The notes under the pieces were generated by a model, which searched no databases, had not been told where the DNA came from, and saw only the letters and a list, made by a program, of their open reading frames with translations. From Modestobacter sp. VKM Ac-2977 (GTDB lineage: Bacteria > Actinomycetota > Actinomycetes > Mycobacteriales > Geodermatophilaceae), in the NCBI RefSeq assembly GCF_026968045.1, contig NZ_JAPVBQ010000001.1, positions 1,005,238-1,069,237 on the forward strand: DNA of 64,000 nucleotides, read 5' to 3'. Of this stretch, positions 1 to 64,000 are shown one piece after another. The position numbers and the translations under genes are program-made. Each line of letters starts with the position of its first letter. Position 1 is the first letter of the stretch.

Positions 1-542
1 CGCACCACCGGCCGCGGGCGGTGCACAAGCCCGAGCTGGTGGTGCTCTGCGACGTCAGTGGCTCGGTGGCCGGCTTCAGCCACTTCACCCTGATGCTCAC
101 CCAGGCGCTGCGCGAGCACTTCAGCGGCGTGCGGGCCTTCGCCTTCGTCGACTCCACCGACGAGGTCACCCGGTTCTTCACCCCCGGGGCCGACGTGGTG
201 GACGCGATCGCCCGGATCGGCCGGGAGGCGGACGTGGTGAGCTTCGACGGGCACAGCGACTACGGCAACGCGTTGGAGGTCTTCGCGGAGAGGTGGCCGG
301 CGGCGGTCGGCCCGAAGACGTCGCTGCTGGTGCTCGGCGACGGTCGCACCAACTACCGGCACCCGGGTCTGCCGACGCTGGCCGACCTGGTGCGGCGGTC
401 GCGGTCGGCCCACTGGCTCAACCCGGAGCCGCGCCGGCTGTGGGGGAGCGGCGACTCGGCCGCCGACCGGTACGCCGACGTCATCCCGATGGTGGAGGTC
501 CGCACGGCGGCGCAGCTTGCCGACTTCGTCACCACCCTCTGA
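1..542 (+). CDS. VWA domain protein, CoxE-like (C-terminal part)
   Basis: The reading frame is open from the window edge (first full codon at base 3), so only the C-terminal ~180 residues are present. It opens with a von Willebrand factor A core: LCDVSGSVAG is the MIDAS-type DxSGS motif, followed by a Rossmann-like pattern and VLGDGRTN (the second metal-ligand region). This is typical of the CoxE-like family of VWA proteins, which usually partner a MoxR-type AAA ATPase in metal-centre or complex maturation. That partner would lie upstream and cannot be seen. The GTG at 21 is internal to the fold and is unlikely to be the true start. The family call is fairly firm; the substrate is unknown. 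Confidence 0.8.
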   Translation, partial: HHRPRAVHKPELVVLCDVSGSVAGFSHFTLMLTQALREHFSGVRAFAFVDSTDEVTRFFTPGADVVDAIARIGREADVVSFDGHSDYGNALEVFAERWPAAVGPKTSLLVLGDGRTNYRHPGLPTLADLVRRSRSAHWLNPEPRRLWGSGDSAADRYADVIPMVEVRTAAQLADFVTTL

Positions 543-853
543 GCTGGTCCCGGATCGGCCGGGCGGTCCGGGTAGATGACGACACGCCGACGGAATCGTT
601 CCCATGGCGGACCTTCCCTGCGAACCGAGGAACGGGACGGCATCGTCCGCTTCGGGCACGACGGCAGGGTGGACGACGAGGGCGGGGCGCTGGACGCCTC
701 GAGCGTGAGCCCCTCGATGGCGAGCGGCGGCACGGGGGAGCCGGTCGCCGGCCGGCACACACCGGGAGCACCCGGCCGTCGTGCCCCTCCCGCTGGTCGC
801 CGGAGCCGGTGGTCGGACGACCGGCTCCGGCGGGGCCGGGCTAGGCTCGATCG
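543..853. other. non-coding interval upstream of nadD
   Basis: About 310 bases hold no convincing gene; the overlapping open frames are arginine- and glycine-rich shadows. Just after the VWA stop a 6-bp inverted repeat (CCCGGA 549-554 / TCCGGG 567-572) could help end transcription. The right end holds the nadD -10 box. Confidence 0.6.
842..847 (+). promoter_or_regulatory. -10 box of nadD (leaderless)
   Basis: TAGGCT lies 6 bases before the GTG start of nadD. That distance puts transcription initiation at or next to the start codon, so the nadD-rsfS-phosphatase message is probably leaderless. No ribosome binding site is visible upstream of the GTG, which agrees. Confidence 0.55.
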
Positions 854-1633
854 GTGGCAGGACGTCGACTCGGGGTGATGGGCGGCACGTTCGACCCCAT
901 CCACCACGGGCACCTGGTGGCCGCCAGCGAGGTCGCCGGGCTGTTCGGGCTCGACGAGGTCGTCTTCGTGCCGACCGGTCAGCCCTGGCAGAAGTCCGAC
1001 CGGGGCGTGAGCCCCGCCGAGGACCGCTACCTGATGACCGTCATCGCGACCGCCTCCAACCCGCGGTTCTCCGTCAGCCGGGTCGACGTCGACCGGGGCG
1101 GGCCGACGTACACCATCGACACCCTCACCGATCTCCACCGCCTCCATCCCGACGCCGAGCTGTTCTTCATCACCGGCGCCGACGCGCTCGCCCAGATCGT
1201 GGGCTGGCGGGAGACGGACAAGCTCTTCCAGCTGGCGCACTTCGTGGGCGTCACCCGGCCCGGGTACCAGCTGGCCGACGCCGATCTCCCGCGCGGTGCG
1301 GTCAGCCTGGTCGAGGTGCCGGCGCTGGCGATCAGCTCCACCGACTGCCGCGACCGGGTGCGCCGGGGACGGCCCGTCTGGTACCTGGTGCCCGACGGTG
1401 TGGTCCAGTACATCGAGAAGCGCGGGCTGTACCACCCCGGCGCGGCCGGGCCCGACGAGCTGCTGCCCGACACCGCCCCGCGGGTCGGTGGCTTCCCGGC
1501 CGAGCGGCTCGTGGCCCTCGACCACCGGGAGACCGCGGCCACCGACCACCTTGAGACCGCGGCCCCCGACCTGAGCGACACCCCCACCCCCGGGGACGAT
1601 CCGTCCCCCGACCTGCAGGAGATCCCCCGATGA
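854..1633 (+). CDS. nadD: nicotinate-nucleotide adenylyltransferase
   Basis: Transfers AMP from ATP to nicotinate mononucleotide to form deamido-NAD, a cytosolic step of NAD synthesis. The nucleotidyltransferase signature [11 protein letters not shown] is at residues 10-20 and the second motif, AISSTDCR, is near residue 160 (most relatives have ISST.IR). The core ends at GLYHPG near residue 197. The remaining ~60 residues are a proline- and aspartate-rich tail not needed for the fold. The GTG at 854 is chosen because the family begins just before the GGTFDP motif and a -10 box sits 6 bases upstream. The stop overlaps rsfS by 4 bases (ATGA). The order nadD-rsfS-phosphatase is conserved in actinobacteria. 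Confidence 0.95.
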
Positions 1634-2079
1634 CCGCCTCGGACGAGGCACGCGAGACCGCGCTCATCGCAGCGCAGGCCGCCGCCGACAAGCTCGCCAC
1701 CGATGTCTCGATCGTCGACGTCAGTGACCGCCTGGCGATCACCGACGCGTTCGTCCTGACCTCGGCGCCCAACGAACGTCAGGTCCAGTCGATCGTCGAC
1801 GGGGTGGAGGAGCGCCTGCGCGAGCACGGTGTGAAGCCGGTCCGCCGCGAGGGCATGGCCGAGGGGCGGTGGGTGCTGCTGGACTTCGTCGACGTCGTCG
1901 TGCACGTGCAGCACGCCGAGGAGCGCGCCTACTACGCCCTCGAGCGGCTCTGGAAGGACTGCCCGGTGATCCCGTTCACCGACGGCGCGGTCCCTGCCGC
2001 CCCGACGCCCGCTGAGCAGGAGGCTGCCGCCGCCGATGAGGGCAGCGGCGAGGACGCCCCGGGCGAGTCCGGCCGGTGA
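1630..2079 (+). CDS. rsfS: ribosome silencing factor RsfS
   Basis: RsfS binds ribosomal protein L14 and blocks subunit joining when nutrients are low. The 149-residue protein shows the family core ([23 protein letters not shown], here shortened to [12 protein letters not shown] and SAPNERQV), the central [20 protein letters not shown] strand and the [18 protein letters not shown] region. It has an acidic, alanine-rich tail of about 35 residues. It overlaps nadD by ATGA and the next gene by GTGA, so the three genes are translationally coupled. The assignment is secure. Confidence 0.95.
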
Positions 2080-2846
2080 CCGGGGGCGCCGACGCCCCGG
2101 CAGTGCCCCGGCTGCTCGTGTGGCGGCACGGCCGTACCGAGTGGAACGCCGCCGGGCGCTTCCAGGGCCAGCTCGACCCGCCCCTGGACGCCGAGGGGCG
2201 GGCCCAGGCCGCACGCACCGCACCGCACGTCGCCGTCCTGCTGGAGGGCCAGGAGGTGCTGCTGGTCTCCAGCGACCTGCAGCGCGCGGTAGACACGGCT
2301 GGGGCACTCGCCCCGCTGCTGGGCGTGCAGCTGCGCATCGACGAGCGGCTGCGCGAGCACGGGCTGGGCAGCTGGGAGGGCCTGACCCGGCACGAGGTGG
2401 CCGACCGGCACCCGGGGCAGTACGCCGACTGGATGGCCGGCCGCCCGGTGCCCGAGCGCGGCGGAGAGGCGCAGGCCGACGTCGCCGCGCGGGCACTGGC
2501 TGCCGTGGCCGACCTGCCGCCGGCGGCCACGGCCGTGCTGGTGACCCACGGCGGGACGGCCGGCCGGTTGATCGAGGCGCTGCTGGGGCTGGGGGCGGAG
2601 CACAAGCGGGTCTTCGGGCCGCTGGGTAACTGCCACTGGAGCGAGCTGTCCTTCCAGGCCTCGGGCTGGCGGCTGATGCGGCACAACCTGTCCGCGCCGA
2701 CGCCGGAGGGCGTGGAGGGTGGCGCGCGGGCGACCGGTGACCGTGGTCCCTTCCCCGAGCCCTCGGCCACCGACGCCCCCGACGCGCCACGGGCGGGAGC
2801 CAGCCCCGAGGAGGGCGCACCGGCGACCGACGCCGACGCCGGCTGA
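2076..2846 (+). CDS. histidine phosphatase family protein, possible glucosyl-3-phosphoglycerate phosphatase
   Basis: Phosphoglycerate-mutase-like phosphatase of 256 residues. The catalytic motif RHGRTEWN, with the phospho-accepting histidine, is near residue 15; the second histidine is in VTHGGT near residue 155. In mycobacteria the gene beside rsfS in this position is GpgP, which removes phosphate from glucosyl-3-phosphoglycerate during methylglucose lipopolysaccharide synthesis. The position here is the same, so that role is plausible but not shown by sequence alone. The last ~55 residues are low-complexity and acidic. The GTG start overlaps the rsfS stop (GTGA). Confidence 0.8.
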   Translation: MTGGADAPAVPRLLVWRHGRTEWNAAGRFQGQLDPPLDAEGRAQAARTAPHVAVLLEGQEVLLVSSDLQRAVDTAGALAPLLGVQLRIDERLREHGLGSWEGLTRHEVADRHPGQYADWMAGRPVPERGGEAQADVAARALAAVADLPPAATAVLVTHGGTAGRLIEALLGLGAEHKRVFGPLGNCHWSELSFQASGWRLMRHNLSAPTPEGVEGGARATGDRGPFPEPSATDAPDAPRAGASPEEGAPATDADAG

Positions 2847-2880
2847 CCAGCCACTCCCGCGGCGCCGCGCACCACGCGGC

Positions 2881-2886
2881 TAGCCT
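2881..2886 (+). promoter_or_regulatory. -10 box of the degV gene (leaderless)
   Basis: TAGCCT ends 6 bases before the ATG at 2893. degV therefore probably has its own leaderless promoter despite following the nadD operon closely. Confidence 0.5.
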
Positions 2887-2892
2887 CGCGCC

Positions 2893-3813
2893 ATGTCCGT
2901 CGCCGTGGTCACCGACTCGACGGCCTACCTGCCGGCCGACGTCGTCGAGCACTTCGGCATCGAGGTCGTGCCGCTCTACGTGGTGCTCGCCGGGCGGTCC
3001 GGCCGGGAGGGCAGCGACGTCACCTCCGCGGAGGTCGCCCGTTCGCTCGCCGTGCGGGGCGGCCACGTCAGCACGTCCCGCCCGACGCCGGGGGACTTCG
3101 TGGCCGTCTACCGGCGGCTGCTGGACGGCGGTGCCGACCGGCTGGTGTCGGTGCACCTGTCCGGGGAGCTGTCGGGCACCTGGGACGCCGCGCGGGTGGC
3201 CGCGACGCAGGTCGGTGAGCACCTGGTGACCGTGCTGGACTCCCGGTCGGCCGCGATGGGCACCGGGTTCGCCGTGCTGGCCGCTGCCCGGGCCGCGGCG
3301 GGGGGCGCCTCGGCCGCCGAGGTGGCCGACGCGGCGCGGCGGACGGCGGCGGCGACCCGCACCTTCTTCGTCGTCGACACCCTGGAGCACCTGCGGCGCG
3401 GCGGGCGGATCGGTGCTGCGGCCGCGCTGCTGGGCAGTGCCCTCGCGGTGAAGCCGGTGCTGCACGTGACCGACGGCCAGGTGGTCGCCCTGGAGAAGGT
3501 GCGCACCTCGGCCCGCGCGCTCAACCGGCTGGTCCAGCGCGCGGCCGACGTGGCCGGTGACGCGCCGGTGGCGGCGGCGGTGCACCACCTCGCCGCCCCC
3601 GAGCGCGCGCAGCGGCTCGCCGACCAGCTCGCCGCCCGACTCCCGGCGCTGACCGAGCTGTACGTCAGCGAGCTGGGGGCCGCCGTCGGGGCGCACGTCG
3701 GGCCGGGCGCGGTCGGGGTGGTCGTCGACCCCACGCCGCGGCCGGCGACCGAGGCAGGACAGCGGCCGGAGGACGCCCCACCGCCGGACCCGTCGGAACA
3801 CGGGCAGGACTGA
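2893..3813 (+). CDS. DegV family fatty-acid-binding protein
   Basis: A 306-residue cytosolic protein of the DegV/FakB fold, which binds one fatty-acid chain. The N-terminal strand VVTDSTAYLP carries the conserved TDS motif, and the region near residues 60-90 has the STSRPTPGDF segment typical of the family. The GGRIG loop is near residue 170. In firmicutes FakB presents fatty acids to the FakA kinase; no kinase is nearby, so the exact role here is open. The gene sits between the nadD operon and comEA, as in other actinobacteria. The C-terminal ~25 residues are proline-rich. Confidence 0.88.
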   Translation: MSVAVVTDSTAYLPADVVEHFGIEVVPLYVVLAGRSGREGSDVTSAEVARSLAVRGGHVSTSRPTPGDFVAVYRRLLDGGADRLVSVHLSGELSGTWDAARVAATQVGEHLVTVLDSRSAAMGTGFAVLAAARAAAGGASAAEVADAARRTAAATRTFFVVDTLEHLRRGGRIGAAAALLGSALAVKPVLHVTDGQVVALEKVRTSARALNRLVQRAADVAGDAPVAAAVHHLAAPERAQRLADQLAARLPALTELYVSELGAAVGAHVGPGAVGVVVDPTPRPATEAGQRPEDAPPPDPSEHGQD

Positions 3814-3951
3814 GGGCGGGAGCTCGGGCACCCGGCCACGGTCCGGTGGTCCCGGCGGTGCGCGGGGGACACCGTCCACAACGGTGCCCGCCGTCCACAA
3901 CCTGTCCGCGGCCCTCGTCGGGGGCGGCGCCGGCTCCCTAGCGTCCGTGCC

Positions 3952-4803
3952 GTGCGCCCTCCTGTCCGTCGCAGCGACGACTCCGACGTCATCCGGGCCC
4001 GGCTCCGGGCCCTGCTGGCGGAGGGGCAGCCCGGTGGCTGGGTCCCCGACGTGGACGAGCCGGGTGCACCGTCCGACGACGGTGGATGGCCGGACGACGA
4101 GGACGACCGGGCGACCCAGCCCGTCGAGGCCGCACACCTGCCCGCGGGACTGGGCCGGCACCGCGCTCCCGGGCGTGCCGCCCGCGTCGACCCCGGTCGT
4201 CCGGGCGCCTGGGCGCTGTGGGTGGTCGCGGTGCTGGCGGCGGTCGTCGTCGTCGGCTGGACGTGGGTCGACCGCCCGGTCGTCGACCAGGTGCCGGCCG
4301 CTGCGTCGCGCGGTGCCGCGGTGGCCACCGCCGGCCCGGTGCCACCTGCCTCGGCTGCCCCCGCACCCGGCACACCGACCGGCACGGTCGTGGTCTCGGT
4401 CGTCGGGTTGGTCAGCACCCCGGGCCTGGTCACGCTGCCGGCCGGGGCGCGGGTGGCCGATGCGCTGGCCGCGGCCGGCGGGCTGTTGCCCGAGGCCGAC
4501 CCTGCATCGGTCAACGCGGCTGCCGTGGTCACCGACGGCCAGCAGATCGCCGTCGGGGTGCCCGGGGCGGTGACCGGCGCGGAGCCGGCGGGCGGCGCAG
4601 CGGCGGGCGGGGCCCTGCTGGACCTGAACACCGCGACCGTCGCTGAGCTGGACGCGTTGCCGGGGATCGGCCCCGTGCTCGCCCAGCGCATCGTCGACCA
4701 CCGCTCCGCACACGGGCCGTTCACCGACGTCGACCGGCTGGACGACGTCAGCGGCATCGGACCGGCGATCTTCGCAGACCTGGCCGCGCGGGTGCGGGTC
4801 TGA
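3952..4803 (+). CDS. comEA: ComEA family helix-hairpin-helix DNA-binding protein
   Basis: Membrane-anchored DNA receptor related to the competence protein ComEA. From N to C: an acidic cytosolic stretch; one transmembrane helix at about residues 87-105 (ALWVVAVLAAVVVVGW); a proline/alanine linker; an SLBB-like domain (VVGLVSTPGLVTLPAGARV) at about 145-185; and a C-terminal double helix-hairpin-helix domain (LNTATVAELDALPGIGPVLA and DVSGIGPAIF) at about 222-283. The GTG start is chosen because TAGCGT (3939-3944) lies 7 bases upstream, which implies leaderless expression. It is directly upstream of comEC, its usual partner. Natural transformation has not been inferred beyond this pair. Confidence 0.92.
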   Translation: MRPPVRRSDDSDVIRARLRALLAEGQPGGWVPDVDEPGAPSDDGGWPDDEDDRATQPVEAAHLPAGLGRHRAPGRAARVDPGRPGAWALWVVAVLAAVVVVGWTWVDRPVVDQVPAAASRGAAVATAGPVPPASAAPAPGTPTGTVVVSVVGLVSTPGLVTLPAGARVADALAAAGGLLPEADPASVNAAAVVTDGQQIAVGVPGAVTGAEPAGGAAAGGALLDLNTATVAELDALPGIGPVLAQRIVDHRSAHGPFTDVDRLDDVSGIGPAIFADLAARVRV

Positions 4804-4841
4804 CCAGGCCAGCGCCGGGTGCCCCGCGCCCGGTCCACCGG

Positions 4842-7421
4842 GTGCCGGCGACGGAGCGGTGGTCGTGGCTCGACCTCCGGCTCGTCCCACCCGCGGCCAC
4901 CGTGTGGGTGCTGACCCTGCTGGCACCCCAGCTGCCCGCCGGGCTGCTCCTGCCCCTCGCGGTGGTCGCGGCCCTCGGTGCCGCTGGTCTGCTGCTGGCC
5001 GGCGGCCCCGGCCGGGCCGGCACGCTCCGAGGGGTCGCGGCCCGCGGCGTCGTCATCGGGTGCCTGGCCGCGGTCACCGTCACCGGGGCCACCGCGGCGG
5101 TCCGGGCCCAGGCGCGGGCGGCGTCACCCCTGCTGACGTTCGCCGACCGCGGATCGGTCGTCGAGGTGGTCCTGGAGCTGACCGACGACCCGCGGCCGGT
5201 GGCCGGTGCCGGACCAGCCCGGGTGCTCGTCGACGGCACCGTCTCCCAGGCCGACGGCCGGACCGTGGCCGACGACCCGGTGCTGCTCTTCGGCGAGGCT
5301 GAGGAGTGGGCCGGGCTGCTCCCCGGTCAGGCGGTGCGACTCCACGTCCTGGTGCGCCCCGCGGAGCCCGGGGACGACGTCGTGGCCGTGCTGTCGGCGC
5401 GGTCACCGCCCGATCCGGTCGGTGGGCCGGGTGTGGTACAGGACGCGGCCGGGTCCCTGCGCGCCGGGCTGGCCGAGTCGGCTGCCCGCACCCTGCCCGA
5501 CCGCGCCGCCGGCCTGCTGCCCGGCCTCGTCGTGGGCGACACCAGTGGCATGGACCCGATGCTCACCGAGGCGTTCCGGCGAGCGGGTCTGGCGCACCTG
5601 ACGGCCGTCTCCGGGGCCAACGTGGCGATCGTGGTGGCGCTGGTCCTGTGGCCGCTGCGGGCGCGGGCCGTCGACCGGCGGTGGCAGGCGCTCGCCGCGG
5701 GCCTGGCGATCGCCGGGTTCGTCGTCCTCGCCCGCCCAGGGGCCAGCGTGCTCCGGGCCGCGGCCATGGGCGCGGTGGCGGTGCTGGCGCTGGCCTCCGG
5801 CCGGGCCCGTGCCGCGGTCCCGGCCCTGGCGGTCACCGTCCTGGTGCTGCTGCTCCTCGCGCCGGGGCTGGCGACCGATCCAGGGTTCGCCCTGTCGGTC
5901 TCCGCCACGGCGGCGATCGTGCTGCTGGCGCCTGGCTGGTCCCGTGCGCTCCGCCGCCACCGTGCGCCCCGGCCGCTGGCCGATGCCGTCGCGGTCAGCG
6001 CGGCCGCCGGCGTGGTCACCGCACCCCTGGTCGCCGGCCTCTCCGGGCTGGTCAGCCTGGTGTCCCTGCCGGCCAACCTGCTGGCCGCGCCCGCGGTGGC
6101 CCCGGCGACCGTGCTGGGCGTGCTGGCTGCCCTGGTGTCGCCCGCAGCGCCCTGGCTGGCCGATGCGCTCACCTGGCTCGCCGGTTGGCCGGTGCGCTGG
6201 CTCGTCGTCGTCGCCGAGCGCGCCGCGGCCGTGCCCGACGGCGCCACCGGCTGGCCGGCCGGCACCCGGGGCGCAGTTCTGCTGGCCGTCGTCCTGACCG
6301 GCGTGGTCTCGGCCCTGCGGCGCTGGCCCCGGCTGCGCCCACTGGCGCTGGCCGTTCTGGTGGGGGTGGTGCTGATCGGCTGGCCGGTGCGCCAGCTCAG
6401 CCGGGGCTGGCCGTTGCCGGACACGGTCGTGGTGGCCTGCGACGTCGGCCAGGGTGACGCGCTCGTGCTGCCGACCGGTCCGGGCGAGGCGGTGCTGGTC
6501 GACGCGGGACCGGACCCGGCCCTCGTCGACGGTTGCCTGCGCCGGCTCGGGGTGGAGCAACTGCCGTTGGTACTGCTGTCGCACCTGGATGCCGACCACG
6601 TGGGTGGGCTGGCCGGCGCGCTGGCCGGACGGGACGTCGGGGAGGTGGCCACCGGGACGCTGGCGCCCGACGACGAACGGGTGCCCCAGCTGGACCGGGC
6701 GGTGGCCGAGGCGGGTGCCCGGCACGCGGTCCTCCTGCCGGGCGACCGGCGCACGGTCGGCAGCGCCGACCTCGAGGTGCTCGCCCCCGATCCGGCCGAG
6801 GCCGTCGCCGGGGCCGAGCCCAACGACCTGAGCCTCGTCGTCCGGGCCACCCAGCGCGGGGTCCGGGTGCTGCTCACCGGCGACCTCGGCGCGGAGGCGG
6901 AGGCGCGGCTGGTGGCGGTCGGCCTCGACCTGGGCGCCGACGTGTTCAAGGTGCCGCACCACGGCAGCGCGGACGCCGATCCCGGCTTCCTCGCCGCCAG
7001 CGGGGCGGCCGTCGCGCTGATCTCGGTGGGCGCGGACAACAGCTACGGCCACCCGACCCGGCGGCTGCTGGACTGGCTGGCCGACGCCGGCATGCGCATC
7101 CACCGGACCGACCGGGACGGCGACGTGGCGGTGGTCGGCCGGGCGGGGGAGTGGGGAGTGGCGGTGCGGGGGCCGGACGCCGTGCTGCGTGCCACCGCCG
7201 CGGCCGAGCCACCCGCCCCGGGCACGTCGGGTGCGCCGCGACCGGGCGGAGGAGCGTCCCGGACCCGTCGGCGCCCCGTGGCAGCATGGCCCCGTGGCAA
7301 CAGCGGCACCTCCGGCTCCGACCTCCCGGCTCCGGGTCGTGGTGGGCGAGGAGGAGCTGCTGCGCGCGCGGGCGGTCTCCGCCGTGCGCGCGGCGGTCCG
7401 CGAGCGCCACCCCGACAGTGA
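4842..7421 (+). CDS. comEC: ComEC/Rec2 family DNA uptake channel
   Basis: An 859-residue polytopic membrane protein. The N-terminal third has several hydrophobic helices and a soluble OB-like region. The central competence domain starts at GLLPGLVVGDTSGMD and includes HLTAVSGANVAI. The C-terminal metallo-beta-lactamase-like domain carries LLSHLDADHVGG near residue 580, VLLTGDLG and KVPHHGSAD. The last ~75 residues are a low-complexity basic tail that runs on past the start of holA (127-base overlap), so the final part of the frame may be dispensable. No ATG or GTG lies between the comEA stop and 4842 in this frame, which fixes the start. The protein would carry single-stranded DNA across the membrane. 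Confidence 0.92.
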   Translation: MPATERWSWLDLRLVPPAATVWVLTLLAPQLPAGLLLPLAVVAALGAAGLLLAGGPGRAGTLRGVAARGVVIGCLAAVTVTGATAAVRAQARAASPLLTFADRGSVVEVVLELTDDPRPVAGAGPARVLVDGTVSQADGRTVADDPVLLFGEAEEWAGLLPGQAVRLHVLVRPAEPGDDVVAVLSARSPPDPVGGPGVVQDAAGSLRAGLAESAARTLPDRAAGLLPGLVVGDTSGMDPMLTEAFRRAGLAHLTAVSGANVAIVVALVLWPLRARAVDRRWQALAAGLAIAGFVVLARPGASVLRAAAMGAVAVLALASGRARAAVPALAVTVLVLLLLAPGLATDPGFALSVSATAAIVLLAPGWSRALRRHRAPRPLADAVAVSAAAGVVTAPLVAGLSGLVSLVSLPANLLAAPAVAPATVLGVLAALVSPAAPWLADALTWLAGWPVRWLVVVAERAAAVPDGATGWPAGTRGAVLLAVVLTGVVSALRRWPRLRPLALAVLVGVVLIGWPVRQLSRGWPLPDTVVVACDVGQGDALVLPTGPGEAVLVDAGPDPALVDGCLRRLGVEQLPLVLLSHLDADHVGGLAGALAGRDVGEVATGTLAPDDERVPQLDRAVAEAGARHAVLLPGDRRTVGSADLEVLAPDPAEAVAGAEPNDLSLVVRATQRGVRVLLTGDLGAEAEARLVAVGLDLGADVFKVPHHGSADADPGFLAASGAAVALISVGADNSYGHPTRRLLDWLADAGMRIHRTDRDGDVAVVGRAGEWGVAVRGPDAVLRATAAAEPPAPGTSGAPRPGGGASRTRRRPVAAWPRGNSGTSGSDLPAPGRGGRGGAAARAGGLRRARGGPRAPPRQ

Positions 7422-8298
7422 GGAGCACGAGCTCCCCGCGGCCGGGCTGGCGGTCGGCCAGCTGGCCGACGTGCTCGCGCCCTCCCTGTTCGGCGGACAC
7501 CGGCTGGTCGTCGTCACCGGGGTGCAGGAGTCCGCAGCGGCGCTGGCCGACTCCCTCGTGAGCTACACCAAGGAGCCGGACCCGGAGCTCACGCTGGTCG
7601 TCGTGCACAACGGCGGGAAGCGCAACGAGGCACTGCTGAAGGCGTTCAAGGCAGCCGGTGCGGCGGTCGACGAGTGCCCGAAGATCAGCTCGGCGGGGGA
7701 ACGGGTCGCCTTCGTGCGCAACGAGGTGCGGTTCGCCGGCGGCAAGATCACCCCGGATGCGGTGACCGCGTTGCTGGACGCGGTGGGCAACGACCTCCGC
7801 GGGCTGTCGGCCGCCGCCAGCCAGCTGGTGTCGGACTTCGGTGGGGTCATCGACGCCGACGCCGTCGCCCGCTTCCACCGGGGCCAGGCCGAGGTCACCG
7901 GGTTCACCGTCGCCGAACGGGTGCTGGTCGGTGACATGGCCGGCTCGGTGGAGATGCTGCGGTGGGCGCTGGACCGCGGGGTGGCCCACGTGCTGATCGC
8001 CGACGCGCTGGCCGACGGGGTGCGCACTGCGGCCCGGGTCGCCTCGCTGAACACCACCAACATCGGTGAGCTGGCCCGCCAGCTCAAGCTCCCGCCGTGG
8101 AAGGTGAAGAAGGCGCAGGCGCAGGCGAGGGGCTGGAGCATCGACGCGCTGCAGCAGGCGATCGGGGTGGTCGCCGAGCTCAACGCCGACGTGAAGGGTG
8201 CTGCCGCCAGTGCCGACTACGCGCTGGAACGGGCGGTCCGCCGGATCGTGGGCATCCGCGCGGCCGCGGCCGGCGGTCGGGCCCGCGCGCTGCGCTGA
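7294..8298 (+). CDS. holA: DNA polymerase III subunit delta
   Basis: The delta subunit opens the beta sliding clamp within the clamp loader. The 334-residue protein begins with LRVVVGEEELLRARAV, the family N-terminus, and contains the VVHNGGKRNEALLKAF and LSAAASQLVSDFGG segments. It ends with the helical domain (LARQLKLPPWKVKKAQAQA). The open frame extends upstream to 7189, but GTG 7294 matches the usual N-terminus, and CAGCAT (7282-7287) lies 6 bases before it, suggesting a leaderless start inside the end of comEC. The order comEA-comEC-holA-(rpsT) is conserved in actinobacteria. Confidence 0.93.
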   Translation: MATAAPPAPTSRLRVVVGEEELLRARAVSAVRAAVRERHPDSEEHELPAAGLAVGQLADVLAPSLFGGHRLVVVTGVQESAAALADSLVSYTKEPDPELTLVVVHNGGKRNEALLKAFKAAGAAVDECPKISSAGERVAFVRNEVRFAGGKITPDAVTALLDAVGNDLRGLSAAASQLVSDFGGVIDADAVARFHRGQAEVTGFTVAERVLVGDMAGSVEMLRWALDRGVAHVLIADALADGVRTAARVASLNTTNIGELARQLKLPPWKVKKAQAQARGWSIDALQQAIGVVAELNADVKGAAASADYALERAVRRIVGIRAAAAGGRARALR

Positions 8299-8396
8299 CG
8301 TCCCGAGTCCACCACTGGGGCCGGCCCCGCGTCGTGGCCGACGGCTCGCCGGGCCCGAGCTGGGTGCCCGGAGGACGAGATGTGGCCAGAGACGCC

Positions 8397-8428
8397 ACGA
8401 GCCCCCTCCCAGCGGGGAGGGGGCTCGT
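8397..8428. terminator. bidirectional hairpin between holA and rpsT
   Basis: A perfect 14-bp stem (8397-8410 with 8415-8428) closes an AGCG tetraloop. It sits between convergent holA and rpsT. There is no T-run on either side, as is common for actinobacterial terminators. Confidence 0.7.
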
Positions 8429-8449
8429 CGCGGAGCGGGTGCGCGCAGC

Positions 8450-8710
8450 TCAGAGGCTGGCGACCTTCTTGGCCAGCGCCGACTTGCGGTTCGCCGCCTG
8501 GTTCTTGTGGATGACGCCCTTGCTGGCCGCCTTGTCCAGTGCCTTCGAGGCGGTCGCGAGGGCGGCCTCGGCCGCTGCCTTGTCCCCGGCGTCGGCGGCC
8601 GTGCGGAAACGCCGCACCTGCGTCTTCAGGGCGGACCGGACAGCGACGTTGCGCTGACGAGCGATCTCGTTGGTCTTGATCCGCTTGATCTGGGACTTGA
8701 TGTTCGCCAC
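8450..8710 (-). CDS. rpsT: 30S ribosomal protein S20
   Basis: A small basic ribosomal protein that binds 16S rRNA in the body of the small subunit. The 86-residue product begins [20 protein letters not shown] after a GTG start and keeps the family's three-helix pattern, with [17 protein letters not shown] near the C-terminus. The longer open frame starts at 8767, but S20 always begins just before ANIKSQ, so GTG 8710 is chosen. A possible -10 box (TATCTT, minus strand 8801-8796) would give a leader of about 80 bases. It is convergent with holA. Confidence 0.97.
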
Positions 8711-8813
8711 GCGTGAGCCTCGGATGTGTCGCAGGGAGGTGTACTTCTGACAGTGCGTCCACGGCACAACGAAGCGCAGCGCGGACCGGCCTCACAAGAT
8801 ACCAGCCCACAGC

Positions 8814-9797
8814 TCACCGGTCGCATCCGCGGCTGACGGCCTCCTCTGCCAGCCGGCTCCGCGCCCAGTGCAGCGCGACGCCGTGGAACCGGCGCTGGAA
8901 CGCACGCAGCGTCGGGATCCCCGGGGGAGCGGGCGCACGCATGGTGAGGGCCCACATGCCGGTGAGCACCAGGAGGAGGTCGGTGACGTCGGCGGGGTCC
9001 GCGGCGGCCACGGCCGGCAGGCCGGTGGCCAGGGTGGCCGGGTCCAGCCCGCCGTGCACCGCCATGTCCAGCGACAGCAGCACCGGGTCGACCCACGCCG
9101 GACCCCGGGCGGCCCACGCCCAGTCGAGCAGGACGAGTTCGCCGTCCGGACGGAGCAGCAGGTTGTCCGCGCGGAGGTCCAGGTGCACGAGCGTGTCCCC
9201 GGTCAGCCCGCCGCGGCCGGCGAGCCGCGCGGGGACCTCGGCCAGCCAGTCGAGCCGGTCGGCCTCCCAGGGGTCGAGGTCAGCAGGTGGGTCCGCTCGC
9301 AGCAGCGGCCAGGCGGTCAGTTCCTGGGTGAGCCGGTCGTCCAGGGACGGGAGTTCCGCCACCGGGCAGGGGGTGGCCCGTTCGGCGAACGAGCTGACGC
9401 CGGTGAGCACCCGGGTCGCCGTCGCCGCCGTCCAGGGCAGGGTCGGGCAGGCGCCGTCGACCTCGTCGAACACCAGGGCCACCCACTCGTCGGCGTCCTC
9501 GGCCCACTCCAGGTGTGCGCGCAGTCGTGGGGCCGGGAGCCCGGCGGGCAGGGCGGCGGTCACCGCAGCCTCGGTGCGCAGCAGCGCGGGGGTGTCGGGA
9601 TTGAGCGGGGTGCCCACTGCCTTGACGAACGCGCGGCCACCGTCCGCGCAGGTCACGACCACGGCCGGGCCGGGGGAGAAGCCGCCGGTCCGGGGCGACA
9701 CGTGCACCACCGGCGACCCGAGCGCGGCGTCGATCGCCGTCCGCAACCCGGCGGGGAGCTGGTCGTAGGGCAGGCGCGGGCTGCCGGGCACGGTCAC
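8814..9797 (-). CDS. aminoglycoside phosphotransferase family protein
   Basis: A 327-residue APH/choline-kinase-fold enzyme. The catalytic loop [11 protein letters not shown] (the HxDxxxxN motif) is near residue 206 and the metal-binding LLDWAWA near residue 222; an N-terminal lobe includes GRAFVKAV with the likely ATP-binding lysine. Such proteins phosphorylate small hydroxyl-bearing molecules. Most chromosomal members are not resistance enzymes, and nothing nearby shows the substrate. It stands alone, divergent from lepA. The family is firm; the function is unknown. Confidence 0.8.
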
Positions 9798-9871
9798 CGG
9801 TCCACCGTCCGGGACGGCGACCTGCCCGGCAATCGCTTTACCCGGGGGAGCCGTGGGACGATGGGCGCACT

Positions 9872-11719
9872 GTGACGACTCCTGCCTCCACCGATCCCGC
9901 CCGGATCCGGAACTTCTGCATCATCGCCCACATCGACCACGGCAAGTCGACGCTGGCCGACCGCATGCTCGAGGTCACCGGGCTCGTCGAGGGGCGGAAC
10001 ATGCGCGCCCAGTACCTCGACCGGATGGACATCGAGCGCGAGCGCGGCATCACCATCAAGGCGCAGAACGTCCGCCTGCCCTGGACGCCCCGCACCGGCG
10101 ACGACACCGGCACCGAGTTCGTGCTCGACATGATCGACACCCCGGGGCACGTCGACTTCACCTACGAGGTGTCCCGCTCGCTGGCCGCCTGTGAGGGCGC
10201 CGTCCTGCTCGTCGACGCCGCCCAGGGCATCGAGGCCCAGACGCTGGCGAACCTCTACCTGGCGCTGGAGAACGACCTCACGATCATCCCGGTGCTCAAC
10301 AAGATCGACCTGCCCGCGGCGCAGCCGGAGAAGTACGCCGCGGAGATCGCGCACATCATCGGCTGCGACCCCGACGACGTGCTGCGGGTCAGCGGCAAGA
10401 CCGGGCAGGGCGTGCCGGAGCTGCTCGACCGGATCGTGCAGGAGATCCCCGCGCCGACCGGCGACGCCGACGGCCCCGCCCGGGCGATGATCTTCGACTC
10501 GGTCTACGACATCTACCGCGGCGTCATCACCTACGTGCGCGTCGTCGACGGCCGGATCTCCGCCCGCGACAAGATCAAGATGATGTCCACGGGCGCCACG
10601 CACGAGCTGCTGGAGATCGGCGTCATCGCGCCCGAGCCCAAGCAGGTCGCGAGCCTGGGCATCGGCGAGGTCGGCTACTTCATCACCGGGGTGAAGGACG
10701 TCCGTCAGTCCCGCGTCGGTGACACCGTCACCCTCCAGCACAAGCCGGCGGCCGAGTCGATCGGCGGCTACCGCGACCCGAAGCCGATGGTCTACTCCGG
10801 GCTCTACCCGATCGACGGCAGCGACTACCCGCTGCTGCGGGAGGCGCTGGACAAGCTGCTGCTCAACGACGCCGCGCTGACCTACGAGCCGGAGACGTCG
10901 GCGGCCCTGGGCTTCGGCTTCCGGGTCGGCTTCCTGGGCCTGCTGCACCTGGAGATCGTCCGCGAGCGGCTGGAACGCGAGGCGGGCATCAGCCTGATCT
11001 CCACCGCGCCCAACGTCGTGTACCGGGTGGTCATGGAGGACGGCTCCGAGATCACGGTGACCAACCCGAGCGACTGGCCGGGCGGCAAGCTGGGCACGAT
11101 CTACGAGCCGATCGTCAAGGCCACGATCATCGCGCCGAGCGACTACACCGGCGTGATCATGGAGCTCTGCCAGGGCCGTCGCGGTCAGCTCGGTGGCATG
11201 GACTACCTGTCGGAGTCCCGGGTCGAGCTGCGCTACACGCTGCCGCTCGGGGAGATCATCTTCGACTTCTTCGACGCACTGAAGTCCCGCACCCGCGGCT
11301 ACGCCTCGCTGGACTACGCCGAGGCCGGTGAGCAGGAGTCGAAGCTGGTGAAGGTCGACATCCTGCTGCAGGGCGAGGCCGTCGACGCCTTCTCCGCGAT
11401 CGTGCACGCCGACAAGGCCTACAGCTACGGCGTGCTGATGGCCGGCAAGCTCCGTGAGCTCATCCCGCGCCAGCAGTTCGAGGTGCCGATCCAGGCCGCC
11501 GTCGGCGCCCGGGTGATCGCCCGCGAGACCGTCCGCGCCATCCGCAAGGACGTGCTGGCCAAGTGCTACGGCGGTGACATCAGCCGCAAGCGCAAGCTGC
11601 TGGAGAAGCAGAAGGAGGGCAAGAAGCGGATGAAGATGGTCGGCCGCGTCGAGGTCCCCCAGGAGGCCTTCGTGGCCGCGCTCTCCACCAACGAGTCCAC
11701 CGCCGCCAAGCCGAAGTGA
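9872..11719 (+). CDS. lepA: elongation factor 4 (LepA GTPase)
   Basis: A ribosome-bound translational GTPase of 615 residues, thought to help 30S assembly and stalled elongation. It has the G1 motif AHIDHGKST near residue 20, DTPGHVDF (G3), NKID (G4), the EF-G-like domains, and the LepA-specific C-terminal domain ending in [17 protein letters not shown]. The GTG start at 9872 fits the short family N-terminus. The stop overlaps the next gene by GTGA. Its position beyond rpsT is conserved in actinobacteria. Confidence 0.97.
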
Positions 11720-12372
11720 GCGGGCGCGTCACCGCGGTCTGCGTCTCCGGCGCCGACCTGCTGCCGCTGCCCGGCCGGCGCCCCGACCGCAGCGGCATCG
11801 ACAAGGCGCCGGTGGCCGGCCGGGTCGCCGTCGGCGAGTTGGGGCTGGACGGCGACGTCCAGGTCAACAAGAAGCACCACGGCGGCGAGGGGCAGGCGGT
11901 CTACGCCTACGCGCAGGCCGACGCCGACTGGTGGGAGGCCGAGCTCGGCCGCGACCTGCCGCCGGGGCGGTTCGGGGAGAACCTGCGCACCACCGGGCTC
12001 GACCTGCGCACCGCCGTCCTCGGCGAGCAGTGGCAGGTCGGGACGGCGCTCCTCCAGGTGACGGCCTGGCGCACCCCGTGCGCCAACTTCGCCCGGTTCT
12101 GGGGCGTGCCCGACCTGGTGAAGCGGTTCGCCGCGCACGGCGCCACCGGCGCCTACCTGCGCGTGCTGCAGACCGGCGAGCTCGGTGCGGGGGACGAGGT
12201 CCAGGTCGTGTCCCGCCCCGACCACGGGATCACCGTGGAGACCGCCTTCCGGATCGTGATGACCCAGAAGTCGCGGCTGCCCGAGCTGGCCCCGGTCCTC
12301 CGGTACGTGCCGACGAAGGACCAGCCGGTGCTCGCCGCCAAGATCGACAAACGGCTCGCCGCCCTGGCCTGA
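11716..12372 (+). CDS. MOSC domain-containing protein
   Basis: A 218-residue protein of the YiiM-like MOSC group, related to the C-terminal sulfur-carrier domain of molybdenum cofactor sulfurase. It shows [20 protein letters not shown], here split as GLDGD and [10 protein letters not shown], and WRTPCANF near residue 118, which holds the conserved cysteine. YiiM-type proteins reduce N-hydroxylated purines using molybdenum cofactor, so a detoxifying role is possible. It is coupled to lepA by a GTGA overlap. Its stop lies 4 bases from the stop of the convergent oxidoreductase, inside the palindrome CTGACCGGTCAG. Confidence 0.85.
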
Positions 12373-12376
12373 CCGG

Positions 12377-13342
12377 TCAGACCGTGAAGACGATCTTCCC
12401 GGCGGTGCGGCCCTCGAGCATCCGCGCGAAGCCGTCGCGGGCCTCCGACAGCGGCAGCTCCACGTCGATCTGCGGCCGCACCCCGGTGATCCGGCACATC
12501 TGGATCAGGTCGTCGAGCTCGTCCCGGGTGCCCATCGTCGAGCCGATCACCGACAGCTGGGTGAAGAACACCCGGTTCAGCTCGGCGCCGGGGTTGAAGC
12601 CGGTGGTCGCCCCGCAGGTCACCACCACCCCGCCGGGCTTGAGCGACTTGATGCTGTGCGACCAGGTGGCCTCACCGACGGTCTCCATCACGCCGTCCAC
12701 CCGCTCGGGCAGCCGGGCGCCGGTCTCGAACGCCTGGTCCGCGCCCAGTGCGAGCGCCGCCGTCCGCTTCTCCTCGCTGCGGCCGGTGACCCAGACCCGG
12801 TAGCCGGCTGCGCTGCCGAGCTTGATCAGCGCCGTCGCCACGCCGCCACTGGCCCCCTGCACGAGGACCGTCGACCCGGGCCGCAGCCCGGAGCGGACGA
12901 ACAGCATCCGGTAGGCGGTCAGCCAGGCGGTGGGCAGGCAGGCCGCCTCGGCGAAGGAGAGCTCGGCCGGCTTGGGGACGACGTTGCGCCGGGGCACGAC
13001 GACGCGCTCGGCGAGCGTGCCCTGGTGCACCTCCGACAGCAGCGACCGCTTCGGGTCCATCGTCTCGTCGCCGGTCCAGCCGGGGGAGGTGATGACCGCG
13101 TGCACCACCACCTCGTTGCCGTCGGCGTCGATGCCCGCCGCGTCGCAGCCGAGGGTCATCGGCATCCGCTCGGCGGGCAGACCGATCCCGCGCAGGCTGA
13201 ACAGGTCGTGGTGGTTGAGCGACGCGGCCTTCACCTGGACCGTCGTCCAGCCCTCGGGGGCCTCGGGCTCTGGCCGGTCACCGACCTCAAGCACGGAGAG
13301 CGGGTCGTCAGGGGCAGGGGTGGCGACGAACGCAGCGAGCAT
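12377..13342 (-). CDS. zinc-binding dehydrogenase / quinone oxidoreductase-like (MDR) protein
   Basis: A 321-residue medium-chain reductase. The N-terminal GroES-like domain includes LNHHDLFSLRGIG and TLGCDAAGI; the Rossmann domain has VLVQGASGGVATALIKLG near residue 147, an NAD(P)-binding motif. The catalytic zinc ligands of alcohol dehydrogenases are not evident, so it is more likely a quinone-oxidoreductase-type enzyme. The ATG start is supported by TAGCGT on the minus strand (13354-13349), 6 bases upstream, so the message is probably leaderless. The substrate is unknown. Confidence 0.85.
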   Translation of the reverse strand: MLAAFVATPAPDDPLSVLEVGDRPEPEAPEGWTTVQVKAASLNHHDLFSLRGIGLPAERMPMTLGCDAAGIDADGNEVVVHAVITSPGWTGDETMDPKRSLLSEVHQGTLAERVVVPRRNVVPKPAELSFAEAACLPTAWLTAYRMLFVRSGLRPGSTVLVQGASGGVATALIKLGSAAGYRVWVTGRSEEKRTAALALGADQAFETGARLPERVDGVMETVGEATWSHSIKSLKPGGVVVTCGATTGFNPGAELNRVFFTQLSVIGSTMGTRDELDDLIQMCRITGVRPQIDVELPLSEARDGFARMLEGRTAGKIVFTV

Positions 13343-13383
13343 GAGCGGACGCTAACCGAGTGCCGCCGCCGCTGCGACGTGGG

Positions 13384-13827
13384 TCACCCCCGCCCCCCGG
13401 GGGCGGTCCGGTCAGCAGGTGACCCGTTCCTGCCGGATGTCAGGTGCACGACGGCGTAACCCCGCACCGTGCCCTCCGCGGAGCCGCAGTCGTAGCGGAG
13501 CCAGCCGGTGGCCCGTGCAGACTCCAGCCCGGTCACCTGCGCCGGCACGGAGCCCTCGGTGAGGCACTCGTAGCCCCCGATGAACACCTCGCCCCGGGCG
13601 AACGCCGGCACGCCGGCCGGCGCGTAGGCCTCGAACAGGCTCTCCGCGCCGCCCTCGCCGGTCCGGTTCTCGCCGTACAGCAGAGCGGTGGCGTAGCCGA
13701 TGGCACTGTCCGGCGGCCCGCTGCCGGAGTCCGCGCCGGGCGGCGACGCCGCGGCCGGGCCGGCCCCCAGCAGGAGCAGCGCGAGGCCGGTGCTGCCGCA
13801 GATCCAGGATCGTGTCGTCGTCCGCAT
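13384..13827 (-). CDS. small secreted protein of unknown function
   Basis: A 147-residue protein with a Sec-type signal peptide: basic start MRTTTRS, hydrophobic core STGLALLLLGAG, and likely cleavage after PAAAS near residue 28. The mature part holds two cysteines (GYECLTEG and LRYDCGSA) that could form a disulfide. I do not recognise a family. A competing open frame on the same strand (13412-13972) lacks any such organisation. The 160 bases upstream of it hold nothing recognisable. Confidence 0.6.
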   Translation of the reverse strand: MRTTTRSWICGSTGLALLLLGAGPAAASPPGADSGSGPPDSAIGYATALLYGENRTGEGGAESLFEAYAPAGVPAFARGEVFIGGYECLTEGSVPAQVTGLESARATGWLRYDCGSAEGTVRGYAVVHLTSGRNGSPADRTAPGGRG

Positions 13828-13990
13828 GACCTGTCCTCTCCACGGGCCGGTCGATCAGCGGACCGCCTCGTCGCGGCCGCGGGCCCGCCGGGAGGATGGC
13901 AGTGGACCGGGCCGGTCGGGGACGTCGTCCGGCGCGGGAGTGCTGGCTCGCCCGGCGCGTCGCCGAGGACACGCTGGGCGCCCCCGGAGG

Positions 13991-14998
13991 TCAGCGGACG
14001 ACGACGGCGAACTCCTGCTGCGCCACGAACTCACCGATCACCGGGGCGCCGGGCACCTCGCCGCCGAGCAGCAGCCCGCCGGAGGTCTGTGCGTCGGCCA
14101 GCAGCAGCGCCTCCTCCTCGCTGACCGCCGACAGGTCGGCGTGCGGGCGCACCCAGTCCAGGTTCCGCCGGGTGCCGCCGGAGACCCAGCCGTCGGCCAG
14201 CGCCTGCCGGGCCCCGGCCAGGTAGGGGACGGCGGCGGCGTCGACCACCGCGGTCACCCCGCTGGCGCGGGCCATCTTGTACAGGTGGCCGAGCAGGCCG
14301 AAGCCGGTGACGTCGGTTCCCGCCCGGATGCCCGCGGCGACGGCGGCCACCGACGCCTCGGCGTTGAGCGCGGTCATCGAGGCCACTGCCTCGGCCGACA
14401 CCTCGCCGGTGTTCTTGTGCCGGCTGTTCAGCACGCCCACGCCCAGCGGCTTGGTCAGCGACAGCGCCGTCCCCGCGACGGCGGCGTCGTTGCGGATCAG
14501 CCGGTCCAGGTCGACCAGGCCGGTGACCGCCATGCCGTACTTCGGCTCGGGGTCGTCGATGGAGTGGCCGCCGCCGACGTGGCAGCCCGCCGCGTGCGCG
14601 ACCTCCAGCCCGCCGCGCAGCACCTCCGCGGCCAGCTCGGCCGGCAGCACGTCCCGCGGCCAGCCGAGCAGGTTCACCGCCATGACCGGGGTGCCGCCCA
14701 TCGCGTAGACGTCGGAGAGCGCGTTGGCCGCGGCGATCCGGCCGAAGGTGTACGCGTCGTCGACGACCGGGGTGAAGAAGTCGGTGGTGAGCACCAGCCC
14801 CTGGCCGCCGGCGATCCGCACCACGGCGGCGTCGTCCCCGTCGTCCAGGCCGACGACCAGTTCGGCCGCAGGGTGGTCCGGGCCGGTGGCGGTGAGGCCG
14901 GCGACGACCGCCTCGAGCTCGCCGGGCGGGATCTTGCAGGCGCAGCCGCCACCGTGCGCGTACTGGGTCAGCCGGACGGGCGGTGCAGTGGCGGTCAC
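13991..14998 (-). CDS. selD: selenide, water dikinase
   Basis: Makes selenophosphate from selenide and ATP, the selenium donor for Sec-tRNA synthesis. The 335-residue protein begins RLTQYAHGGGCACK; Cys19 and Lys22 match the essential Cys and Lys of the E. coli enzyme, so this SelD is a cysteine form, not a selenoprotein. LTTDFFTPVVDD and ANALSDVYAMGG follow, as does the C-terminal GxGLLGH segment (FGLLGHLYKMA). A leaderless -10 box (TACATT) precedes the GTG start. It is divergent from the LacI gene and lies 8 kb from selC-selA-selB, with an arabinoside operon in between. Confidence 0.96.
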   Translation of the reverse strand: MTATAPPVRLTQYAHGGGCACKIPPGELEAVVAGLTATGPDHPAAELVVGLDDGDDAAVVRIAGGQGLVLTTDFFTPVVDDAYTFGRIAAANALSDVYAMGGTPVMAVNLLGWPRDVLPAELAAEVLRGGLEVAHAAGCHVGGGHSIDDPEPKYGMAVTGLVDLDRLIRNDAAVAGTALSLTKPLGVGVLNSRHKNTGEVSAEAVASMTALNAEASVAAVAAGIRAGTDVTGFGLLGHLYKMARASGVTAVVDAAAVPYLAGARQALADGWVSGGTRRNLDWVRPHADLSAVSEEEALLLADAQTSGGLLLGGEVPGAPVIGEFVAQQEFAVVVR

Positions 14999-15006
14999 GG
15001 TCGTCG

Positions 15007-15012
15007 AATGTA
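15007..15012 (-). promoter_or_regulatory. -10 box of selD
   Basis: On the minus strand TACATT (15012-15007) lies 8 bases before the selD GTG. Transcription would start almost at the start codon. Confidence 0.5.
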
Positions 15013-15188
15013 GGCCGCCACCCGGCGGACGGGCTCGGCGCCGTCACCCGAGGGTGTCGGGCGCCACCTCCTGGGTCCCCGGGGGTGCCGCGCTGTGGCA
15101 GTCTCCCGGAGGACCAGTGCGGCCGGGACCACCCCGGATCTGCCGAGGCAGCGCCGGAGAGCCTGGTCGCGACGGGAGGAGCGGGGAC

Positions 15189-16187
15189 GTGGTCGCCACG
15201 CTGCACGACGTGGCCCGGCTTGCGGGGGTCTCCTTCAAGACGGTGTCGAACGTGGTGAACGACTACCCGCACGTCCGCCCCAGCACCCGGCAACGCGTGC
15301 AGGAGGCCATCGCCGAGCTGGGGTACCAGCCGAACCTGTCGGCGCGCAGCCTCCGGTCCGGCCGCAGTGACGCGATCAGCCTCGCCGTCCCCGAGCTGCG
15401 GCTGCCGTACTTCGCCGAGCTGGCCGACGAGGTGATCCGGGCGGCCGAGCGCCGGGGACTGGTCGTGCTCATCGAGCAGACCAACCGGGACCGCCAGCGG
15501 GAGCTCGACCTGCTGGGCAGCGCCCGGCTGCGGATGGTCGACGGGCTGCTGTTCAGCCCCCTGGGGCTCAGCGCCGAGGACGCCTCGCTGGTCGAGATCG
15601 ACACCCCGCTGGTGTTGCTCGGTGAACGCATCTTCCACCCCTCGGTCGACCACGTGACCATGCAGAACGTGGCGGCCGCGCGGGCCGCCACGGAGCACCT
15701 CCTCGCCCGCGGTCGCCGGCGCATCGCGGTCGTCGGGTCCCACCCCGGTGAGGTGATCGGCTCGGCCGGGCTGCGCCTGCAGGGGTACCGGGCGGCGCTG
15801 GACGCGGCGGGCATCCCGTTCGACGAGCGGCTGCTGGGCCCGGCAGAGCTGTGGCACCGACGGGAGGGGGCCGAGGCGGCGCAGGCGCTGATCGCCTCCG
15901 GAGTGGACTTCGACGCCGTGTTCGCCTTCAACGACACCCTCGCCCTCGGTGCCATGCACGCCCTGATCGCGGCCGGCCGGCGGGTTCCCGACGACGTCGC
16001 GGTGATCGGCTTCGACAACACCGACGACGGCATGTTCTCCCAGCCGACGCTCACCACCGTCGACCCGGGGCGCCGGGAGATCGCGGAGCGGGCCGTCGAG
16101 GCGGTCGTGCAGCGGATCGCCGACCGGGGCATCGCCCCTCAGCACGTGGAAGTGGGCTACTCGATCGTCCAGCGCGAGTCCACCTGA
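15189..16187 (+). CDS. LacI family transcriptional regulator of the arabinoside operon
   Basis: A 332-residue LacI/GalR repressor. The N-terminal helix-turn-helix (TLHDVARLAGVSFKTVSNVV) is followed by a hinge helix (LSARSLRSGRS). The periplasmic-binding-like effector domain contains GLLFSPLG, IAVVGSHPGEVIGSAG, and FNDTLALGAM. The open frame runs further upstream, but GTG 15189 sits just before the HTH with GGGAGGAG as a ribosome binding site about 8 bases upstream. It is immediately upstream of the transporter and arabinofuranosidase genes. An ideal LacI-type operator overlaps their promoter, so it most likely represses them until an arabinose-containing sugar binds. Confidence 0.93.
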   Translation: MVATLHDVARLAGVSFKTVSNVVNDYPHVRPSTRQRVQEAIAELGYQPNLSARSLRSGRSDAISLAVPELRLPYFAELADEVIRAAERRGLVVLIEQTNRDRQRELDLLGSARLRMVDGLLFSPLGLSAEDASLVEIDTPLVLLGERIFHPSVDHVTMQNVAAARAATEHLLARGRRRIAVVGSHPGEVIGSAGLRLQGYRAALDAAGIPFDERLLGPAELWHRREGAEAAQALIASGVDFDAVFAFNDTLALGAMHALIAAGRRVPDDVAVIGFDNTDDGMFSQPTLTTVDPGRREIAERAVEAVVQRIADRGIAPQHVEVGYSIVQREST

Positions 16188-16243
16188 GACGTCGATCGCC
16201 GGGCGTCGGGCCCGGGCGACGTCCCTGTGGTGGAGCCGTCGAG

Positions 16244-16259
16244 CCGCCCCCAGGGGCGG
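16244..16259 (+). terminator. hairpin after the lacI-type gene
   Basis: CCGCCCC (16244-16250) and GGGGCGG (16253-16259) pair perfectly around a 2-base loop. This would separate the regulator transcript from the operon promoter that follows. Confidence 0.45.
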
Positions 16260-16306
16260 TCTCCCGGCGCCCCCGTCACCACGAGGACACGTTCCGCAGA
16301 GCTCTC

Positions 16307-16335
16307 TTGACAGCTGTCGTGGGATGGGCCACATT
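16307..16335 (+). promoter_or_regulatory. promoter of the arabinoside transport/hydrolysis operon
   Basis: A perfect TTGACA -35 box (16307-16312) is followed 17 bases later by CACATT (16330-16335) as a weak -10. The first transporter gene starts at 16567, so the leader would be about 220 bases, unusually long for this window, where many genes look leaderless. I see no known riboswitch in that leader. Confidence 0.6.
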
Positions 16336-16342
16336 GCTCTTC

Positions 16343-16352
16343 ACAACGTTGT
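16343..16352 (+). promoter_or_regulatory. LacI-family operator
   Basis: ACAACGTTGT is a perfect palindrome with the central CG typical of LacI/GalR operators. It lies 7 bases after the -10 box, over the likely transcription start, where bound repressor would block initiation. Confidence 0.65.
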
Positions 16353-16566
16353 AGAACGTGCTCCAGGGCACAGTCGACGACGTGTGCGGCGCTCCGGCGC
16401 CTGCCCCCGGTCACCACCCCGCGACCGGGTGCACCTGCGCGCGGCGCTGGGCGACATCCTCGCCCACTGCAGCTCGTCGCACCTCGCTCCACCGGGAGTC
16501 GAACGTGCAGCCGGCTCCAGCCACCGACGACGGCGTCCGTGGCCGTCACTCCGAGAGGGACCTCCC

Positions 16567-17919
16567 GTGAACAAGAAGCTCATGACCGCACTGTTCGGTG
16601 CGGGAACCGTCATGACCAGCGTCACCGCCTGTGGCGGAGGTGGGGACGGCGAGGCCGCCGCCAGCGGCGGCGGGTCCTGCAGCGTGCCGATCGTCAACGA
16701 GGAGGCGCCGGTCGTCTCCGTGTGGGCGTGGTACCCGAACATGAAGACGGTGGTGGAGAACTTCAACGACACCCACACCGACGTGCAGGTCTGCCTCACC
16801 AACGCCGGCCAGGGGGCCGACGAGTACGCCAAGTTCCAGACCGCCGTCTCGGCCGGCCGCGGCGCCCCGGACGTGATCATGCTCGAGACCGACACCGTCC
16901 CGGTCTTCGCCCTGCAGGAGGCCCTGCTCGACCTCAGCGAGTACGGCGCCAGCGAGGTCGAGGGCAACTTCGGCGAGGGTGCCTGGCGCGACGTCTCCAG
17001 CGGCGACGCGGTGTACGGCATCCCGATCGACGGTGGCCCGATGGCGATGATGTACCGCCAGGACATCTTCGACCAGTACGGCATCACCCCGCCCACCACC
17101 TGGGACGAGTACCGGGCCGCGGCGGAGAAGCTGAAGGCCGCCGGTGGGCCGCTGATGGGCGACCTCCCGGCGAACGTCCCGGCCCCCACCGTGGCCCTGA
17201 TGCAGCAGAACGGCGCGGAGCCGTGGACCTACGACTCGGCGAACCCGACCGAGCTGGAGATCGACCTCAACAGCCCGGAGAGCAAGGAGGTGCTGGACTA
17301 CTGGGCCGGCCTGGTCGAGGACGGGCTCATCGGCACCCAGGACCAGTTCACCACCGAGTACATCTCCGGTGCGATCAACGGCGACTACGCCACCTACATC
17401 TCCGCCGCCTGGGCGCCCGGCTACCTGACCGGCGCCGGCGCGGGTGAGGGCGCGGACGCGGGCACCTGGCGCGTCGCCCCGTTGCCGCAGTGGGACCCGG
17501 CCAACCCCGTCTCGGTCAACTGGGGTGGTTCGGTCCTCGCGGTGACCAGCCAGGCGGAGGACCCGGAGCTGGCCGCGCAGGTGGCGATGGAGCTGTACGC
17601 CGACGAGCCGTCGCTGACGGACGGGTGGACGTCGCAGACGATCTTCCCGCTGAACCAGTCGGTGCTGAACTCGCAGGAGTTCATCGACCACGAGTCGGAG
17701 TTCTTCGACGGCCAGACCGCCAACAAGGACGTCTACATCCCGGCGGCCAACGCCTACGAGGGGTCGACCTACAGCCCCTTCGGCACCACGTTCTACGCCC
17801 AGTTCACCGAGGAGATCGCCGCGATCAACGCCGGTGAGAAGACCGGCTCGGAGGCGCTGGACGACCTGCAGGCGGAGATGGAGGCCTACGCCGAGCAGCA
17901 GGGCTTCACGCTCAACTGA
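16567..17919 (+). CDS. ABC transporter sugar-binding lipoprotein
   Basis: A 450-residue extracellular solute-binding protein of family 1 (CUT1 sugar importers). It has a lipoprotein signal: MNKKLMTALFGAG, then SVTAC, with the lipidated cysteine near residue 20, followed by a glycine-rich linker. The mature protein shows VSVWAWYPNMKTVVENF, APDVIMLETD and GIPIDGGPMAMMYRQDIF, typical of maltose/arabino-oligosaccharide binders. GTG 16567 is chosen over the longer frame because it begins the signal peptide and follows GAGAGGGA. It is the first gene of the operon and delivers sugar to the two permeases downstream. The substrate is inferred as arabinose-containing oligosaccharide from the neighbouring GH51 enzyme. 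Confidence 0.92.
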   Translation: MNKKLMTALFGAGTVMTSVTACGGGGDGEAAASGGGSCSVPIVNEEAPVVSVWAWYPNMKTVVENFNDTHTDVQVCLTNAGQGADEYAKFQTAVSAGRGAPDVIMLETDTVPVFALQEALLDLSEYGASEVEGNFGEGAWRDVSSGDAVYGIPIDGGPMAMMYRQDIFDQYGITPPTTWDEYRAAAEKLKAAGGPLMGDLPANVPAPTVALMQQNGAEPWTYDSANPTELEIDLNSPESKEVLDYWAGLVEDGLIGTQDQFTTEYISGAINGDYATYISAAWAPGYLTGAGAGEGADAGTWRVAPLPQWDPANPVSVNWGGSVLAVTSQAEDPELAAQVAMELYADEPSLTDGWTSQTIFPLNQSVLNSQEFIDHESEFFDGQTANKDVYIPAANAYEGSTYSPFGTTFYAQFTEEIAAINAGEKTGSEALDDLQAEMEAYAEQQGFTLN

Positions 17920-17955
17920 GCCGGCCGGCCCAGCCGGACGACTCGGTCCGGCCGC

Positions 17956-17981
17956 GGGGGGGGGGCCCCCCCCCCCCCCCC
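17956..17981. repeat. G10-C16 homopolymer hairpin
   Basis: Ten G followed by sixteen C, between the binding-protein gene and the first permease gene. It can fold as a G-C hairpin and lies just after a second inverted repeat (CCGGAC 17934-17939 / GTCCGG 17946-17951). It may lower expression of the permeases relative to the binding protein. Its exact length should be treated as uncertain because such runs are error-prone in sequencing. Confidence 0.75.
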
Positions 17982-18025
17982 GCGACCGGACACCCCAACC
18001 TCCCCAGAACGAGAGCGAGACGGTG

Positions 18026-18982
18026 ATGGCAACGCTGGACACGGCACCGCGGCCGGTGTCCCCCGCGGCAGGGGCCACGTCGGCCACCGGACGGCGGGGC
18101 ACCCGCCGACGCAAGCGGCGCGGCAACGGGCTGGTCGGCTGGCTGTTCCTGGCCCCGTTCGCGGTGGTCTTCCTGCTGTTCCTGGTGGGCCCGCTGCTGT
18201 ACGCCTTCTACCTCAGCCTCTTCACCAACGGGCTGGCCACGGGCGAGGAGTTCGCCGGACTGGCCAACTACAGCCGGGCCTTCACCGACCCGGCGTTCCT
18301 GTCCGGTGTCTGGTTCGTCGTGCGCTTCGCCGTCGTGGTCATCCCGGCCCAGATGCTGGTCGCCCTGATCGCTGCGCTGGTGCTCGACTCGTTGACCAGC
18401 CGCTTCGCCAAGTTCTCCCGGCTCATGATCTTCGTCCCCTACGCGATCCCCGCCGTCATCGGTGCGGTGCTGTGGGGCTTCCTGTACAGCCCGAACTTCG
18501 GGCCGCTGGAGCAGCTGTTCGGGGAGAGCGCACCGTTCCTGCTGAGCCCGGACAACCTGTTCTACGGGCTGACGAACGTGGTGACCTGGCAGTGGGCCGG
18601 CTACTACATGATCATCATCTACGCGGCGCTGCAGGGGATCGACCCGGCCATCTACGAGGCGGCCCGGATGGACGGCGCGAAGGCCTGGCAGATCGCCACC
18701 CGGATCAAGATCCCGATGATCAGCTCGGCGCTGGTGCTCATCCTGGTCTTCGCCGTCATCGGCACCCTGCAGTTCTTCACCGAGCCCCAGGTGCTGCTGC
18801 CGATCTCCAACGGGTCGATCACCACCGACATCACCCCGAACGTCTACGCCTTCAACCTGGCGTTCCGGTTCGCCCAGTTCAACTACGCCTCGGCCATCTC
18901 CTTCGCCCTGGGCATCGTGGTGTTCATCGGCGTCTACCTCTTCCTCTTCCTGACCCGCAAGCGTGGGGGGTTCCTCAAGTGA
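18026..18982 (+). CDS. ABC sugar permease, MalF-type
   Basis: A 318-residue inner-membrane permease with six predicted helices after a basic N-terminal tail (residues 1-35). The first helix is GWLFLAPFAVVFLLFLVGPLLY, here noted only by its ends GWLFL and GPLLY. The EAA loop that contacts the ATPase is EAARMDGAKAWQ near residue 210. ATG 18026 is taken as the start; an adjacent in-frame GTG is at 18023. It overlaps the next permease by GTGA. It pairs with the MalG-type subunit to form the channel for the sugar importer. Confidence 0.93.
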   Translation: MATLDTAPRPVSPAAGATSATGRRGTRRRKRRGNGLVGWLFLAPFAVVFLLFLVGPLLYAFYLSLFTNGLATGEEFAGLANYSRAFTDPAFLSGVWFVVRFAVVVIPAQMLVALIAALVLDSLTSRFAKFSRLMIFVPYAIPAVIGAVLWGFLYSPNFGPLEQLFGESAPFLLSPDNLFYGLTNVVTWQWAGYYMIIIYAALQGIDPAIYEAARMDGAKAWQIATRIKIPMISSALVLILVFAVIGTLQFFTEPQVLLPISNGSITTDITPNVYAFNLAFRFAQFNYASAISFALGIVVFIGVYLFLFLTRKRGGFLK

Positions 18983-19905
18983 GCGTCCTGTCCAGCCCCG
19001 TCCGCGCCGACGATGCGGTCCACGGCCTCCGGGAGGGCCGCCGTGCCCGACGCCCGCGTCGGCGTCGTACCGGCTCGCACCTGTTCCTCGCCTTCCTCGT
19101 CCTCTACTTCGTGCTGCCGCTGTGGTTCCTCGTCGTGGCCAGCACCAAGAGCCCCGGCGGGCTGTTCAACTCGCCGAACGGCGCCCTGTGGTTCGGGGAG
19201 GAGTTCGCCCTCTTCGACAACCTCTCGACGCTGTTCACCTACAACGACGGCATCTACCTCAGGTGGCTCGGCAACTCGCTGCTCTACGCCTTCGGTGGCG
19301 GCATCGGGGCCACCGTCCTGGCCGTGCTCGCCGGGTACGCGTTCGCCAAGTTCGACTTCCCGGGCCGCCGGATCTCCTTCGCGCTGCTGCTCGGCGCGGT
19401 CATGGTCCCGATGACCGCCCTGGTCATCCCCACCTTCGTGATGCTGTCGGAGGTCGAGCTCACCAACACCGCGTGGGCGGTGATCCTGCCGTCGATGCTC
19501 AGCCCGTTCGGCGTGTACCTGATGCGGGTCTACACCGCCGACGGCGTGCCCGACGAGCTGCTGGACGCGGCCCGGATGGACGGCGCGGGGGAGTTCCGCA
19601 CCTTCTTCCAGGTCGCGCTGCCCCTGATGCGCCCGGCGATCGTCACGGTGCTGCTGCTGTCGGTCGTGGGCACCTGGAACAACTACTTCCTGCCCCTCGC
19701 CGTCCTGTCGGACTCCGAGCTCTTCCCGATCACCGTGGGGATCAACCTCTGGCAGGGACTCGCCGGCGCCAACAACGGCGGCGGCGTCTCCCTCTACACG
19801 CTGATCGTCGTCGGTTCGCTGGTGTCGATCATCCCGCTGATCGCCGCCTTCCTCGGCCTCCAGCGGTACTGGCAGGGCGGCCTGTCCATCGGCAGCCTCA
19901 AGTAG
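18979..19905 (+). CDS. ABC sugar permease, MalG-type
   Basis: The second channel subunit, 308 residues with six helices after an arginine-rich N-terminus. The EAA-type loop DAARMDGAGEFRTFFQVALP is near residue 200 and the C-terminus QRYWQGGLSIGSLK is typical of MalG relatives. The start overlaps the upstream stop (GTGA). It ends with TAG at 19903, one of only three TAG stops in the window. The family's usual C-terminus is reached exactly there, so UAG acts as a real stop here even though the genome encodes a CUA tRNASec. Confidence 0.93.
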   Translation: MSVLSSPVRADDAVHGLREGRRARRPRRRRTGSHLFLAFLVLYFVLPLWFLVVASTKSPGGLFNSPNGALWFGEEFALFDNLSTLFTYNDGIYLRWLGNSLLYAFGGGIGATVLAVLAGYAFAKFDFPGRRISFALLLGAVMVPMTALVIPTFVMLSEVELTNTAWAVILPSMLSPFGVYLMRVYTADGVPDELLDAARMDGAGEFRTFFQVALPLMRPAIVTVLLLSVVGTWNNYFLPLAVLSDSELFPITVGINLWQGLAGANNGGGVSLYTLIVVGSLVSIIPLIAAFLGLQRYWQGGLSIGSLK

Positions 19906-20047
19906 TCCCCCCGGTGGCCCGCCACCGGCGTCGGGTCACGGCCGGCGCGGCACGCCCTCGTGCCGTGCGCCCCGTCCCTCCGGCGAGCCTGCTCCAGGCC
20001 CGTCACCCCATCGCGCGGCCCGGCCGCCCCCACGTCGAGGAACCCTC

Positions 20048-21559
20048 ATGCCCACTGCACAGCTGACGCTCGACCCCCGCTTCACCATCGGCGCCGTCCA
20101 CCGGCGGGTCTTCGGCTCCTTCGTCGAGCACCTGGGCCGCTGCGTCTACGACGGCCTCTACGAGCCCGGTCACCCGACGGCCGACGAGGAGGGCTTCCGG
20201 ACCGACGTGCTGGAGCTGGTCCGCGAGCTCGGGGTCTCGACCATCCGCTACCCCGGCGGCAACTTCGTCTCCGGCTACCGGTGGGAGGACGGCGTCGGGC
20301 CACGGGAGTCCCGGCCCAAGCGCCTGGACCTGGCGTGGCACTCGCTGGAGACCAACCAGGTCGGCCTGCACGAGTTCGCCCGCTGGAACGACAAGGCGGG
20401 CAGCGAGCTGATGCTGGCCGTCAACCTGGGCACCCGCGGTGTGCTGGAGGCCCTCGACCTCCTCGAGTACAGCAACGTCCGGTCCGGGTCGGCGCTGTCG
20501 GACCAGCGGATCGCCGACGGCACCACGGAGCCCTTCGGCGTGAAGATGTGGTGCCTGGGCAACGAGATGGACGGCCCGTGGCAGCTGGGGCACCGCAGCG
20601 CGGAGGACTACGGGAAGATCGCCGCCCAGGCCGCCAAGGCCATGCGCCAGCTGGACCCGTCCGTCGAGCTCGTGGTCTGCGGCAGCTCCAACTCCGCCAT
20701 GCCGACGTTCGGGGCGTGGGAGCGCACCGTGCTGGAGCACACCTACGAGGACGTCGACTTCATCTCCTGCCACGCCTACTACGCCGAGCGCAACGGCGAC
20801 CTGGCCGGCTTCCTCGCCTCGGCCGTCGACATGGACCACTTCATCGAGTCCGTCGTCGCCACCGCCGACCACGTCAAGGCGGAGCTGCGCAGCGCCAAGA
20901 CGATCAACATCGCCTTCGACGAGTGGAACGTCTGGTACCAGGAGCGCTTCCACGCCGAGGACCAGATCACCGACATCGAGAAGTGGCCCTACGCACCCCG
21001 GCTGCTCGAGGACGCCTACCACGTCGCCGACGCCGTCGTCGTCGGCAGCCTGCTGATCTCGCTGCTCAAGCACGCCGACCGGGTCACCTCCGCCAGCCTG
21101 GCGCAGCTGGTGAACGTCATCGCGCCGATCATGACCGAGCCCGGTGGCCCGGCCTGGCGGCAGACGACGTTCTTCCCCTTCGCGCTGACCTCCCGCCTGG
21201 CCCGGGGGAGCGCGCTGCGCGTCGAGCTGTCGAGCGAGACGTACCGCACGACCGAGCACGGCGACGTCCCCCTGGTCGACGCGGTCGCCACCCACGACCC
21301 GGAGACCGGCGCCACGGCGGTCTTCCTGGTCAACCGGGCGATCGAGGGGCCGACGACGGTGACCATCGACGCCCGCAGCCTCGGCGACGTGCGCGTCCTG
21401 GAGACGCACACCCTGAACGACGACGACCCGTATGCGGTCAACACCCTGGCCGAGCCGACCCGGGTCACCCCGGTGGCGAACAAGAGCGCCCACCTGCAGG
21501 ACGGCGTCCTCACCATCGAGCTGCCCCCGGTGTCCTGGACGGCGGTCTCCCTTGGCTGA
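20048..21559 (+). CDS. abfA: alpha-N-arabinofuranosidase, GH51
   Basis: A 503-residue intracellular retaining glycosidase that removes terminal arabinofuranose from arabino-oligosaccharides. The (beta/alpha)8 barrel carries the acid/base Glu173 in CLGNEMDGPWQ and the nucleophile Glu292 in FDEWNVWY; the N-terminal FGSFVEHLGRCVY and IRYPGGNFVSGY are hallmark GH51 segments. A beta-sandwich follows (about 390-503). There is no signal peptide, so it acts on imported sugar, which fits its place after the permeases. Ribosome binding is by GAGGAA just before ATG 20048. Confidence 0.95.
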   Translation: MPTAQLTLDPRFTIGAVHRRVFGSFVEHLGRCVYDGLYEPGHPTADEEGFRTDVLELVRELGVSTIRYPGGNFVSGYRWEDGVGPRESRPKRLDLAWHSLETNQVGLHEFARWNDKAGSELMLAVNLGTRGVLEALDLLEYSNVRSGSALSDQRIADGTTEPFGVKMWCLGNEMDGPWQLGHRSAEDYGKIAAQAAKAMRQLDPSVELVVCGSSNSAMPTFGAWERTVLEHTYEDVDFISCHAYYAERNGDLAGFLASAVDMDHFIESVVATADHVKAELRSAKTINIAFDEWNVWYQERFHAEDQITDIEKWPYAPRLLEDAYHVADAVVVGSLLISLLKHADRVTSASLAQLVNVIAPIMTEPGGPAWRQTTFFPFALTSRLARGSALRVELSSETYRTTEHGDVPLVDAVATHDPETGATAVFLVNRAIEGPTTVTIDARSLGDVRVLETHTLNDDDPYAVNTLAEPTRVTPVANKSAHLQDGVLTIELPPVSWTAVSLG

Positions 21560-21666
21560 CCCCCGGCCCGCCTGCTCAGCGGCCCCGCCCGCCGAGCACC
21601 CGATCACCTCTCCCTCGTCCGCCCTGCCCGGATCCCCGGCATCCCCGACCACCAGGAGTGCGCCCG

Positions 21667-22740
21667 ATGGCGACCGTCACCTATGAGCGAGCGACCTGTG
21701 CCTACGCCGGCTCCGATCGGCTGGCGGTCGACTCGCTCGACCTGACCGTGGCCGACGGGGAGTTCTTGATCCTGGTCGGGCCCTCCGGCTGCGGGAAGTC
21801 CACGTCCCTGCGGATGCTGGCCGGCCTGGAGCAGGTCGACGAGGGGCGCATCCTCATCGACGGCAAGGACGTCACCGACGTCGAGCCGAAGGACCGGGAC
21901 ATCGCGATGGTGTTCCAGAACTACGCGCTCTACCCGCACATGACCGTCGCCGAGAACATGGGCTTCGCGCTGAAGATCGCCGGGATGGACAAGGGGGAAC
22001 GCCGCGCCCGGGTCGAGGAGGCGGCCAGGCTGCTGGACCTGGAGCCCTACCTGGACCGCAAGCCCAAGGCGCTCTCCGGCGGGCAGCGGCAGCGGGTCGC
22101 CATGGGGCGGGCCATCGTCCGCAAGCCCAAGGTCTTCCTGATGGACGAGCCGCTGTCCAACCTCGACGCCAAGCTCCGCGTGCAGACCCGCACCCAGATC
22201 GCCTCGCTGCAGCGCCGGCTGGGCATCACCACCGTCTACGTCACCCACGACCAGGTCGAGGCGATGACCATGGGCGACCGGGTCGCGGTGCTCAAGGACG
22301 GCGAGCTCATGCAGGTCGGTGCTCCCCGCGAGCTCTACGACCGCCCGGCCAACGTCTTCGTCGCCGGCTTCATCGGCTCCCCGGCGATGAACCTCTTCGA
22401 GGTGCCGGTGACCGACGGGGGCGTCCGCTTCGGCGACCGGGTCCACCCGGTGGCGCGGGAGGTCCTGGCCGCCAACGCCGGCGACACGATGACCCTGGGT
22501 GTCCGCCCGGAGGACTTCGACATCTCCGACTCGGGGGCCGCGGTCGAGGTCGACGTCGTCGAGGAACTGGGCGCCGACGCCTACGTCTACGGCCGGCTCA
22601 CCCAGGGGGGCACCGAGTCCCTGGTCACCGTCCGGGTCGACGGCCGGCAGCCACCCCGCCGGGGGGAGCGGGTCCACGTCGTGCCGCGGGCCGACCACGT
22701 CCACCTCTTCGGCAGCGACGGGGTCCGGCTGGCGGACTGA
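21667..22740 (+). CDS. ugpC: ABC transporter ATPase, UgpC/MsmK/MalK type
   Basis: A 357-residue ATPase that energises CUT1 sugar importers. Walker A is GPSGCGKST near residue 38, the signature is LSGGQRQRVAMGRA near 138, Walker B is VFLMDEPLSNLDA, and the switch histidine is in VTHDQVEAMT. A C-terminal OB-type regulatory domain (about 240-357) carries GVRPEDFDI. Many actinobacteria share one such ATPase between several sugar transporters; here it closes the operon and probably serves these permeases first. ATG 21667 is chosen over the long upstream frame because it precedes the conserved N-terminal strand. Confidence 0.94.
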   Translation: MATVTYERATCAYAGSDRLAVDSLDLTVADGEFLILVGPSGCGKSTSLRMLAGLEQVDEGRILIDGKDVTDVEPKDRDIAMVFQNYALYPHMTVAENMGFALKIAGMDKGERRARVEEAARLLDLEPYLDRKPKALSGGQRQRVAMGRAIVRKPKVFLMDEPLSNLDAKLRVQTRTQIASLQRRLGITTVYVTHDQVEAMTMGDRVAVLKDGELMQVGAPRELYDRPANVFVAGFIGSPAMNLFEVPVTDGGVRFGDRVHPVAREVLAANAGDTMTLGVRPEDFDISDSGAAVEVDVVEELGADAYVYGRLTQGGTESLVTVRVDGRQPPRRGERVHVVPRADHVHLFGSDGVRLAD

Positions 22741-22746
22741 CCGTCG

Positions 22747-22769
22747 GGTCCCGCCGGACGGGCGGGACC
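22747..22769 (+). terminator. hairpin ending the arabinoside operon
   Basis: GGTCCCGCC (22747-22755) pairs with GGCGGGACC (22761-22769) around a 5-base loop, 6 bases after the ugpC stop. It separates the sugar operon from selC. Confidence 0.65.
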
Positions 22770-22804
22770 TGCCGGTCCAGCCGTCGGGACGTAAGGTCGG
22801 CGGC

Positions 22805-22900
22805 GGAGACGTCAGGGTGTCTGGTGGCCCCCGCGGCCTCTAAAGCCGACGTGGCCGAGCAACTCGGTCAGGCGGGTTCGATTCCCGTCCGTCTCCGCCA
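22805..22900 (+). tRNA. selC: tRNA-Sec with CUA anticodon
   Basis: A 96-base selenocysteine tRNA with the 3' CCA encoded. The acceptor stem has 7 good pairs (22805-22811 with 22890-22896) and an eighth T-C position; the discriminator is G. The T arm is 5 bp around TTCGATT (22877-22883). The variable arm is long, CCGAG/CTCGG (22855-22859 with 22863-22867), extended by two further pairs. The anticodon stem CGGC/GCCG encloses the loop C-T-C-T-A-A-A (22838-22844), so bases 34-36 (22840-22842) are CTA. Ordinary tRNASec has TCA. The D arm is short, with 4 clear pairs. The selA gene follows 60 bases downstream, which confirms its identity. It should decode UAG. Confidence 0.93.
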
Positions 22901-22907
22901 GCCGCTC

Positions 22908-22937
22908 CGCGGAGCCGGCCCTCGGGCCGGCTCCGCG
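22908..22937 (+). terminator. hairpin after selC
   Basis: A perfect 14-bp stem (22908-22921 with 22924-22937) with a 2-base loop begins 8 bases after the tRNA CCA end. It lies upstream of the selA -10 box, so selC and selAB are probably separate transcripts. Confidence 0.65.
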
Positions 22938-22946
22938 ACGGCCACC

Positions 22947-22952
22947 TACGCT
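22947..22952 (+). promoter_or_regulatory. -10 box of selAB
   Basis: TACGCT ends 8 bases before the selA ATG. The position resembles the other leaderless starts in the window. Confidence 0.5.
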
Positions 22953-22960
22953 CGGCCGCG

Positions 22961-24298
22961 ATGACCACGGACGCCACGACCGCCGCCGCGACCACCGACC
23001 CGCGCCGGCGGGTGCCCCGGACCGACACGGTGCTCGCCGACCCCGCCGTCGCCGCTGCGGTGCAGCGACTGGGCCGGGAACTGGTGAAGCGCGCCGTCCA
23101 GGTCGCGCAACAGCGTGTCCGGGAGGGCGACCTGCCGTCGGAGGACGTCGTCGCCGCCGTGCTGGCCGGGCTGCCCGGCACCGCCAGCAGCCTCTCGCCG
23201 GTGCTCAACGCCACCGGCGTGCTCGTGCACACCAACCTGGGCCGGGCACCGCTGTCGAGCGCGGCCGTGGCCGCGGTGGTGGCGGCCAGCGGCACCACCG
23301 ACGTCGAGCTCGACCTCGGCACCGGCCGCCGCGGCCCGCGGGGAGAGGGAGCGCTGTCGGCGCTGCTGGCCGCCGTGCCCGCCGCCGAGGCCGCGCTGGT
23401 GGTGAACAACTGCGCCGCCGCGCTGGCGCTGGTGGCCACCGCGTTCGGCGGGGAGCTGGTCATCGCGCGTGGGGAGCTGGTCGAGATCGGCGACGGCTTC
23501 CGCATCCCCGACCTGCTGGTCAGCACCGGTGCGCGGCTGCGCGAGGTCGGGACGACGAACCGGGTCTCGCTCACCGACTACACCGACGCCCTCGGCCCGG
23601 ACACCGGCGCGGTGCTCAAGGTGCACCCCTCGAACTTCGTCGTCCGCGGGTTCACCCGGTCCGCCGACGTCGCGGAGCTGGCTCCCGCGCTGGCCGGCAC
23701 CGGGGTGCCGCTGGTCGTCGACGTGGGCAGCGGGCTGCTCCGCCCGCATCCGCTGCTGCCCGACGAGCCGGACCTGGAGACCACGCTGGCCGCCGGCGCG
23801 GACCTGGTGCTGTGCAGCGGCGACAAGCTGCTCGGCGGCCCGCAGGCCGGCATCGTGCTCGGCTCCGCAGCGCTGGTCCAGCGGCTGCGGCGGCACCCGC
23901 TCTACCGGGCGCTGCGGGTGGACAAGACGACCCTGGCAGCCCTGGAGGCGACGGTGCGCGGCCCGGTGCCGCCGGTCCAGCAGATGCTGGACGCCGACCC
24001 GGCCCGGCTGCAGGCCCGGGCCACCGCGGTGGCCGCCGCCCTGCAGGCCCGCGGGATCGAGGCGGTCGCCGTCGCGTCGACCGCGCGGGTCGGCGGTGGG
24101 GGAGCCCCGGAGTTCGAGCTGCCCAGCGCCGCCGTCGCGCTCGACCCGCGGTTCGCCGAAGCGCTGCGACACGGTGACCCGCCGGTGGTCGGCCACCTGG
24201 ACGGCGACCGCACGCTGCTCGACGTGCGCAGCCTGCTCCCCACCGACGACGAGCGGCTCATCACCGCCGTGACGGAGGTGGCCCGCCGGTGGAGCTGA
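22961..24298 (+). CDS. selA: L-seryl-tRNA(Sec) selenium transferase
   Basis: A PLP enzyme that converts seryl-tRNASec to selenocysteinyl-tRNASec using selenophosphate. The 445-residue protein has the SelA N-terminal helical domain for tRNASec binding, the LNATGVLVHTNLGRAPLS segment near residue 85, and the PLP lysine Lys289 in CSGDKLLGGPQAG. Length and motifs match active bacterial SelA. ATG 22961 follows a -10 box directly. It overlaps selB by 10 bases, so both are co-translated. Because SelA reads the body of tRNASec and not its anticodon, it should work on the CUA form without change. Confidence 0.97.
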   Translation: MTTDATTAAATTDPRRRVPRTDTVLADPAVAAAVQRLGRELVKRAVQVAQQRVREGDLPSEDVVAAVLAGLPGTASSLSPVLNATGVLVHTNLGRAPLSSAAVAAVVAASGTTDVELDLGTGRRGPRGEGALSALLAAVPAAEAALVVNNCAAALALVATAFGGELVIARGELVEIGDGFRIPDLLVSTGARLREVGTTNRVSLTDYTDALGPDTGAVLKVHPSNFVVRGFTRSADVAELAPALAGTGVPLVVDVGSGLLRPHPLLPDEPDLETTLAAGADLVLCSGDKLLGGPQAGIVLGSAALVQRLRRHPLYRALRVDKTTLAALEATVRGPVPPVQQMLDADPARLQARATAVAAALQARGIEAVAVASTARVGGGGAPEFELPSAAVALDPRFAEALRHGDPPVVGHLDGDRTLLDVRSLLPTDDERLITAVTEVARRWS

Positions 24299-26058
24299 CC
24301 GCTGCCGCCCGGATGGACGTCCTGGCGACCGCCGGCCACGTCGACCACGGCAAGTCGACGCTGGTGACGGCCCTGACCGGGATGGAGCCGGACCGCTGGG
24401 AGGAGGAGCGCCGGCGCGGGCTCACCATCGATCTGGGGTTCGCCTGGACGACGCTGCCCTCCGGTCGCCGGCTGGCGATCGTCGACGTGCCCGGGCACGA
24501 GCGGTTCGTGGGCAACATGCTCGCCGGGGTCGGTTCGGTGCCCGCCGCGCTGGTCGTGGTCGCCGCGGACGACGGGTGGTCGGCGCAGACCGCCGAGCAC
24601 GTCGCCGTCCTCGATGCCCTCGGGGTGCGGCACGGGCTGCTCGCCGTCACCAAGTCCGACCTCGCCGACCCCGCGCCGGTGCTCGCCGACGCCGCCGAGC
24701 GGCTGGCCGGGACGTCGCTGGGCCGGGTGCCGGCCGTGGCGGTCAGCGCGCGGTCCGGTACCGGGCTGCCGGAGCTGGCCGCTGCGCTGGAGCAGGTGCT
24801 GGCGGGTCTGCCCGCCCCCGAGGCGGTCGCGCCGGTGCGGCTGTGGATCGACCGGGCGTTCACCATCCGGGGCGCCGGGACCGTCGTGACCGGCACCCTG
24901 GCCGCCGGCACGATCACCACCGGCGACCGGCTGGACCTGGGCGGGCGACCGGTGACCGTGCGTGGGCTGCAGTCGCTCGGGGCGCCGGTCGAGGCGGCCT
25001 CGGCCACCGCCCGGGTGGCGCTCAACCTGCGCGGGGTGGCGGTCGAGGAGCTCTCCCGCGGCGACGCGCTGCTCACCCCCGACGCGTTCCGGCGCACCGC
25101 GGACCTCGACGTGACGCTGGTGCGACCGGTCGAGGAGAAGCTGCCCGCGGAGCTGGTCGTGCACATCGGGTCGGCGACGGTCGCGGCGCGCGTACGTCCG
25201 CTGGACGGGTCGGCCCTGCGCCTGCGACTGGCCACCGAGCTGCCGCTGCGGGTGGGGGACCGGCTGCTGCTGCGCGACCCCGGCGCCCGACGGGTGCACG
25301 GTGCCGACGTGCGCGACGTGGACCCACCGGAGCTGCGCCGCCGCGGGGCTGCCCGGACCCGCGCGGCCGAGCTCGCCGAGCAGCCGATGGGTGAGGCCGG
25401 GGCGCGGGCGGACCTGGTGCGGCGGCGGTTCGTGCGCCGGGCGGACTTCGTGGCGATGGGCTGGCCGGTGCCCGCGGACGCCACGGCCGTCGGCCCCTGG
25501 CTCCTCGCTCCGGGGCTGGCCGACGAGCTGGCCGCCCGGGTGCCGCAGGTGGTGGCCCGCTATCGGCAGCTGCGCCCGCTGGAGCCCGGCCCGCCGACCG
25601 CGGTGCTGCGGTCGGCGCTGGAGCTGCCCGATGTCGAGCTGGTGCCTTCGCTGGTGCGGGAGCCCCTGGCGCTGCGGGACGGCCGGGTCGTCTCCGGTGC
25701 CGCGGCGCTGCCGCCGGCGGTGCAACAGGCGGTGGACGGCATCCGCGCCCGCCTGGTGCAGGAGCCGTTCGCCGCCCCGGAGGCCGGTGACCTGGTGGCC
25801 GCCGGACTGGGGCCGCGCGAGCTGGCCGCAGCGGTGCGGGACGAGCAGCTGGTGCGGATCACCGAGGGCATCTACCTGGCACCGGGGGTCGCCGAGCAGG
25901 CCCGGGTCAGGCTCGCGGCGCTGCCGCAGCCGTTCACGCTCAGCGAGGCGCGCAAGGCGTGGGGGACGACCCGCCGGGTCGCCGTCCCACTGGCCGAGTG
26001 GCTCGACGCCCGCGGGGTCACCGTCCGCCAGCCGGACAACACCCGCCGGCTGCGCTGA
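24289..26058 (+). CDS. selB: selenocysteine-specific elongation factor
   Basis: A 589-residue GTPase that carries Sec-tRNASec to the ribosome and binds the SECIS hairpin in the mRNA. The G1 motif is AGHVDHGKST (near residue 20), G3 DVPGHERF, G4 TKSD; EF-Tu-like domains II and III follow, then C-terminal winged-helix domains (about 380-589) for SECIS binding, ending FTLSEARKAWGTTRRVAVPLAEWLDARGV (noted here by FTLSEARKAW). The start is GTG 24289 or ATG 24313; the first is used because it overlaps selA in the usual coupled way. In this organism it should deliver Sec at UAG codons followed by a SECIS. Confidence 0.96.
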   Translation: MELTAAARMDVLATAGHVDHGKSTLVTALTGMEPDRWEEERRRGLTIDLGFAWTTLPSGRRLAIVDVPGHERFVGNMLAGVGSVPAALVVVAADDGWSAQTAEHVAVLDALGVRHGLLAVTKSDLADPAPVLADAAERLAGTSLGRVPAVAVSARSGTGLPELAAALEQVLAGLPAPEAVAPVRLWIDRAFTIRGAGTVVTGTLAAGTITTGDRLDLGGRPVTVRGLQSLGAPVEAASATARVALNLRGVAVEELSRGDALLTPDAFRRTADLDVTLVRPVEEKLPAELVVHIGSATVAARVRPLDGSALRLRLATELPLRVGDRLLLRDPGARRVHGADVRDVDPPELRRRGAARTRAAELAEQPMGEAGARADLVRRRFVRRADFVAMGWPVPADATAVGPWLLAPGLADELAARVPQVVARYRQLRPLEPGPPTAVLRSALELPDVELVPSLVREPLALRDGRVVSGAAALPPAVQQAVDGIRARLVQEPFAAPEAGDLVAAGLGPRELAAAVRDEQLVRITEGIYLAPGVAEQARVRLAALPQPFTLSEARKAWGTTRRVAVPLAEWLDARGVTVRQPDNTRRLR

Positions 26059-26150
26059 CCCGCCGTCTCACCCGACGGGCGCCGCCGGCTCCGTCAGCCG
26101 GACCGCGTGCGTGTGGGACCACCCGGTGGCCGGCGCCAGCCGCGGCAGGG

Positions 26151-26936
26151 TCAGTCGCCGGCCGGGACCCAGCGGGCGGGGCGCTTCTCCCGGAAGGCGG
26201 CGATGCCCTCCTGGCCCTCCTCGCCGGCGAAGAACCGCGCCGACAGCTCCAGCAGCGCCGGGATCTGCCCGGCCAGGTCGGTGCCCGACCGCAGCAGCCG
26301 CTTCGTCTCGGCCAGCGCGGTCGGCGCCCCGGCGGCCAGCGCGGTGACCTGCGCAGCGACGGTGGCGTCGACCTCGTCGTCCGGCACGGCCAGGTCGACC
26401 AGCCCGCCGGCGGCGGCCGTCGCGGCGTCGAAGACCTCGCCGGTGAGCATCAGCCGGTGGACGACGTTCGGCAGCATCCGCGGCCGGCACACCGCGGAGA
26501 TCACCGCCGGGACGACGCCGATCCGCACCTCGGTGAACGCGAAGGTGGCAGCAGCGCCGGCCACCACGACGTCGCAGGCCGCGGCCAGTCCCACCCCACC
26601 CGCGCGAGCCGGGCCGCGGACGGCGGCGAGCACCGGCTTCGGCGCGTTCCAGATCAGCTCCAGCAGCTCGGGGAACTCGTTGACGCCCTGGTCGGCGGCG
26701 GCGCCTCCGGTGGCCTCGGCGAGGTCCATGCCGGAGCAGAACACCCGGCCGGTGTGGTCGAGCACCACCACCCGTACGGCGTCGTCGGCGAAGGCCTCGG
26801 TGAGGGCGGTGCGGAGCTGGGCGCGCATGGCGCGGGAGAGGGCGTTCCGGTTGGCGGGGGAGTCGAGGGTCAGCCGGGCCACGCCGGCGGACACGTCGAC
26901 GGAGAGCACGCGGTCGTCATTGGTCGCGGAGGTCAC
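26151..26936 (-). CDS. enoyl-CoA hydratase/isomerase family protein
   Basis: A 261-residue crotonase-fold protein. The oxyanion-hole segments are VFCSGMDLAEA near residue 67 and GPARAGGVGLAAACDVV near 108, and the acid residue position is in FTEVRIGVVPAVIS. The open frame extends far upstream, antisense to hemW, but GTG 26936 gives the normal family length. It probably acts on a CoA thioester in fatty-acid or amino-acid breakdown; the substrate cannot be read from the sequence. It is divergent from hemW with 39 bases between start codons, so the two share a promoter region. Confidence 0.88.
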   Translation of the reverse strand: MTSATNDDRVLSVDVSAGVARLTLDSPANRNALSRAMRAQLRTALTEAFADDAVRVVVLDHTGRVFCSGMDLAEATGGAAADQGVNEFPELLELIWNAPKPVLAAVRGPARAGGVGLAAACDVVVAGAAATFAFTEVRIGVVPAVISAVCRPRMLPNVVHRLMLTGEVFDAATAAAGGLVDLAVPDDEVDATVAAQVTALAAGAPTALAETKRLLRSGTDLAGQIPALLELSARFFAGEEGQEGIAAFREKRPARWVPAGD

Positions 26937-26975
26937 GCCGCCATCTTGCCGGGGGCGGTCACACTGGGAGCAGCG

Positions 26976-28208
26976 ATGACCACGACCCTCCCTCTCCTCG
27001 GCCAGACCCCGGCGCTGCCCGCGGACCCCTCGATGCTCCCGGCGTCGGCCCGGGACGGCCTGCCGACGACGCCGTTCGGCCTCTACGTGCACGTGCCGTT
27101 CTGCGCCACGCGCTGCGGCTACTGCGACTTCAACACCTACACCTCCGACGAGCTGGGCCCGGGCGCCAACCGCAGCGAGTACGCCGGCACCGCCATCGCC
27201 GAGCTGCGGTTCGCCGCCGAGGTGCTGGGGCCCGACCGCCCGCCGGTGCAGACGGTCTTCGTCGGTGGCGGCACCCCGACGCTGCTGCCGGCGCAGGACC
27301 TGGTGGCCGTCATGGACGCCGTCCGTGAGCTCTTCCCGGTGGCCTCCGACGTGGAGGTGACCACCGAGGCCAACCCCGAGTCGGTGACGCCGGAGTCGCT
27401 GGCCACCCTGCGGGCCGGTGGCTTCACCCGGATCAGCCTGGGCATGCAGTCCGCCGCCGAGCACGTGCTCGCCGTGCTGGACCGCCGGCACACCCCCGGC
27501 CGGGCGGTGCAGGCCGCGCACGAGGCCCGGGCCGCCGGCTTCGAGCACGTGAACCTGGACCTGATCTACGGCGCACCGGGGGAGACCGACGCCGACTGGC
27601 AGGCCTCGCTCGACGCCGTCCTGGCCGCGCCGGTCGACCACGTCAGCGCCTATGCGCTGATCGTCGAGCAGGGCACCCGGCTGGCCCGGCGGGTGGCCCG
27701 GGGCGAGCTGCCGATGCCGGACGACGACGTGCTGGCCGACCGCTACGAGATGGCCGACCGCACGTTCGGAACGGCCGGGCTGGGCTGGTACGAGGTGTCG
27801 AACTGGGCCCGCGACCGGGCGGCCCGCTGCCGGCACAACGAGCTGTACTGGGCCAACGCGAACTGGTGGGGGATCGGGCCCGGCGCGCACTCGCACGTCG
27901 GCGGGCTGCGCTGGTGGAACGTCAAGCACCCGGCCGCCTACGCCGACCGGCTGGCCGCCGGTCTGCACCCGGCCGCCGACAGCGAGCTGCTGACGCCTGC
28001 GGACCAGGCGCTGGAGACGGTGATGCTCGGGCTCCGGCTGCGTGACGGGCTGCCGCTGACCGCACTGAGCGCGGCGGGGCGGGCGCGGGCCGCGGACTCC
28101 GTCGCCCGGGGGCTGCTGGCAGCCGCGCCGCACGAGGCAGGGCTCGCCGTCCTCACCGACCGCGGCAGGCTGCTCGCCGACGCCGTCGTCCGCGACCTCA
28201 CCGACTAG
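26976..28208 (+). CDS. hemW: radical SAM heme chaperone HemW
   Basis: A 410-residue radical SAM protein related to coproporphyrinogen dehydrogenase. The iron-sulfur motif CATRCGYCDF (CxxxCxxC) is near residue 48, followed by FVGGGTPTLLP and TTEANPESV. HemW-type proteins bind heme and lack the extra residues of true HemN, so heme delivery is the likelier role. ATG 26976 is chosen because it precedes the conserved FGLYVHVPFC segment. It ends with TAG at 28206. Its position beside recQ is not the usual one beside hrcA in other actinobacteria. Confidence 0.92.
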   Translation: MTTTLPLLGQTPALPADPSMLPASARDGLPTTPFGLYVHVPFCATRCGYCDFNTYTSDELGPGANRSEYAGTAIAELRFAAEVLGPDRPPVQTVFVGGGTPTLLPAQDLVAVMDAVRELFPVASDVEVTTEANPESVTPESLATLRAGGFTRISLGMQSAAEHVLAVLDRRHTPGRAVQAAHEARAAGFEHVNLDLIYGAPGETDADWQASLDAVLAAPVDHVSAYALIVEQGTRLARRVARGELPMPDDDVLADRYEMADRTFGTAGLGWYEVSNWARDRAARCRHNELYWANANWWGIGPGAHSHVGGLRWWNVKHPAAYADRLAAGLHPAADSELLTPADQALETVMLGLRLRDGLPLTALSAAGRARAADSVARGLLAAAPHEAGLAVLTDRGRLLADAVVRDLTD

Positions 28209-28222
28209 GGACGCCAGCGGCC

Positions 28223-30052
<1,830 letters not shown>

Positions 30053-30058
30053 CCGACG

Positions 30059-30064
30059 AGCGTA
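30059..30064 (-). promoter_or_regulatory. -10 box of recQ
   Basis: TACGCT on the minus strand, 6 bases before GTG 30052. It lies inside the longer open frame and decides the start in favour of the shorter protein. Confidence 0.5.
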
Positions 30065-30157
30065 GGCGGCGTGCGGCCGGCGGTCTGACATCCGTCACGA
30101 GGTGTGGACGACGTCTCGCACTGCCGGAGAGGCACCGTGGGCGGCCAGGCTCGGGGC

Positions 30158-31069
30158 ATGCCCGAACCCCTCGCCCTCGACGTCCGCGGACTGACCGTCC
30201 GGTACGGCAGCGCGACCGCCGTCCACGACCTGACCCTCGCCGTCCCCCGCGGCGAGACCGTCGCCCTGCTCGGTGCCAACGGCGCGGGGAAGTCCTCCGT
30301 CGTCAACGCCGCGCTCGGGCTGTTCCGCCCGGCGGCCGGCACGGTCCGGCTGCTCGGGCGCGAGCCGGCCGCAGCGCTGGAGGCCGGTGGCGTCGGGGCG
30401 ATGCTGCAGCACGGCGGCCTGCCCAGCGAGGCGCGCGTCGGCGAGGTGCTCGCCCTGGTGCGCCGCCGCTACGACGACCCGTGGCCGCTGGCGGACCTGG
30501 TCGCCACCGCCGGCATCGGCGGCCTGCTCGACCGCGCGGTCGACGCGCTCTCCGGCGGGCAGCGCCAGCGGGTGCTGCTCGCTCTCGCCCTGGCCGGCGC
30601 ACCGCCGCTGCTGCTGCTGGACGAGCCGACCTCGGCCATGGACGTCGAGGGACGGCAGGCCTTCTGGACGACGATGCGCGGTCTGGCCGCGCGCGGGCAC
30701 ACCGTCGTCTTCGCCACCCACCACCTCGACGAGGCCGACGCGGTCGCCGACCGGGTCGTGGTGGTCGCCGGTGGGCGGGTCCTCGCCGACGGGACGGCGG
30801 CCGCGATCAAGTCGCAGATCGCCGGGCGCACCGTCCGGTTCCGCTGCCCCGGGCTGCGGGACGGGCTGACCGGGCTGCCGGGCGTCACCGGCATCAGCGG
30901 GGACGCCGACCTCGTCGAGCTCGCCACCTCCGACGCCGAGGCGACCCTGCGCGCGCTGCTCGACAGCCGCACCCCGCTGCCCGACCTCGAGGTGCGCGGC
31001 GCGAGCCTCGAACAGGCCTTCCTGCACCTCACCACCCAGCGCGACGCCACCGAGGGAGCCCTCCGATGA
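30158..31069 (+). CDS. ABC transporter ATP-binding protein (exporter type)
   Basis: A 303-residue ATPase of the drug/antibiotic export class (CcmA/DrrA type). Walker A LLGANGAGKSS near residue 37, signature LSGGQRQRVLLA near 130, Walker B LLLLDEPTSAMD, and switch FATHHLDEAD. A C-terminal ~80-residue domain is typical of DrrA-like exporters. ATG 30158 is preferred over 30104; CAGGCT (30146-30151) lies 6 bases before it. It overlaps the permease gene by ATGA. With the two-component pair downstream it resembles the B. subtilis desKR-yocJ-type or bacitracin/lantibiotic-sensing units. The exported substrate is unknown. Confidence 0.9.
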   Translation: MPEPLALDVRGLTVRYGSATAVHDLTLAVPRGETVALLGANGAGKSSVVNAALGLFRPAAGTVRLLGREPAAALEAGGVGAMLQHGGLPSEARVGEVLALVRRRYDDPWPLADLVATAGIGGLLDRAVDALSGGQRQRVLLALALAGAPPLLLLDEPTSAMDVEGRQAFWTTMRGLAARGHTVVFATHHLDEADAVADRVVVVAGGRVLADGTAAAIKSQIAGRTVRFRCPGLRDGLTGLPGVTGISGDADLVELATSDAEATLRALLDSRTPLPDLEVRGASLEQAFLHLTTQRDATEGALR

Positions 31070-31806
31070 CCGACCTGCTCCTCTTCCAGCTCCGCCGGGT
31101 GGGCCGGAACAAGCAGTACCTGTTCTTCACGGTGCTGCTGCCGGCGCTCTTCACGATCTTCTTCACCAAGGTCATCGGCGGGCAGGCGCCGGCCGGGGAG
31201 TACCAGGACCTCGCCGGCGCCGTCCTGGTCTCGATGATGGCCTACGGGGCGATCGGTGCCGCGCTGGGCGCGACGATCCGGATCGCCTTCGACCGCTCCT
31301 CCGGCTGGCTGCGGCAGCTGCGGGTGACGCCGGTGCCCACCGGGTCGGTGTTCTCCGTCGACGTCGTGGTCGGGGCGCTGCTGGTGCTGCCCAGTCTGCT
31401 CGTCGTGGCGCTGGTCGGGCGGTTCGTCAACGGCGTCGAGTTCGGCCTGGGCACGTGGCTGGCGCTGATCGGCTCGCTGTGGGCGGGGTCGGTCGTGTTC
31501 GTGGCGCTCGGTGTGGCGGTGGGGCTGTCCCTGGACGCCCAGGCCGCCGGCGCGGCGATCGGGATCCTCGGCACCGTGCTCGCCGCGCTGGGTGGGCTGT
31601 GGTTCCCGGTCGAGATGTTCCCGGACGGGATGGCGGCGCTGGCCCGTGCGATGCCGTCCTACTGGTTCGCCGAGCTGGGCCGTGACGTCGCGGCCGGGAC
31701 GTTCGCCGGCCTGCCGGTCATGGCGCTGGCGGGCTACGGGGTCGTGTTCGCCGCGGCCGCGCTGGTGGTCGCCCGGCGACGCCCACTGCACGCGGTGGCG
31801 GGCTGA
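31066..31806 (+). CDS. ABC-2 type transporter permease
   Basis: A 246-residue membrane protein with six hydrophobic helices, of the ABC-2 (DrrB/YadH-like) class. The segment QLRVTPVPTGSVF and the late ALGGLWFPVEMFPDGM motif are typical. It pairs with the ATPase immediately upstream (ATGA overlap). The next gene, a histidine kinase, starts 37 bases downstream with its own -10 box. Confidence 0.88.
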   Translation: MTDLLLFQLRRVGRNKQYLFFTVLLPALFTIFFTKVIGGQAPAGEYQDLAGAVLVSMMAYGAIGAALGATIRIAFDRSSGWLRQLRVTPVPTGSVFSVDVVVGALLVLPSLLVVALVGRFVNGVEFGLGTWLALIGSLWAGSVVFVALGVAVGLSLDAQAAGAAIGILGTVLAALGGLWFPVEMFPDGMAALARAMPSYWFAELGRDVAAGTFAGLPVMALAGYGVVFAAAALVVARRRPLHAVAG

Positions 31807-31842
31807 GCCGTGACCGGGCGGCCGACCGCTAGCGTCCGTCTC

Positions 31843-32967
31843 ATGGACCGGTCGAACTGGTGGGGGCAGGCGATCTGGGCAGTGCCCTGGCTGCTGTTCC
31901 AGTTCTTCCCGATCGTCGACCTCGTCACCACCGACCGCCCGACGGCGGCGCGCTGGGTCGGCGCGATCGGGCTGCTCGTCTTCACCGTGGTCTACCTGCG
32001 GGTGATGGGGCAGCTCGGCCGGCCGCGGGCGCTGCGGCCGGAGTTCGCGGCGACCGCGGTGCTCGCCGTCGCGCTGGCGGTCGGGTTCGGGCCCGCTTTC
32101 GCCGGGTTGATGATCTACGTGTCGGCGGCCGCCGCGGCCACGCTGCCCGGGCGCTGGGTGTGGCCGGCCGTGGTCGGCGCGGCGCTGGTGTGCCTGGCGG
32201 TGCCCCTGGCCTCGGGGGACCCCGGCCTGCTGTTCCTGTCGCCGATCTGCCTGCTCACCGCCTTCGGGATCCGGGGCACCGGCTATCTGATGACCGTGAA
32301 CCGGGAGCTGCAGGAGGCCCGCGAGGAGCTGGCCCGCAACGCCGTCACCGAGGAGCGGCTGCGCTTCGCCCGCGACCTGCACGACCTGCTCGGGCACTCG
32401 CTGTCGCTCATCGCGCTCAAGAGCGAGCTCGCCCGCCGGCTCGCCGAGGCCGACCCCGTCCGCGCCCGACAGGAGATGGCCGACGTCGAGGAGGCCGCTC
32501 GTCGCGCGCTGGCCGAGGTGCGCGACGCCGTCAGCGGCTACCGGCAGGTGACCTGCGCCCAGGCGCTCGCCGAGGCGCGCTCCGCACTGACCGGGGCCGG
32601 CATCGACGTGCGGCTGCCCGACCGGGTGCCCACGCTGCCGGGCACGGTCGACGCCGCCCTGGGGTGGGTGGTGCGCGAGGCCACGACGAACGTGCTGCGG
32701 CACAGCCGGGCCGGCTCGGTGACGATCGGCCTGGCCGAGGACGGGGTGCGCGCGGTGCTGACGGTGACCGACGACGGTCGTGGCGCGGAGGACCCGATCA
32801 CCGTGCTGGGCACCTCGCCCGGGTCGGGGCTGGCCGGGCTGCGCGAGCGGGTCGGTGCGCTGGGCGGTGAGCTGGCGGCCGGCCCGGTGGACGGCGGCGG
32901 GTACCGGCTGCAGGCCACGGTGCCGCTGCTCGCGACATCGGTGGACACGGTGTCGGTGAGCGCGTGA
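31843..32967 (+). CDS. sensor histidine kinase, DesK/NarL-system type
   Basis: A 374-residue kinase with about five membrane helices in residues 8-145, a coiled linker, and the HisKA_3 dimerisation helix ERLRFARDLHDLLGH with phospho-accepting His180. The HATPase domain has the N box VVREATTNVLRHS and G box DDGRGAEDP / GSGLAGLRERV. The short extracellular loops suggest it senses the membrane itself or a lipid-bound drug. TAGCGT (31830-31835) lies 7 bases before ATG 31843. It overlaps the regulator gene by 4 bases and probably signals to it to control the ABC exporter upstream. Confidence 0.92.
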   Translation: MDRSNWWGQAIWAVPWLLFQFFPIVDLVTTDRPTAARWVGAIGLLVFTVVYLRVMGQLGRPRALRPEFAATAVLAVALAVGFGPAFAGLMIYVSAAAAATLPGRWVWPAVVGAALVCLAVPLASGDPGLLFLSPICLLTAFGIRGTGYLMTVNRELQEAREELARNAVTEERLRFARDLHDLLGHSLSLIALKSELARRLAEADPVRARQEMADVEEAARRALAEVRDAVSGYRQVTCAQALAEARSALTGAGIDVRLPDRVPTLPGTVDAALGWVVREATTNVLRHSRAGSVTIGLAEDGVRAVLTVTDDGRGAEDPITVLGTSPGSGLAGLRERVGALGGELAAGPVDGGGYRLQATVPLLATSVDTVSVSA

Positions 32968-33572
32968 CGATCCGGGTGCTGCTGGCCGAGGACCAGGCGC
33001 TGGTGCGGGGCGCGCTGCGGGCGCTGCTGGACCTCGAGGAGGACATCGAGGTGGTGGCCGAGGTCGGCCGCGGCGACGAGGTGCTCGAGGCCGCGCGTGC
33101 CTGCCGGCCGGACGTGGCACTGCTGGACATCGAGATGCCGGGGCAGGACGGGCTCGAGGCGGCCCGGGAGCTGGCCGCTGCACTGCCGGAGGTGCGCGCC
33201 GTCGTCCTCACCACGTTCGGCCGGCCCGGCTTCCTGCGCCGGGCGATGGAGGTCGGCGCCGCGGGCTTCCTGGTCAAGGACTCGCCGGTGGCCGAGCTGG
33301 CCCGGGGCATCCGGGCGGTGATGGCGGGGGAGCGGGTGATCGACCGGGACCTGGCCGCCGCTGCGCTGGCGATGGGCGCGACCCCGCTGTCGGGTCGCGA
33401 GGCGGACGTGCTGCGGGCGGCGGCCGACGGGGCGACGGTCGCCGACATGGCCGGGCGGCTGTACCTGTCCGAGGGGACGGTGCGGAACTACCTGTCCTCG
33501 GCGATCGGCAAGACCGGGGCGCGCACCCGGGTGGAGGCGGCCCGGGTGGCGGAGGAGAAGGGCTGGCTCTGA
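32964..33572 (+). CDS. LuxR/NarL-type response regulator
   Basis: A 202-residue regulator: receiver domain with phospho-accepting Asp55 in LLDIEMPGQ and the KDSP switch lysine, followed by a LuxR-type helix-turn-helix (LSGREADVLRAAADGATVAD, then EGTVRNYLSSAIGK). It is coupled to the kinase gene by a GTGA overlap, so they form one phosphorelay. The likely target is the ABC exporter operon directly upstream, an inference from position only. Confidence 0.93.
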   Translation: MTIRVLLAEDQALVRGALRALLDLEEDIEVVAEVGRGDEVLEAARACRPDVALLDIEMPGQDGLEAARELAAALPEVRAVVLTTFGRPGFLRRAMEVGAAGFLVKDSPVAELARGIRAVMAGERVIDRDLAAAALAMGATPLSGREADVLRAAADGATVADMAGRLYLSEGTVRNYLSSAIGKTGARTRVEAARVAEEKGWL

Positions 33573-33576
33573 GCCG

Positions 33577-33945
33577 TCAGCGGGGCTGACCGGCGTCGGC
33601 CGGGGTGCTGTCGGCTCCGGCCCGTTCCGCCGGGGTCTGGGCCGGCATCAGCGAGTCGAGGTCGAGCACCCGGACGTGGATGACGTTGCGCTGCTGCAGG
33701 GCCGCGCGCAGGGCGCGGTGCAGGCCGTCCTCCAGGTAGGTCTCGCCGTTCCACTGCACCGCGTGCGGGAACAGGTCGCCGTAGAAGGTCGAGTCGTCGG
33801 CGAGCAGCGTGTCGAGCGCCAGCTCGCGCTTGGTGGTGACGAGGGTGTCCATCCGGATCTGCCGGGGCGGGATCATCGCCCAGTCGCGGGTGGAGAAGCC
33901 GTGGTCGGGGTAGGGGCGCCCGTCGCGCACCGCCTTGAAGATCAG
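33577..33945 (-). CDS. ParB N-terminal-like domain protein, probable CTG start
   Basis: A small actinobacterial protein whose core, YLEDGLHRALRAALQQ, resembles the ParB/Srx DGxHR loop that binds nucleotide. It also keeps PDHGFSTRDWA and the PPRQIRMDTLVTTKRELAL segment. Relatives, as I recall them, begin MIFKAV. Here the codons for IFKAV precede GTG 33930, and the codon before them is CTG (33945-33943). GGGAGG ends 7 bases before that CTG, whereas GTG 33930 would lie about 22 bases from it. A CTG start is therefore likely. The gene next to hrcA holds this position in mycobacteria too. Its function is unknown. Confidence 0.75.
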   Translation of the reverse strand: MIFKAVRDGRPYPDHGFSTRDWAMIPPRQIRMDTLVTTKRELALDTLLADDSTFYGDLFPHAVQWNGETYLEDGLHRALRAALQQRNVIHVRVLDLDSLMPAQTPAERAGADSTPADAGQPR

Positions 33946-34105
33946 GGCTGAGCCTCCCGCTCCCCGGCCCCCCGGTGGGGTCCGTCGACCCGAACCACAC
34001 TAGTGGGAGCCAACGGCCGTCGCCGACGCTCGCCGGCAGGGATCGATCCCATCTCGAGGGGCGGTCGCCGCGAGCCGGAGGCCGGCGGGGGAGTGCGGTC
34101 GTATG

Positions 34106-34132
34106 CTGGCACTCGGTCCACGCGAGTGCCAG
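34106..34132. promoter_or_regulatory. CIRCE element (HrcA operator)
   Basis: CTGGCACTC (34106-34114) and GAGTGCCAG (34124-34132) form a perfect 9-bp inverted repeat with a 9-base spacer, matching the CIRCE layout. It overlaps the TATGCT -10 box (34102-34107), so HrcA would repress its own operon with dnaJ. Confidence 0.9.
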
Positions 34133-34189
34133 GCACCTGCCCGGGCAGCCACCGCGGACCACGTCGATCCGGTACGGGAGGTGTCAGCC

Positions 34190-35212
34190 GTGGCGCACGA
34201 CGACCGGCGCCTGCGGGTGCTGCGGGCGATCGTCCAGGACTACGTCTCCACCAACGACCCGGTGGGGAGCAAGGCGCTGGCCGCCCGCTACGACCTCGGG
34301 GTGAGCCCAGCCACCATCCGCAACGACATGGCGGTGCTGGAGGAGGAGGGCTACATCACCCAGCCGCACACCAGTGCCGGCCGGGTGCCCACCGACAAGG
34401 GCTACCGCTTCTTCGTCGACCGGCTGAGTGCGATCAAGCCGCTGTCGGCCGCCGAGCGGAAGGCGATCGAGAAGTTCCTCGACGGCGCGGTCGACCTGCA
34501 CGACGTGCTGGGCCGCAGTGTCCGGTTGCTGGCCCAGCTGACCCGCCAGGTCGCCGTCGTCCAGTACCCGACGCTGGCGCGCAGCGCCGTCCGGCACCTG
34601 GAGCTGGTGCCGCTGTCGACGTCCCGGCTGCTGATGGTGCTGATCACCGACACCGGCCGGGTCGAGCAGCGCGTGGTGGAGGTGCCGGTCGACACCGAGG
34701 CCGACACGGTCGCCGAGCTGCGCACGCTGCTCAACGCCGCCTTCACCGGCGCGAAGCTGGCCGAGGCCAGTGACAAGGTCGGCGACCTGGTCGACGCCTC
34801 CGCACCGCACCTGCGCCCGCTGGTCGCTGCGGTGAGCGCGACGCTGCTGGAGACCCTGGTCGAGCCCTCGGAGGACCGGCTGGTCATCGGCGGGACGGCG
34901 AACCTCGCGCAGGGCAGCGCGCTGGACTTCCCCGGCACCTTCCGTCCGCTGCTGGAGGCCTTGGAAGAACAGGTCGTGGTCCTGCGGTTGATGGCCGAGG
35001 TGGGGCCCAGCACCGTGACGGTGAGCATCGGTGAGGAGAACGAGCACGAGGCGCTGACCGCCGCGTCGTTCGTCTCCGTGGGCTACGGGTCCGGCGACCA
35101 GGCACTCGGTGGCCTCGGTGTCGTCGGCCCCACCCGGATGGACTACGCAGGGAACATCGCCGCGGTACGAGCCGTGGCCCGCTACGTCGGCCACCTGTTG
35201 GCCGAGAGCTGA
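34190..35212 (+). CDS. hrcA: heat-inducible transcriptional repressor HrcA
   Basis: A 340-residue repressor of heat-shock genes that binds CIRCE elements. The N-terminal winged helix ([23 protein letters not shown], here given by [12 protein letters not shown]) and [18 protein letters not shown] recognise DNA; the GAF-like and insertion domains follow, with the FVSVGYG segment near the end. GTG 34190 is chosen because GGGAGG (34176-34181) stands 8 bases before it; the other GTG at 34181 lies inside that site. The CIRCE upstream shows autoregulation. dnaJ follows 16 bases after the stop. Confidence 0.97.
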
Positions 35213-35228
35213 GGACTGAGAACGCTTC

Positions 35229-36365
35229 ATGGCAACCGACTACTACGGCGTGCTGGGCCTTGCCCAGGGAGCCAGCGACACCGAGATCAAGCGCGCCTAC
35301 CGCAAGATGGCCCGCGACCTGCACCCCGACGTGAACCCGGACCCGGGTGCGAAGGAGAAGTTCGGGGAGGTCAGCCGGGCCTACGAGGCGCTGACCGACC
35401 CGGAGAAGCGGCGGATCATCGACCTGGGTGGTGACCCCTACGACACCAACGGCGGCCGGGGCGGCAGCCCGTTCGGCAACGCCGCCGGCTTCGGCGGGCT
35501 CGGCGACATCATGGACGCCTTCTTCGGCGGGGGCGCCGGCCGCGGGCCGCGCGGCCGCACCCGCGAGGGCGAGGACGCGCTGATCCGGGTCGACCTGGAC
35601 CTCGACGAGACCGTCTTCGGCACGACGACGGAGGTCACCGTCGACACCGCCGTGCTCTGCGACGCCTGCACCGGTGCCGGCACCGCCCCCGGCACCCACC
35701 CGGAGACCTGCTCCACCTGCAACGGCCGCGGCGAGGTGCAGAGCGTGCAGCGCTCCTTCCTGGGTCAGGTCATCGCCAGCCGCCCGTGCCCCACCTGCCA
35801 GGCCACCGGCCAGGTCATCCCCAACCCGTGCCCCAAGTGCGCCGGTGACGGGCGGGTGCGCTCCCGCCGCACCATCCCGGTCAAGGTCCCGGCCGGCGTC
35901 GAGGACGGCATGCGCATCCGGCTGGCCGGCTACGGCGAGGTCGGCCCCGGCGGCGGCCCGGCCGGCGACCTGTACGTCGAGGTGCGTGAGCGCCCGCACG
36001 ACGTGTTCACCCGCGACGGCGAGGACCTGCACTGCCGGGTCACCCTGCCGATGACCGCGGCGGCGCTGGGCACCACGCTCAAGCTCGAGACCCTCGACGG
36101 CAACGAGGACCTCACCATCAAGGCCGGCACCCAGTCCGGCACCGTGCTCACCCTGCGGGCGCACGGCGCCCCGCGGCTGCGCGGCACCGGCCGGGGGAAC
36201 CTGCTCGTGCACCTCGACGTGCAGACGCCCACCCGGATCGACGGCCGTCAGCAGGAGCTGCTGCGCGAGCTCGCCGGGCTGCGCGGTGAGGACCTCACCG
36301 ACGGCAACAGCGCGAACCACGGTGGTCTGTTCACCCGGGTGCGCGACGCCTTCAACGGCCGATGA
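35229..36365 (+). CDS. dnaJ: chaperone protein DnaJ
   Basis: A 378-residue Hsp40 co-chaperone of DnaK. The J domain (1-65) has the HPD motif in [10 protein letters not shown]; a glycine-rich region follows; the zinc domain has four repeats ([32 protein letters not shown]); the C-terminal substrate domains complete a type I DnaJ. It is the second DnaJ usual in actinobacteria, linked to hrcA and under CIRCE control. It overlaps rsmE by ATGA. Confidence 0.97.
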
Positions 36366-37120
36366 GTCAGGCCCCGGACGCACTCGCGGCCGACGGCGCC
36401 CCGCTCTTCCTGCTCGACGAGGTGCCGGACGGCGACGTCCTCACCGTGGACGGCGCCGAGGGCCGGCACGCCGTCGACGTGCTGCGGCTCGGTCCCGGTG
36501 AGCGGGTGCGGGTGAGCGACGGGCAGGGGCTGCTGGTCGAGGGCTCCGTGCTCGCGGCCGCGGGGTCGGCGCTGCAGGTCCAGGTGCTCGCCCGGCACGA
36601 CGTCCCCGCGCCGCAGCCGGAGTTCGTGCTCGTGCAGGCGCTGCCCAAGGGCGACCGGGGCCCGCTCGCCGTCGACCTGGCCACCGAGCTGGGCGTCGAT
36701 CGGATCGTCCCGTGGACCGCGGCCCGCTGCGTCACCCGGTGGCGGGAGGACCGGGTCGACAAGGGCCTGGCCAAGTGGCGCTCGGCCGCTCGGGCCGCCA
36801 CCAAGCAGGCCCGCCGGCCGCGGGTGCCCGAGGTGACCGAGCCGATGAGCACCCGCCAGGTCTGCGGCATGCTCGCCGACGCCGACCTGGCCCTGGTGCT
36901 GCACGAGCAGGCCCGCCAGCCGTTCGCCCAGCTCGAGGTGCCGGCGACCGGGTCGATCGCGGTCATCGTCGGGCCCGAGGGCGGGCTGACCGACGGCGAG
37001 GTGGTCGCCTTCCGGGCGGCCGGCGCGCAGTCGGTGCGCCTGGGTGCGGAGGTGCTGCGGACGTCGACCGCCGGCGCCGCCGTGCTCGCCGCACTGTCCG
37101 CCCGCACCCGCTGGCGGTAG
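36362..37120 (+). CDS. rsmE: 16S rRNA (uracil-1498-N3)-methyltransferase
   Basis: A 252-residue SPOUT-class methyltransferase that modifies U1498 in the decoding region. An N-terminal PUA-like domain ([16 protein letters not shown]) is followed by the knotted domain with [14 protein letters not shown] and [19 protein letters not shown], which binds S-adenosylmethionine. Length and ends match the family. It stops with TAG (37118-37120), 1 base before a long hairpin. ATGA overlap with dnaJ shows co-translation. Confidence 0.96.
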
Positions 37121-37121
37121 C

Positions 37122-37195
37122 CGTCGAGTGAGCAGTCGTGGTCGCCGACACCGCCGGACACGCCGGGGACGACGACCACGACTGCGCACTCGACG
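37122..37195. terminator. long hairpin between rsmE and the minus-strand transporter
   Basis: Two 23-base arms (37122-37144 and 37173-37195) are complementary at 22 of 23 positions around a 28-base loop. It lies between convergent stops, so it probably ends both transcripts. No T-run follows. Confidence 0.65.
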
Positions 37196-37204
37196 CAGCG
37201 GGCC

Positions 37205-38814
37205 TCAGCGCAGGGCGGAGCGGGCGCGGGCGCTGACCAGGTCGACCGCGGCGGTCAGCAGCACCAGCGCCACCAGCACGGTGGTCACCGCGCCCCAGTC
37301 GAAGGCGGCCACCCGGCTGGCCAGCAGCGCGCCGAGCCCGCCGGCGCCGAGCAGCCCGACCAGCACGGTGTCCCGGATCGCCACCTCCCAGCGGTACAGC
37401 GCGAACGCCAGCACCGGCCCGGTCGCCGCCGGGAGCACCCCGTACAGCCAGCCACCCACCGGCCCGGCGCCCATCGCGGTGAGCGCCGCCCGGGGGCGCG
37501 GGTCCAGCTCCTCGGTCGCCTCCGCGGCCAGCCGCCCCAGCACGCCGAGCGTGTAGACACCGAGCGCGAGCGCCCCGGGGAGGACCCCGGGCAGCAGCAC
37601 GAACAGCAGCACCAGCGCCCACACCGGCGGCGGTACGGCCCGCAGCAGCAGCAGGGCGAGCCGGACGACGGTCCCGGCCAGTCGACGTCCGGCTGACGCC
37701 CGGGCCGGGCGGGCGGCCACCCCGGCCAGCAGCACCGCCCCGACGGTGGCGACGGCGATGGCGATCACCGACATCTGCACCGTGTCGACTGCGGCCGCCG
37801 CGACCGCGGAGAGCAGCGGGCCGTCGACGTCCGGGGGCCAGGCGGCGGCAAGGACGTAGCGCAGCTGCTCGCCGGTGCGGTCGGAGACCAGCGTGGCCGG
37901 CGAGATCGCCAGGTACCACCACGACCAGACGACCCCGGCCAACGAGCCGAGGACCGCCGTGGTGAGCGCGGGGTCCCGGCGCAGCCGGTCCCCGGACGAG
38001 CGGGGTGCGGCCACCCGCCGGCGCACCGCACGGCCGCCGACGTCGGCGAGCAGGCACAGCAGCGCCAGCGCGTAGACGCAGGACCACACCTGCTCCCAGC
38101 GCAGCGAGCTGAACGACAGCAGCAGCTGGTAGCCCAACCCACCGGCGCCGATCAGTCCGAGCACCACGGCCGACCGGACCGCGCACTCCAGCCGGTAGAA
38201 GGAGTACGACAGCAGCCCACCCGACGCCGGGGGCAGCAGCCCGTACAGCGCGGCCGTCGTCCGGCTGGCACCCGCGGCGAGCAGCGCCGAGTACCCGCTG
38301 CGCGGCACCTCGTCGAGCAGGTCGGCGAACACCTTCGCGGTCACCGCCCCGTACGGGACGCCGATCGCCAGCACCCCGACCCACGGGTCCAGCCCCAGCA
38401 GGTTGACCAGCAGCAGCCCCCACACCGCCTCGTGCAGCCCCCGGGGGACGGCGAGCGCCCCGCGGGACAGCGTCCAGCCCAGCCGGCGTCGTCCCCAGGT
38501 GGTGCGGGCGACCGCCACCGCCCCGGCTGCCCCCAGCAGGACCGCCAGCGCCGCCCCGAGCGCGGCGTAGGCGACGGTGACCAGCACCGAGTCGGCGAGC
38601 ACCCGGAGGAACGCGCCGTCCAGGGCGGGGGAGAGGGCGGCGGAGGCGAACCGGCCGAACTGCCCGGTGCCGGCCGGGTTGACCACGTCGCCGGCGAACG
38701 CCCCGGCGCCGGCCAGCGACCAGATCACCACGGCGAGCGCACCGAGTCCCCACGCCCAGCGGGTCCGCGCCCGGTGCAGCCGCGGCACCACCGGCGGCCG
38801 GTCCAGGACGGCGG

Positions 38815-38818
<4 letters not shown>
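37205..38818 (-). CDS. PhnE-type ABC permease, two permease domains fused in tandem
   Basis: A 537-residue membrane protein made of two homologous PhnE-like halves (about 1-275 and 290-537). Each carries an EAA-type loop (SGYSALLAAGASRTTAALYG and RAALTAMGAGPVGGWLYGV) and a late LIGAGGLGYQL / LLGAGGLGALL motif. One chain can thus form the whole channel. The open frame runs to 39226, but GTG 38818 overlaps the stop of the ATPase gene (GTGA). With the ATPase and binding protein it makes an oxyanion importer; from the binding protein the best guess is selenate or selenite. Confidence 0.88.
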
Positions 38819-39557
<739 letters not shown>

Positions 39558-39561
<4 letters not shown>

Positions 39562-40508
39562 CTGATCAGCCCCAGGTCGCGGCCGACCGCCTCGATCTGG
39601 TCGTAGTTCGACGCCTCGGTCGGGATGAACGCCCCGGCGCCGAACAGCTCCAGCACCTCGTCCCCGGCGGGCAGGCCGGTGAAGTACTCGAGCAGCCGTT
39701 CGGGCAGGTCGGGGCCGAGCCGCTCGACTGCCTCCGGGCTGAGCAGCCAGTGGTAGTCGTGGTACTCCGGGGTGCGGGCGTACTGGACCACCGCGGCGGG
39801 GTCGACGGTGCCGTCCTCGACGCGGGACCGCCACACCTGCTCGTTGAGCACCCCGGCCTGGTAGCTGCCGGAGGCGACCAGCGAGATGGTCGCGTCGTGC
39901 GAGCCGGAGAACCCAGGGCCGCCGGGGAAGCCCTGCGGGTCGACGCCCTGCTCGGACAGGAAGAACGCCGGCATCAGCCGGCCGGACGTCGACGTCTCGC
40001 TGCCGTAGGTGAACCGCAGGTCGCCCAGCGGGCCGAGGTCGTCGGCCGGCGTCAGCCCGGTGCCGGTGTTGACGATGAACACCGAGGTGAACGACTCGTC
40101 GATGTCGCGCTGGGCGATCGGCTCGGCCCCGGGGGTCTGCAGCCGGGCCTGCACGCCGGTGAGCCCGCCGAACCAGACCAGGTCGAGGTCGCCGGTGCGG
40201 AAGAGGGAGACGGCGGCGCCGTAGTCGGTGACCGGCTGGTACTCGACGTCGAGGTCGAGCGCTGCGGACATCGAGTCGGCGAGCGTGCTGTACAGCCGTT
40301 GCAGGACCTCGGGGTCCTGGTCGGGGATGGCGCCGACGGTCAGCGAGCCGCGGCTGCCGGTCGAGCCCCCGGACGACGACACGGGGGAGTCCCGGCTGCA
40401 GGCGGCGAGCCCGGCGGCGAGGACGGCGGCGCTCCCGGCGAGGAAGCCGCGCCTGTTCAGTGCGTGTTCTCCGAAGCCACCCGACCGGACGGCGCGACGG
40501 CTGCTCAC
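39558..40508 (-). CDS. PhnD-like ABC binding lipoprotein, putative selenate-binding protein
   Basis: A 316-residue lipoprotein. The signal RRGFLAGSAAVLAAGLAAC has a twin-arginine-like start and the lipidated cysteine near residue 39. The mature protein reads VGAIPDQDPEVLQRLYSTLAD, here given by VGAIPDQDPE, then DLDLVWFGGLTGVQARLQ, IAQRDIDESFTSVFI, TYGSETSTSGRLMP and GFSGSHDATI. As I recall, this run is characteristic of the putative selenate ABC transporter binding proteins, a branch of the PhnD fold found in selenium-using bacteria. In a genome with selC, selA, selB and selD that role is sensible. Phosphonate or phosphite uptake remains the alternative. GTG 40508 is the best start. Confidence 0.75.
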
Positions 40509-40592
40509 TACGTCCTCGGATGGGGCTGGGGTGCGGACACGGGGGACCTCCAGGGAAGAGGGACGAGGCGGACCGGCCCATCGTCGCCCACG

Positions 40593-40650
40593 CCGTCCCG
40601 CCCGGCGGCACCGACCACCACGATGGCCATCTTGGTGGTCGGCGGGACGG
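40593..40650 (-). terminator. two-part hairpin after the chemoreceptor gene
   Basis: Outer arms 40593-40602 and 40641-40650 pair over 10 bp; inner arms GACCACCA (40613-40620) and TGGTGGTC (40633-40640) pair over 8 bp. It begins directly after the chemoreceptor stop and should end that transcript before the transporter operon. Confidence 0.6.
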
Positions 40651-42210
40651 TCAGGCCAGGTCGACGATGCTGCGGGTGACCGCCGCCTGCTCGGTGAGCA
40701 CACCCCCGATCAGGTGCTGGGTCTCGTTGATCCGCTCCACGATGTCCCGGATCGAGGCGAGTGCGCCCACCACGTTCTGCACGTCGCCCTGGATCGCCGC
40801 GACCCGGCTGCTGACGTCCTCGGTTGCCTGGGCGGTCTCCCGGGCCAGCTCCTTCACCTCACCGGCGACCACGGCGAACCCCTTGCCGGCCTCCCCGGCC
40901 CGGGCGGCCTCGATCGTGGCGTTCAGCGCCAGCAGGTTCGTCTGCTCGGCGATCCCGGTGATCACCTTCACGACCTTGTCGATCTCGGCACTGGAACGTC
41001 CCAGCCCGGCCACGAACTCGGTGGCCTCGCCTGCGACGCGCTGACCGTCACCGGCGACCTTGGTGGCCTCGGCGACGTTGCGCTCCACCTCGTCGATCGA
41101 GGCGACCATCTCCCGGCCGGCGTCGGCGATGCGCTGGGTGGCCGCCAGTCGCTCCAGCGTCTGGGAGATCAGGAAGGCGGTGTTGCGCAGTGCGTCCCGC
41201 CGGCTGTCGGCGAGGATCAGCGTCCGCTTGGCGAAGAAGTCCATCGTGCCGACGATCCGGCCGCCGACGGTGATCGGCAGACACACCCCGGAGCGGACGC
41301 CGGCGTTGCGCGCGGCCGGGGCGCGCACGCAGTCGTGCACCTGGCCGAGGTCCTCGACGAACACCAGCTCGCCGGCGGCCCAGGTGCGGCCGGCGACGCC
41401 GACGCCCTTGGCGAAGCCCGCTTCCAGCGTGATCCGCCGGAACTCCGGCCCCAGGTCACCGGACTCCTGGGCGAACCGCAGGTCGTTCGTCGAGGCGTCC
41501 AGCGCCCAGTAGGAGCCGTAGTGCCAGTCGAACTCCCGCCGGATGGTGTCCAGCGCGACGGACAGCGTCTCCTCCTGGGTGCGTGCCCGGGCGAGCCCGC
41601 GGAGCAGGCCGTTGATCGCCGCGACGTCGCCTGCCGCACGCTTCTGGTCAGCGGCCTCTGCCACCCGGGCGAAGGCCTGGGAGACCAGCAGCCCCACCGC
41701 CCGCAGCGCGTCGAGCCGTTCGGCCGACGGAGCCAGCGTGTCCATGGTGAAGAAGTCCATCGTCCCGACCACCCGGCCCTGCTGGATGATCGGGAAGCAC
41801 ACGCCGCTCTTCACCCCGACCCGTTGGGCCACCGGGGCGCGCACGCAGTCGGTCATCTCGCCGAGGTCGGCGACGAAGAACAGGTCCCGGGCCTTCCAGG
41901 CCCGCCCGGAGAGCCCGACACCCTCGGCGAAGGAAGCGCTCCTGGTCACCGCGCGGAACTCGGGTCCGGCGTCACCGGACTCCACGACGAAGTGCAGCTG
42001 ACCGTCCTCCGGCGCGACCATCCAGTAGGAGCCGTACGCCCAGCCGAAGCTGTCCCGGACCGTGTCGAGCGCGGCCCGGGACACCTCCTCGCAGGTGGTG
42101 GCCCGGTCCAGCGCGCCGAGCGCCCGGGTGACCGCGGCGATGTCGGAGCGTGCCTCGTCGAGTTCGGCGGTGTGCTGCAGAGCGGTGCGTCGTGACGCGG
42201 CGATGCGCAT
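40651..42210 (-). CDS. soluble methyl-accepting chemotaxis-type protein with two GAF domains
   Basis: A 519-residue protein without membrane helices. Two GAF domains repeat the same pattern (about 30-190 and 200-345): [14 protein letters not shown] and [14 protein letters not shown], then [19 protein letters not shown] and [20 protein letters not shown] methyl-accepting signalling domain (about 350-519) has the conserved hairpin tip [19 protein letters not shown]. It would sense a cytosolic ligand and act on a CheA kinase encoded elsewhere. The matching cysteines in both GAF domains (C in DCVRAP and SGVC) could bind a cofactor, which is only a suggestion. GGAGG precedes ATG 42210. Confidence 0.92.
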
Positions 42211-42360
42211 GGTGCCTCCACGGTCCGGGCAGCCGTGGCGTCGACGTCCCTGTGGTCGTGGTCGGCCGGTGGCGGCCCACCTTCAGTCGAACCACCGAGT
42301 CGTGCACCGTTCAACGAACTCGCTCGGTCCGCCGTCCACCCGCGTCCTAGAGTCGGGCCG

Positions 42361-42732
42361 GTGAGCGAGCCGACGAACGAGTGCCTGTTCTGCCGCATGG
42401 TGGCCGGGGAGATCCCGCCGGACGTCGTCCGGGAGACCGACCGCACGCTCGCCTTCCGGGACATCAACCCGCAGGCGCCCACGCACGTGCTGGTGATCCC
42501 CAAGGAGCACCACGCCACCCTCGGTGCGCTGGCCGGCGCCGACCCCGAGCTCACCGCCGAGCTGGTCGCGGCTGCACACGCCGTCGCCGTCCAGGAGGGC
42601 CTGGTGACGGCGGACGCGCCCGAGCCCGGCTACCGCGTCGTGGCCAACACCGGGCCGCAGGCCGGGCAGACGGTCCACCACGTGCACCTGCACGTGCTCG
42701 GCGGCCGCGGCCTGGGCTGGCCGCCCGGCTGA
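42361..42732 (+). CDS. HIT family protein (HINT-type nucleotide hydrolase)
   Basis: A 123-residue histidine-triad protein. CLFCRMVAGEIP near the start has the cysteine pair seen in bacterial HINTs, and the catalytic triad is HHVHLHVLGG near residue 108. It hydrolyses AMP-linked substrates such as AMP-lysine or aminoacyl adenylates. TAGAGT (42348-42353) lies 7 bases before GTG 42361, so the longer upstream frame is not used. Its place just before phoH-ybeY is conserved in actinobacteria. Confidence 0.93.
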   Translation: MSEPTNECLFCRMVAGEIPPDVVRETDRTLAFRDINPQAPTHVLVIPKEHHATLGALAGADPELTAELVAAAHAVAVQEGLVTADAPEPGYRVVANTGPQAGQTVHHVHLHVLGGRGLGWPPG

Positions 42733-42760
42733 GGCCGCTCGGGCCTGCCAGAGTGGAGGT

Positions 42761-43582
42761 GTGTCCGAGACCACTGCCCCCGTCCGGCTCGAGCGGGACG
42801 GCGACGTCGCCGTCGTCGTCCTGGACAACCCACCGCTGAACCTGTTCGACCAGGCGGTGTTCGACGCCTGGGAACGGGTGACCGGCCAGCTGGTCGAGCT
42901 CACCGATCCGGCCCGGCCCGACCGGGCCCGTGCGGTGCTGGTCGAGGCGCGTGGCCGGGTCGTCTCCGCCGGTGTCGACGTGCACCTGTTCGCCGAGATC
43001 GCCGAGGGCCCGGACGCCGTCGCCCGCGGCGGGGCGCTGTGGGCCCGGCTGCTGCGCACGGTGCAGACGCTGGAGGCCCTCCCGGTGCCGACCGTCTTCG
43101 CCGCCCACGGCCTGACCCTGACCGCGGCGTTCGAGATCTCCCTGGGCTGCGACGTGCTGCTCGCCGCGGAGAGCGCGTCCTTCGGCCTGGTGGAGATCGT
43201 CGTCGGGCTCACCCCGTCGATGGGCGGCCCGCAGCGGCTGGCCGAGCGGGCCGGCCCGGCCCGGGCCCGGGAGCTCGTGTTCACCGGTGAGCGCTACCCG
43301 GCCGCGGTCCTGGAGCGCTGGAACGTGGTCAACCGGGTCCTGCCCGACGACGGCTTCCCCGAGGCGGCCCGCGAGTACGCCCGCCGGGTCGCCGCCGGCC
43401 CCACCGTCGCGCACGCGGCGACCAAGCGGCTGGTCGCCACCGCGGTGCGGCACGGCGTACCGGCGGCGGACGACGTCGTACCGGCCGTCTCGGGGCTGTT
43501 GTTCGGCACCGAGGACCTGCGCGGCGCCGTGGCGTCCTTCCTCACCGACGGTCCGGGGAGGGCTCGCTACACCGGGCGCTGA
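42761..43582 (+). CDS. enoyl-CoA hydratase/isomerase family protein
   Basis: A 273-residue crotonase-fold enzyme. Segments VSAGVDVHLFAEI (oxyanion hole one, near 68) and AAHGLTLTAAFEISLGCDVLLAA (hole two, near 112; given here by TAAFEISLGCD) are clear, and FGLVEIVVGLTPSMGG holds the usual catalytic region. CAGAGT (42749-42754) lies 6 bases before GTG 42761. It is inserted between the HIT gene and phoH, which are close neighbours in many relatives. The substrate is unknown. Confidence 0.88.
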   Translation: MSETTAPVRLERDGDVAVVVLDNPPLNLFDQAVFDAWERVTGQLVELTDPARPDRARAVLVEARGRVVSAGVDVHLFAEIAEGPDAVARGGALWARLLRTVQTLEALPVPTVFAAHGLTLTAAFEISLGCDVLLAAESASFGLVEIVVGLTPSMGGPQRLAERAGPARARELVFTGERYPAAVLERWNVVNRVLPDDGFPEAAREYARRVAAGPTVAHAATKRLVATAVRHGVPAADDVVPAVSGLLFGTEDLRGAVASFLTDGPGRARYTGR

Positions 43583-43611
43583 CCCCGGTCGGTGTGGAGC
43601 CGGGGCTCAGC
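43578..43611 (+). terminator. hairpin at the end of the enoyl-CoA hydratase gene
   Basis: GCTGACCCCGG (43578-43588) pairs with CCGGGGCTCAGC (43600-43611) with one bulged base; it contains the stop codon. It separates the gene from the phoH operon. Confidence 0.5.
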
Positions 43612-43626
43612 GGCCGTCCGCGCGGG

Positions 43627-43632
43627 TACGCT
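43627..43632 (+). promoter_or_regulatory. -10 box of the phoH-ybeY operon
   Basis: TACGCT. It would start transcription near 43639, which rules out the GTG at 43592 as the phoH start. Confidence 0.45.
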
Positions 43633-43678
43633 GGGCCGGGTCACAACCCCCGTCGCAGGAAGGCAGGGTCGAGCGTTC

Positions 43679-44809
43679 TTGCCCGACACCTCACCAGACG
43701 CCGTACCGGAGACCATCGCGTCCTCCCGTGAGCTCTCCGCGCGTGCCGCGGGAGCCGGCGTCCCGGAACCGGCCGTACCGGCCGAGGTCCGCACCTCGAT
43801 CACCGTCCCCGACAGCGTCTCCATGGTGGCCCTCCTGGGCTCCGGGGACGAACTCCTCCGCCTGGTCGAGACCGAGCTCGCCGCCGACGTGCACGTCCGC
43901 GGCAACGAGATCGCGATCACCGGTCAGCCGGCGGACAACGCCTTCGCCGTCCGGGTCTTCGACGAGCTGATCGCCCTGCTGGCGACCGGCCAGGCGCTGC
44001 GGCCGGACTCGGTCCGCCGGGTCGTCGGCATGCTGCGCGCCGGCGGCTCCGAGCGCCCCGCGGACGTGCTGAGCCTCGACATCATCAGCCGCCGGGGTCG
44101 CACCATCCGGCCGAAGACGCTGAACCAGAAGCGGTACGTCGACGCCATCGACAACCACAGCGTGATCTTCGGCATCGGCCCGGCCGGCACCGGCAAGACC
44201 TACCTGGCGATGGCCAAGGCCGTGCAGGCGCTGACCACCAAGCAGGTCAACCGGATCATCCTGACCCGTCCGGCGGTGGAGGCCGGTGAGCGGCTGGGCT
44301 ACCTGCCGGGCTCGCTGTCGGAGAAGATCGACCCCTACCTGCGGCCGCTGTACGACGCGCTGCACGACATGGTCGACCCGGAGTCGATCCCGCGGCTGAT
44401 GCAGGCCGGCACCATCGAGGTCGCCCCGCTGGCCTACATGCGCGGCCGCACGCTCAACGACGCGTTCGTCATCCTCGACGAGGCGCAGAACACCACCGCC
44501 GAGCAGATGAAGATGTTCCTCACCCGGCTGGGGTTCGGCTCCAAGATGGTCGTCACCGGTGACGTGACCCAGGTCGACCTCCCCGGGGGCGCGCAGAGCG
44601 GTCTGCGGATCGTGCGCGAGATCCTCGAGGGCATCGACGACGTGCACTTCTCCACGCTGACCAGCTCCGACGTCGTCCGGCACCGGCTGGTCGGCGACAT
44701 CGTCGACGCCTACGAGCGCTGGGACGCCACCCGGCAGCCACCGGCGCCGGCGGCCGGCTCCCGTCCGGCCCGGCACGGCCGTCCCCAGACCCGGCAGCAG
44801 GGGAGCTGA
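43679..44809 (+). CDS. phoH: PhoH family ATPase
   Basis: A cytosolic P-loop ATPase of the PhoH group, linked to RNA metabolism with YbeY. A KH-like N-terminal part ([26 protein letters not shown]) precedes the ATPase with Walker [12 protein letters not shown] and Walker [12 protein letters not shown]. The start is uncertain: TTG 43679 gives 376 residues and has AGGAAGG/GCAGGG upstream; the open frame begins at GTG 43592, but the likely promoter lies inside that stretch. phoH, ybeY and corC are contiguous and overlapping, as in most bacteria. Confidence 0.93.
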
Positions 44810-44811
44810 GC

Positions 44812-45309
44812 GTGCCCGTCGAGGTCGCCAACGAGTCCGAGATCTCCGTCGACGAAGGAGCGCTGGCCGGCGTCTGCCGCTACGTGCTCGACGCCATGGA
44901 GGTCAGCCCGCTGGCCGAGCTGTCGGTGCTCTGCGTCGACGGCGACTACATGGCCACCCTGCACGAGCGGTGGATGGGGGAGAAGGGCCCGACCGACGTG
45001 CTGGCCTTCCCGATGGACGAGCTGGACACCGCCCGTCCCGACGACCCCGACCCCGGTCCGGCGCTCCTCGGTGACGTGGTGCTGTGCCCGGCCGTCGCCG
45101 TCCGGCAGGCCCGCGCCGCCGGTCACTCGATGGCCGACGAGCTGCTCCTGCTGGCCACCCACGGCGTGCTCCACCTGCTGGGCTACGACCACATGGAGCC
45201 CGACGAGGAGAAGGAGATGTTCGGCCTGCAGTCCAAGCTCCTCGAGGGCTGGCGCGCCACTCCGCGGGAGCCGGTGACCGGCGAGCCGATGGAGCCGGAG
45301 ACCCGATGA
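44812..45309 (+). CDS. ybeY: endoribonuclease YbeY
   Basis: A 165-residue single-strand RNase involved in 16S rRNA 3'-end maturation and ribosome quality control. The zinc motif [17 protein letters not shown] (HxxxHxxxxxH) is near residue 121 and [11 protein letters not shown] near 62. It starts 3 bases after phoH and overlaps corC by ATGA. Confidence 0.96.
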
Positions 45310-46646
45310 GCTCGACCGCGATCGTCCTGCTGGGGATCGCCGTCGTCCTGGTCCTCGTCGCCGGCGTCTTCGCCGCACTGGACGCCGCGTTGCAGCGGCT
45401 GTCCAAGGCCGCGGTGGAGGAGCTGCGGCGGGACGGGACCAAGCGGGCGGGCCCGCTGGCGCAGGTCATGGAGGACCGGGCCCGGCACGTGGCCTTGCTG
45501 CTGCTGCTGCGGATCGCCTGCGAGACGGCCGCGACCGTCATCGTCGCGGTCATCCTCGACGGGTTGTTCGACGGCGTCGCCCTGGGTGTGCTGACCGCCA
45601 TCGCGGTGATGACGGTGGTCAGCTACGTGCTCATCGGGGTCGGCCCGCGGACGCTGGGCCGGCAGCACGCGTACCCGATCGCCCTCTCCGCGGCCTCGCT
45701 GATCCGGCTGCTGGGCCGGTTGCTCGGCCCGATCGCCACGCTGCTGATCCTCATCGGCAACGCGATCACCCCCGGCAAGGGCTACCGCGACGGCCCGTTC
45801 AGCAGTGAGGTCGAGCTCCGCGAGCTGGTGGACATGGCCGAGGAGCGCGGCGTCGTCGAGGCCGGCGAGCGCAACATGATCCACGGCGTCTTCGAGCTCG
45901 GCGACACCATCGCCCGCGAGGTGATGGTGCCCCGGCCGGACGTGGTCTGGATCGAGCGCGGCAAGACCCTCCGGCAGGCGCTGGCGCTGTGCCTGCGCAG
46001 CGGCTTCAGCCGGCTCCCGGTCATCGGCGAGAACGTCGACGACATCATCGGCGTCGTCTTCCTCAAGGACCTGGTGCGTCGCACCCAGGGCTCCTCGGAG
46101 TCCCGGGCCAGCGAGCCGAAGGTCGAGGACCTGCTGCGCCCGGCCACCTTCGTGCCGGAGTCCAAGCCGGTGGACGAGCTGCTCCGGGAGATGCAGGCCT
46201 CCCGGGCCCACATGGCCGTCGTCGTCGACGAGTACGGCGGCTTCGCCGGGCTGGTCACCATCGAGGACATCCTCGAGGAGATCGTCGGCGAGATCGACGA
46301 CGAGCACGACACCGTCCAGCGCCCGCCGATCGAGGAGCTGGAGGACGGCTCGGTCCGGATCACCGCCCGGCTCCCGGTCGAGGACCTCGCCGACCTCTTC
46401 CGCGTCGAGCTCCCCGACGACGACGGGGTCGAGACCGTCGGCGGCCTGCTGGCCCGGGAGATCGGCATGGTGCCGATCGAGGGCTCGGCCGCCGAGGTCG
46501 GCGGCCTGCAGCTGGTCGCCGAGAGCACCGGCGGGCGGCGCAACCAGATCGACACGATCCTGGTCCACCGGGTGCCCGAGCCGAGCGCGGAGGACGCGGA
46601 CGACGAGCCCGCCCGGGAACCCGAACCGGCGGCCGTGGAAAGCTGA
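45306..46646 (+). CDS. hemolysin/CorC (CNNM) family transporter
   Basis: A 446-residue membrane protein: a CNNM/DUF21 domain with three to four helices (about 1-140), a CBS-domain pair ([17 protein letters not shown] and [16 protein letters not shown], about 200-325), then a CorC_HlyC domain ([21 protein letters not shown]). Such proteins are proposed magnesium or cobalt exporters. ATG 45306 is used because it overlaps the ybeY stop and starts the first helix. The acidic tail is variable. Confidence 0.92.
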
Positions 46647-46705
46647 GGAAGGACCCTCCCGCCCCCACCGCTCGCACGCTCGCGTCGGGCCCCTGCGGAA
46701 GGGCC
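46644..46705. repeat. dispersed intergenic repeat, copy 1
   Basis: Begins with the corC stop (TGAGGAAGGACCC) and continues with CCCACC, CTCGC, GCTCGC and GGGCC blocks. The same order of blocks occurs at 49777-49838, also starting at a TGA stop. Copy 1 is the more diverged and folds less well. Confidence 0.55.
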
Positions 46706-46731
46706 AGGGCGATGGACAGGAGATCGATCCG

Positions 46732-47064
46732 GTGGCTGAGCTGGACCCCGAGGACGCCAAGCTGATCACGCTGGCCCGCTCCGCCCGGAGCCGCACCGGC
46801 GCGGCCGAGGGAGCCGCGGTGCGCGACACGGACGGGCGCACCTACCTCGCAGCCACCGTGGCGCTGCCCTCGCTGCAGCTGTCCGCGCTGCAGGCCGCCG
46901 TCGCCGCCGCGGTCTCCAGCGGTGTCGACGGGCTCGAGGCCGCCGCCGTCGTCAGCGCTGCCGGGGCCGTCGAGGAGGCCGGGCTGGCCGCCGTCCACGA
47001 CCTGACCGCGGCGGCGCCGGTGCTCCTCGCCGGTCCCGACGGGGTGCTCCGCACCACCTCCTGA
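46732..47064 (+). CDS. cytidine-deaminase-like protein lacking catalytic residues
   Basis: A 110-residue protein with the layout of a cytidine deaminase: VRDTDGRTYLAATVALPSLQLSALQAAVAAAVSSG aligns with the segment that normally carries NVE and the zinc-binding CAE; here these are TVA and LSA (span given as residues 29-64). The later PCxxC zinc cysteines are also absent; there is no cysteine in the protein. It therefore cannot bind zinc as a deaminase does. It sits between corC and era, the position of a cdd-like gene in other actinobacteria. A structural or binding role is likely; the function is unknown. Confidence 0.75.
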   Translation: MAELDPEDAKLITLARSARSRTGAAEGAAVRDTDGRTYLAATVALPSLQLSALQAAVAAAVSSGVDGLEAAAVVSAAGAVEEAGLAAVHDLTAAAPVLLAGPDGVLRTTS

Positions 47065-47091
47065 CCCGGCGTCCTGGCTCGCCGAGTGTGT

Positions 47092-47120
47092 CGAAGGGTG
47101 TAGCAGAGCTGTGCCCTTCG
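47092..47120. promoter_or_regulatory. inverted repeat upstream of the UbiA gene
   Basis: CGAAGGG (47092-47098) and CCCTTCG (47114-47120) with a 15-base gap that contains TAGCAG. It could be an operator or a leader hairpin; there is no further evidence. Confidence 0.35.
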
Positions 47121-47159
47121 GGGCGCGGAGATCGACCCGGTCTGGAGCAGGCTGGGGCT

Positions 47160-48047
47160 GTGTCCGTGACACAGCGGTCGTCCTTGCTCCGTGCCGTCCC
47201 CCTGCTCTGGGCGGAGACCCGACCGGTGGTGCAGGCGGTCTTCGCGCTGCGGTACACGGTCGGGGCCGTCGTCGGGGTGGCCGGAGCCGGCGAGCTGCGG
47301 CCGGCGGTCGTGATCGGCGTGCTGGCCTGGTCGCTGCTGGTGATGAGCATCTACCTGGTCAACGGGGTCTCCGACCTGCTCGGCGACCGGGCCAACGGCA
47401 GCACCCGGCCGCTGGCCTCCGGCCGGGTCGGGGCGCGGGTTGCGGTGCGGACGGCGCGGGCGCTGGCCGGCGCCGGTCTGCTGTTGGCGGCCTGTACCGG
47501 GGTGCCGGCACTGCTGGCCTGCGCGGTGGCGATGACCGTGCTGGGCTGGGCCTACAGCGTCGGACCGCGGCCGCTCAAGCGCAGCGTGGCCGGCACCACG
47601 GTGGCCGCGATCGGGGGCGGCCTGCTCAGCTACGGCGCCGGCGTGGCCGCGGCCGGTGGTGGCCTGTCGGCCCCGTACGCCGCGGTCTTCCTGCTCCTGT
47701 CGGCCTGGATGGCCGTCGCCGGCGCGTCCAAGGACCTCGGTGACCGGGAGGGGGACCGCCTGGCCGGGCGACGTACCTTGCCCGTCGTGGCCGGACACCG
47801 CACCGCCGTCCGGGTGATCGCCGGCGGTTCGCTGCTGCTGGCGCTCACCGCCCTCGTGTTCGCCGGGGTCTGGCCGCAGCTGCTCGCGCCCGCCGCCGCG
47901 CTGTGCCTGGGTGGCGAGGTCGTCGCCGTGCTGGCGCTGCTGACGCCGGAGGGTGGCCCGCGACCGCCCCGGCGTCGGCCTTACCGTGCCTTCATGGTCA
48001 CCCAGTACCTGGCCAACCCGCTCGTCGTCGTCAGCGTGCTGCTGTGA
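47160..48047 (+). CDS. UbiA family prenyltransferase
   Basis: A 295-residue membrane enzyme with about eight helices. The two aspartate-rich motifs are NGVSDLLGDRANGSTRPLASG near residue 72 (given by NGVSDLLGD) and KDLGDREGDRLAGRRTLPV near 192, the pattern used to bind prenyl diphosphate and magnesium. The aromatic or other acceptor is unknown. The start may be GTG 47160 or GTG 47166. It overlaps a histidine kinase gene by GTGA, and a response regulator follows, so the three genes form one operon inserted between the CDA-like gene and era. Confidence 0.88.
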   Translation: MSVTQRSSLLRAVPLLWAETRPVVQAVFALRYTVGAVVGVAGAGELRPAVVIGVLAWSLLVMSIYLVNGVSDLLGDRANGSTRPLASGRVGARVAVRTARALAGAGLLLAACTGVPALLACAVAMTVLGWAYSVGPRPLKRSVAGTTVAAIGGGLLSYGAGVAAAGGGLSAPYAAVFLLLSAWMAVAGASKDLGDREGDRLAGRRTLPVVAGHRTAVRVIAGGSLLLALTALVFAGVWPQLLAPAAALCLGGEVVAVLALLTPEGGPRPPRRRPYRAFMVTQYLANPLVVVSVLL

Positions 48048-49123
48048 CCGCGCCGGAGGACGCCCACCGGCTCGCCGAGGCCGATGCCGAGGTCGATGCC
48101 GCCGTCGCCGACATGGTCCTGGCCGATGCCGCCGTGGTCGCCCACCGACTGTCGGCGGACTCGGCCCGGGCCGAGCAGCTGCGTGTTCGTGTCCTCGCCG
48201 TGCTGCGGGTGACCCACGCCCGGGTGCGCGGGCTGCCGCCGGCTGCGGCCCCGGCCGCCCAGCCCGACGTCGGCGCGGCCCGGGCCCGCACCGGCCTGCA
48301 CCCGGCGGAGTCGCTGCGGGTGGCCAGCCTGCTGTTCCAGCGGGCGCTGCCCGCGCTCGTCGCACACCACCGGGACGACGCCCTCCTCGGTGCCCGTTCG
48401 CCTGCCGAGCAGGTCGCGCTGGTCCTGCACCAGGTGATCGACGAGCTGGTCATCCCCGCCTCGGTCTCCTACGTCGACGTTCTGCTCGCCCGGATCAGCG
48501 ACGCCAACCGGGACGAGCGCCGCCGGGTCGCCCGCGACCTGCACGACCACACCAGCCACGGGATCGGTGCGGCGATGCAGGGCATCGACCTGGCCCTGCA
48601 CCTGCACGCCACCGGCCAGCCGCTGGCCGTCGACCGGTTGCGCACCACCCGGCAGCTGCTGCTGGACACGCTCAACGACGTGCGTGGCCTGGCCACCCGG
48701 CTGCGCGACGTGGTCGGGGACCGCTCCCTGGCCCAGGCGCTGCAGGAGTACCTGGACTTCACCGCCCCGGTCGGGCTGGAGGTGACGCTCACCGAGGACG
48801 GCGAGGAGGCGGCACCGCTGCCCGGCCACGTCAAGGAGGAGAGCTACCTCATCGTGCGCGAGGCGATCCGCAACTCGTTCCTGCACGGCCGCCGGGCGAC
48901 CCGGCTCGACGTCGTCGTCCGGGTCGCCGACGGGCAGCTGCAGGCCAGCGTGGCCGACGACGGCTCCGGCTTCGACCCCGCGGCGGTCGACGCCACCCGC
49001 AGCGTCGGGCTCTCGTCGGTGCGGGAGCGCGCCGAGGGCCTCGGTGGCGACGTGGCGGTGGAGACCGGGCCGGGCGGCGTCCGCCTCGTGCTGACCGTGC
49101 CGCTGCCCCGGGCCAACGCATGA
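48044..49123 (+). CDS. soluble sensor histidine kinase
   Basis: A 359-residue kinase without membrane helices. The N-terminal ~155 residues are helical and charged and match no domain I recognise. The HisKA_3 segment RRRVARDLHDHTSHG has His167 as the phospho-acceptor; the ATPase domain has IVREAIRNSFLHG (N box), ADDGSGFDP and GLSSVRERAEGLGG. It is coupled to UbiA upstream and the regulator downstream by 4-base overlaps. It must sense a cytosolic signal or another protein. Confidence 0.9.
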   Translation: MTAPEDAHRLAEADAEVDAAVADMVLADAAVVAHRLSADSARAEQLRVRVLAVLRVTHARVRGLPPAAAPAAQPDVGAARARTGLHPAESLRVASLLFQRALPALVAHHRDDALLGARSPAEQVALVLHQVIDELVIPASVSYVDVLLARISDANRDERRRVARDLHDHTSHGIGAAMQGIDLALHLHATGQPLAVDRLRTTRQLLLDTLNDVRGLATRLRDVVGDRSLAQALQEYLDFTAPVGLEVTLTEDGEEAAPLPGHVKEESYLIVREAIRNSFLHGRRATRLDVVVRVADGQLQASVADDGSGFDPAAVDATRSVGLSSVRERAEGLGGDVAVETGPGGVRLVLTVPLPRANA

Positions 49124-49779
49124 CCGGCGTCGAGCGCGGGCTCCGAGTGGTCCTGGTCGACGACCACCGGCTGTTCCGCGAGAGCCTGGGCGCGCTGCTG
49201 GCCGTGCACGAGGGCATCGAGGTGGTCGCGGAGGGAGCGAACGGGGAGGAGGCGGTGCGGCTGGCCCGCCAGCACCGGCCCGACGTGGTGCTGCTGGACG
49301 TCGAGATGCCCGGCCAGTCGGTGCTGACCTCCCTGGTCGAGATCCGCAGCGCCTCGCCGTCCACCCGCATCGTCGTCCTGACCATGCACGAGAACACCCC
49401 GCTGGCCCGCCAGCTGCTGCTCCGCGGCGCCTCCGCCTACCTGATCAAGACGATCGGGCACCACGAGCTGGTGGCGGCGATCCGGGCCGCCACCGACCGT
49501 GAGCAGGACCTGATCACCCTGTCGGTGTCCCGCGGTGGGCTGGCCGGCCTCACCTCGCAGGGTGGGCCGATGCTGTCCGAACGCGAGGTGGAGGTGCTCG
49601 CCCTCGTCGGCAAGGCGCGCTCCAACGCGGCGATCGCCACGGAGCTGCGGATCAGCGAGGGCACGGTGAAGCGGCACCTGAGCAACATCAACGCCAAGCT
49701 CGGCTCGACGTCCCGGCTGGACGCCGTGCGGCGGGCGACCCAGGCGCGGCTGCTGGCCCCCGGCCTCGGGGACGACTGA
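49120..49779 (+). CDS. LuxR/NarL-type response regulator
   Basis: A 219-residue regulator. The receiver has DDHRLFRESL, phospho-accepting Asp60 in LLDVEMPGQ and IKTIG at the lysine switch; the C-terminal LuxR helix-turn-helix is LSEREVEVLALVGKARSNAA and ISEGTVKRHLSNINAKL. It is the partner of the overlapping kinase gene. Its targets are not evident; the UbiA operon is a candidate. Confidence 0.93.
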   Translation: MTGVERGLRVVLVDDHRLFRESLGALLAVHEGIEVVAEGANGEEAVRLARQHRPDVVLLDVEMPGQSVLTSLVEIRSASPSTRIVVLTMHENTPLARQLLLRGASAYLIKTIGHHELVAAIRAATDREQDLITLSVSRGGLAGLTSQGGPMLSEREVEVLALVGKARSNAAIATELRISEGTVKRHLSNINAKLGSTSRLDAVRRATQARLLAPGLGDD

Positions 49780-49838
49780 GGAAGGACCCCGTCCTCCCCA
49801 CCCCTCGCGAGCTCGCCGGCGGTGCCCTGGACGGGGCC
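49777..49838. repeat. dispersed intergenic repeat, copy 2
   Basis: Starts at the regulator stop (TGAGGAAGGACCCC). CCCCGTCC (49787-49794) pairs perfectly with GGACGGGG (49829-49836), and the interior holds CTCGCGAG and GCTCGC. It ends at the convergent stop of the next gene, so it may serve as a bidirectional terminator. See copy 1 at 46644. Confidence 0.6.
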
Positions 49839-49839
49839 G

Positions 49840-50445
49840 TCAGGGCAGTCGATGGCCCAGGGCGTCGGCGACCGCGGCGGGGTCGCGCACCCAGCCGGTG
49901 AACGCCTTCGGCGTCTCGCCGTCGGGGTCCAGGTGCCGGACGCTGATCCGCTGCCGACCCGGCCACCAGCCGCCGCGCCGCTTGGCCTTCGGCCAGTCGG
50001 CCGGAGGTGCGCCCGGCGCCACCTCGCGGACCAGCACCAGCGGGACCACCCCGAAGGACGACGTCTGCCGCAGCCCGGCGATGTCGGTGGAGACGGCGAA
50101 GTCGGAGACGGTGAACCGGCCGGTCGACACGATCAGCACGAGCAGCCCGAGCCCGAGGGCGATCGGTGCCTCCGCGGCGGCCGCGGCGCTGCCGTCCCGC
50201 CAGCCCAGGAAGCCCAGCCAGGCTGCGACGGCGAGCACGGTCAGCGTGATGACCAGCGGCGAGGCGGGGTCGTACTGCCAGTACCGCAGCGGCCGCGGGG
50301 TCACCGTGACGTGCCGCTTGGGCCCGCGGCGGGCCAGGTAGCCGTAGCTGGTGACCTGGTCGATGTGCCGCTCACGGTCCCGGGCGGCCTGCACGACCAG
50401 GGGCTCGCCGTTGTCTCGTCGGGACCGGGATGGCATGCCCGCCAT
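49840..50445 (-). CDS. membrane protein of unknown function
   Basis: A 201-residue protein with two adjacent hydrophobic helices (PLVITLTVLAVAAWLGFLGW and APIALGLGLLVLIVS, about residues 63-105) followed by a beta-rich cytosolic domain (FTVSDFAVSTDIAGLR, ISVRHLDPDG) that resembles a bacterial PH-like domain. The N-terminus is basic. I do not recognise a named family. It is divergent from era with 67 bases between starts. Confidence 0.7.
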   Translation of the reverse strand: MAGMPSRSRRDNGEPLVVQAARDRERHIDQVTSYGYLARRGPKRHVTVTPRPLRYWQYDPASPLVITLTVLAVAAWLGFLGWRDGSAAAAAEAPIALGLGLLVLIVSTGRFTVSDFAVSTDIAGLRQTSSFGVVPLVLVREVAPGAPPADWPKAKRRGGWWPGRQRISVRHLDPDGETPKAFTGWVRDPAAVADALGHRLP

Positions 50446-50512
50446 GATCGCAGGACGGCGTCCCGTGCCGGTCGCAGCAGTGCTGTCGGTGCGCAGTGGG
50501 AGACTGGACGGC

Positions 50513-51430
50513 GTGACCTCCTCCGATCAGCCGCCGTACCGCAGCGGCTTCGCCTGCCTGGTCGGCCGGCCCAACGCGGGCAAGACCACGCTGACGAACG
50601 CCCTGGTCGGCGAGAAGGTCGGCATCGTCAGCAACCGGCCGCAGACCACCCGGCACGCCATCCGCGGGGTGGTGCACCGGCCGGCCGGCCAGCTGGTGCT
50701 GGTCGACACCCCGGGGCTGCACAAGCCCAAGAGCCTGCTCGGCCAGCGGCTCAACGACGTCGTCCGCGACACCCTGTCCGAGGTCGACGTCATCGTCTTC
50801 TGCATCCCCGCCGACCAGCCCGTCGGCACCGGCGACGCCTTCATCGCCCGGCAGCTCAAGGAGGTCTCCACCCCGATCGTGCTGGTGGTCACCAAGACCG
50901 ACGCGGCCAGCAAGAAGGCCATCACCCAGCAGCTCGTGGCGGCCAGCAAGCTGGTCGAGGCGCGCGAGATCGTGCCGGTCAGCGCGGTCGCCGGTGACCA
51001 GGTCACGCTGCTGGAGGACCTGCTGATCGGCATGCTGCCCGAGGGGCCGCCGATGTACCCCGACGAGCAGACCACCGACGAGGACGTCGAGCGGCAGATC
51101 ACCGAGCTGGTGCGCGAGGCCGCCCTGGAGAAGGTGCGCCAGGAGGTGCCGCACTCCCTCGCCGTCACCGTGGAGGAGATGCACCGCAAGCCCGACCCGC
51201 GCGACCCCGACGCGGTGTTCACCGAGATCCACGCACTGCTGCACGTCGAGCGCCGCAGTCAGAAGCCGATGCTGCTGGGCAAGGGCGGGCAGACGATCAA
51301 GGCGATCGGCAGTGAGGCCCGGGTCGGGCTGGAGACGCTCCTCGGCGGCCGGGTGCACCTGGCCCTGCACGTCACCGTGCTGGGGGAGTGGCAGGACGAC
51401 CCGAAGAAGCTCAACCGGCTGGGCTATTGA
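50513..51430 (+). CDS. era: GTPase Era
   Basis: A 305-residue GTPase that binds 16S rRNA near its 3' end during 30S assembly. G1 VGRPNAGKTTL near residue 17, G2 QTTRHAIRG, G3 DTPGLHKP, G4 TKTD; a C-terminal KH domain contains LGKGGQTIKAIG. GTG 50513 is chosen; GAGACT (50500-50505) lies 7 bases upstream. recO and uppS follow closely. Confidence 0.97.
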   Translation: MTSSDQPPYRSGFACLVGRPNAGKTTLTNALVGEKVGIVSNRPQTTRHAIRGVVHRPAGQLVLVDTPGLHKPKSLLGQRLNDVVRDTLSEVDVIVFCIPADQPVGTGDAFIARQLKEVSTPIVLVVTKTDAASKKAITQQLVAASKLVEAREIVPVSAVAGDQVTLLEDLLIGMLPEGPPMYPDEQTTDEDVERQITELVREAALEKVRQEVPHSLAVTVEEMHRKPDPRDPDAVFTEIHALLHVERRSQKPMLLGKGGQTIKAIGSEARVGLETLLGGRVHLALHVTVLGEWQDDPKKLNRLGY

Positions 51431-51437
51431 GGTCCTC

Positions 51438-52184
51438 GTGAGCACCACCCCGCAGGCGCTCTACCGGGACGAGGGCATCGTGCTGCGCACCCAGAAGCTG
51501 GGTGAGGCCGACCGGATCGTCACCGTGCTCACCCGGCGCACCGGCAAGGTGCGCGCGGTCGCCAAGGGCGTGCGGCGCACCAAGAGCAAGTTCGGTGCGC
51601 GGCTGGAGCCGTTCAGCCACGTCGACCTGCAGCTCTACACCGGCCGCAACCTCGACATCGTCAGCCAGGCCGAGTCGATCCGGTCCTACGGCACCGAGAT
51701 CGTCGGCGACTACCGCGCCTACACCGCCGGCACCGCCGTGCTGGAGACGGCCGACCGGCTGACGGTGGAGGAGAAGGAGCCGTCGCTGCGGATGTTCCTG
51801 CTGGTCGTCGGGGCGCTGCGCACGCTGGCCGAGGGGGTCAAGCCGGCCCCGCTCGTGCTGGACGCGTTCCTGCTCCGGGCGATGTCGGTCGCCGGCTGGG
51901 AGCCCGCGCTGGGCGACTGCGCCCGCTGCGGCGAGGCCGGCCCGCACCGGCACTTCTCCGTCCCGGCCGGGGGCACGGTCTGCCCGTCCTGCCGGCCCAC
52001 CGGCTCGGCGATGCCCAGCCCGGTCACCATCGAACTGCTGGAGGCGCTGTTGTCCGGGGACTGGGGGCGGGCCGAGGCCAGCCTGGGCACCAACCGGCGG
52101 GAGGGCAGCGGCCTGGTCGCGGCCCTGCTGCAGTGGCACCTGGAGCGCGGCCTGCGCTCGCTGCCGCTGGTGGACCGCACATGA
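51438..52184 (+). CDS. recO: DNA repair protein RecO
   Basis: A 248-residue mediator that loads RecA onto single-stranded DNA with RecF and RecR. The N-terminal OB fold reads [20 protein letters not shown] (short form [10 protein letters not shown]), and the zinc site has CARC near residue 158 and CPSC near 178. It starts 7 bases after era and overlaps uppS by ATGA. Confidence 0.96.
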
Positions 52185-52945
52185 GGCGCGAGGTGAAGCA
52201 GCCCGACCCGCACCCCTCGGGCGCCACCCCGCCGGACATCCCGGCCGACAAGGTGCCGCAGCACGTGGCGATCGTGATGGACGGCAACGGCCGCTGGGCG
52301 AAGCAGCGCGGGCTGCCGCGCACCGCCGGGCACGAGGCGGGGGAGTCCTCGCTGTTCGACTGCGTCGAGGGCGCCATCGAGCTGGGCATCGGTGCGATCA
52401 GCGCCTACGCGTTCTCCACCGAGAACTGGCGGCGCAGCCCGGAGGAGGTCCGCTTCCTGATGGGCTTCAACCGCGACGTGATCCGCCGCCGCCGCGACGA
52501 GATGCACGAGCTCGGGGTGCGGGTGCGCTGGGCCGGGCGCCGTCCCAAGCTCTGGCGCAGCGTCATCAAGGAGCTCGAGGTCGCCGAGGAGCTGACGCAG
52601 GACAACGACGTCCTGACCCTCACCATGTGCGTCAACTACGGCGGCCGCGCCGAGATCGCCGACGCCGCCGCGGCGATCGCGCGCGAGGTGGCCGCCGGCC
52701 GGATCAAGCCGGACAAGGTCACCGAGGAGACGGTCGCCCGGTTCCTCGACGAGCCGGACATGCCCGACGTCGACCTGTTCGTACGCAGCTCGGGGGAGAA
52801 CCGCACCAGCAACTTCCTGCTGTGGCAGGCCGCCTACGCCGAACTGGTCTTCCTGGACACCCTGTGGCCGGACTTCGACCGCCGGCACCTGTGGCAGGCC
52901 TGCGAGGAGTACGCCAGCCGGCAGCGCCGCTTCGGCAGCGCCTGA
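52181..52945 (+). CDS. uppS: isoprenyl (polyprenyl) diphosphate synthase, cis type
   Basis: A 254-residue cis-prenyltransferase that makes the long-chain lipid carrier for cell-wall synthesis. The conserved MDGNGRWAK motif is near residue 36, FSTENW near 83 and the C-terminal [21 protein letters not shown] (short form [12 protein letters not shown]) near 210. In mycobacteria the homologue at this position makes decaprenyl diphosphate. ATG 52181 overlaps the recO stop. Confidence 0.95.
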
Positions 52946-52955
52946 AGGAACTGCT

Positions 52956-53306
52956 TCAGGCGGGGTCGGGGGACTCAGCGGTGTGGCCGGCGTGGGCGAG
53001 GGCGTCCCGGACGATGTGCGCCACGTGCCCGTCGACCAGGCGGTAGTCGACCTCGCGGTGCCGGCGGACGCCGGTCACCAGGCCGGCGCCGCGCAGCACC
53101 CGCAGGTGCTGGGAGACCAGCGGCTGCGGCACGCCCAGCGCGTCGACCAGCTGGTGCACGCAGCGGGAACCGTGCTCGTCCAGCAGCGTCACGATCGACA
53201 TCCGCAACGGCGAGGCGAGCGCGGCCAGCAGCTCGCTGGCGGCCTGGACGTCGGCGGGGACGCTCCGGGACCCGGGCCGGGAGGACGGGGTCACGGACGT
53301 GGACAT
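52956..53306 (-). CDS. ArsR/SmtB-family metal-sensing repressor
   Basis: A 116-residue winged-helix repressor. The recognition region is PQPLVSQHLRVLRGAGLV. The last helix carries Asp-x-His, then two further histidines (DGHVAHIVRDALAHAGH), the alpha-5 zinc site of SmtB-type sensors. In mycobacteria SmtB lies here together with Zur; no zur gene is next to this copy. The ATG at 53306 is chosen by family length. An imperfect palindrome in front of it is a likely operator and is shared with the divergent gene. Confidence 0.9.
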   Translation of the reverse strand: MSTSVTPSSRPGSRSVPADVQAASELLAALASPLRMSIVTLLDEHGSRCVHQLVDALGVPQPLVSQHLRVLRGAGLVTGVRRHREVDYRLVDGHVAHIVRDALAHAGHTAESPDPA

Positions 53307-53326
53307 GGCACCATGGTCCGAGCGCC

Positions 53327-53341
53327 TGAGAACGGTTGTCA
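53327..53341. promoter_or_regulatory. probable ArsR/SmtB operator
   Basis: TGAGAACGGTTGTCA is an imperfect palindrome (TGA.AAC...TT.TCA) between the divergent arsR and monooxygenase-like genes, 20 bases from the arsR start. Position and form fit an SmtB-type site. Confidence 0.45.
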
Positions 53342-53372
53342 ACTCTTGTCGCGTCGAGGAGAGAGGTGCCCG

Positions 53373-53648
53373 GTGTTCGCCGTGACCCGCCTGCGCGTCC
53401 CCGCCGACGACGTCCCCGCCTTCCTGGCCGCCGCCGGCGAGCTGCTCGCCGCCCTCCAGGCCCGCCCCGGCTTCCTCGATGGCGAGCTGGGCCGCGCCGC
53501 CGACGACCCGCAGCTGTTCGCGCTCTGCACCCGCTGGGACGGCGTCGGGGCCTACCGCCGGGGCCTGTCCGCGGCCGAGGTGAAGATCGCCGGCGCGCCG
53601 GTGTGGGTGCATGCCCTCGACGAGCCAGGCGTCTACCTCACCGACTGA
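53373..53648 (+). CDS. antibiotic biosynthesis monooxygenase (ABM) domain protein
   Basis: A 91-residue ferredoxin-like protein. It has the ABM pattern: an opening strand TRLRVPADDVPAF, the helix FLAAAGELLAALQ, then GFLDGELGRAADDPQLFALCTRWD (short form FALCTRWD) and the late AYRRGLSA helix. Such proteins include heme or quinol monooxygenases, but many have no known activity. GTG 53373 follows GAGGAGAGAGG. It is divergent from arsR and may share its operator. Confidence 0.75.
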   Translation: MFAVTRLRVPADDVPAFLAAAGELLAALQARPGFLDGELGRAADDPQLFALCTRWDGVGAYRRGLSAAEVKIAGAPVWVHALDEPGVYLTD

Positions 53649-53711
53649 CCCAGGCCAGCCCGGGCTGGCAGCCGGGGAGTAGCCGGGCGCCGGCCGGGGC
53701 AGGACTGCCCG

Positions 53712-54149
53712 GTGGACGTGCTGGCGGTAGAAGAGACCGGGTTCCCCCATTCCTTCCTCTCGGAGGACCTGCTGCGGAGCTACGTCAACCTGTTCATCCG
53801 GCTGGTCGAGGCCGCCGGGGCGATCGTGATCTTCGTCGGTGCGGTGATCGCCGCGGTCCAGTTCGTCCGTGCGGCCGTGCGTGGCCGGCACCGCGACGAG
53901 TTCGTCCGGGTCCGGCTGGGGCTGGCCCGCTACCTGCTGCTCGGGCTGGAGTTCCAGCTGGCCAGCGACGTCCTGCGCACCGCCATCGCGCCGTCGTTCG
54001 CCGAGATCGGCAAGCTCGCCGCGATCGCGGCCATCCGGACCGCGCTGAACTACTTCCTGGGCAAGGAGATCGCCGAGGAACGCGAAGAGGTCGAGAAGAA
54101 CGAGGACAGGGACCGCGAGGGTGACCGCGCCGGCGGTGACCGGACGTGA
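53712..54149 (+). CDS. DUF1622 family membrane protein
   Basis: A 145-residue protein with three hydrophobic helices: LVEAAGAIVIFVGAVIAAVQF, LARYLLLGLEFQLASDVL and the weaker KLAAIAAIRTALNYFLG (positions about 30-50, 70-90, 100-118). The arrangement is that of the DUF1622 family. The C-terminal 25 residues are highly charged (EEREEVEKNEDRD). It is followed by another small membrane protein gene that starts just after its stop. The function of the family is unknown to me. Confidence 0.75.
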   Translation: MDVLAVEETGFPHSFLSEDLLRSYVNLFIRLVEAAGAIVIFVGAVIAAVQFVRAAVRGRHRDEFVRVRLGLARYLLLGLEFQLASDVLRTAIAPSFAEIGKLAAIAAIRTALNYFLGKEIAEEREEVEKNEDRDREGDRAGGDRT

Positions 54150-54165
54150 ACCGGGGCGAGCCCGC

Positions 54166-54429
54166 ATGAGCGCGTTGCTGGAGGACGCCGCACTGCTGGT
54201 GGCCGTGCTGGGCCTGGTCTCCGGCCTGATCACGCTGGTGCGGTTGCGCGACGTCCTGCTGGCGTTCGGCGTCCTGCTGGACTTCCTGATCGCCGCCGGC
54301 CTGATCCGGCTCGCCGGCGAGCTCACGTTCCGCGGCCTGGTCGGCGTCGCCCTGGTGATCGCCGTCCGGAAGCTGGTGATGCACGCGCTGGGGGCGGATC
54401 GACGGGTGCCGACCGTCGCAGAGAGCTGA
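54166..54429 (+). CDS. small membrane protein
   Basis: An 87-residue protein with three closely spaced hydrophobic helices ([38 protein letters not shown] and [15 protein letters not shown]). ATG 54166 is preferred to GTG 54121, which would overlap the DUF1622 gene by 29 bases; GGGGCGAG is upstream of the ATG. The two membrane proteins are likely to work together. No further function can be seen. Confidence 0.65.
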
Positions 54430-54461
54430 CGCCCGTGGCCGGGCGCCGGCGCACCGGCGGC

Positions 54462-54467
54462 TAACGT
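54462..54467 (+). promoter_or_regulatory. -10 box of glyS
   Basis: TAACGT, 41 bases before the GTG start. Unlike its neighbours, glyS would have a leader with a ribosome binding site (GGATGGAG). Confidence 0.4.
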
Positions 54468-54508
54468 CTGGGGGTCACTCGCCGACACCCCAGCCGGATG
54501 GAGCCCCC

Positions 54509-55921
<1,413 letters not shown>

Positions 55922-55978
55922 CACCGCGGCCGGGCTGTCGTCTCGGGCCGGGCCGGTCGTCCCAGGCCCGGCCCGCCC

Positions 55979-55988
55979 GGCTCAACCC
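55979..55988 (+). repeat. GGCTCAACCC repeat unit, left of the AbiEi/DUF559 gene
   Basis: One of several copies of GGCTCAACCC that flank the gene at 56024-57124. Other exact copies are at 56021-56030 and 57278-57287, an inverted copy is at 55999-56008, and one-base variants are at 57236-57245 and 57298-57307. Confidence 0.6.
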
Positions 55989-55991
55989 GGG

Positions 55992-56036
55992 GGCGGAGGG
56001 GTTGAGCCGCGTGCGCCCGCGGCTCAACCCTCCGCC
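55992..56036. terminator. hairpin between glyS and the AbiEi/DUF559 gene
   Basis: Arms 55992-56011 and 56018-56036 form a 19-bp stem with one bulged G and a 6-base loop. It lies between convergent genes and overlaps the last codons of the minus-strand gene. It contains two copies of the flanking repeat in inverted orientation. Confidence 0.65.
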
Positions 56037-57124
56037 GTCCGGGTCAACCCGGGCCCGGGCGTTCCGATGCGGTCGTCGGCCCGGGGCAACCAGCCGTCGT
56101 CCCCGGTGTCCTCGGTGCGGGGCCGGCCCTCGGCCCGGGGCACCTCGCGGAACTCCCGGACCTCGGGGCCCGGCCGCGCCAGCGAACGACGCACCTGCTG
56201 GTCGAGAGCGCGCCGTCCCCCGGCCAGGTCGTCGGTGGCGACCCGGACGAACTGGATGCCCAGCGACCGCAGCAGGTCCTCGTCCCGCTTCTCCCGCCAC
56301 AACTCCTCCTCGGGGGTGCGCCCGAAGGACGGCCGGCGGTACTTGACCTGACCGTCGAACTCGACCGCCAGCGCCGGCCCCGAGTACCAACCGTCGGCGA
56401 CCTTCACCAGCCGTCCGCCGACCCACAGCTCGACCTGCGGGACGAACGGCGGCAGGCCCAGCGCGGCGAAGCTGAGTCGGCCGTGCGTCTCCAGCCACGA
56501 CTCGGCGCGACCGTCGGCGAGCGCGACGGCACGGACCGCGCGGGGGATGCCCGGCACGTACGCCTGACGGTCCAGCACCCGGGCCAACTCCTGCCGAGTG
56601 GTCAGCCCGCGGAGCAGTGCAGCATCGACGGCGGCGACGGCGTGCACCTCCGGCCAGGCCCTGGCGGCGTCGACCAGGGTGCGGGCGGCCGTGGTGACCC
56701 GGTAGGCGCCGCGGACGGTCACCTCGTCGTCCGGCAGGGTGGCCCGGGTCATCAGCCACCCGCGCCCACGTCGCCACCGGTGCGGATCGGTCAGCTCCAC
56801 CACCGACACGGCCGACCGTGGTCGAGGCAGCCCCCAGATCCAAGCCGCGGTCGCGCCGCTCAGGACGGCGTCCGGCCGGCCCAACGCCGTGGTCAGCGCC
56901 AGCGCGTCCAGGCCGGGACGTCGTCCGGTGCGCTGGACCTCGGCGAGGTCCGCCGCGGTGACCAGGACGCCGGGCCGCAGCCGCACCCAACTGCCCCGAC
57001 GCACCGCGCTGGCGATCTCGGTCTTGGTGACCCCGGCGGCGCTGAGGTCTGCAGTGGTGACGATGCCCAGTCGGCGGCGACTGGGTTCGTCCAGGGCGAG
57101 CGGGACGGCGGGGGAGCGGAGCAC
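56024..57124 (-). CDS. AbiEi-antitoxin-like / DUF559 nuclease-fold protein
   Basis: A 366-residue protein in two parts. The N-terminal part (about 15-60) is the AbiEi-type helix-turn-helix seen in type IV antitoxins (GIVTTADLSAAGVTKTEIASA and RRGSWVRLRPGVLV). The C-terminal part (about 205-310) is a DUF559/Vsr-like nuclease fold: AESWLETHGRL, LAVEFDGQVKYR and WREKRDEDLLRSLGIQFVRV give the E...D...K-like pattern of PD-(D/E)XK enzymes. No AbiEii toxin is adjacent, so it is an orphan. The gene separates glyS from dusB and is bracketed by short repeats. The role is unknown. Confidence 0.8.
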   Translation of the reverse strand: MLRSPAVPLALDEPSRRRLGIVTTADLSAAGVTKTEIASAVRRGSWVRLRPGVLVTAADLAEVQRTGRRPGLDALALTTALGRPDAVLSGATAAWIWGLPRPRSAVSVVELTDPHRWRRGRGWLMTRATLPDDEVTVRGAYRVTTAARTLVDAARAWPEVHAVAAVDAALLRGLTTRQELARVLDRQAYVPGIPRAVRAVALADGRAESWLETHGRLSFAALGLPPFVPQVELWVGGRLVKVADGWYSGPALAVEFDGQVKYRRPSFGRTPEEELWREKRDEDLLRSLGIQFVRVATDDLAGGRRALDQQVRRSLARPGPEVREFREVPRAEGRPRTEDTGDDGWLPRADDRIGTPGPGLTRTAEG

Positions 57125-57260
57125 GGTCCGAGGTTCCGCCCGGGGCCGGCCGGGAGGTGCCCGATCCGTGCGACCTGTGCACGGCCGACCGGGACGGGGA
57201 CGCTGGGCGGCACGGAGTTGGTGCTCTGCGCTAGCGGCTCGACCCGGCCTCCGCAGGGAA

Positions 57261-57307
57261 GAGCCGCGTGCGCTGCCGGCTCAACCCCGCCCCGCGCGGC
57301 TCAGCCC
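57261..57307 (+). repeat. repeat cluster right of the AbiEi/DUF559 gene
   Basis: Contains GAGCCGCGTGCGC (57261-57273), identical to 56004-56016 on the other side of the gene, followed by GGCTCAACCC (57278-57287) and GGCTCAGCCC (57298-57307). The rest of the 236-base interval between the gene and dusB shows only the dusB -10 box. Confidence 0.6.
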
Positions 57308-57347
57308 GGCGAATACGGCGTGAGGCCGGGCACACAGCCGAGCCACC

Positions 57348-57353
57348 TACCCT
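57348..57353 (+). promoter_or_regulatory. -10 box of dusB (leaderless)
   Basis: TACCCT, 7 bases before GTG 57361; it decides this start over the longer open frame from 57268. Confidence 0.5.
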
Positions 57354-57360
57354 GGACGTC

Positions 57361-58509
57361 GTGACCAGCACCCTCGAGCGCGCGCCGGCGCTGCAGCTGG
57401 GGTCGCTGACGGTCGACCCGGCGGTGGTGCTGGCGCCGATGGCCGGGATCACCAACCCGGCCTTCCGCACGCTGTGCCGGGAGTTCGGGGCGGGCCTCTA
57501 CGTCTGCGAGATGATCACCACGCGGGCGCTGGTCGAGCGCAACGCCAAGACGCTGAAGATGGTGCAGGCCGCCCCGGGGGAGGCCGACGCGTTCAGCGTG
57601 CAGCTCTACGGCGTCGACCCGGCCACCGTCGGGCGGGCGGTGGAGATGCTCGTCGACGAGCAGGTCGCCGGCACCCGCCCCGCGCACATCGACCTCAACT
57701 TCGGCTGCCCGGTGCCCAAGGTGACCCGCAAGGGCGGCGGTTCGGCCCTGCCGTGGCGCCGCCGGCTGTTCGGCAACATCGTGCGCGCCGCGGTACAGGC
57801 CGCCGGCGACGTCCCGGTGACGGTCAAGACGCGGGTGGGCATCGACGCCGAGCACGTCACCTACCTGGACGCCGGCCGGATCGCGCAGGACGAGGGCGCC
57901 GCGGCGATCACCCTGCACGGGCGCACCGCCGACCAGCTCTACAGCGGCACCGCCGACTGGTCGCACATCGCCCGGCTGGTGGAGGAGGTCTCCATCCCGG
58001 TGCTGGGCAACGGCGACCTGTGGGAAGCCGACGACGCGCTGCGGATGGTGGCCGAGACGGGCTGTGCCGGCGTCGTGGTGGGCCGGGGTTGCCTGGGTCG
58101 CCCGTGGCTGTTCGGCGACCTGGCCGCTGCGTTCGCCGGTTCGCCGCACCGCACGCTGCCCAGCTTCCGGCAGGTGGCCGAGATCATGCACCGGCACGCC
58201 ACCCTGCTCGCCGCCGACCAGGGCGAGGTGCACGGCTGCAGCGACTTCCGCAAGCACGTCGCCTGGTACCTCAAGGGGTTCTCGGTCCCCTCCGACGTGC
58301 GGCGCGCACTGGCCATGGTCTCCGGGCTCGACGAGCTGGCCGGTCTGCTCGACGGGATCCCCGACCAGCCCTACCCCGAGGGCGTGCTCGGTGCCCCGCG
58401 GGGGCGCACCACGCCGCCGCGGCCGGTCGCCCTCCCCGAGGGCTGGCTCGCCGACCGCGACGACCCCCGGCCCCCGGCCGGCGCCGAGCTGCTGGTCGGC
58501 GGCGGATGA
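57361..58509 (+). CDS. dusB: tRNA-dihydrouridine synthase
   Basis: A 382-residue FMN enzyme that reduces uridines in the tRNA D loop. The TIM barrel has LAPMAGITNPAFR near residue 22, the catalytic NFGCPVPKVTRKGGGSAL near 118 (Cys in NFGCP), HGRTADQLYSG near 190 and VVGRGCLGRPWLF near 240. A C-terminal helical domain binds tRNA. The last ~35 residues are proline-rich. A small membrane protein gene follows 22 bases downstream. Confidence 0.95.
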   Translation: MTSTLERAPALQLGSLTVDPAVVLAPMAGITNPAFRTLCREFGAGLYVCEMITTRALVERNAKTLKMVQAAPGEADAFSVQLYGVDPATVGRAVEMLVDEQVAGTRPAHIDLNFGCPVPKVTRKGGGSALPWRRRLFGNIVRAAVQAAGDVPVTVKTRVGIDAEHVTYLDAGRIAQDEGAAAITLHGRTADQLYSGTADWSHIARLVEEVSIPVLGNGDLWEADDALRMVAETGCAGVVVGRGCLGRPWLFGDLAAAFAGSPHRTLPSFRQVAEIMHRHATLLAADQGEVHGCSDFRKHVAWYLKGFSVPSDVRRALAMVSGLDELAGLLDGIPDQPYPEGVLGAPRGRTTPPRPVALPEGWLADRDDPRPPAGAELLVGGG

Positions 58510-58531
58510 GCACCACGACAGGAGCACAGCG

Positions 58532-58990
58532 GTGACCCAGGGGCCCTTCCTCTACGACGACGACCCGGCACCGCTGCACACGGGTACCCCCAGGAACCAC
58601 AACAAGCTGCTGGTGCTCATCTTCGGCGGCACGGTGCTGCTGGGGGTGCTCATGGTCGCGCTGATGCCGGTCTTCAAGGGGTCCGGTGAGGACCAGGCTC
58701 GCCAGGTGGCCGGGGTGTTCGCCGCCGCGCTGAGCCAGGGCGACCTGGAGACGTCCCACGGCCTCCTGTGCGACGCGGAGCGCGCCCGGGTGGCCCCCGA
58801 CGACCTGGCCGGCGAGTACCTGCAGCCGGGCGACCCGCAGGTGGTCGGTTCCCGTGGCAGCGAGGTCGACGGGGAGCCGGTGCAGCTGGTCGACGTCCGC
58901 TGGGACGACGGCGGCGCGGTCACCACCACGACGCTGACGGTCGTGCCCGAGGGCGGCACGAAGGTCTGCGGGACCAGCACCGCCGGGTGA
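58532..58990 (+). CDS. membrane-anchored protein of unknown function
   Basis: A 152-residue protein with a short cytosolic N-terminus (FLYDDDPAPLHTGTPRN), one transmembrane helix (LLVLIFGGTVLLGVLMVALM, about 28-47) and an extracellular alpha/beta domain of about 100 residues with two cysteines (LLCDAE and KVCGTS). The domain resembles the NTF2-like folds common in actinobacterial lipoproteins, but that is a guess. AGGAG (58520-58524) supports GTG 58532. Confidence 0.7.
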   Translation: MTQGPFLYDDDPAPLHTGTPRNHNKLLVLIFGGTVLLGVLMVALMPVFKGSGEDQARQVAGVFAAALSQGDLETSHGLLCDAERARVAPDDLAGEYLQPGDPQVVGSRGSEVDGEPVQLVDVRWDDGGAVTTTTLTVVPEGGTKVCGTSTAG

Positions 58991-59060
58991 GCCCGGCAGC
59001 GGTCGGCACACCGTCCCCAGGGGTGTCACCGGTGTCGGCCGGCCGTGGTACCCATGACGG

Positions 59061-59690
59061 GTGGCAGCGGTGGCGGGGCGACTGGGCGTCCGGGTGCTCG
59101 GGGCGGCGGTGACGGCGGCCCTGCTGCTGGCCGCGTCCACGGCCACGGCCATCTGGTGGGTCGCCCGGCAGGACGCGCGGCCCACGTCCGACGCGATCGT
59201 GGTGCTCGGCTCGGCGCAGTACAACGGCGTCCCGTCCTCCATCTTCGAGGCCCGGCTGGAGCACGCCCGGGAGCTCTACGAGGAGGGTGTGGCCCCGGTG
59301 ATCGTGACGGTGGGCGGCAAGGCGACCGGCGACGCGTTCTCCGAGGCCGAGGCGGGCCGCGACTACCTGGCCCAGACCGGCGTGCCCACGGACGCACTGC
59401 TGGCCGTGCCCGAGGGCGTCGACACGCTGGAGAGCGTGCGCGCAGTGGCGGCCGAGTTCGACGCACGGGACTGGAGCAGCGCCGTCCTGGTCAGCGACCC
59501 GTGGCACGCGATGCGCGCCGAGCGGATGGCCGAGGACGCCGGGCTGGACGCGTGGAGCTCACCCACCCGGCAGGGGCCGGCCGTGCAGACCCGCGCCACC
59601 CAGTTCCGCTACATCATGCGGGAGACCGCCGCCTACCTGCTCTACCGCGCGACCGGCGAGAGCGTCGCCGGCGCACCCGGGATCGGCTGA
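59061..59690 (+). CDS. YdcF/SanA-like DUF218 protein
   Basis: A 209-residue protein with a single N-terminal hydrophobic helix (AAVTAALLLAASTATAIWWV, about 15-34) and an extracellular DUF218 domain: DAIVVLGSAQYNG, ARLEHARELYEEGVAPVIVTVGG (short form LYEEGVAPVIVTVGG), ESVRAVAAEF and VLVSDPWHAMRAERMAEDAG. DUF218 proteins act on the cell envelope and SanA is linked to vancomycin exclusion; the reaction is not known. TACCCA (59049-59054) lies 6 bases before GTG 59061. Confidence 0.85.
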   Translation: MAAVAGRLGVRVLGAAVTAALLLAASTATAIWWVARQDARPTSDAIVVLGSAQYNGVPSSIFEARLEHARELYEEGVAPVIVTVGGKATGDAFSEAEAGRDYLAQTGVPTDALLAVPEGVDTLESVRAVAAEFDARDWSSAVLVSDPWHAMRAERMAEDAGLDAWSSPTRQGPAVQTRATQFRYIMRETAAYLLYRATGESVAGAPGIG

Positions 59691-59698
59691 GGAGCACC

Positions 59699-60196
59699 AT
59701 GCTGGAGCTGGGCAAGAGCGGGTCGCACGGCACCGAGCGGGGCGTCGTCCCGGTGCTCTCCGACGGTGCCGTGGTGGCGACGCTGCGCGCCGCCACCTGG
59801 AAGGAGGCCGCCAACTGGAAGGAGGCCGCCACGGCGGAGGTGGGTGACCGGCACTGGGCCTTCCAACGGGGGGGCAGCCGTGAGCTGGTCGGTCGCTGGG
59901 CCCAGGAACCGGCGGACAGCGTGCGGTTGCGCGCCCACCAGGTCTCGGTCTGGAAGGACTCCTGGACGATGGAGCTCGACGGCCTGACCGTCGACGTGGC
60001 GAGGACGTCGGTGTGGAAGGGCACCCATCGCTACGACAGCGGTGGCCGCCGGCTCGCCGAGAGCGGCACCACCGGCGGCTGGAAGCCGCGGCCCACGCTG
60101 ACCACCGAGCCCGGCCTCCCGCTGGACTCGGCCGTCTTCCTGCTGTGGTTCGAGTTCGTGCTGGGCCGGCGGCGCATCGCCGCGGCGGCGAGCTGA
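59699..60196 (+). CDS. hypothetical protein with a duplicated WKEAA motif
   Basis: A 165-residue protein I do not recognise beyond a beta-rich pattern, similar in layout to actinobacterial LURP-one/Tubby-like domains (HWAFQRGGSRELVGRW, VSVWKDSWTMELDG, and a closing helix LDSAVFLLWFEFVLGRR). Residues about 33-45 hold a tandem copy, TWKEAANWKEAAT, made by an 18-base repeat (near 59798-59833). ATG 59699 follows GAGGAG. The stop shares one base with the dnaG start, so the two are coupled. Confidence 0.65.
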   Translation: MLELGKSGSHGTERGVVPVLSDGAVVATLRAATWKEAANWKEAATAEVGDRHWAFQRGGSRELVGRWAQEPADSVRLRAHQVSVWKDSWTMELDGLTVDVARTSVWKGTHRYDSGGRRLAESGTTGGWKPRPTLTTEPGLPLDSAVFLLWFEFVLGRRRIAAAAS

Positions 60197-62082
60197 TGGC
60201 CGCGCGGGGACGCATCCGCGCGGCGGACATCGCGCTGGTCCGCGAGCGGACCAAGATCGACGAGATCATCGGCGAGCACCTGCAGCTCAAGCGCGCCGGC
60301 GGCGGCAGCCTCAAGGGGCTCTGCCCGTTCCACGACGAGAAGTCGCCGTCCTTCCAGGTCACCCCCTCGCGAGGCCTGTACCACTGCTTTGGTTGTGGGG
60401 TCGGTGGCGACGTCATCCGGTTCGTGCAGGAGATCGACCACCTCTCCTTCTCCGAGGCGGTCGAGCTGCTCGCCGGCCGCGCCGGGGTGCAGCTGCAGTA
60501 CGAGGACGACGGCGGCCGGGCCACCGCCGGCCCGGACCGCGCGCACGCCGGCCAGCGGGCCCGGCTGGTGGCGGCCAACACCGCCGCCGCTGAGTTCTAC
60601 GCGAGCCAGCTGATGACGCCGGAAGCCGCACCGGCCCGGTCGTTCCTCGCCGACCGCGGCTTCGACCGGCAGGTTGCCCTGGACTTCAACTGCGGCTACG
60701 CCCCCGGCGGCTGGGACACCCTGACCCGGCACCTGCGCGGCCTCGGGTACACCCAGAGCGAGCTGGTCACCGGCGGACTGGCCAAGGAGTCCTCCCGCGG
60801 CACGCTGATCGACCGGTTCCACCGCCGGCTGCTCTGGCCGATCCGCGACCTGACCGGCGACGTCATCGGCTTCGGTGCCCGCAAGCTGATGGACGACGAC
60901 CCTGGCCCCAAGTACCTGAACACCCCGGAGACCCCGCTCTACAAGAAGAGCTCGGTGCTCTACGGCGTGGAGCGGGCCAAGCGCGACATCGCCCGCAACC
61001 ACCAGGCCGTCGTCGTGGAGGGCTACACCGACGTGATGGCCTGCCACGTCGCCGGGGTGACCACGGCGGTGGCCTCCTGCGGCACCGCGTTCGGGCCCGA
61101 GCACATCAACGTGCTGCGCCGGCTGCTGATGGACCAGGACGAGTTCCGCGGGGAGGTCGTCTACACCTTCGACGGCGACGCGGCCGGCCAGGCGGCGGCG
61201 ATGAAGTCGTTCAAGGAGGACCAGCGCTTCGTGGCGCAGACCTTCGTCGCGGTGGAGCAGGAGGGCCGCGACCCGTGCGAACTGCGCCAGGCGCACGGGG
61301 ACGCCGCCGTGCGTGACCTGATCGGCCGGCGCACGCCGCTGATCGAGTTCGTGCTGCGGACGACGCTGGCCGGGTACGACCTGGACACCGTCGAGGGCCG
61401 GGTGGCTGCCCTGGACAAGACGGCGCCGCTGCTCGCCCAGATCAAGGACCATGCGCTGCGCCCGGCGTACGCCCGCCGGCTGGCCGGCCTGCTCGGCCTG
61501 CCCGACGAGACCGAGGTCGTGGCCCGGGTGCGCCAGCTGGCCGGGGAGAACGGCGGCGAGCGCCCGAGGTCTCGCCCGCGCACGCCGCAGCGGACGCCGG
61601 ACGACGCCGCGGTCGAGGTGGAGCGCGAGGCGGTGAAGGCCGCCCTGCAGTGCCCGGAGATCGCCGGGCCGCAGTTCGACGCGGTGGAGCCGAGCTCCTA
61701 CACGCACCCGGACTACGCCGCGGTCGCCGCGGCGGTGTCGGCTGCCGGGGGAGCGGCCGGGGCGACGACGACCGGGGCGGCGTGGTTGGAGGAGGTGACG
61801 GCGCACTGCGACCGGGACACCGCCAAGGCGATGCTGACCGCGCTGGCCGTCGAGCCGCTGCACGCGGTGGGGGAGAACGACCCGACCTACGTGAACGCGC
61901 TGATGGCCCGGCTGCACGAGATGGCCACCGTCCGGGAGATCGCCGCGCTCAAGGGCAAGCTGCAGCGCACCAACCCGATCGAGGCGCAGGACGAGTACAT
62001 GCGGGCGTTCAAGAAGCTGATGGACCTCGAGCAGCTGGCCATCTCGCTCCGCAAGCGGGCGTCCGGCGGGCTGACCCCGTGA
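60196..62082 (+). CDS. dnaG: DNA primase DnaG
   Basis: A 628-residue primase that makes RNA primers for replication. The CHC2 zinc domain has CPFHDEKSPSF and CFGCGVGGD (about 41-67); the TOPRIM core has EGYTDVMACH near residue 275 and FDGDAAG near 325; the C-terminal helicase-binding domain ends LMDLEQLAISLRKRA. A variable acidic-basic linker lies about 450-480. It starts within the stop of the upstream gene (TGATG) and overlaps the next by GTGA. Confidence 0.97.
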   Translation: MAARGRIRAADIALVRERTKIDEIIGEHLQLKRAGGGSLKGLCPFHDEKSPSFQVTPSRGLYHCFGCGVGGDVIRFVQEIDHLSFSEAVELLAGRAGVQLQYEDDGGRATAGPDRAHAGQRARLVAANTAAAEFYASQLMTPEAAPARSFLADRGFDRQVALDFNCGYAPGGWDTLTRHLRGLGYTQSELVTGGLAKESSRGTLIDRFHRRLLWPIRDLTGDVIGFGARKLMDDDPGPKYLNTPETPLYKKSSVLYGVERAKRDIARNHQAVVVEGYTDVMACHVAGVTTAVASCGTAFGPEHINVLRRLLMDQDEFRGEVVYTFDGDAAGQAAAMKSFKEDQRFVAQTFVAVEQEGRDPCELRQAHGDAAVRDLIGRRTPLIEFVLRTTLAGYDLDTVEGRVAALDKTAPLLAQIKDHALRPAYARRLAGLLGLPDETEVVARVRQLAGENGGERPRSRPRTPQRTPDDAAVEVEREAVKAALQCPEIAGPQFDAVEPSSYTHPDYAAVAAAVSAAGGAAGATTTGAAWLEEVTAHCDRDTAKAMLTALAVEPLHAVGENDPTYVNALMARLHEMATVREIAALKGKLQRTNPIEAQDEYMRAFKKLMDLEQLAISLRKRASGGLTP

Positions 62083-62639
62083 GCCTGATCGAGCGGGTGC
62101 GCGGGAGGTTCGCCCGCCCACCGGAGCCGGTGCGCGCGGCGCTCGACGTGGACGCCGAGGAGCGGGCCCTGGCGTGGGGGGAGCGGGTCGACGGTGGCTG
62201 GACCGTGGCCACCTCGCGCGGCCTGCGCGTCGTCCCGGCCGGCTCGGGTGAGGACGTGACCCTGCTGGCGTGGCATGAGATCGGCACCGCACGGTGGAGC
62301 GCGGCCGGCGCGGGAGGCACGTTCGTGGTGACGCCGCTGGTCGAGGTGGAGCCCGGGGTGCAGGCCCGCCAGGCGCCGCAGCGGCACGTGCTGCGGGAGG
62401 CCGGCGGGCTGCCCGGCATGCTGCGCAGCCGGGTCGACCGCACCGTGGTGACCAGCCAGCGGCACCCGCTGCCCACGGGGGGAGGGGTGCTGCTGGTGGC
62501 CCGCCGGGTGCCCGGTCAGGCGGCGCGGGAGTGGACCGTGGTCTTCGACGACGACGCCGACCGGGACGACCCGGTGGCCCGGCAGATCGCCCGTGACCGC
62601 CTGGCCGCAGCGGTGGACGCCGACGACCCCAGCCGCTGA
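62079..62639 (+). CDS. hypothetical protein downstream of dnaG
   Basis: A 186-residue cytosolic protein conserved next to dnaG in actinobacteria as far as I recall. A beta-rich PH-like core is suggested by ERALAWGERVDGGWTVATSRG, LLAWHEIGTARW and TFVVTPLVE, with a basic strand-turn (RVDRTVVTSQR) after. No catalytic motif is visible. It is coupled to dnaG by a GTGA overlap. Confidence 0.7.
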   Translation: MSLIERVRGRFARPPEPVRAALDVDAEERALAWGERVDGGWTVATSRGLRVVPAGSGEDVTLLAWHEIGTARWSAAGAGGTFVVTPLVEVEPGVQARQAPQRHVLREAGGLPGMLRSRVDRTVVTSQRHPLPTGGGVLLVARRVPGQAAREWTVVFDDDADRDDPVARQIARDRLAAAVDADDPSR

Positions 62640-62646
62640 CCCGGGG

Positions 62647-62859
62647 TCACTTGCTGCCGGTCTCGTTCCCCAGCCGGTGCTTCACCGAGTCGACGGCGGC
62701 GTCGGCACGTGCCTGGGCCACGCCGGCGGCGGTCTGCAGGCGAGGGTCGTCCTTGGCGTGGTTGTAGGCGCGGCGGATCTGCTCGTAGCGCTCACGGCCG
62801 GCCTTGGCACCGAGGACGTAACCGGCACCGAAGCCGGCGAGGAAGGACAGCTTGGCCAC
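62647..62859 (-). CDS. YtxH-like small membrane protein
   Basis: A 70-residue protein starting with GTG: one hydrophobic glycine-rich helix (SFLAGFGAGYVLGAKAG) followed by a charged amphipathic helix (RERYEQIRRAYNHAKDDP). This is the plan of YtxH and related envelope-stress proteins. It is convergent with the dnaG operon, 7 bases from its end. Confidence 0.75.
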   Translation of the reverse strand: MAKLSFLAGFGAGYVLGAKAGRERYEQIRRAYNHAKDDPRLQTAAGVAQARADAAVDSVKHRLGNETGSK

Positions 62860-62927
62860 GGGGGACCTCCTGGGTTGGGGCGGAAGTGATCACGCTACCG
62901 GCCCAGCGGTGTTCCGACCCGTCGAGC

Positions 62928-63618
62928 TCAGGAGGTCGGGCTCAGCTCGCGCGGGCGGTCGGCGGCGTAGGCGATCCGGTCGCGCCCGGCCCGCTTGGCC
63001 TCGTACAGCGCCCGGTCGGCGGTGCTGAGCAGGGAGAGGACCGCGTCGACCGGGTCCTGACCGGGCGGCGGCTCCGAGGTGACCACCCCGATGCTGACGG
63101 TGACCGGCGGCAGGTCAGGCACCGACAGGTCCCGCACGGCGGCGAGCAGCCGCTCCGCGGCTCGCGCGACGTCCTCCGGGCCGGGGGAAGTGGGCGACCC
63201 AGCCGAGCTCTTCCCCGCCGAGGCGCACGACCTCGGTCAGCACCCGGTCGCCGACGGCTTGCCCATGGGTGTCGTTCACCGTCTTGAAGTGGTCGAGGTC
63301 CAACACCATCACGGTCACCGGTTCACCGGCCGCGCCGGCTGCGGCCACGATGGCGCCGGCACGGTCTTCGATGCCGCGGCGGCCGCCGTCCCGAGGTCCC
63401 AGCCGACGGTGGATGGCCACGTAGCCGGCCATGCACCCCCAGACCGAGGCGCCCAGAGCAGCGAGCCGGGCGTCGGCGTGCGCGCCCACCGACCGCTGGA
63501 AGGCGCTGACCACGAACAGCGGGATGCTGCCGGTCAGGCAGATGGTGAGGAGCGTGACGGCGCGCCAGCCGATGTGGCAGCCCACGCACGCGACTGCTCG
63601 CTCCCGCCACGCCCGCAT
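62928..63618 (-). pseudogene. diguanylate cyclase-like gene, frameshifted and internally deleted
   Basis: Read on the minus strand, one frame (from ATG 63618) gives a few membrane helices and VMVLDLDHFKTVNDTHG, the metal-binding start of a GGDEF domain, then LGGEELGWVAHFP in place of GGDEF. Near 63183 the frame changes by one base, at a run of five G on the plus strand; the other frame continues with PEDVARAAERLLAAV, VTVSIGVVTSE and ADRALYEAKRAGRDRI, the normal GGDEF end. The usual DPLTGLPNR start and about 20 residues before the GGEEL are missing too. The gene is therefore likely dead, not merely misread. Confidence 0.75.
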
Positions 63619-63763
63619 GCACACAGCGTCGGCAGCGGTACGCCCGGCTTGACCGTCCTCACCGGTCGGGTGCCGGAGGCGCGACCCGCCGGGACCCACC
63701 CCCGGCCCGGGACCGGCCCAGGCGTGGGGTAATCTCTGAGGGCGCGCGGGCACCACCCGCCGA

Positions 63764-63836
63764 TCCCCCGTAGCTCAATTGGCAGAGCATGCGACTGTTA
63801 ATCGCAGGGTTATAGGTTCAAGTCCTATCGGGGGAG
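63764..63836 (+). tRNA. tRNA-Asn (GTT anticodon)
   Basis: A 73-base tRNA without an encoded CCA. The acceptor stem TCCCCCG pairs with CGGGGGA; the anticodon stem TGCGA/TCGCA encloses CTGTTAA, giving anticodon GTT (63797-63799); the T arm is ATAGG/CCTAT around TTCAAGT. An integrase gene starts 110 bases downstream, so its 3' end may be an attachment site. Confidence 0.97.
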
Positions 63837-63842
63837 CAAGCC

Positions 63843-63885
63843 AAGGCCCTGACCAGCGGAGACGCCGGTCAGGGCCTTACTTCTT
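63843..63885 (+). terminator. intrinsic terminator after tRNA-Asn
   Basis: AAGGCCCTGACC (63843-63854) pairs with GGTCAGGGCCTT (63867-63878) around a 12-base loop, then ACTTCTT. This is the only hairpin in the window with a T-rich tail. Confidence 0.8.
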
Positions 63886-63946
63886 CCCATCACACGAGCA
63901 CCCTGGCACTCTCTAGGCACTCAGTATCGAGAGCCGGAGGTGCCCC

Positions 63947-64000
63947 GTGGGCCGTCCACCGCTACCGCTGGGCACCAGCGGCAAGACGCTGTTCGCCACC
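63947..64000 (+). CDS. site-specific tyrosine integrase (first 18 residues)
   Basis: Only the N-terminus is in the window: MGRPPLPLGTSGKTLFAT. Many integrases of actinobacterial integrative elements begin with MGRPPLPLGT.GK, so the identity is likely though the catalytic domain cannot be seen. GGAGG (63937-63941) precedes GTG 63947. Its place directly after tRNA-Asn is where such elements integrate. Confidence 0.65.
   Translation, partial: MGRPPLPLGTSGKTLFAT

Follow-up and report, generated by a model that had tools for sequence, protein, structure and literature searches.

The selC gene in the window, by which we mean the whole 64,000-nucleotide stretch of Modestobacter DNA analysed here, is almost certainly a true selC gene, predicted from sequence to encode a tRNA that reads UAG as selenocysteine (Sec) through context-dependent recoding of one stop codon, and Modestobacter very probably writes Sec as UAG instead of the usual UGA. 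The code variant itself is known and rare, is common to most sequenced members of the Geodermatophilaceae and has already been published for this family, and the window presents another carrier of it.

The tRNA-Sec gene and its neighbourhood

The following features of the window are referred to below.

13991-14998, minus strand: selD, selenophosphate synthetase, 335 amino acids, GTG start (TIGR00476, 387.5 bits)
22805-22900, plus strand: selC, tRNA-Sec with anticodon CUA, loop CTCTAAA and encoded GCCA end (ARAGORN, Rfam)
22961-24298, plus strand: selA, L-seryl-tRNA(Sec) selenium transferase (TIGR00474, 413.5 bits, cut-off 267.9)
24289-26058, plus strand: selB, Sec-specific elongation factor (TIGR00475, 279.3 bits, cut-off 242.25)
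25959-28208, plus strand: ORF holding hemW, ends in TAG (TIGR00539, 245.4 bits)
36362-37120: rsmE, ends in TAG (NF008693, 293.7 bits, match almost to the last residue)

The initial annotation had described a gene folding as a tRNA-Sec, with a long variable arm, a GCCA end and the loop C-T-C-T-A-A-A, and hence with the anticodon CUA rather than UCA. When the tRNA-Sec covariance model was run over the window, RF01852 matched positions 22805-22896 over its complete length (model positions 1-91) with 64.2 bits (cut-off 47, E 9.4e-11), and ARAGORN placed a tRNA with anticodon CTA at 22805-22900 on the plus strand under the label Pyl, so that both the fold and the anticodon were borne out. Inspection of the sequence and of the covariance-model alignment indicates a long variable arm, a G discriminator and a CCA end, and the eighth acceptor pair is a U.C mismatch, as it is in the aligned UCA relatives. 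An unconstrained minimum-energy fold of the 96 nt kept the acceptor stem and the long variable arm and lost the anticodon arm, and the cloverleaf therefore rests on the covariance model; none of 200 shuffles folded as well as the gene. A search for a second selC, in particular a copy with anticodon UCA that would speak against UAG, yielded five RF01852 matches in the whole genome, namely the window selC and four weaker ones which ARAGORN called three tRNA-Ser and one tRNA-Leu, the best of the four (48.1 bits, just above the cut-off) being a tRNA-Ser. No second tRNA-Sec was thus found in the Modestobacter genome with RF01852 and ARAGORN.

As had been claimed, selC stands next to selA and selB: the profile matches place selA directly after selC, and the start of selB overlaps the end of selA at 24289. 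The selD gene, at a distance of about 8 kb from selC, encodes GGGCAC near the N-terminus of its product and has no in-frame stop. The interval between selD and selC (16324-22740) holds sugar ABC transporter genes and an arabinofuranosidase gene (ArfA, 727.7 bits).

Selenoprotein genes with TAG in the Modestobacter genome

The formate dehydrogenase gene (G000:C12) has a single internal stop, a TAG in NQARI-U-HSATVPGLG (NQARI-U-HSATVPGLGTSFGRGG), at the position where this enzyme family carries Sec. Counted from the first possible start, the frame has 1171 codons with the TAG at codon 245, and the earlier warning that gene finding restricted to UGA cuts selenoproteins at TAG applies here, such annotation leaving truncated selenoproteins in Modestobacter. 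A potential SECIS element, the 7-bp hairpin GGUCCCC-GGUCU-GGGGACC, starts 11 nt past the TAG and beats shuffled sequences only moderately, 9 of 200 being as good over 45 nt and 6 of 200 over 63 nt. The second gene has the following location.

G000:C1:1287140-1287466 (PF00578 match), minus strand: peroxiredoxin-like gene (38.7 bits)

Its TAG lies in RGDW-U-PYC and is followed by a hairpin, and the protein would have 222 residues from the chosen ATG to a TGA terminator, while none of the other five PF00578 matches of the genome contains an internal stop. In both the formate dehydrogenase and the peroxiredoxin-like gene, the Sec site is thus an in-frame TAG followed by a hairpin, and no TGA was found inside the FDH, SelD and AhpC-TSA matches of the genome, the families covered here. 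The TAGs at the catalytic sites of two predicted selenoprotein genes lend support to the earlier claim that this tRNA-Sec would read UAG. A UGSC protein gave no match in the Modestobacter genome.

Anticodons and selenocysteine codons across the Geodermatophilaceae

With RF01852 at E <= 1e-9, tRNA-Sec genes were detected in 108 of 112 family genomes (110 matches), and the anticodons, read in all 110 matches, were CUA in 102 cases and UCA in 8. Counted by genome (n = 108), 101 have CUA and 8 have UCA, the Geodermatophilus genome G059 being included in both numbers, and G037 has two CUA genes. The suggestion that the variant may be shared by the family and not be new agrees with this distribution and with the literature. 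On contig NZ_JABGCI010000003.1 of Blastococcus endophyticus (L289, L302), two CUA tRNA-Sec genes with slightly different sequences lie about 50-60 kb apart. The UCA-only genomes belong to three genera (G067, G069 and G070 to g6, G071 to g7, and G073, G074 and G075 to g8) and are all fragmented, with 190 to 550 contigs. Their UCA tRNAs resemble the CUA ones, from which they differ, besides the anticodon, in the loop-adjacent stem pair (T-A versus C-G).

A SelA tree of 39 rows comprised the window, the Coriobacteriia genome described below, one in three of the other CUA rows and the six UCA rows for which SelA was available; the remaining UCA genomes are missing from it because no SelA turned up on the contigs retrieved. 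The 32 family CUA rows formed one clade (99/99) beside four family UCA rows (100/99), which come from three genomes, G071 being represented twice. Most likely, a change from UCA to CUA took place in the selC gene of an ancestor of a large Geodermatophilaceae clade and has been inherited since.

A UAG-type formate dehydrogenase was found at a threshold of 1e-100 in 100 of the 112 family genomes, the 12 without it being all nine from g6-g8 and three incomplete genomes. The Sec codon is TAG in 30 of 30 family formate dehydrogenase loci, and the 45 nt behind it align without gaps (17 distinct rows). The 7-bp stem gives 119 pair cells in these rows, every one a standard pair; both bases of one pair are exchanged in 7 rows, a second pair varies on one side, and five of the seven are invariant. 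None of 500 shuffles reached the standard-pair count and the 7-row change on both sides, and two of the five pair measures were matched by most shuffles (494 of 500 for the number of pairs altered on both sides, 415 of 500 for additional pair types). Extra TGA or TAG codons in seven of the formate dehydrogenase rows, considered as internal stops, were dismissed, since each precedes VKTWLDAW, the likely start. Another ten formate dehydrogenase loci, taken from genomes other than those of g6-g8, had TAG at the Sec codon in 9 cases, and in the tenth, the G080 copy (L403, G080:C4), the stretch with the Sec codon is deleted and the frame changed.

In the genus g8, the Sec codon of formate dehydrogenase is TGA in 4 of 4 genomes (G072-G075). 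Behind this TGA the loop letters GGTCT can also be recognized by eye, and RNAfold gave a stem enclosing them in 1 of 4 loci. For the formate dehydrogenases of g6 and g7, no stop was seen inside the gene among the matches listed. The g8 enzyme did not match the UAG-type enzyme at 1e-100 and its Sec site failed to align with the TIGR01591 homologues lacking a stop in CUA genomes, and a single gene in both the UGA and the UAG state was thus not seen within the family. A stop-free TIGR01591 match in Modestobacter (C1:1531188) had been considered as the Cys form of the g8 TGA enzyme; as the two did not align at the Sec site, in an alignment where the strand was probably mistaken for 3 of 8 other loci, a Sec-to-Cys replacement was no longer considered.

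UGSC proteins were found in 54 of 112 family genomes. Among the matches listed, those with an internal stop all have TAG and none TGA, and the others, including those of the UCA genomes G067 and G073, have no internal stop. At 24 UGSC loci examined, the U of UGSC corresponded to TAG in 18 and to TGC in 2, and the motif was not found in 4.

UAG as terminator and as selenocysteine codon

Among the 39 gene-like ORFs of the window, 36 are terminated by TGA and 3 by TAG. The third TAG-ended ORF is an antisense frame over selA/selB, some other ORFs being antisense too, and the remaining two correspond to rsmE and hemW; since these ordinary genes end in TAG, UAG would be recoded by context and not reassigned. 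The rarity of TAG as a terminator, with one of its three ORFs antisense, might suggest that UAG means Sec genome-wide and that termination at UAG is gone, but with rsmE (293.7 bits) and hemW (245.4 bits) ending in TAG this is very improbable. When the window was scanned for TAG read-through, the sole candidate, 36362-37696, consisted of rsmE and a trailing frame and was taken as a chance find; the same scan picks up the formate dehydrogenase in L133.

A tRNA with anticodon CUA might also be a tRNA-Pyl, as which ARAGORN labels it and whose anticodon it has, or a plain amber suppressor, so that UAG would be read as pyrrolysine or some other amino acid. This reading is very improbable, as the full-length Rfam tRNA-Sec match comprises the long variable arm, selA and selB adjoin the gene, and TAG sits where the protein families carry Sec or Cys; moreover, ARAGORN labels all eight of the family's UCA tRNAs SeC, and those of g6-g8 closely resemble the CUA tRNAs outside the anticodon arm. 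In a profile scan no pyl genes were found among the nine ORFs of the window between 16324 and 31027. That selC is idle and that the selenoprotein genes acquired their TAGs by plain nonsense mutation has a practically negligible probability in view of the CUA anticodon in 101 of the 108 family genomes having tRNA-Sec, the constant position of TAG in the formate dehydrogenase loci (30 of 30 in one set, 9 of 10 in another), and one compensatory change in the hairpin.

If UAG is read as Sec in its proper context, the established bacterial Sec pathway suggests how this might proceed. SerRS would charge the CUA tRNA-Sec with serine, SelA together with selenophosphate made by SelD would convert the serine to Sec, and SelB would presumably deliver the Sec-tRNA to UAG codons having a bacterial SECIS hairpin directly behind, where Sec would be inserted. 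Elsewhere UAG would remain a terminator, one stop codon thus being recoded in place of another.

A predicted swap to UAG in a Coriobacteriia genome

The pattern used for scanning genome_contigs requires GGTG, YTCTAAA and GGTTCGANTCC, and tRNA-Sec genes of other make-up are therefore missed. In a collection of 84,980 species it retrieved 110 stretches, of which, by our own reading, 89 hold the family tRNA and 21 do not. The 89 include a 4.8-kb contig of a MAG labelled, as given, Jatrophihabitans, and records labelled Bacillus sp. AZ43 and Frankiales, which probably correspond to the family genomes G030 and G061. ARAGORN detected three CTA tRNAs among the 21 non-family stretches, and only the one in L293 resembles tRNA-Sec. 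None of the 31 stretches obtained from viral_contigs resembles tRNA-Sec, and in two of them (L314, L333) ARAGORN found CTA tRNAs. The CTA tRNAs unlike tRNA-Sec, in L269 (an Erysipelotrichaceae MAG), L219 (a Deltaproteobacteria MAG) and the viral contigs L314 and L333, are possible amber suppressor tRNAs.

L293 belongs to the Coriobacteriia MAG contig JAUNNF010000009.1, and the loci concerned are L293:2319-2792, L293 at about 7597-7693, and L381. Its tRNA (64.2 bits to RF01852) is the only match over the cut-off in this MAG; there are 16 weaker matches, and the four of these that were read are other tRNAs. The tRNA is preceded by selA and selB, whose products are 34% and 38% identical to the window proteins over the matched parts, and, further upstream, by a glycine reductase operon. 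The GrdA gene (NF040748, 274.6 bits) has a TAG in ECFV-U-TSAGAMD, and the GrdB gene has one in ILTST-U-GTCTRCG, where 6 of 6 copies from four other genomes of its family have TGA, GrdB being present in 5 of 99 genomes searched. The predicted swap to UAG can thus be followed at a single codon position of one gene, and the tRNA and SelA evidence indicates that it is independent of that in the Geodermatophilaceae. The tRNA fold was equalled by 30 of 200 shuffles, the GrdA hairpin was no better than shuffles (114 of 200 as good), and GrdB has a weaker fold behind its TAG than the relatives have.

A Geodermatophilus genome with two tRNA-Sec genes

The genome G059 is probably that of Geodermatophilus sp. 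LHW52908, its contig C11 corresponding in length to NZ_QVQH01000019.1. On C11 a CUA selC gene adjoins selA and selB, and the formate dehydrogenase and the UGSC protein of this genome have TAG. Contig C17 carries a UCA selC gene (81.8 bits) beside a gene resembling carboxymuconolactone decarboxylase (CMD) with an in-frame TGA (L126:1169-2157, G059:C17). This ORF of 192 codons, about 300 nt from the UCA selC, matches PF02627 with 28.2 bits (cut-off 23) and has its TGA in CFY-U-MESH, at the site of the second CxxC cysteine in CMD/AhpD proteins; the hairpin that follows this TGA does not beat shuffles, 98 of 200 being as good. SelA and SelB gave no match on C17. In windows of 500 bases, the GC content of C17 is 59-63% between 1.0 and 5.5 kb and 68-79% in the flanks, and the rest of the 69-kb contig has about 76%. 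The contig contains no N, and a number of transposase genes lie within its initial 15 kb. The permease gene at 65 kb has counterparts with 78-87% identity in 24 of the 25 other Geodermatophilus genomes, the remaining one having a counterpart with 61%.

Plasmids of two other Actinomycetota, one of them typed as conjugative, carry a UCA tRNA-Sec within selABCD-fdh loci, which makes an import of the UCA selC into G059 plausible. In these plasmids, from Arthrobacter (L368) and Tsukamurella (L369), selA, selB, selC (UCA), selD and formate dehydrogenase lie together; it is the Arthrobacter plasmid that is typed as conjugative, and a Tn3 transposase gene is found beside its sel locus. An argument against import is the position of the island, which adjoins the end of a contig amid insertion sequences, the setting most prone to misassembly. 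The hairpin that fails to beat shuffles also counts against it, as does the outcome of searches of plasmid DNA, plasmid proteins and 394 genomes of the class, in which no donor of the island was found. The DNA search with the island gave five short matches, to the tRNA only; three were opened, two being the annotated selABCD-fdh loci of Arthrobacter and Tsukamurella and the third being unannotated there. The protein search gave 327 records, all below 60% identity, and the CxxU protein was found in three of the 394 class genomes, G059 itself and two with stop-free homologues of 34-37% identity.

Taking these data together with those on the Coriobacteriia, we incline, with little margin, to the view that Sec encoded by UAG arose at least twice in Actinomycetota by a Sec codon swap, once in the Geodermatophilaceae CUA clade and once in the Coriobacteriia species with TAG in GrdA and GrdB, and that G059 now uses two Sec codons. 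One would be the native UAG; the other, UGA, would be read by a UCA tRNA-Sec acquired with a mobile island that also encodes a TGA-containing CxxU CMD-like protein. Both would presumably be served by the SelA and SelB of the host.

Comparison with known systems

In the parts of the published accounts drawn on here, UAG is described as a Sec codon in some bacteria (PMC8124441, PMC10778597), three Geodermatophilaceae genomes are described as having tRNA-Sec with anticodon CUA together with UAG in formate dehydrogenase and in UGSC selenoproteins (Santesmasses 2017, PMC5330540, which cites Mukai 2016), and Blastococcus saxobsidens is listed with a UAG AhpC (PMC5330540). Modestobacter belongs to the same family and shares with these genomes the CUA tRNA-Sec and selenoprotein genes with TAG for Sec; theirs are formate dehydrogenase, UGSC-motif and AhpC genes, and Modestobacter gave no UGSC match. 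Neither Modestobacter nor the family members with UCA, the two-tRNA genome or the Coriobacteriia case is mentioned in the part of PMC5330540 considered. In the literature searched, outside which most subscription journals lie, no report was found on Modestobacter and selenocysteine or on Coriobacteri, selenocysteine and UAG. Mukai et al., in Angew Chem in 2016, reportedly demonstrated UAG-directed Sec in Geodermatophilus and Blastococcus with 75Se labelling or mass spectrometry.

Additional interest comes from a family in which either codon occurs, from an apparent two-tRNA genome and from the Coriobacteriia GrdB with TAG where its relatives have TGA. With the two codons in one family, G059 and the Coriobacteriia swap, a shift of the Sec codon between stops becomes testable by comparison and by the exchange of selC between close relatives. 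Sec insertion at UAG would compete with RF1, and insertion at UGA with RF2.

Compared with the canonical bacterial UGA system (selABCD, bSECIS), the Modestobacter system has SelA, SelB, SelD, the tRNA-Sec body and the hairpin right behind the codon in common and differs in the anticodon CUA and the codon UAG; with the pyrrolysine system it shares the anticodon and the codon but not the tRNA body.
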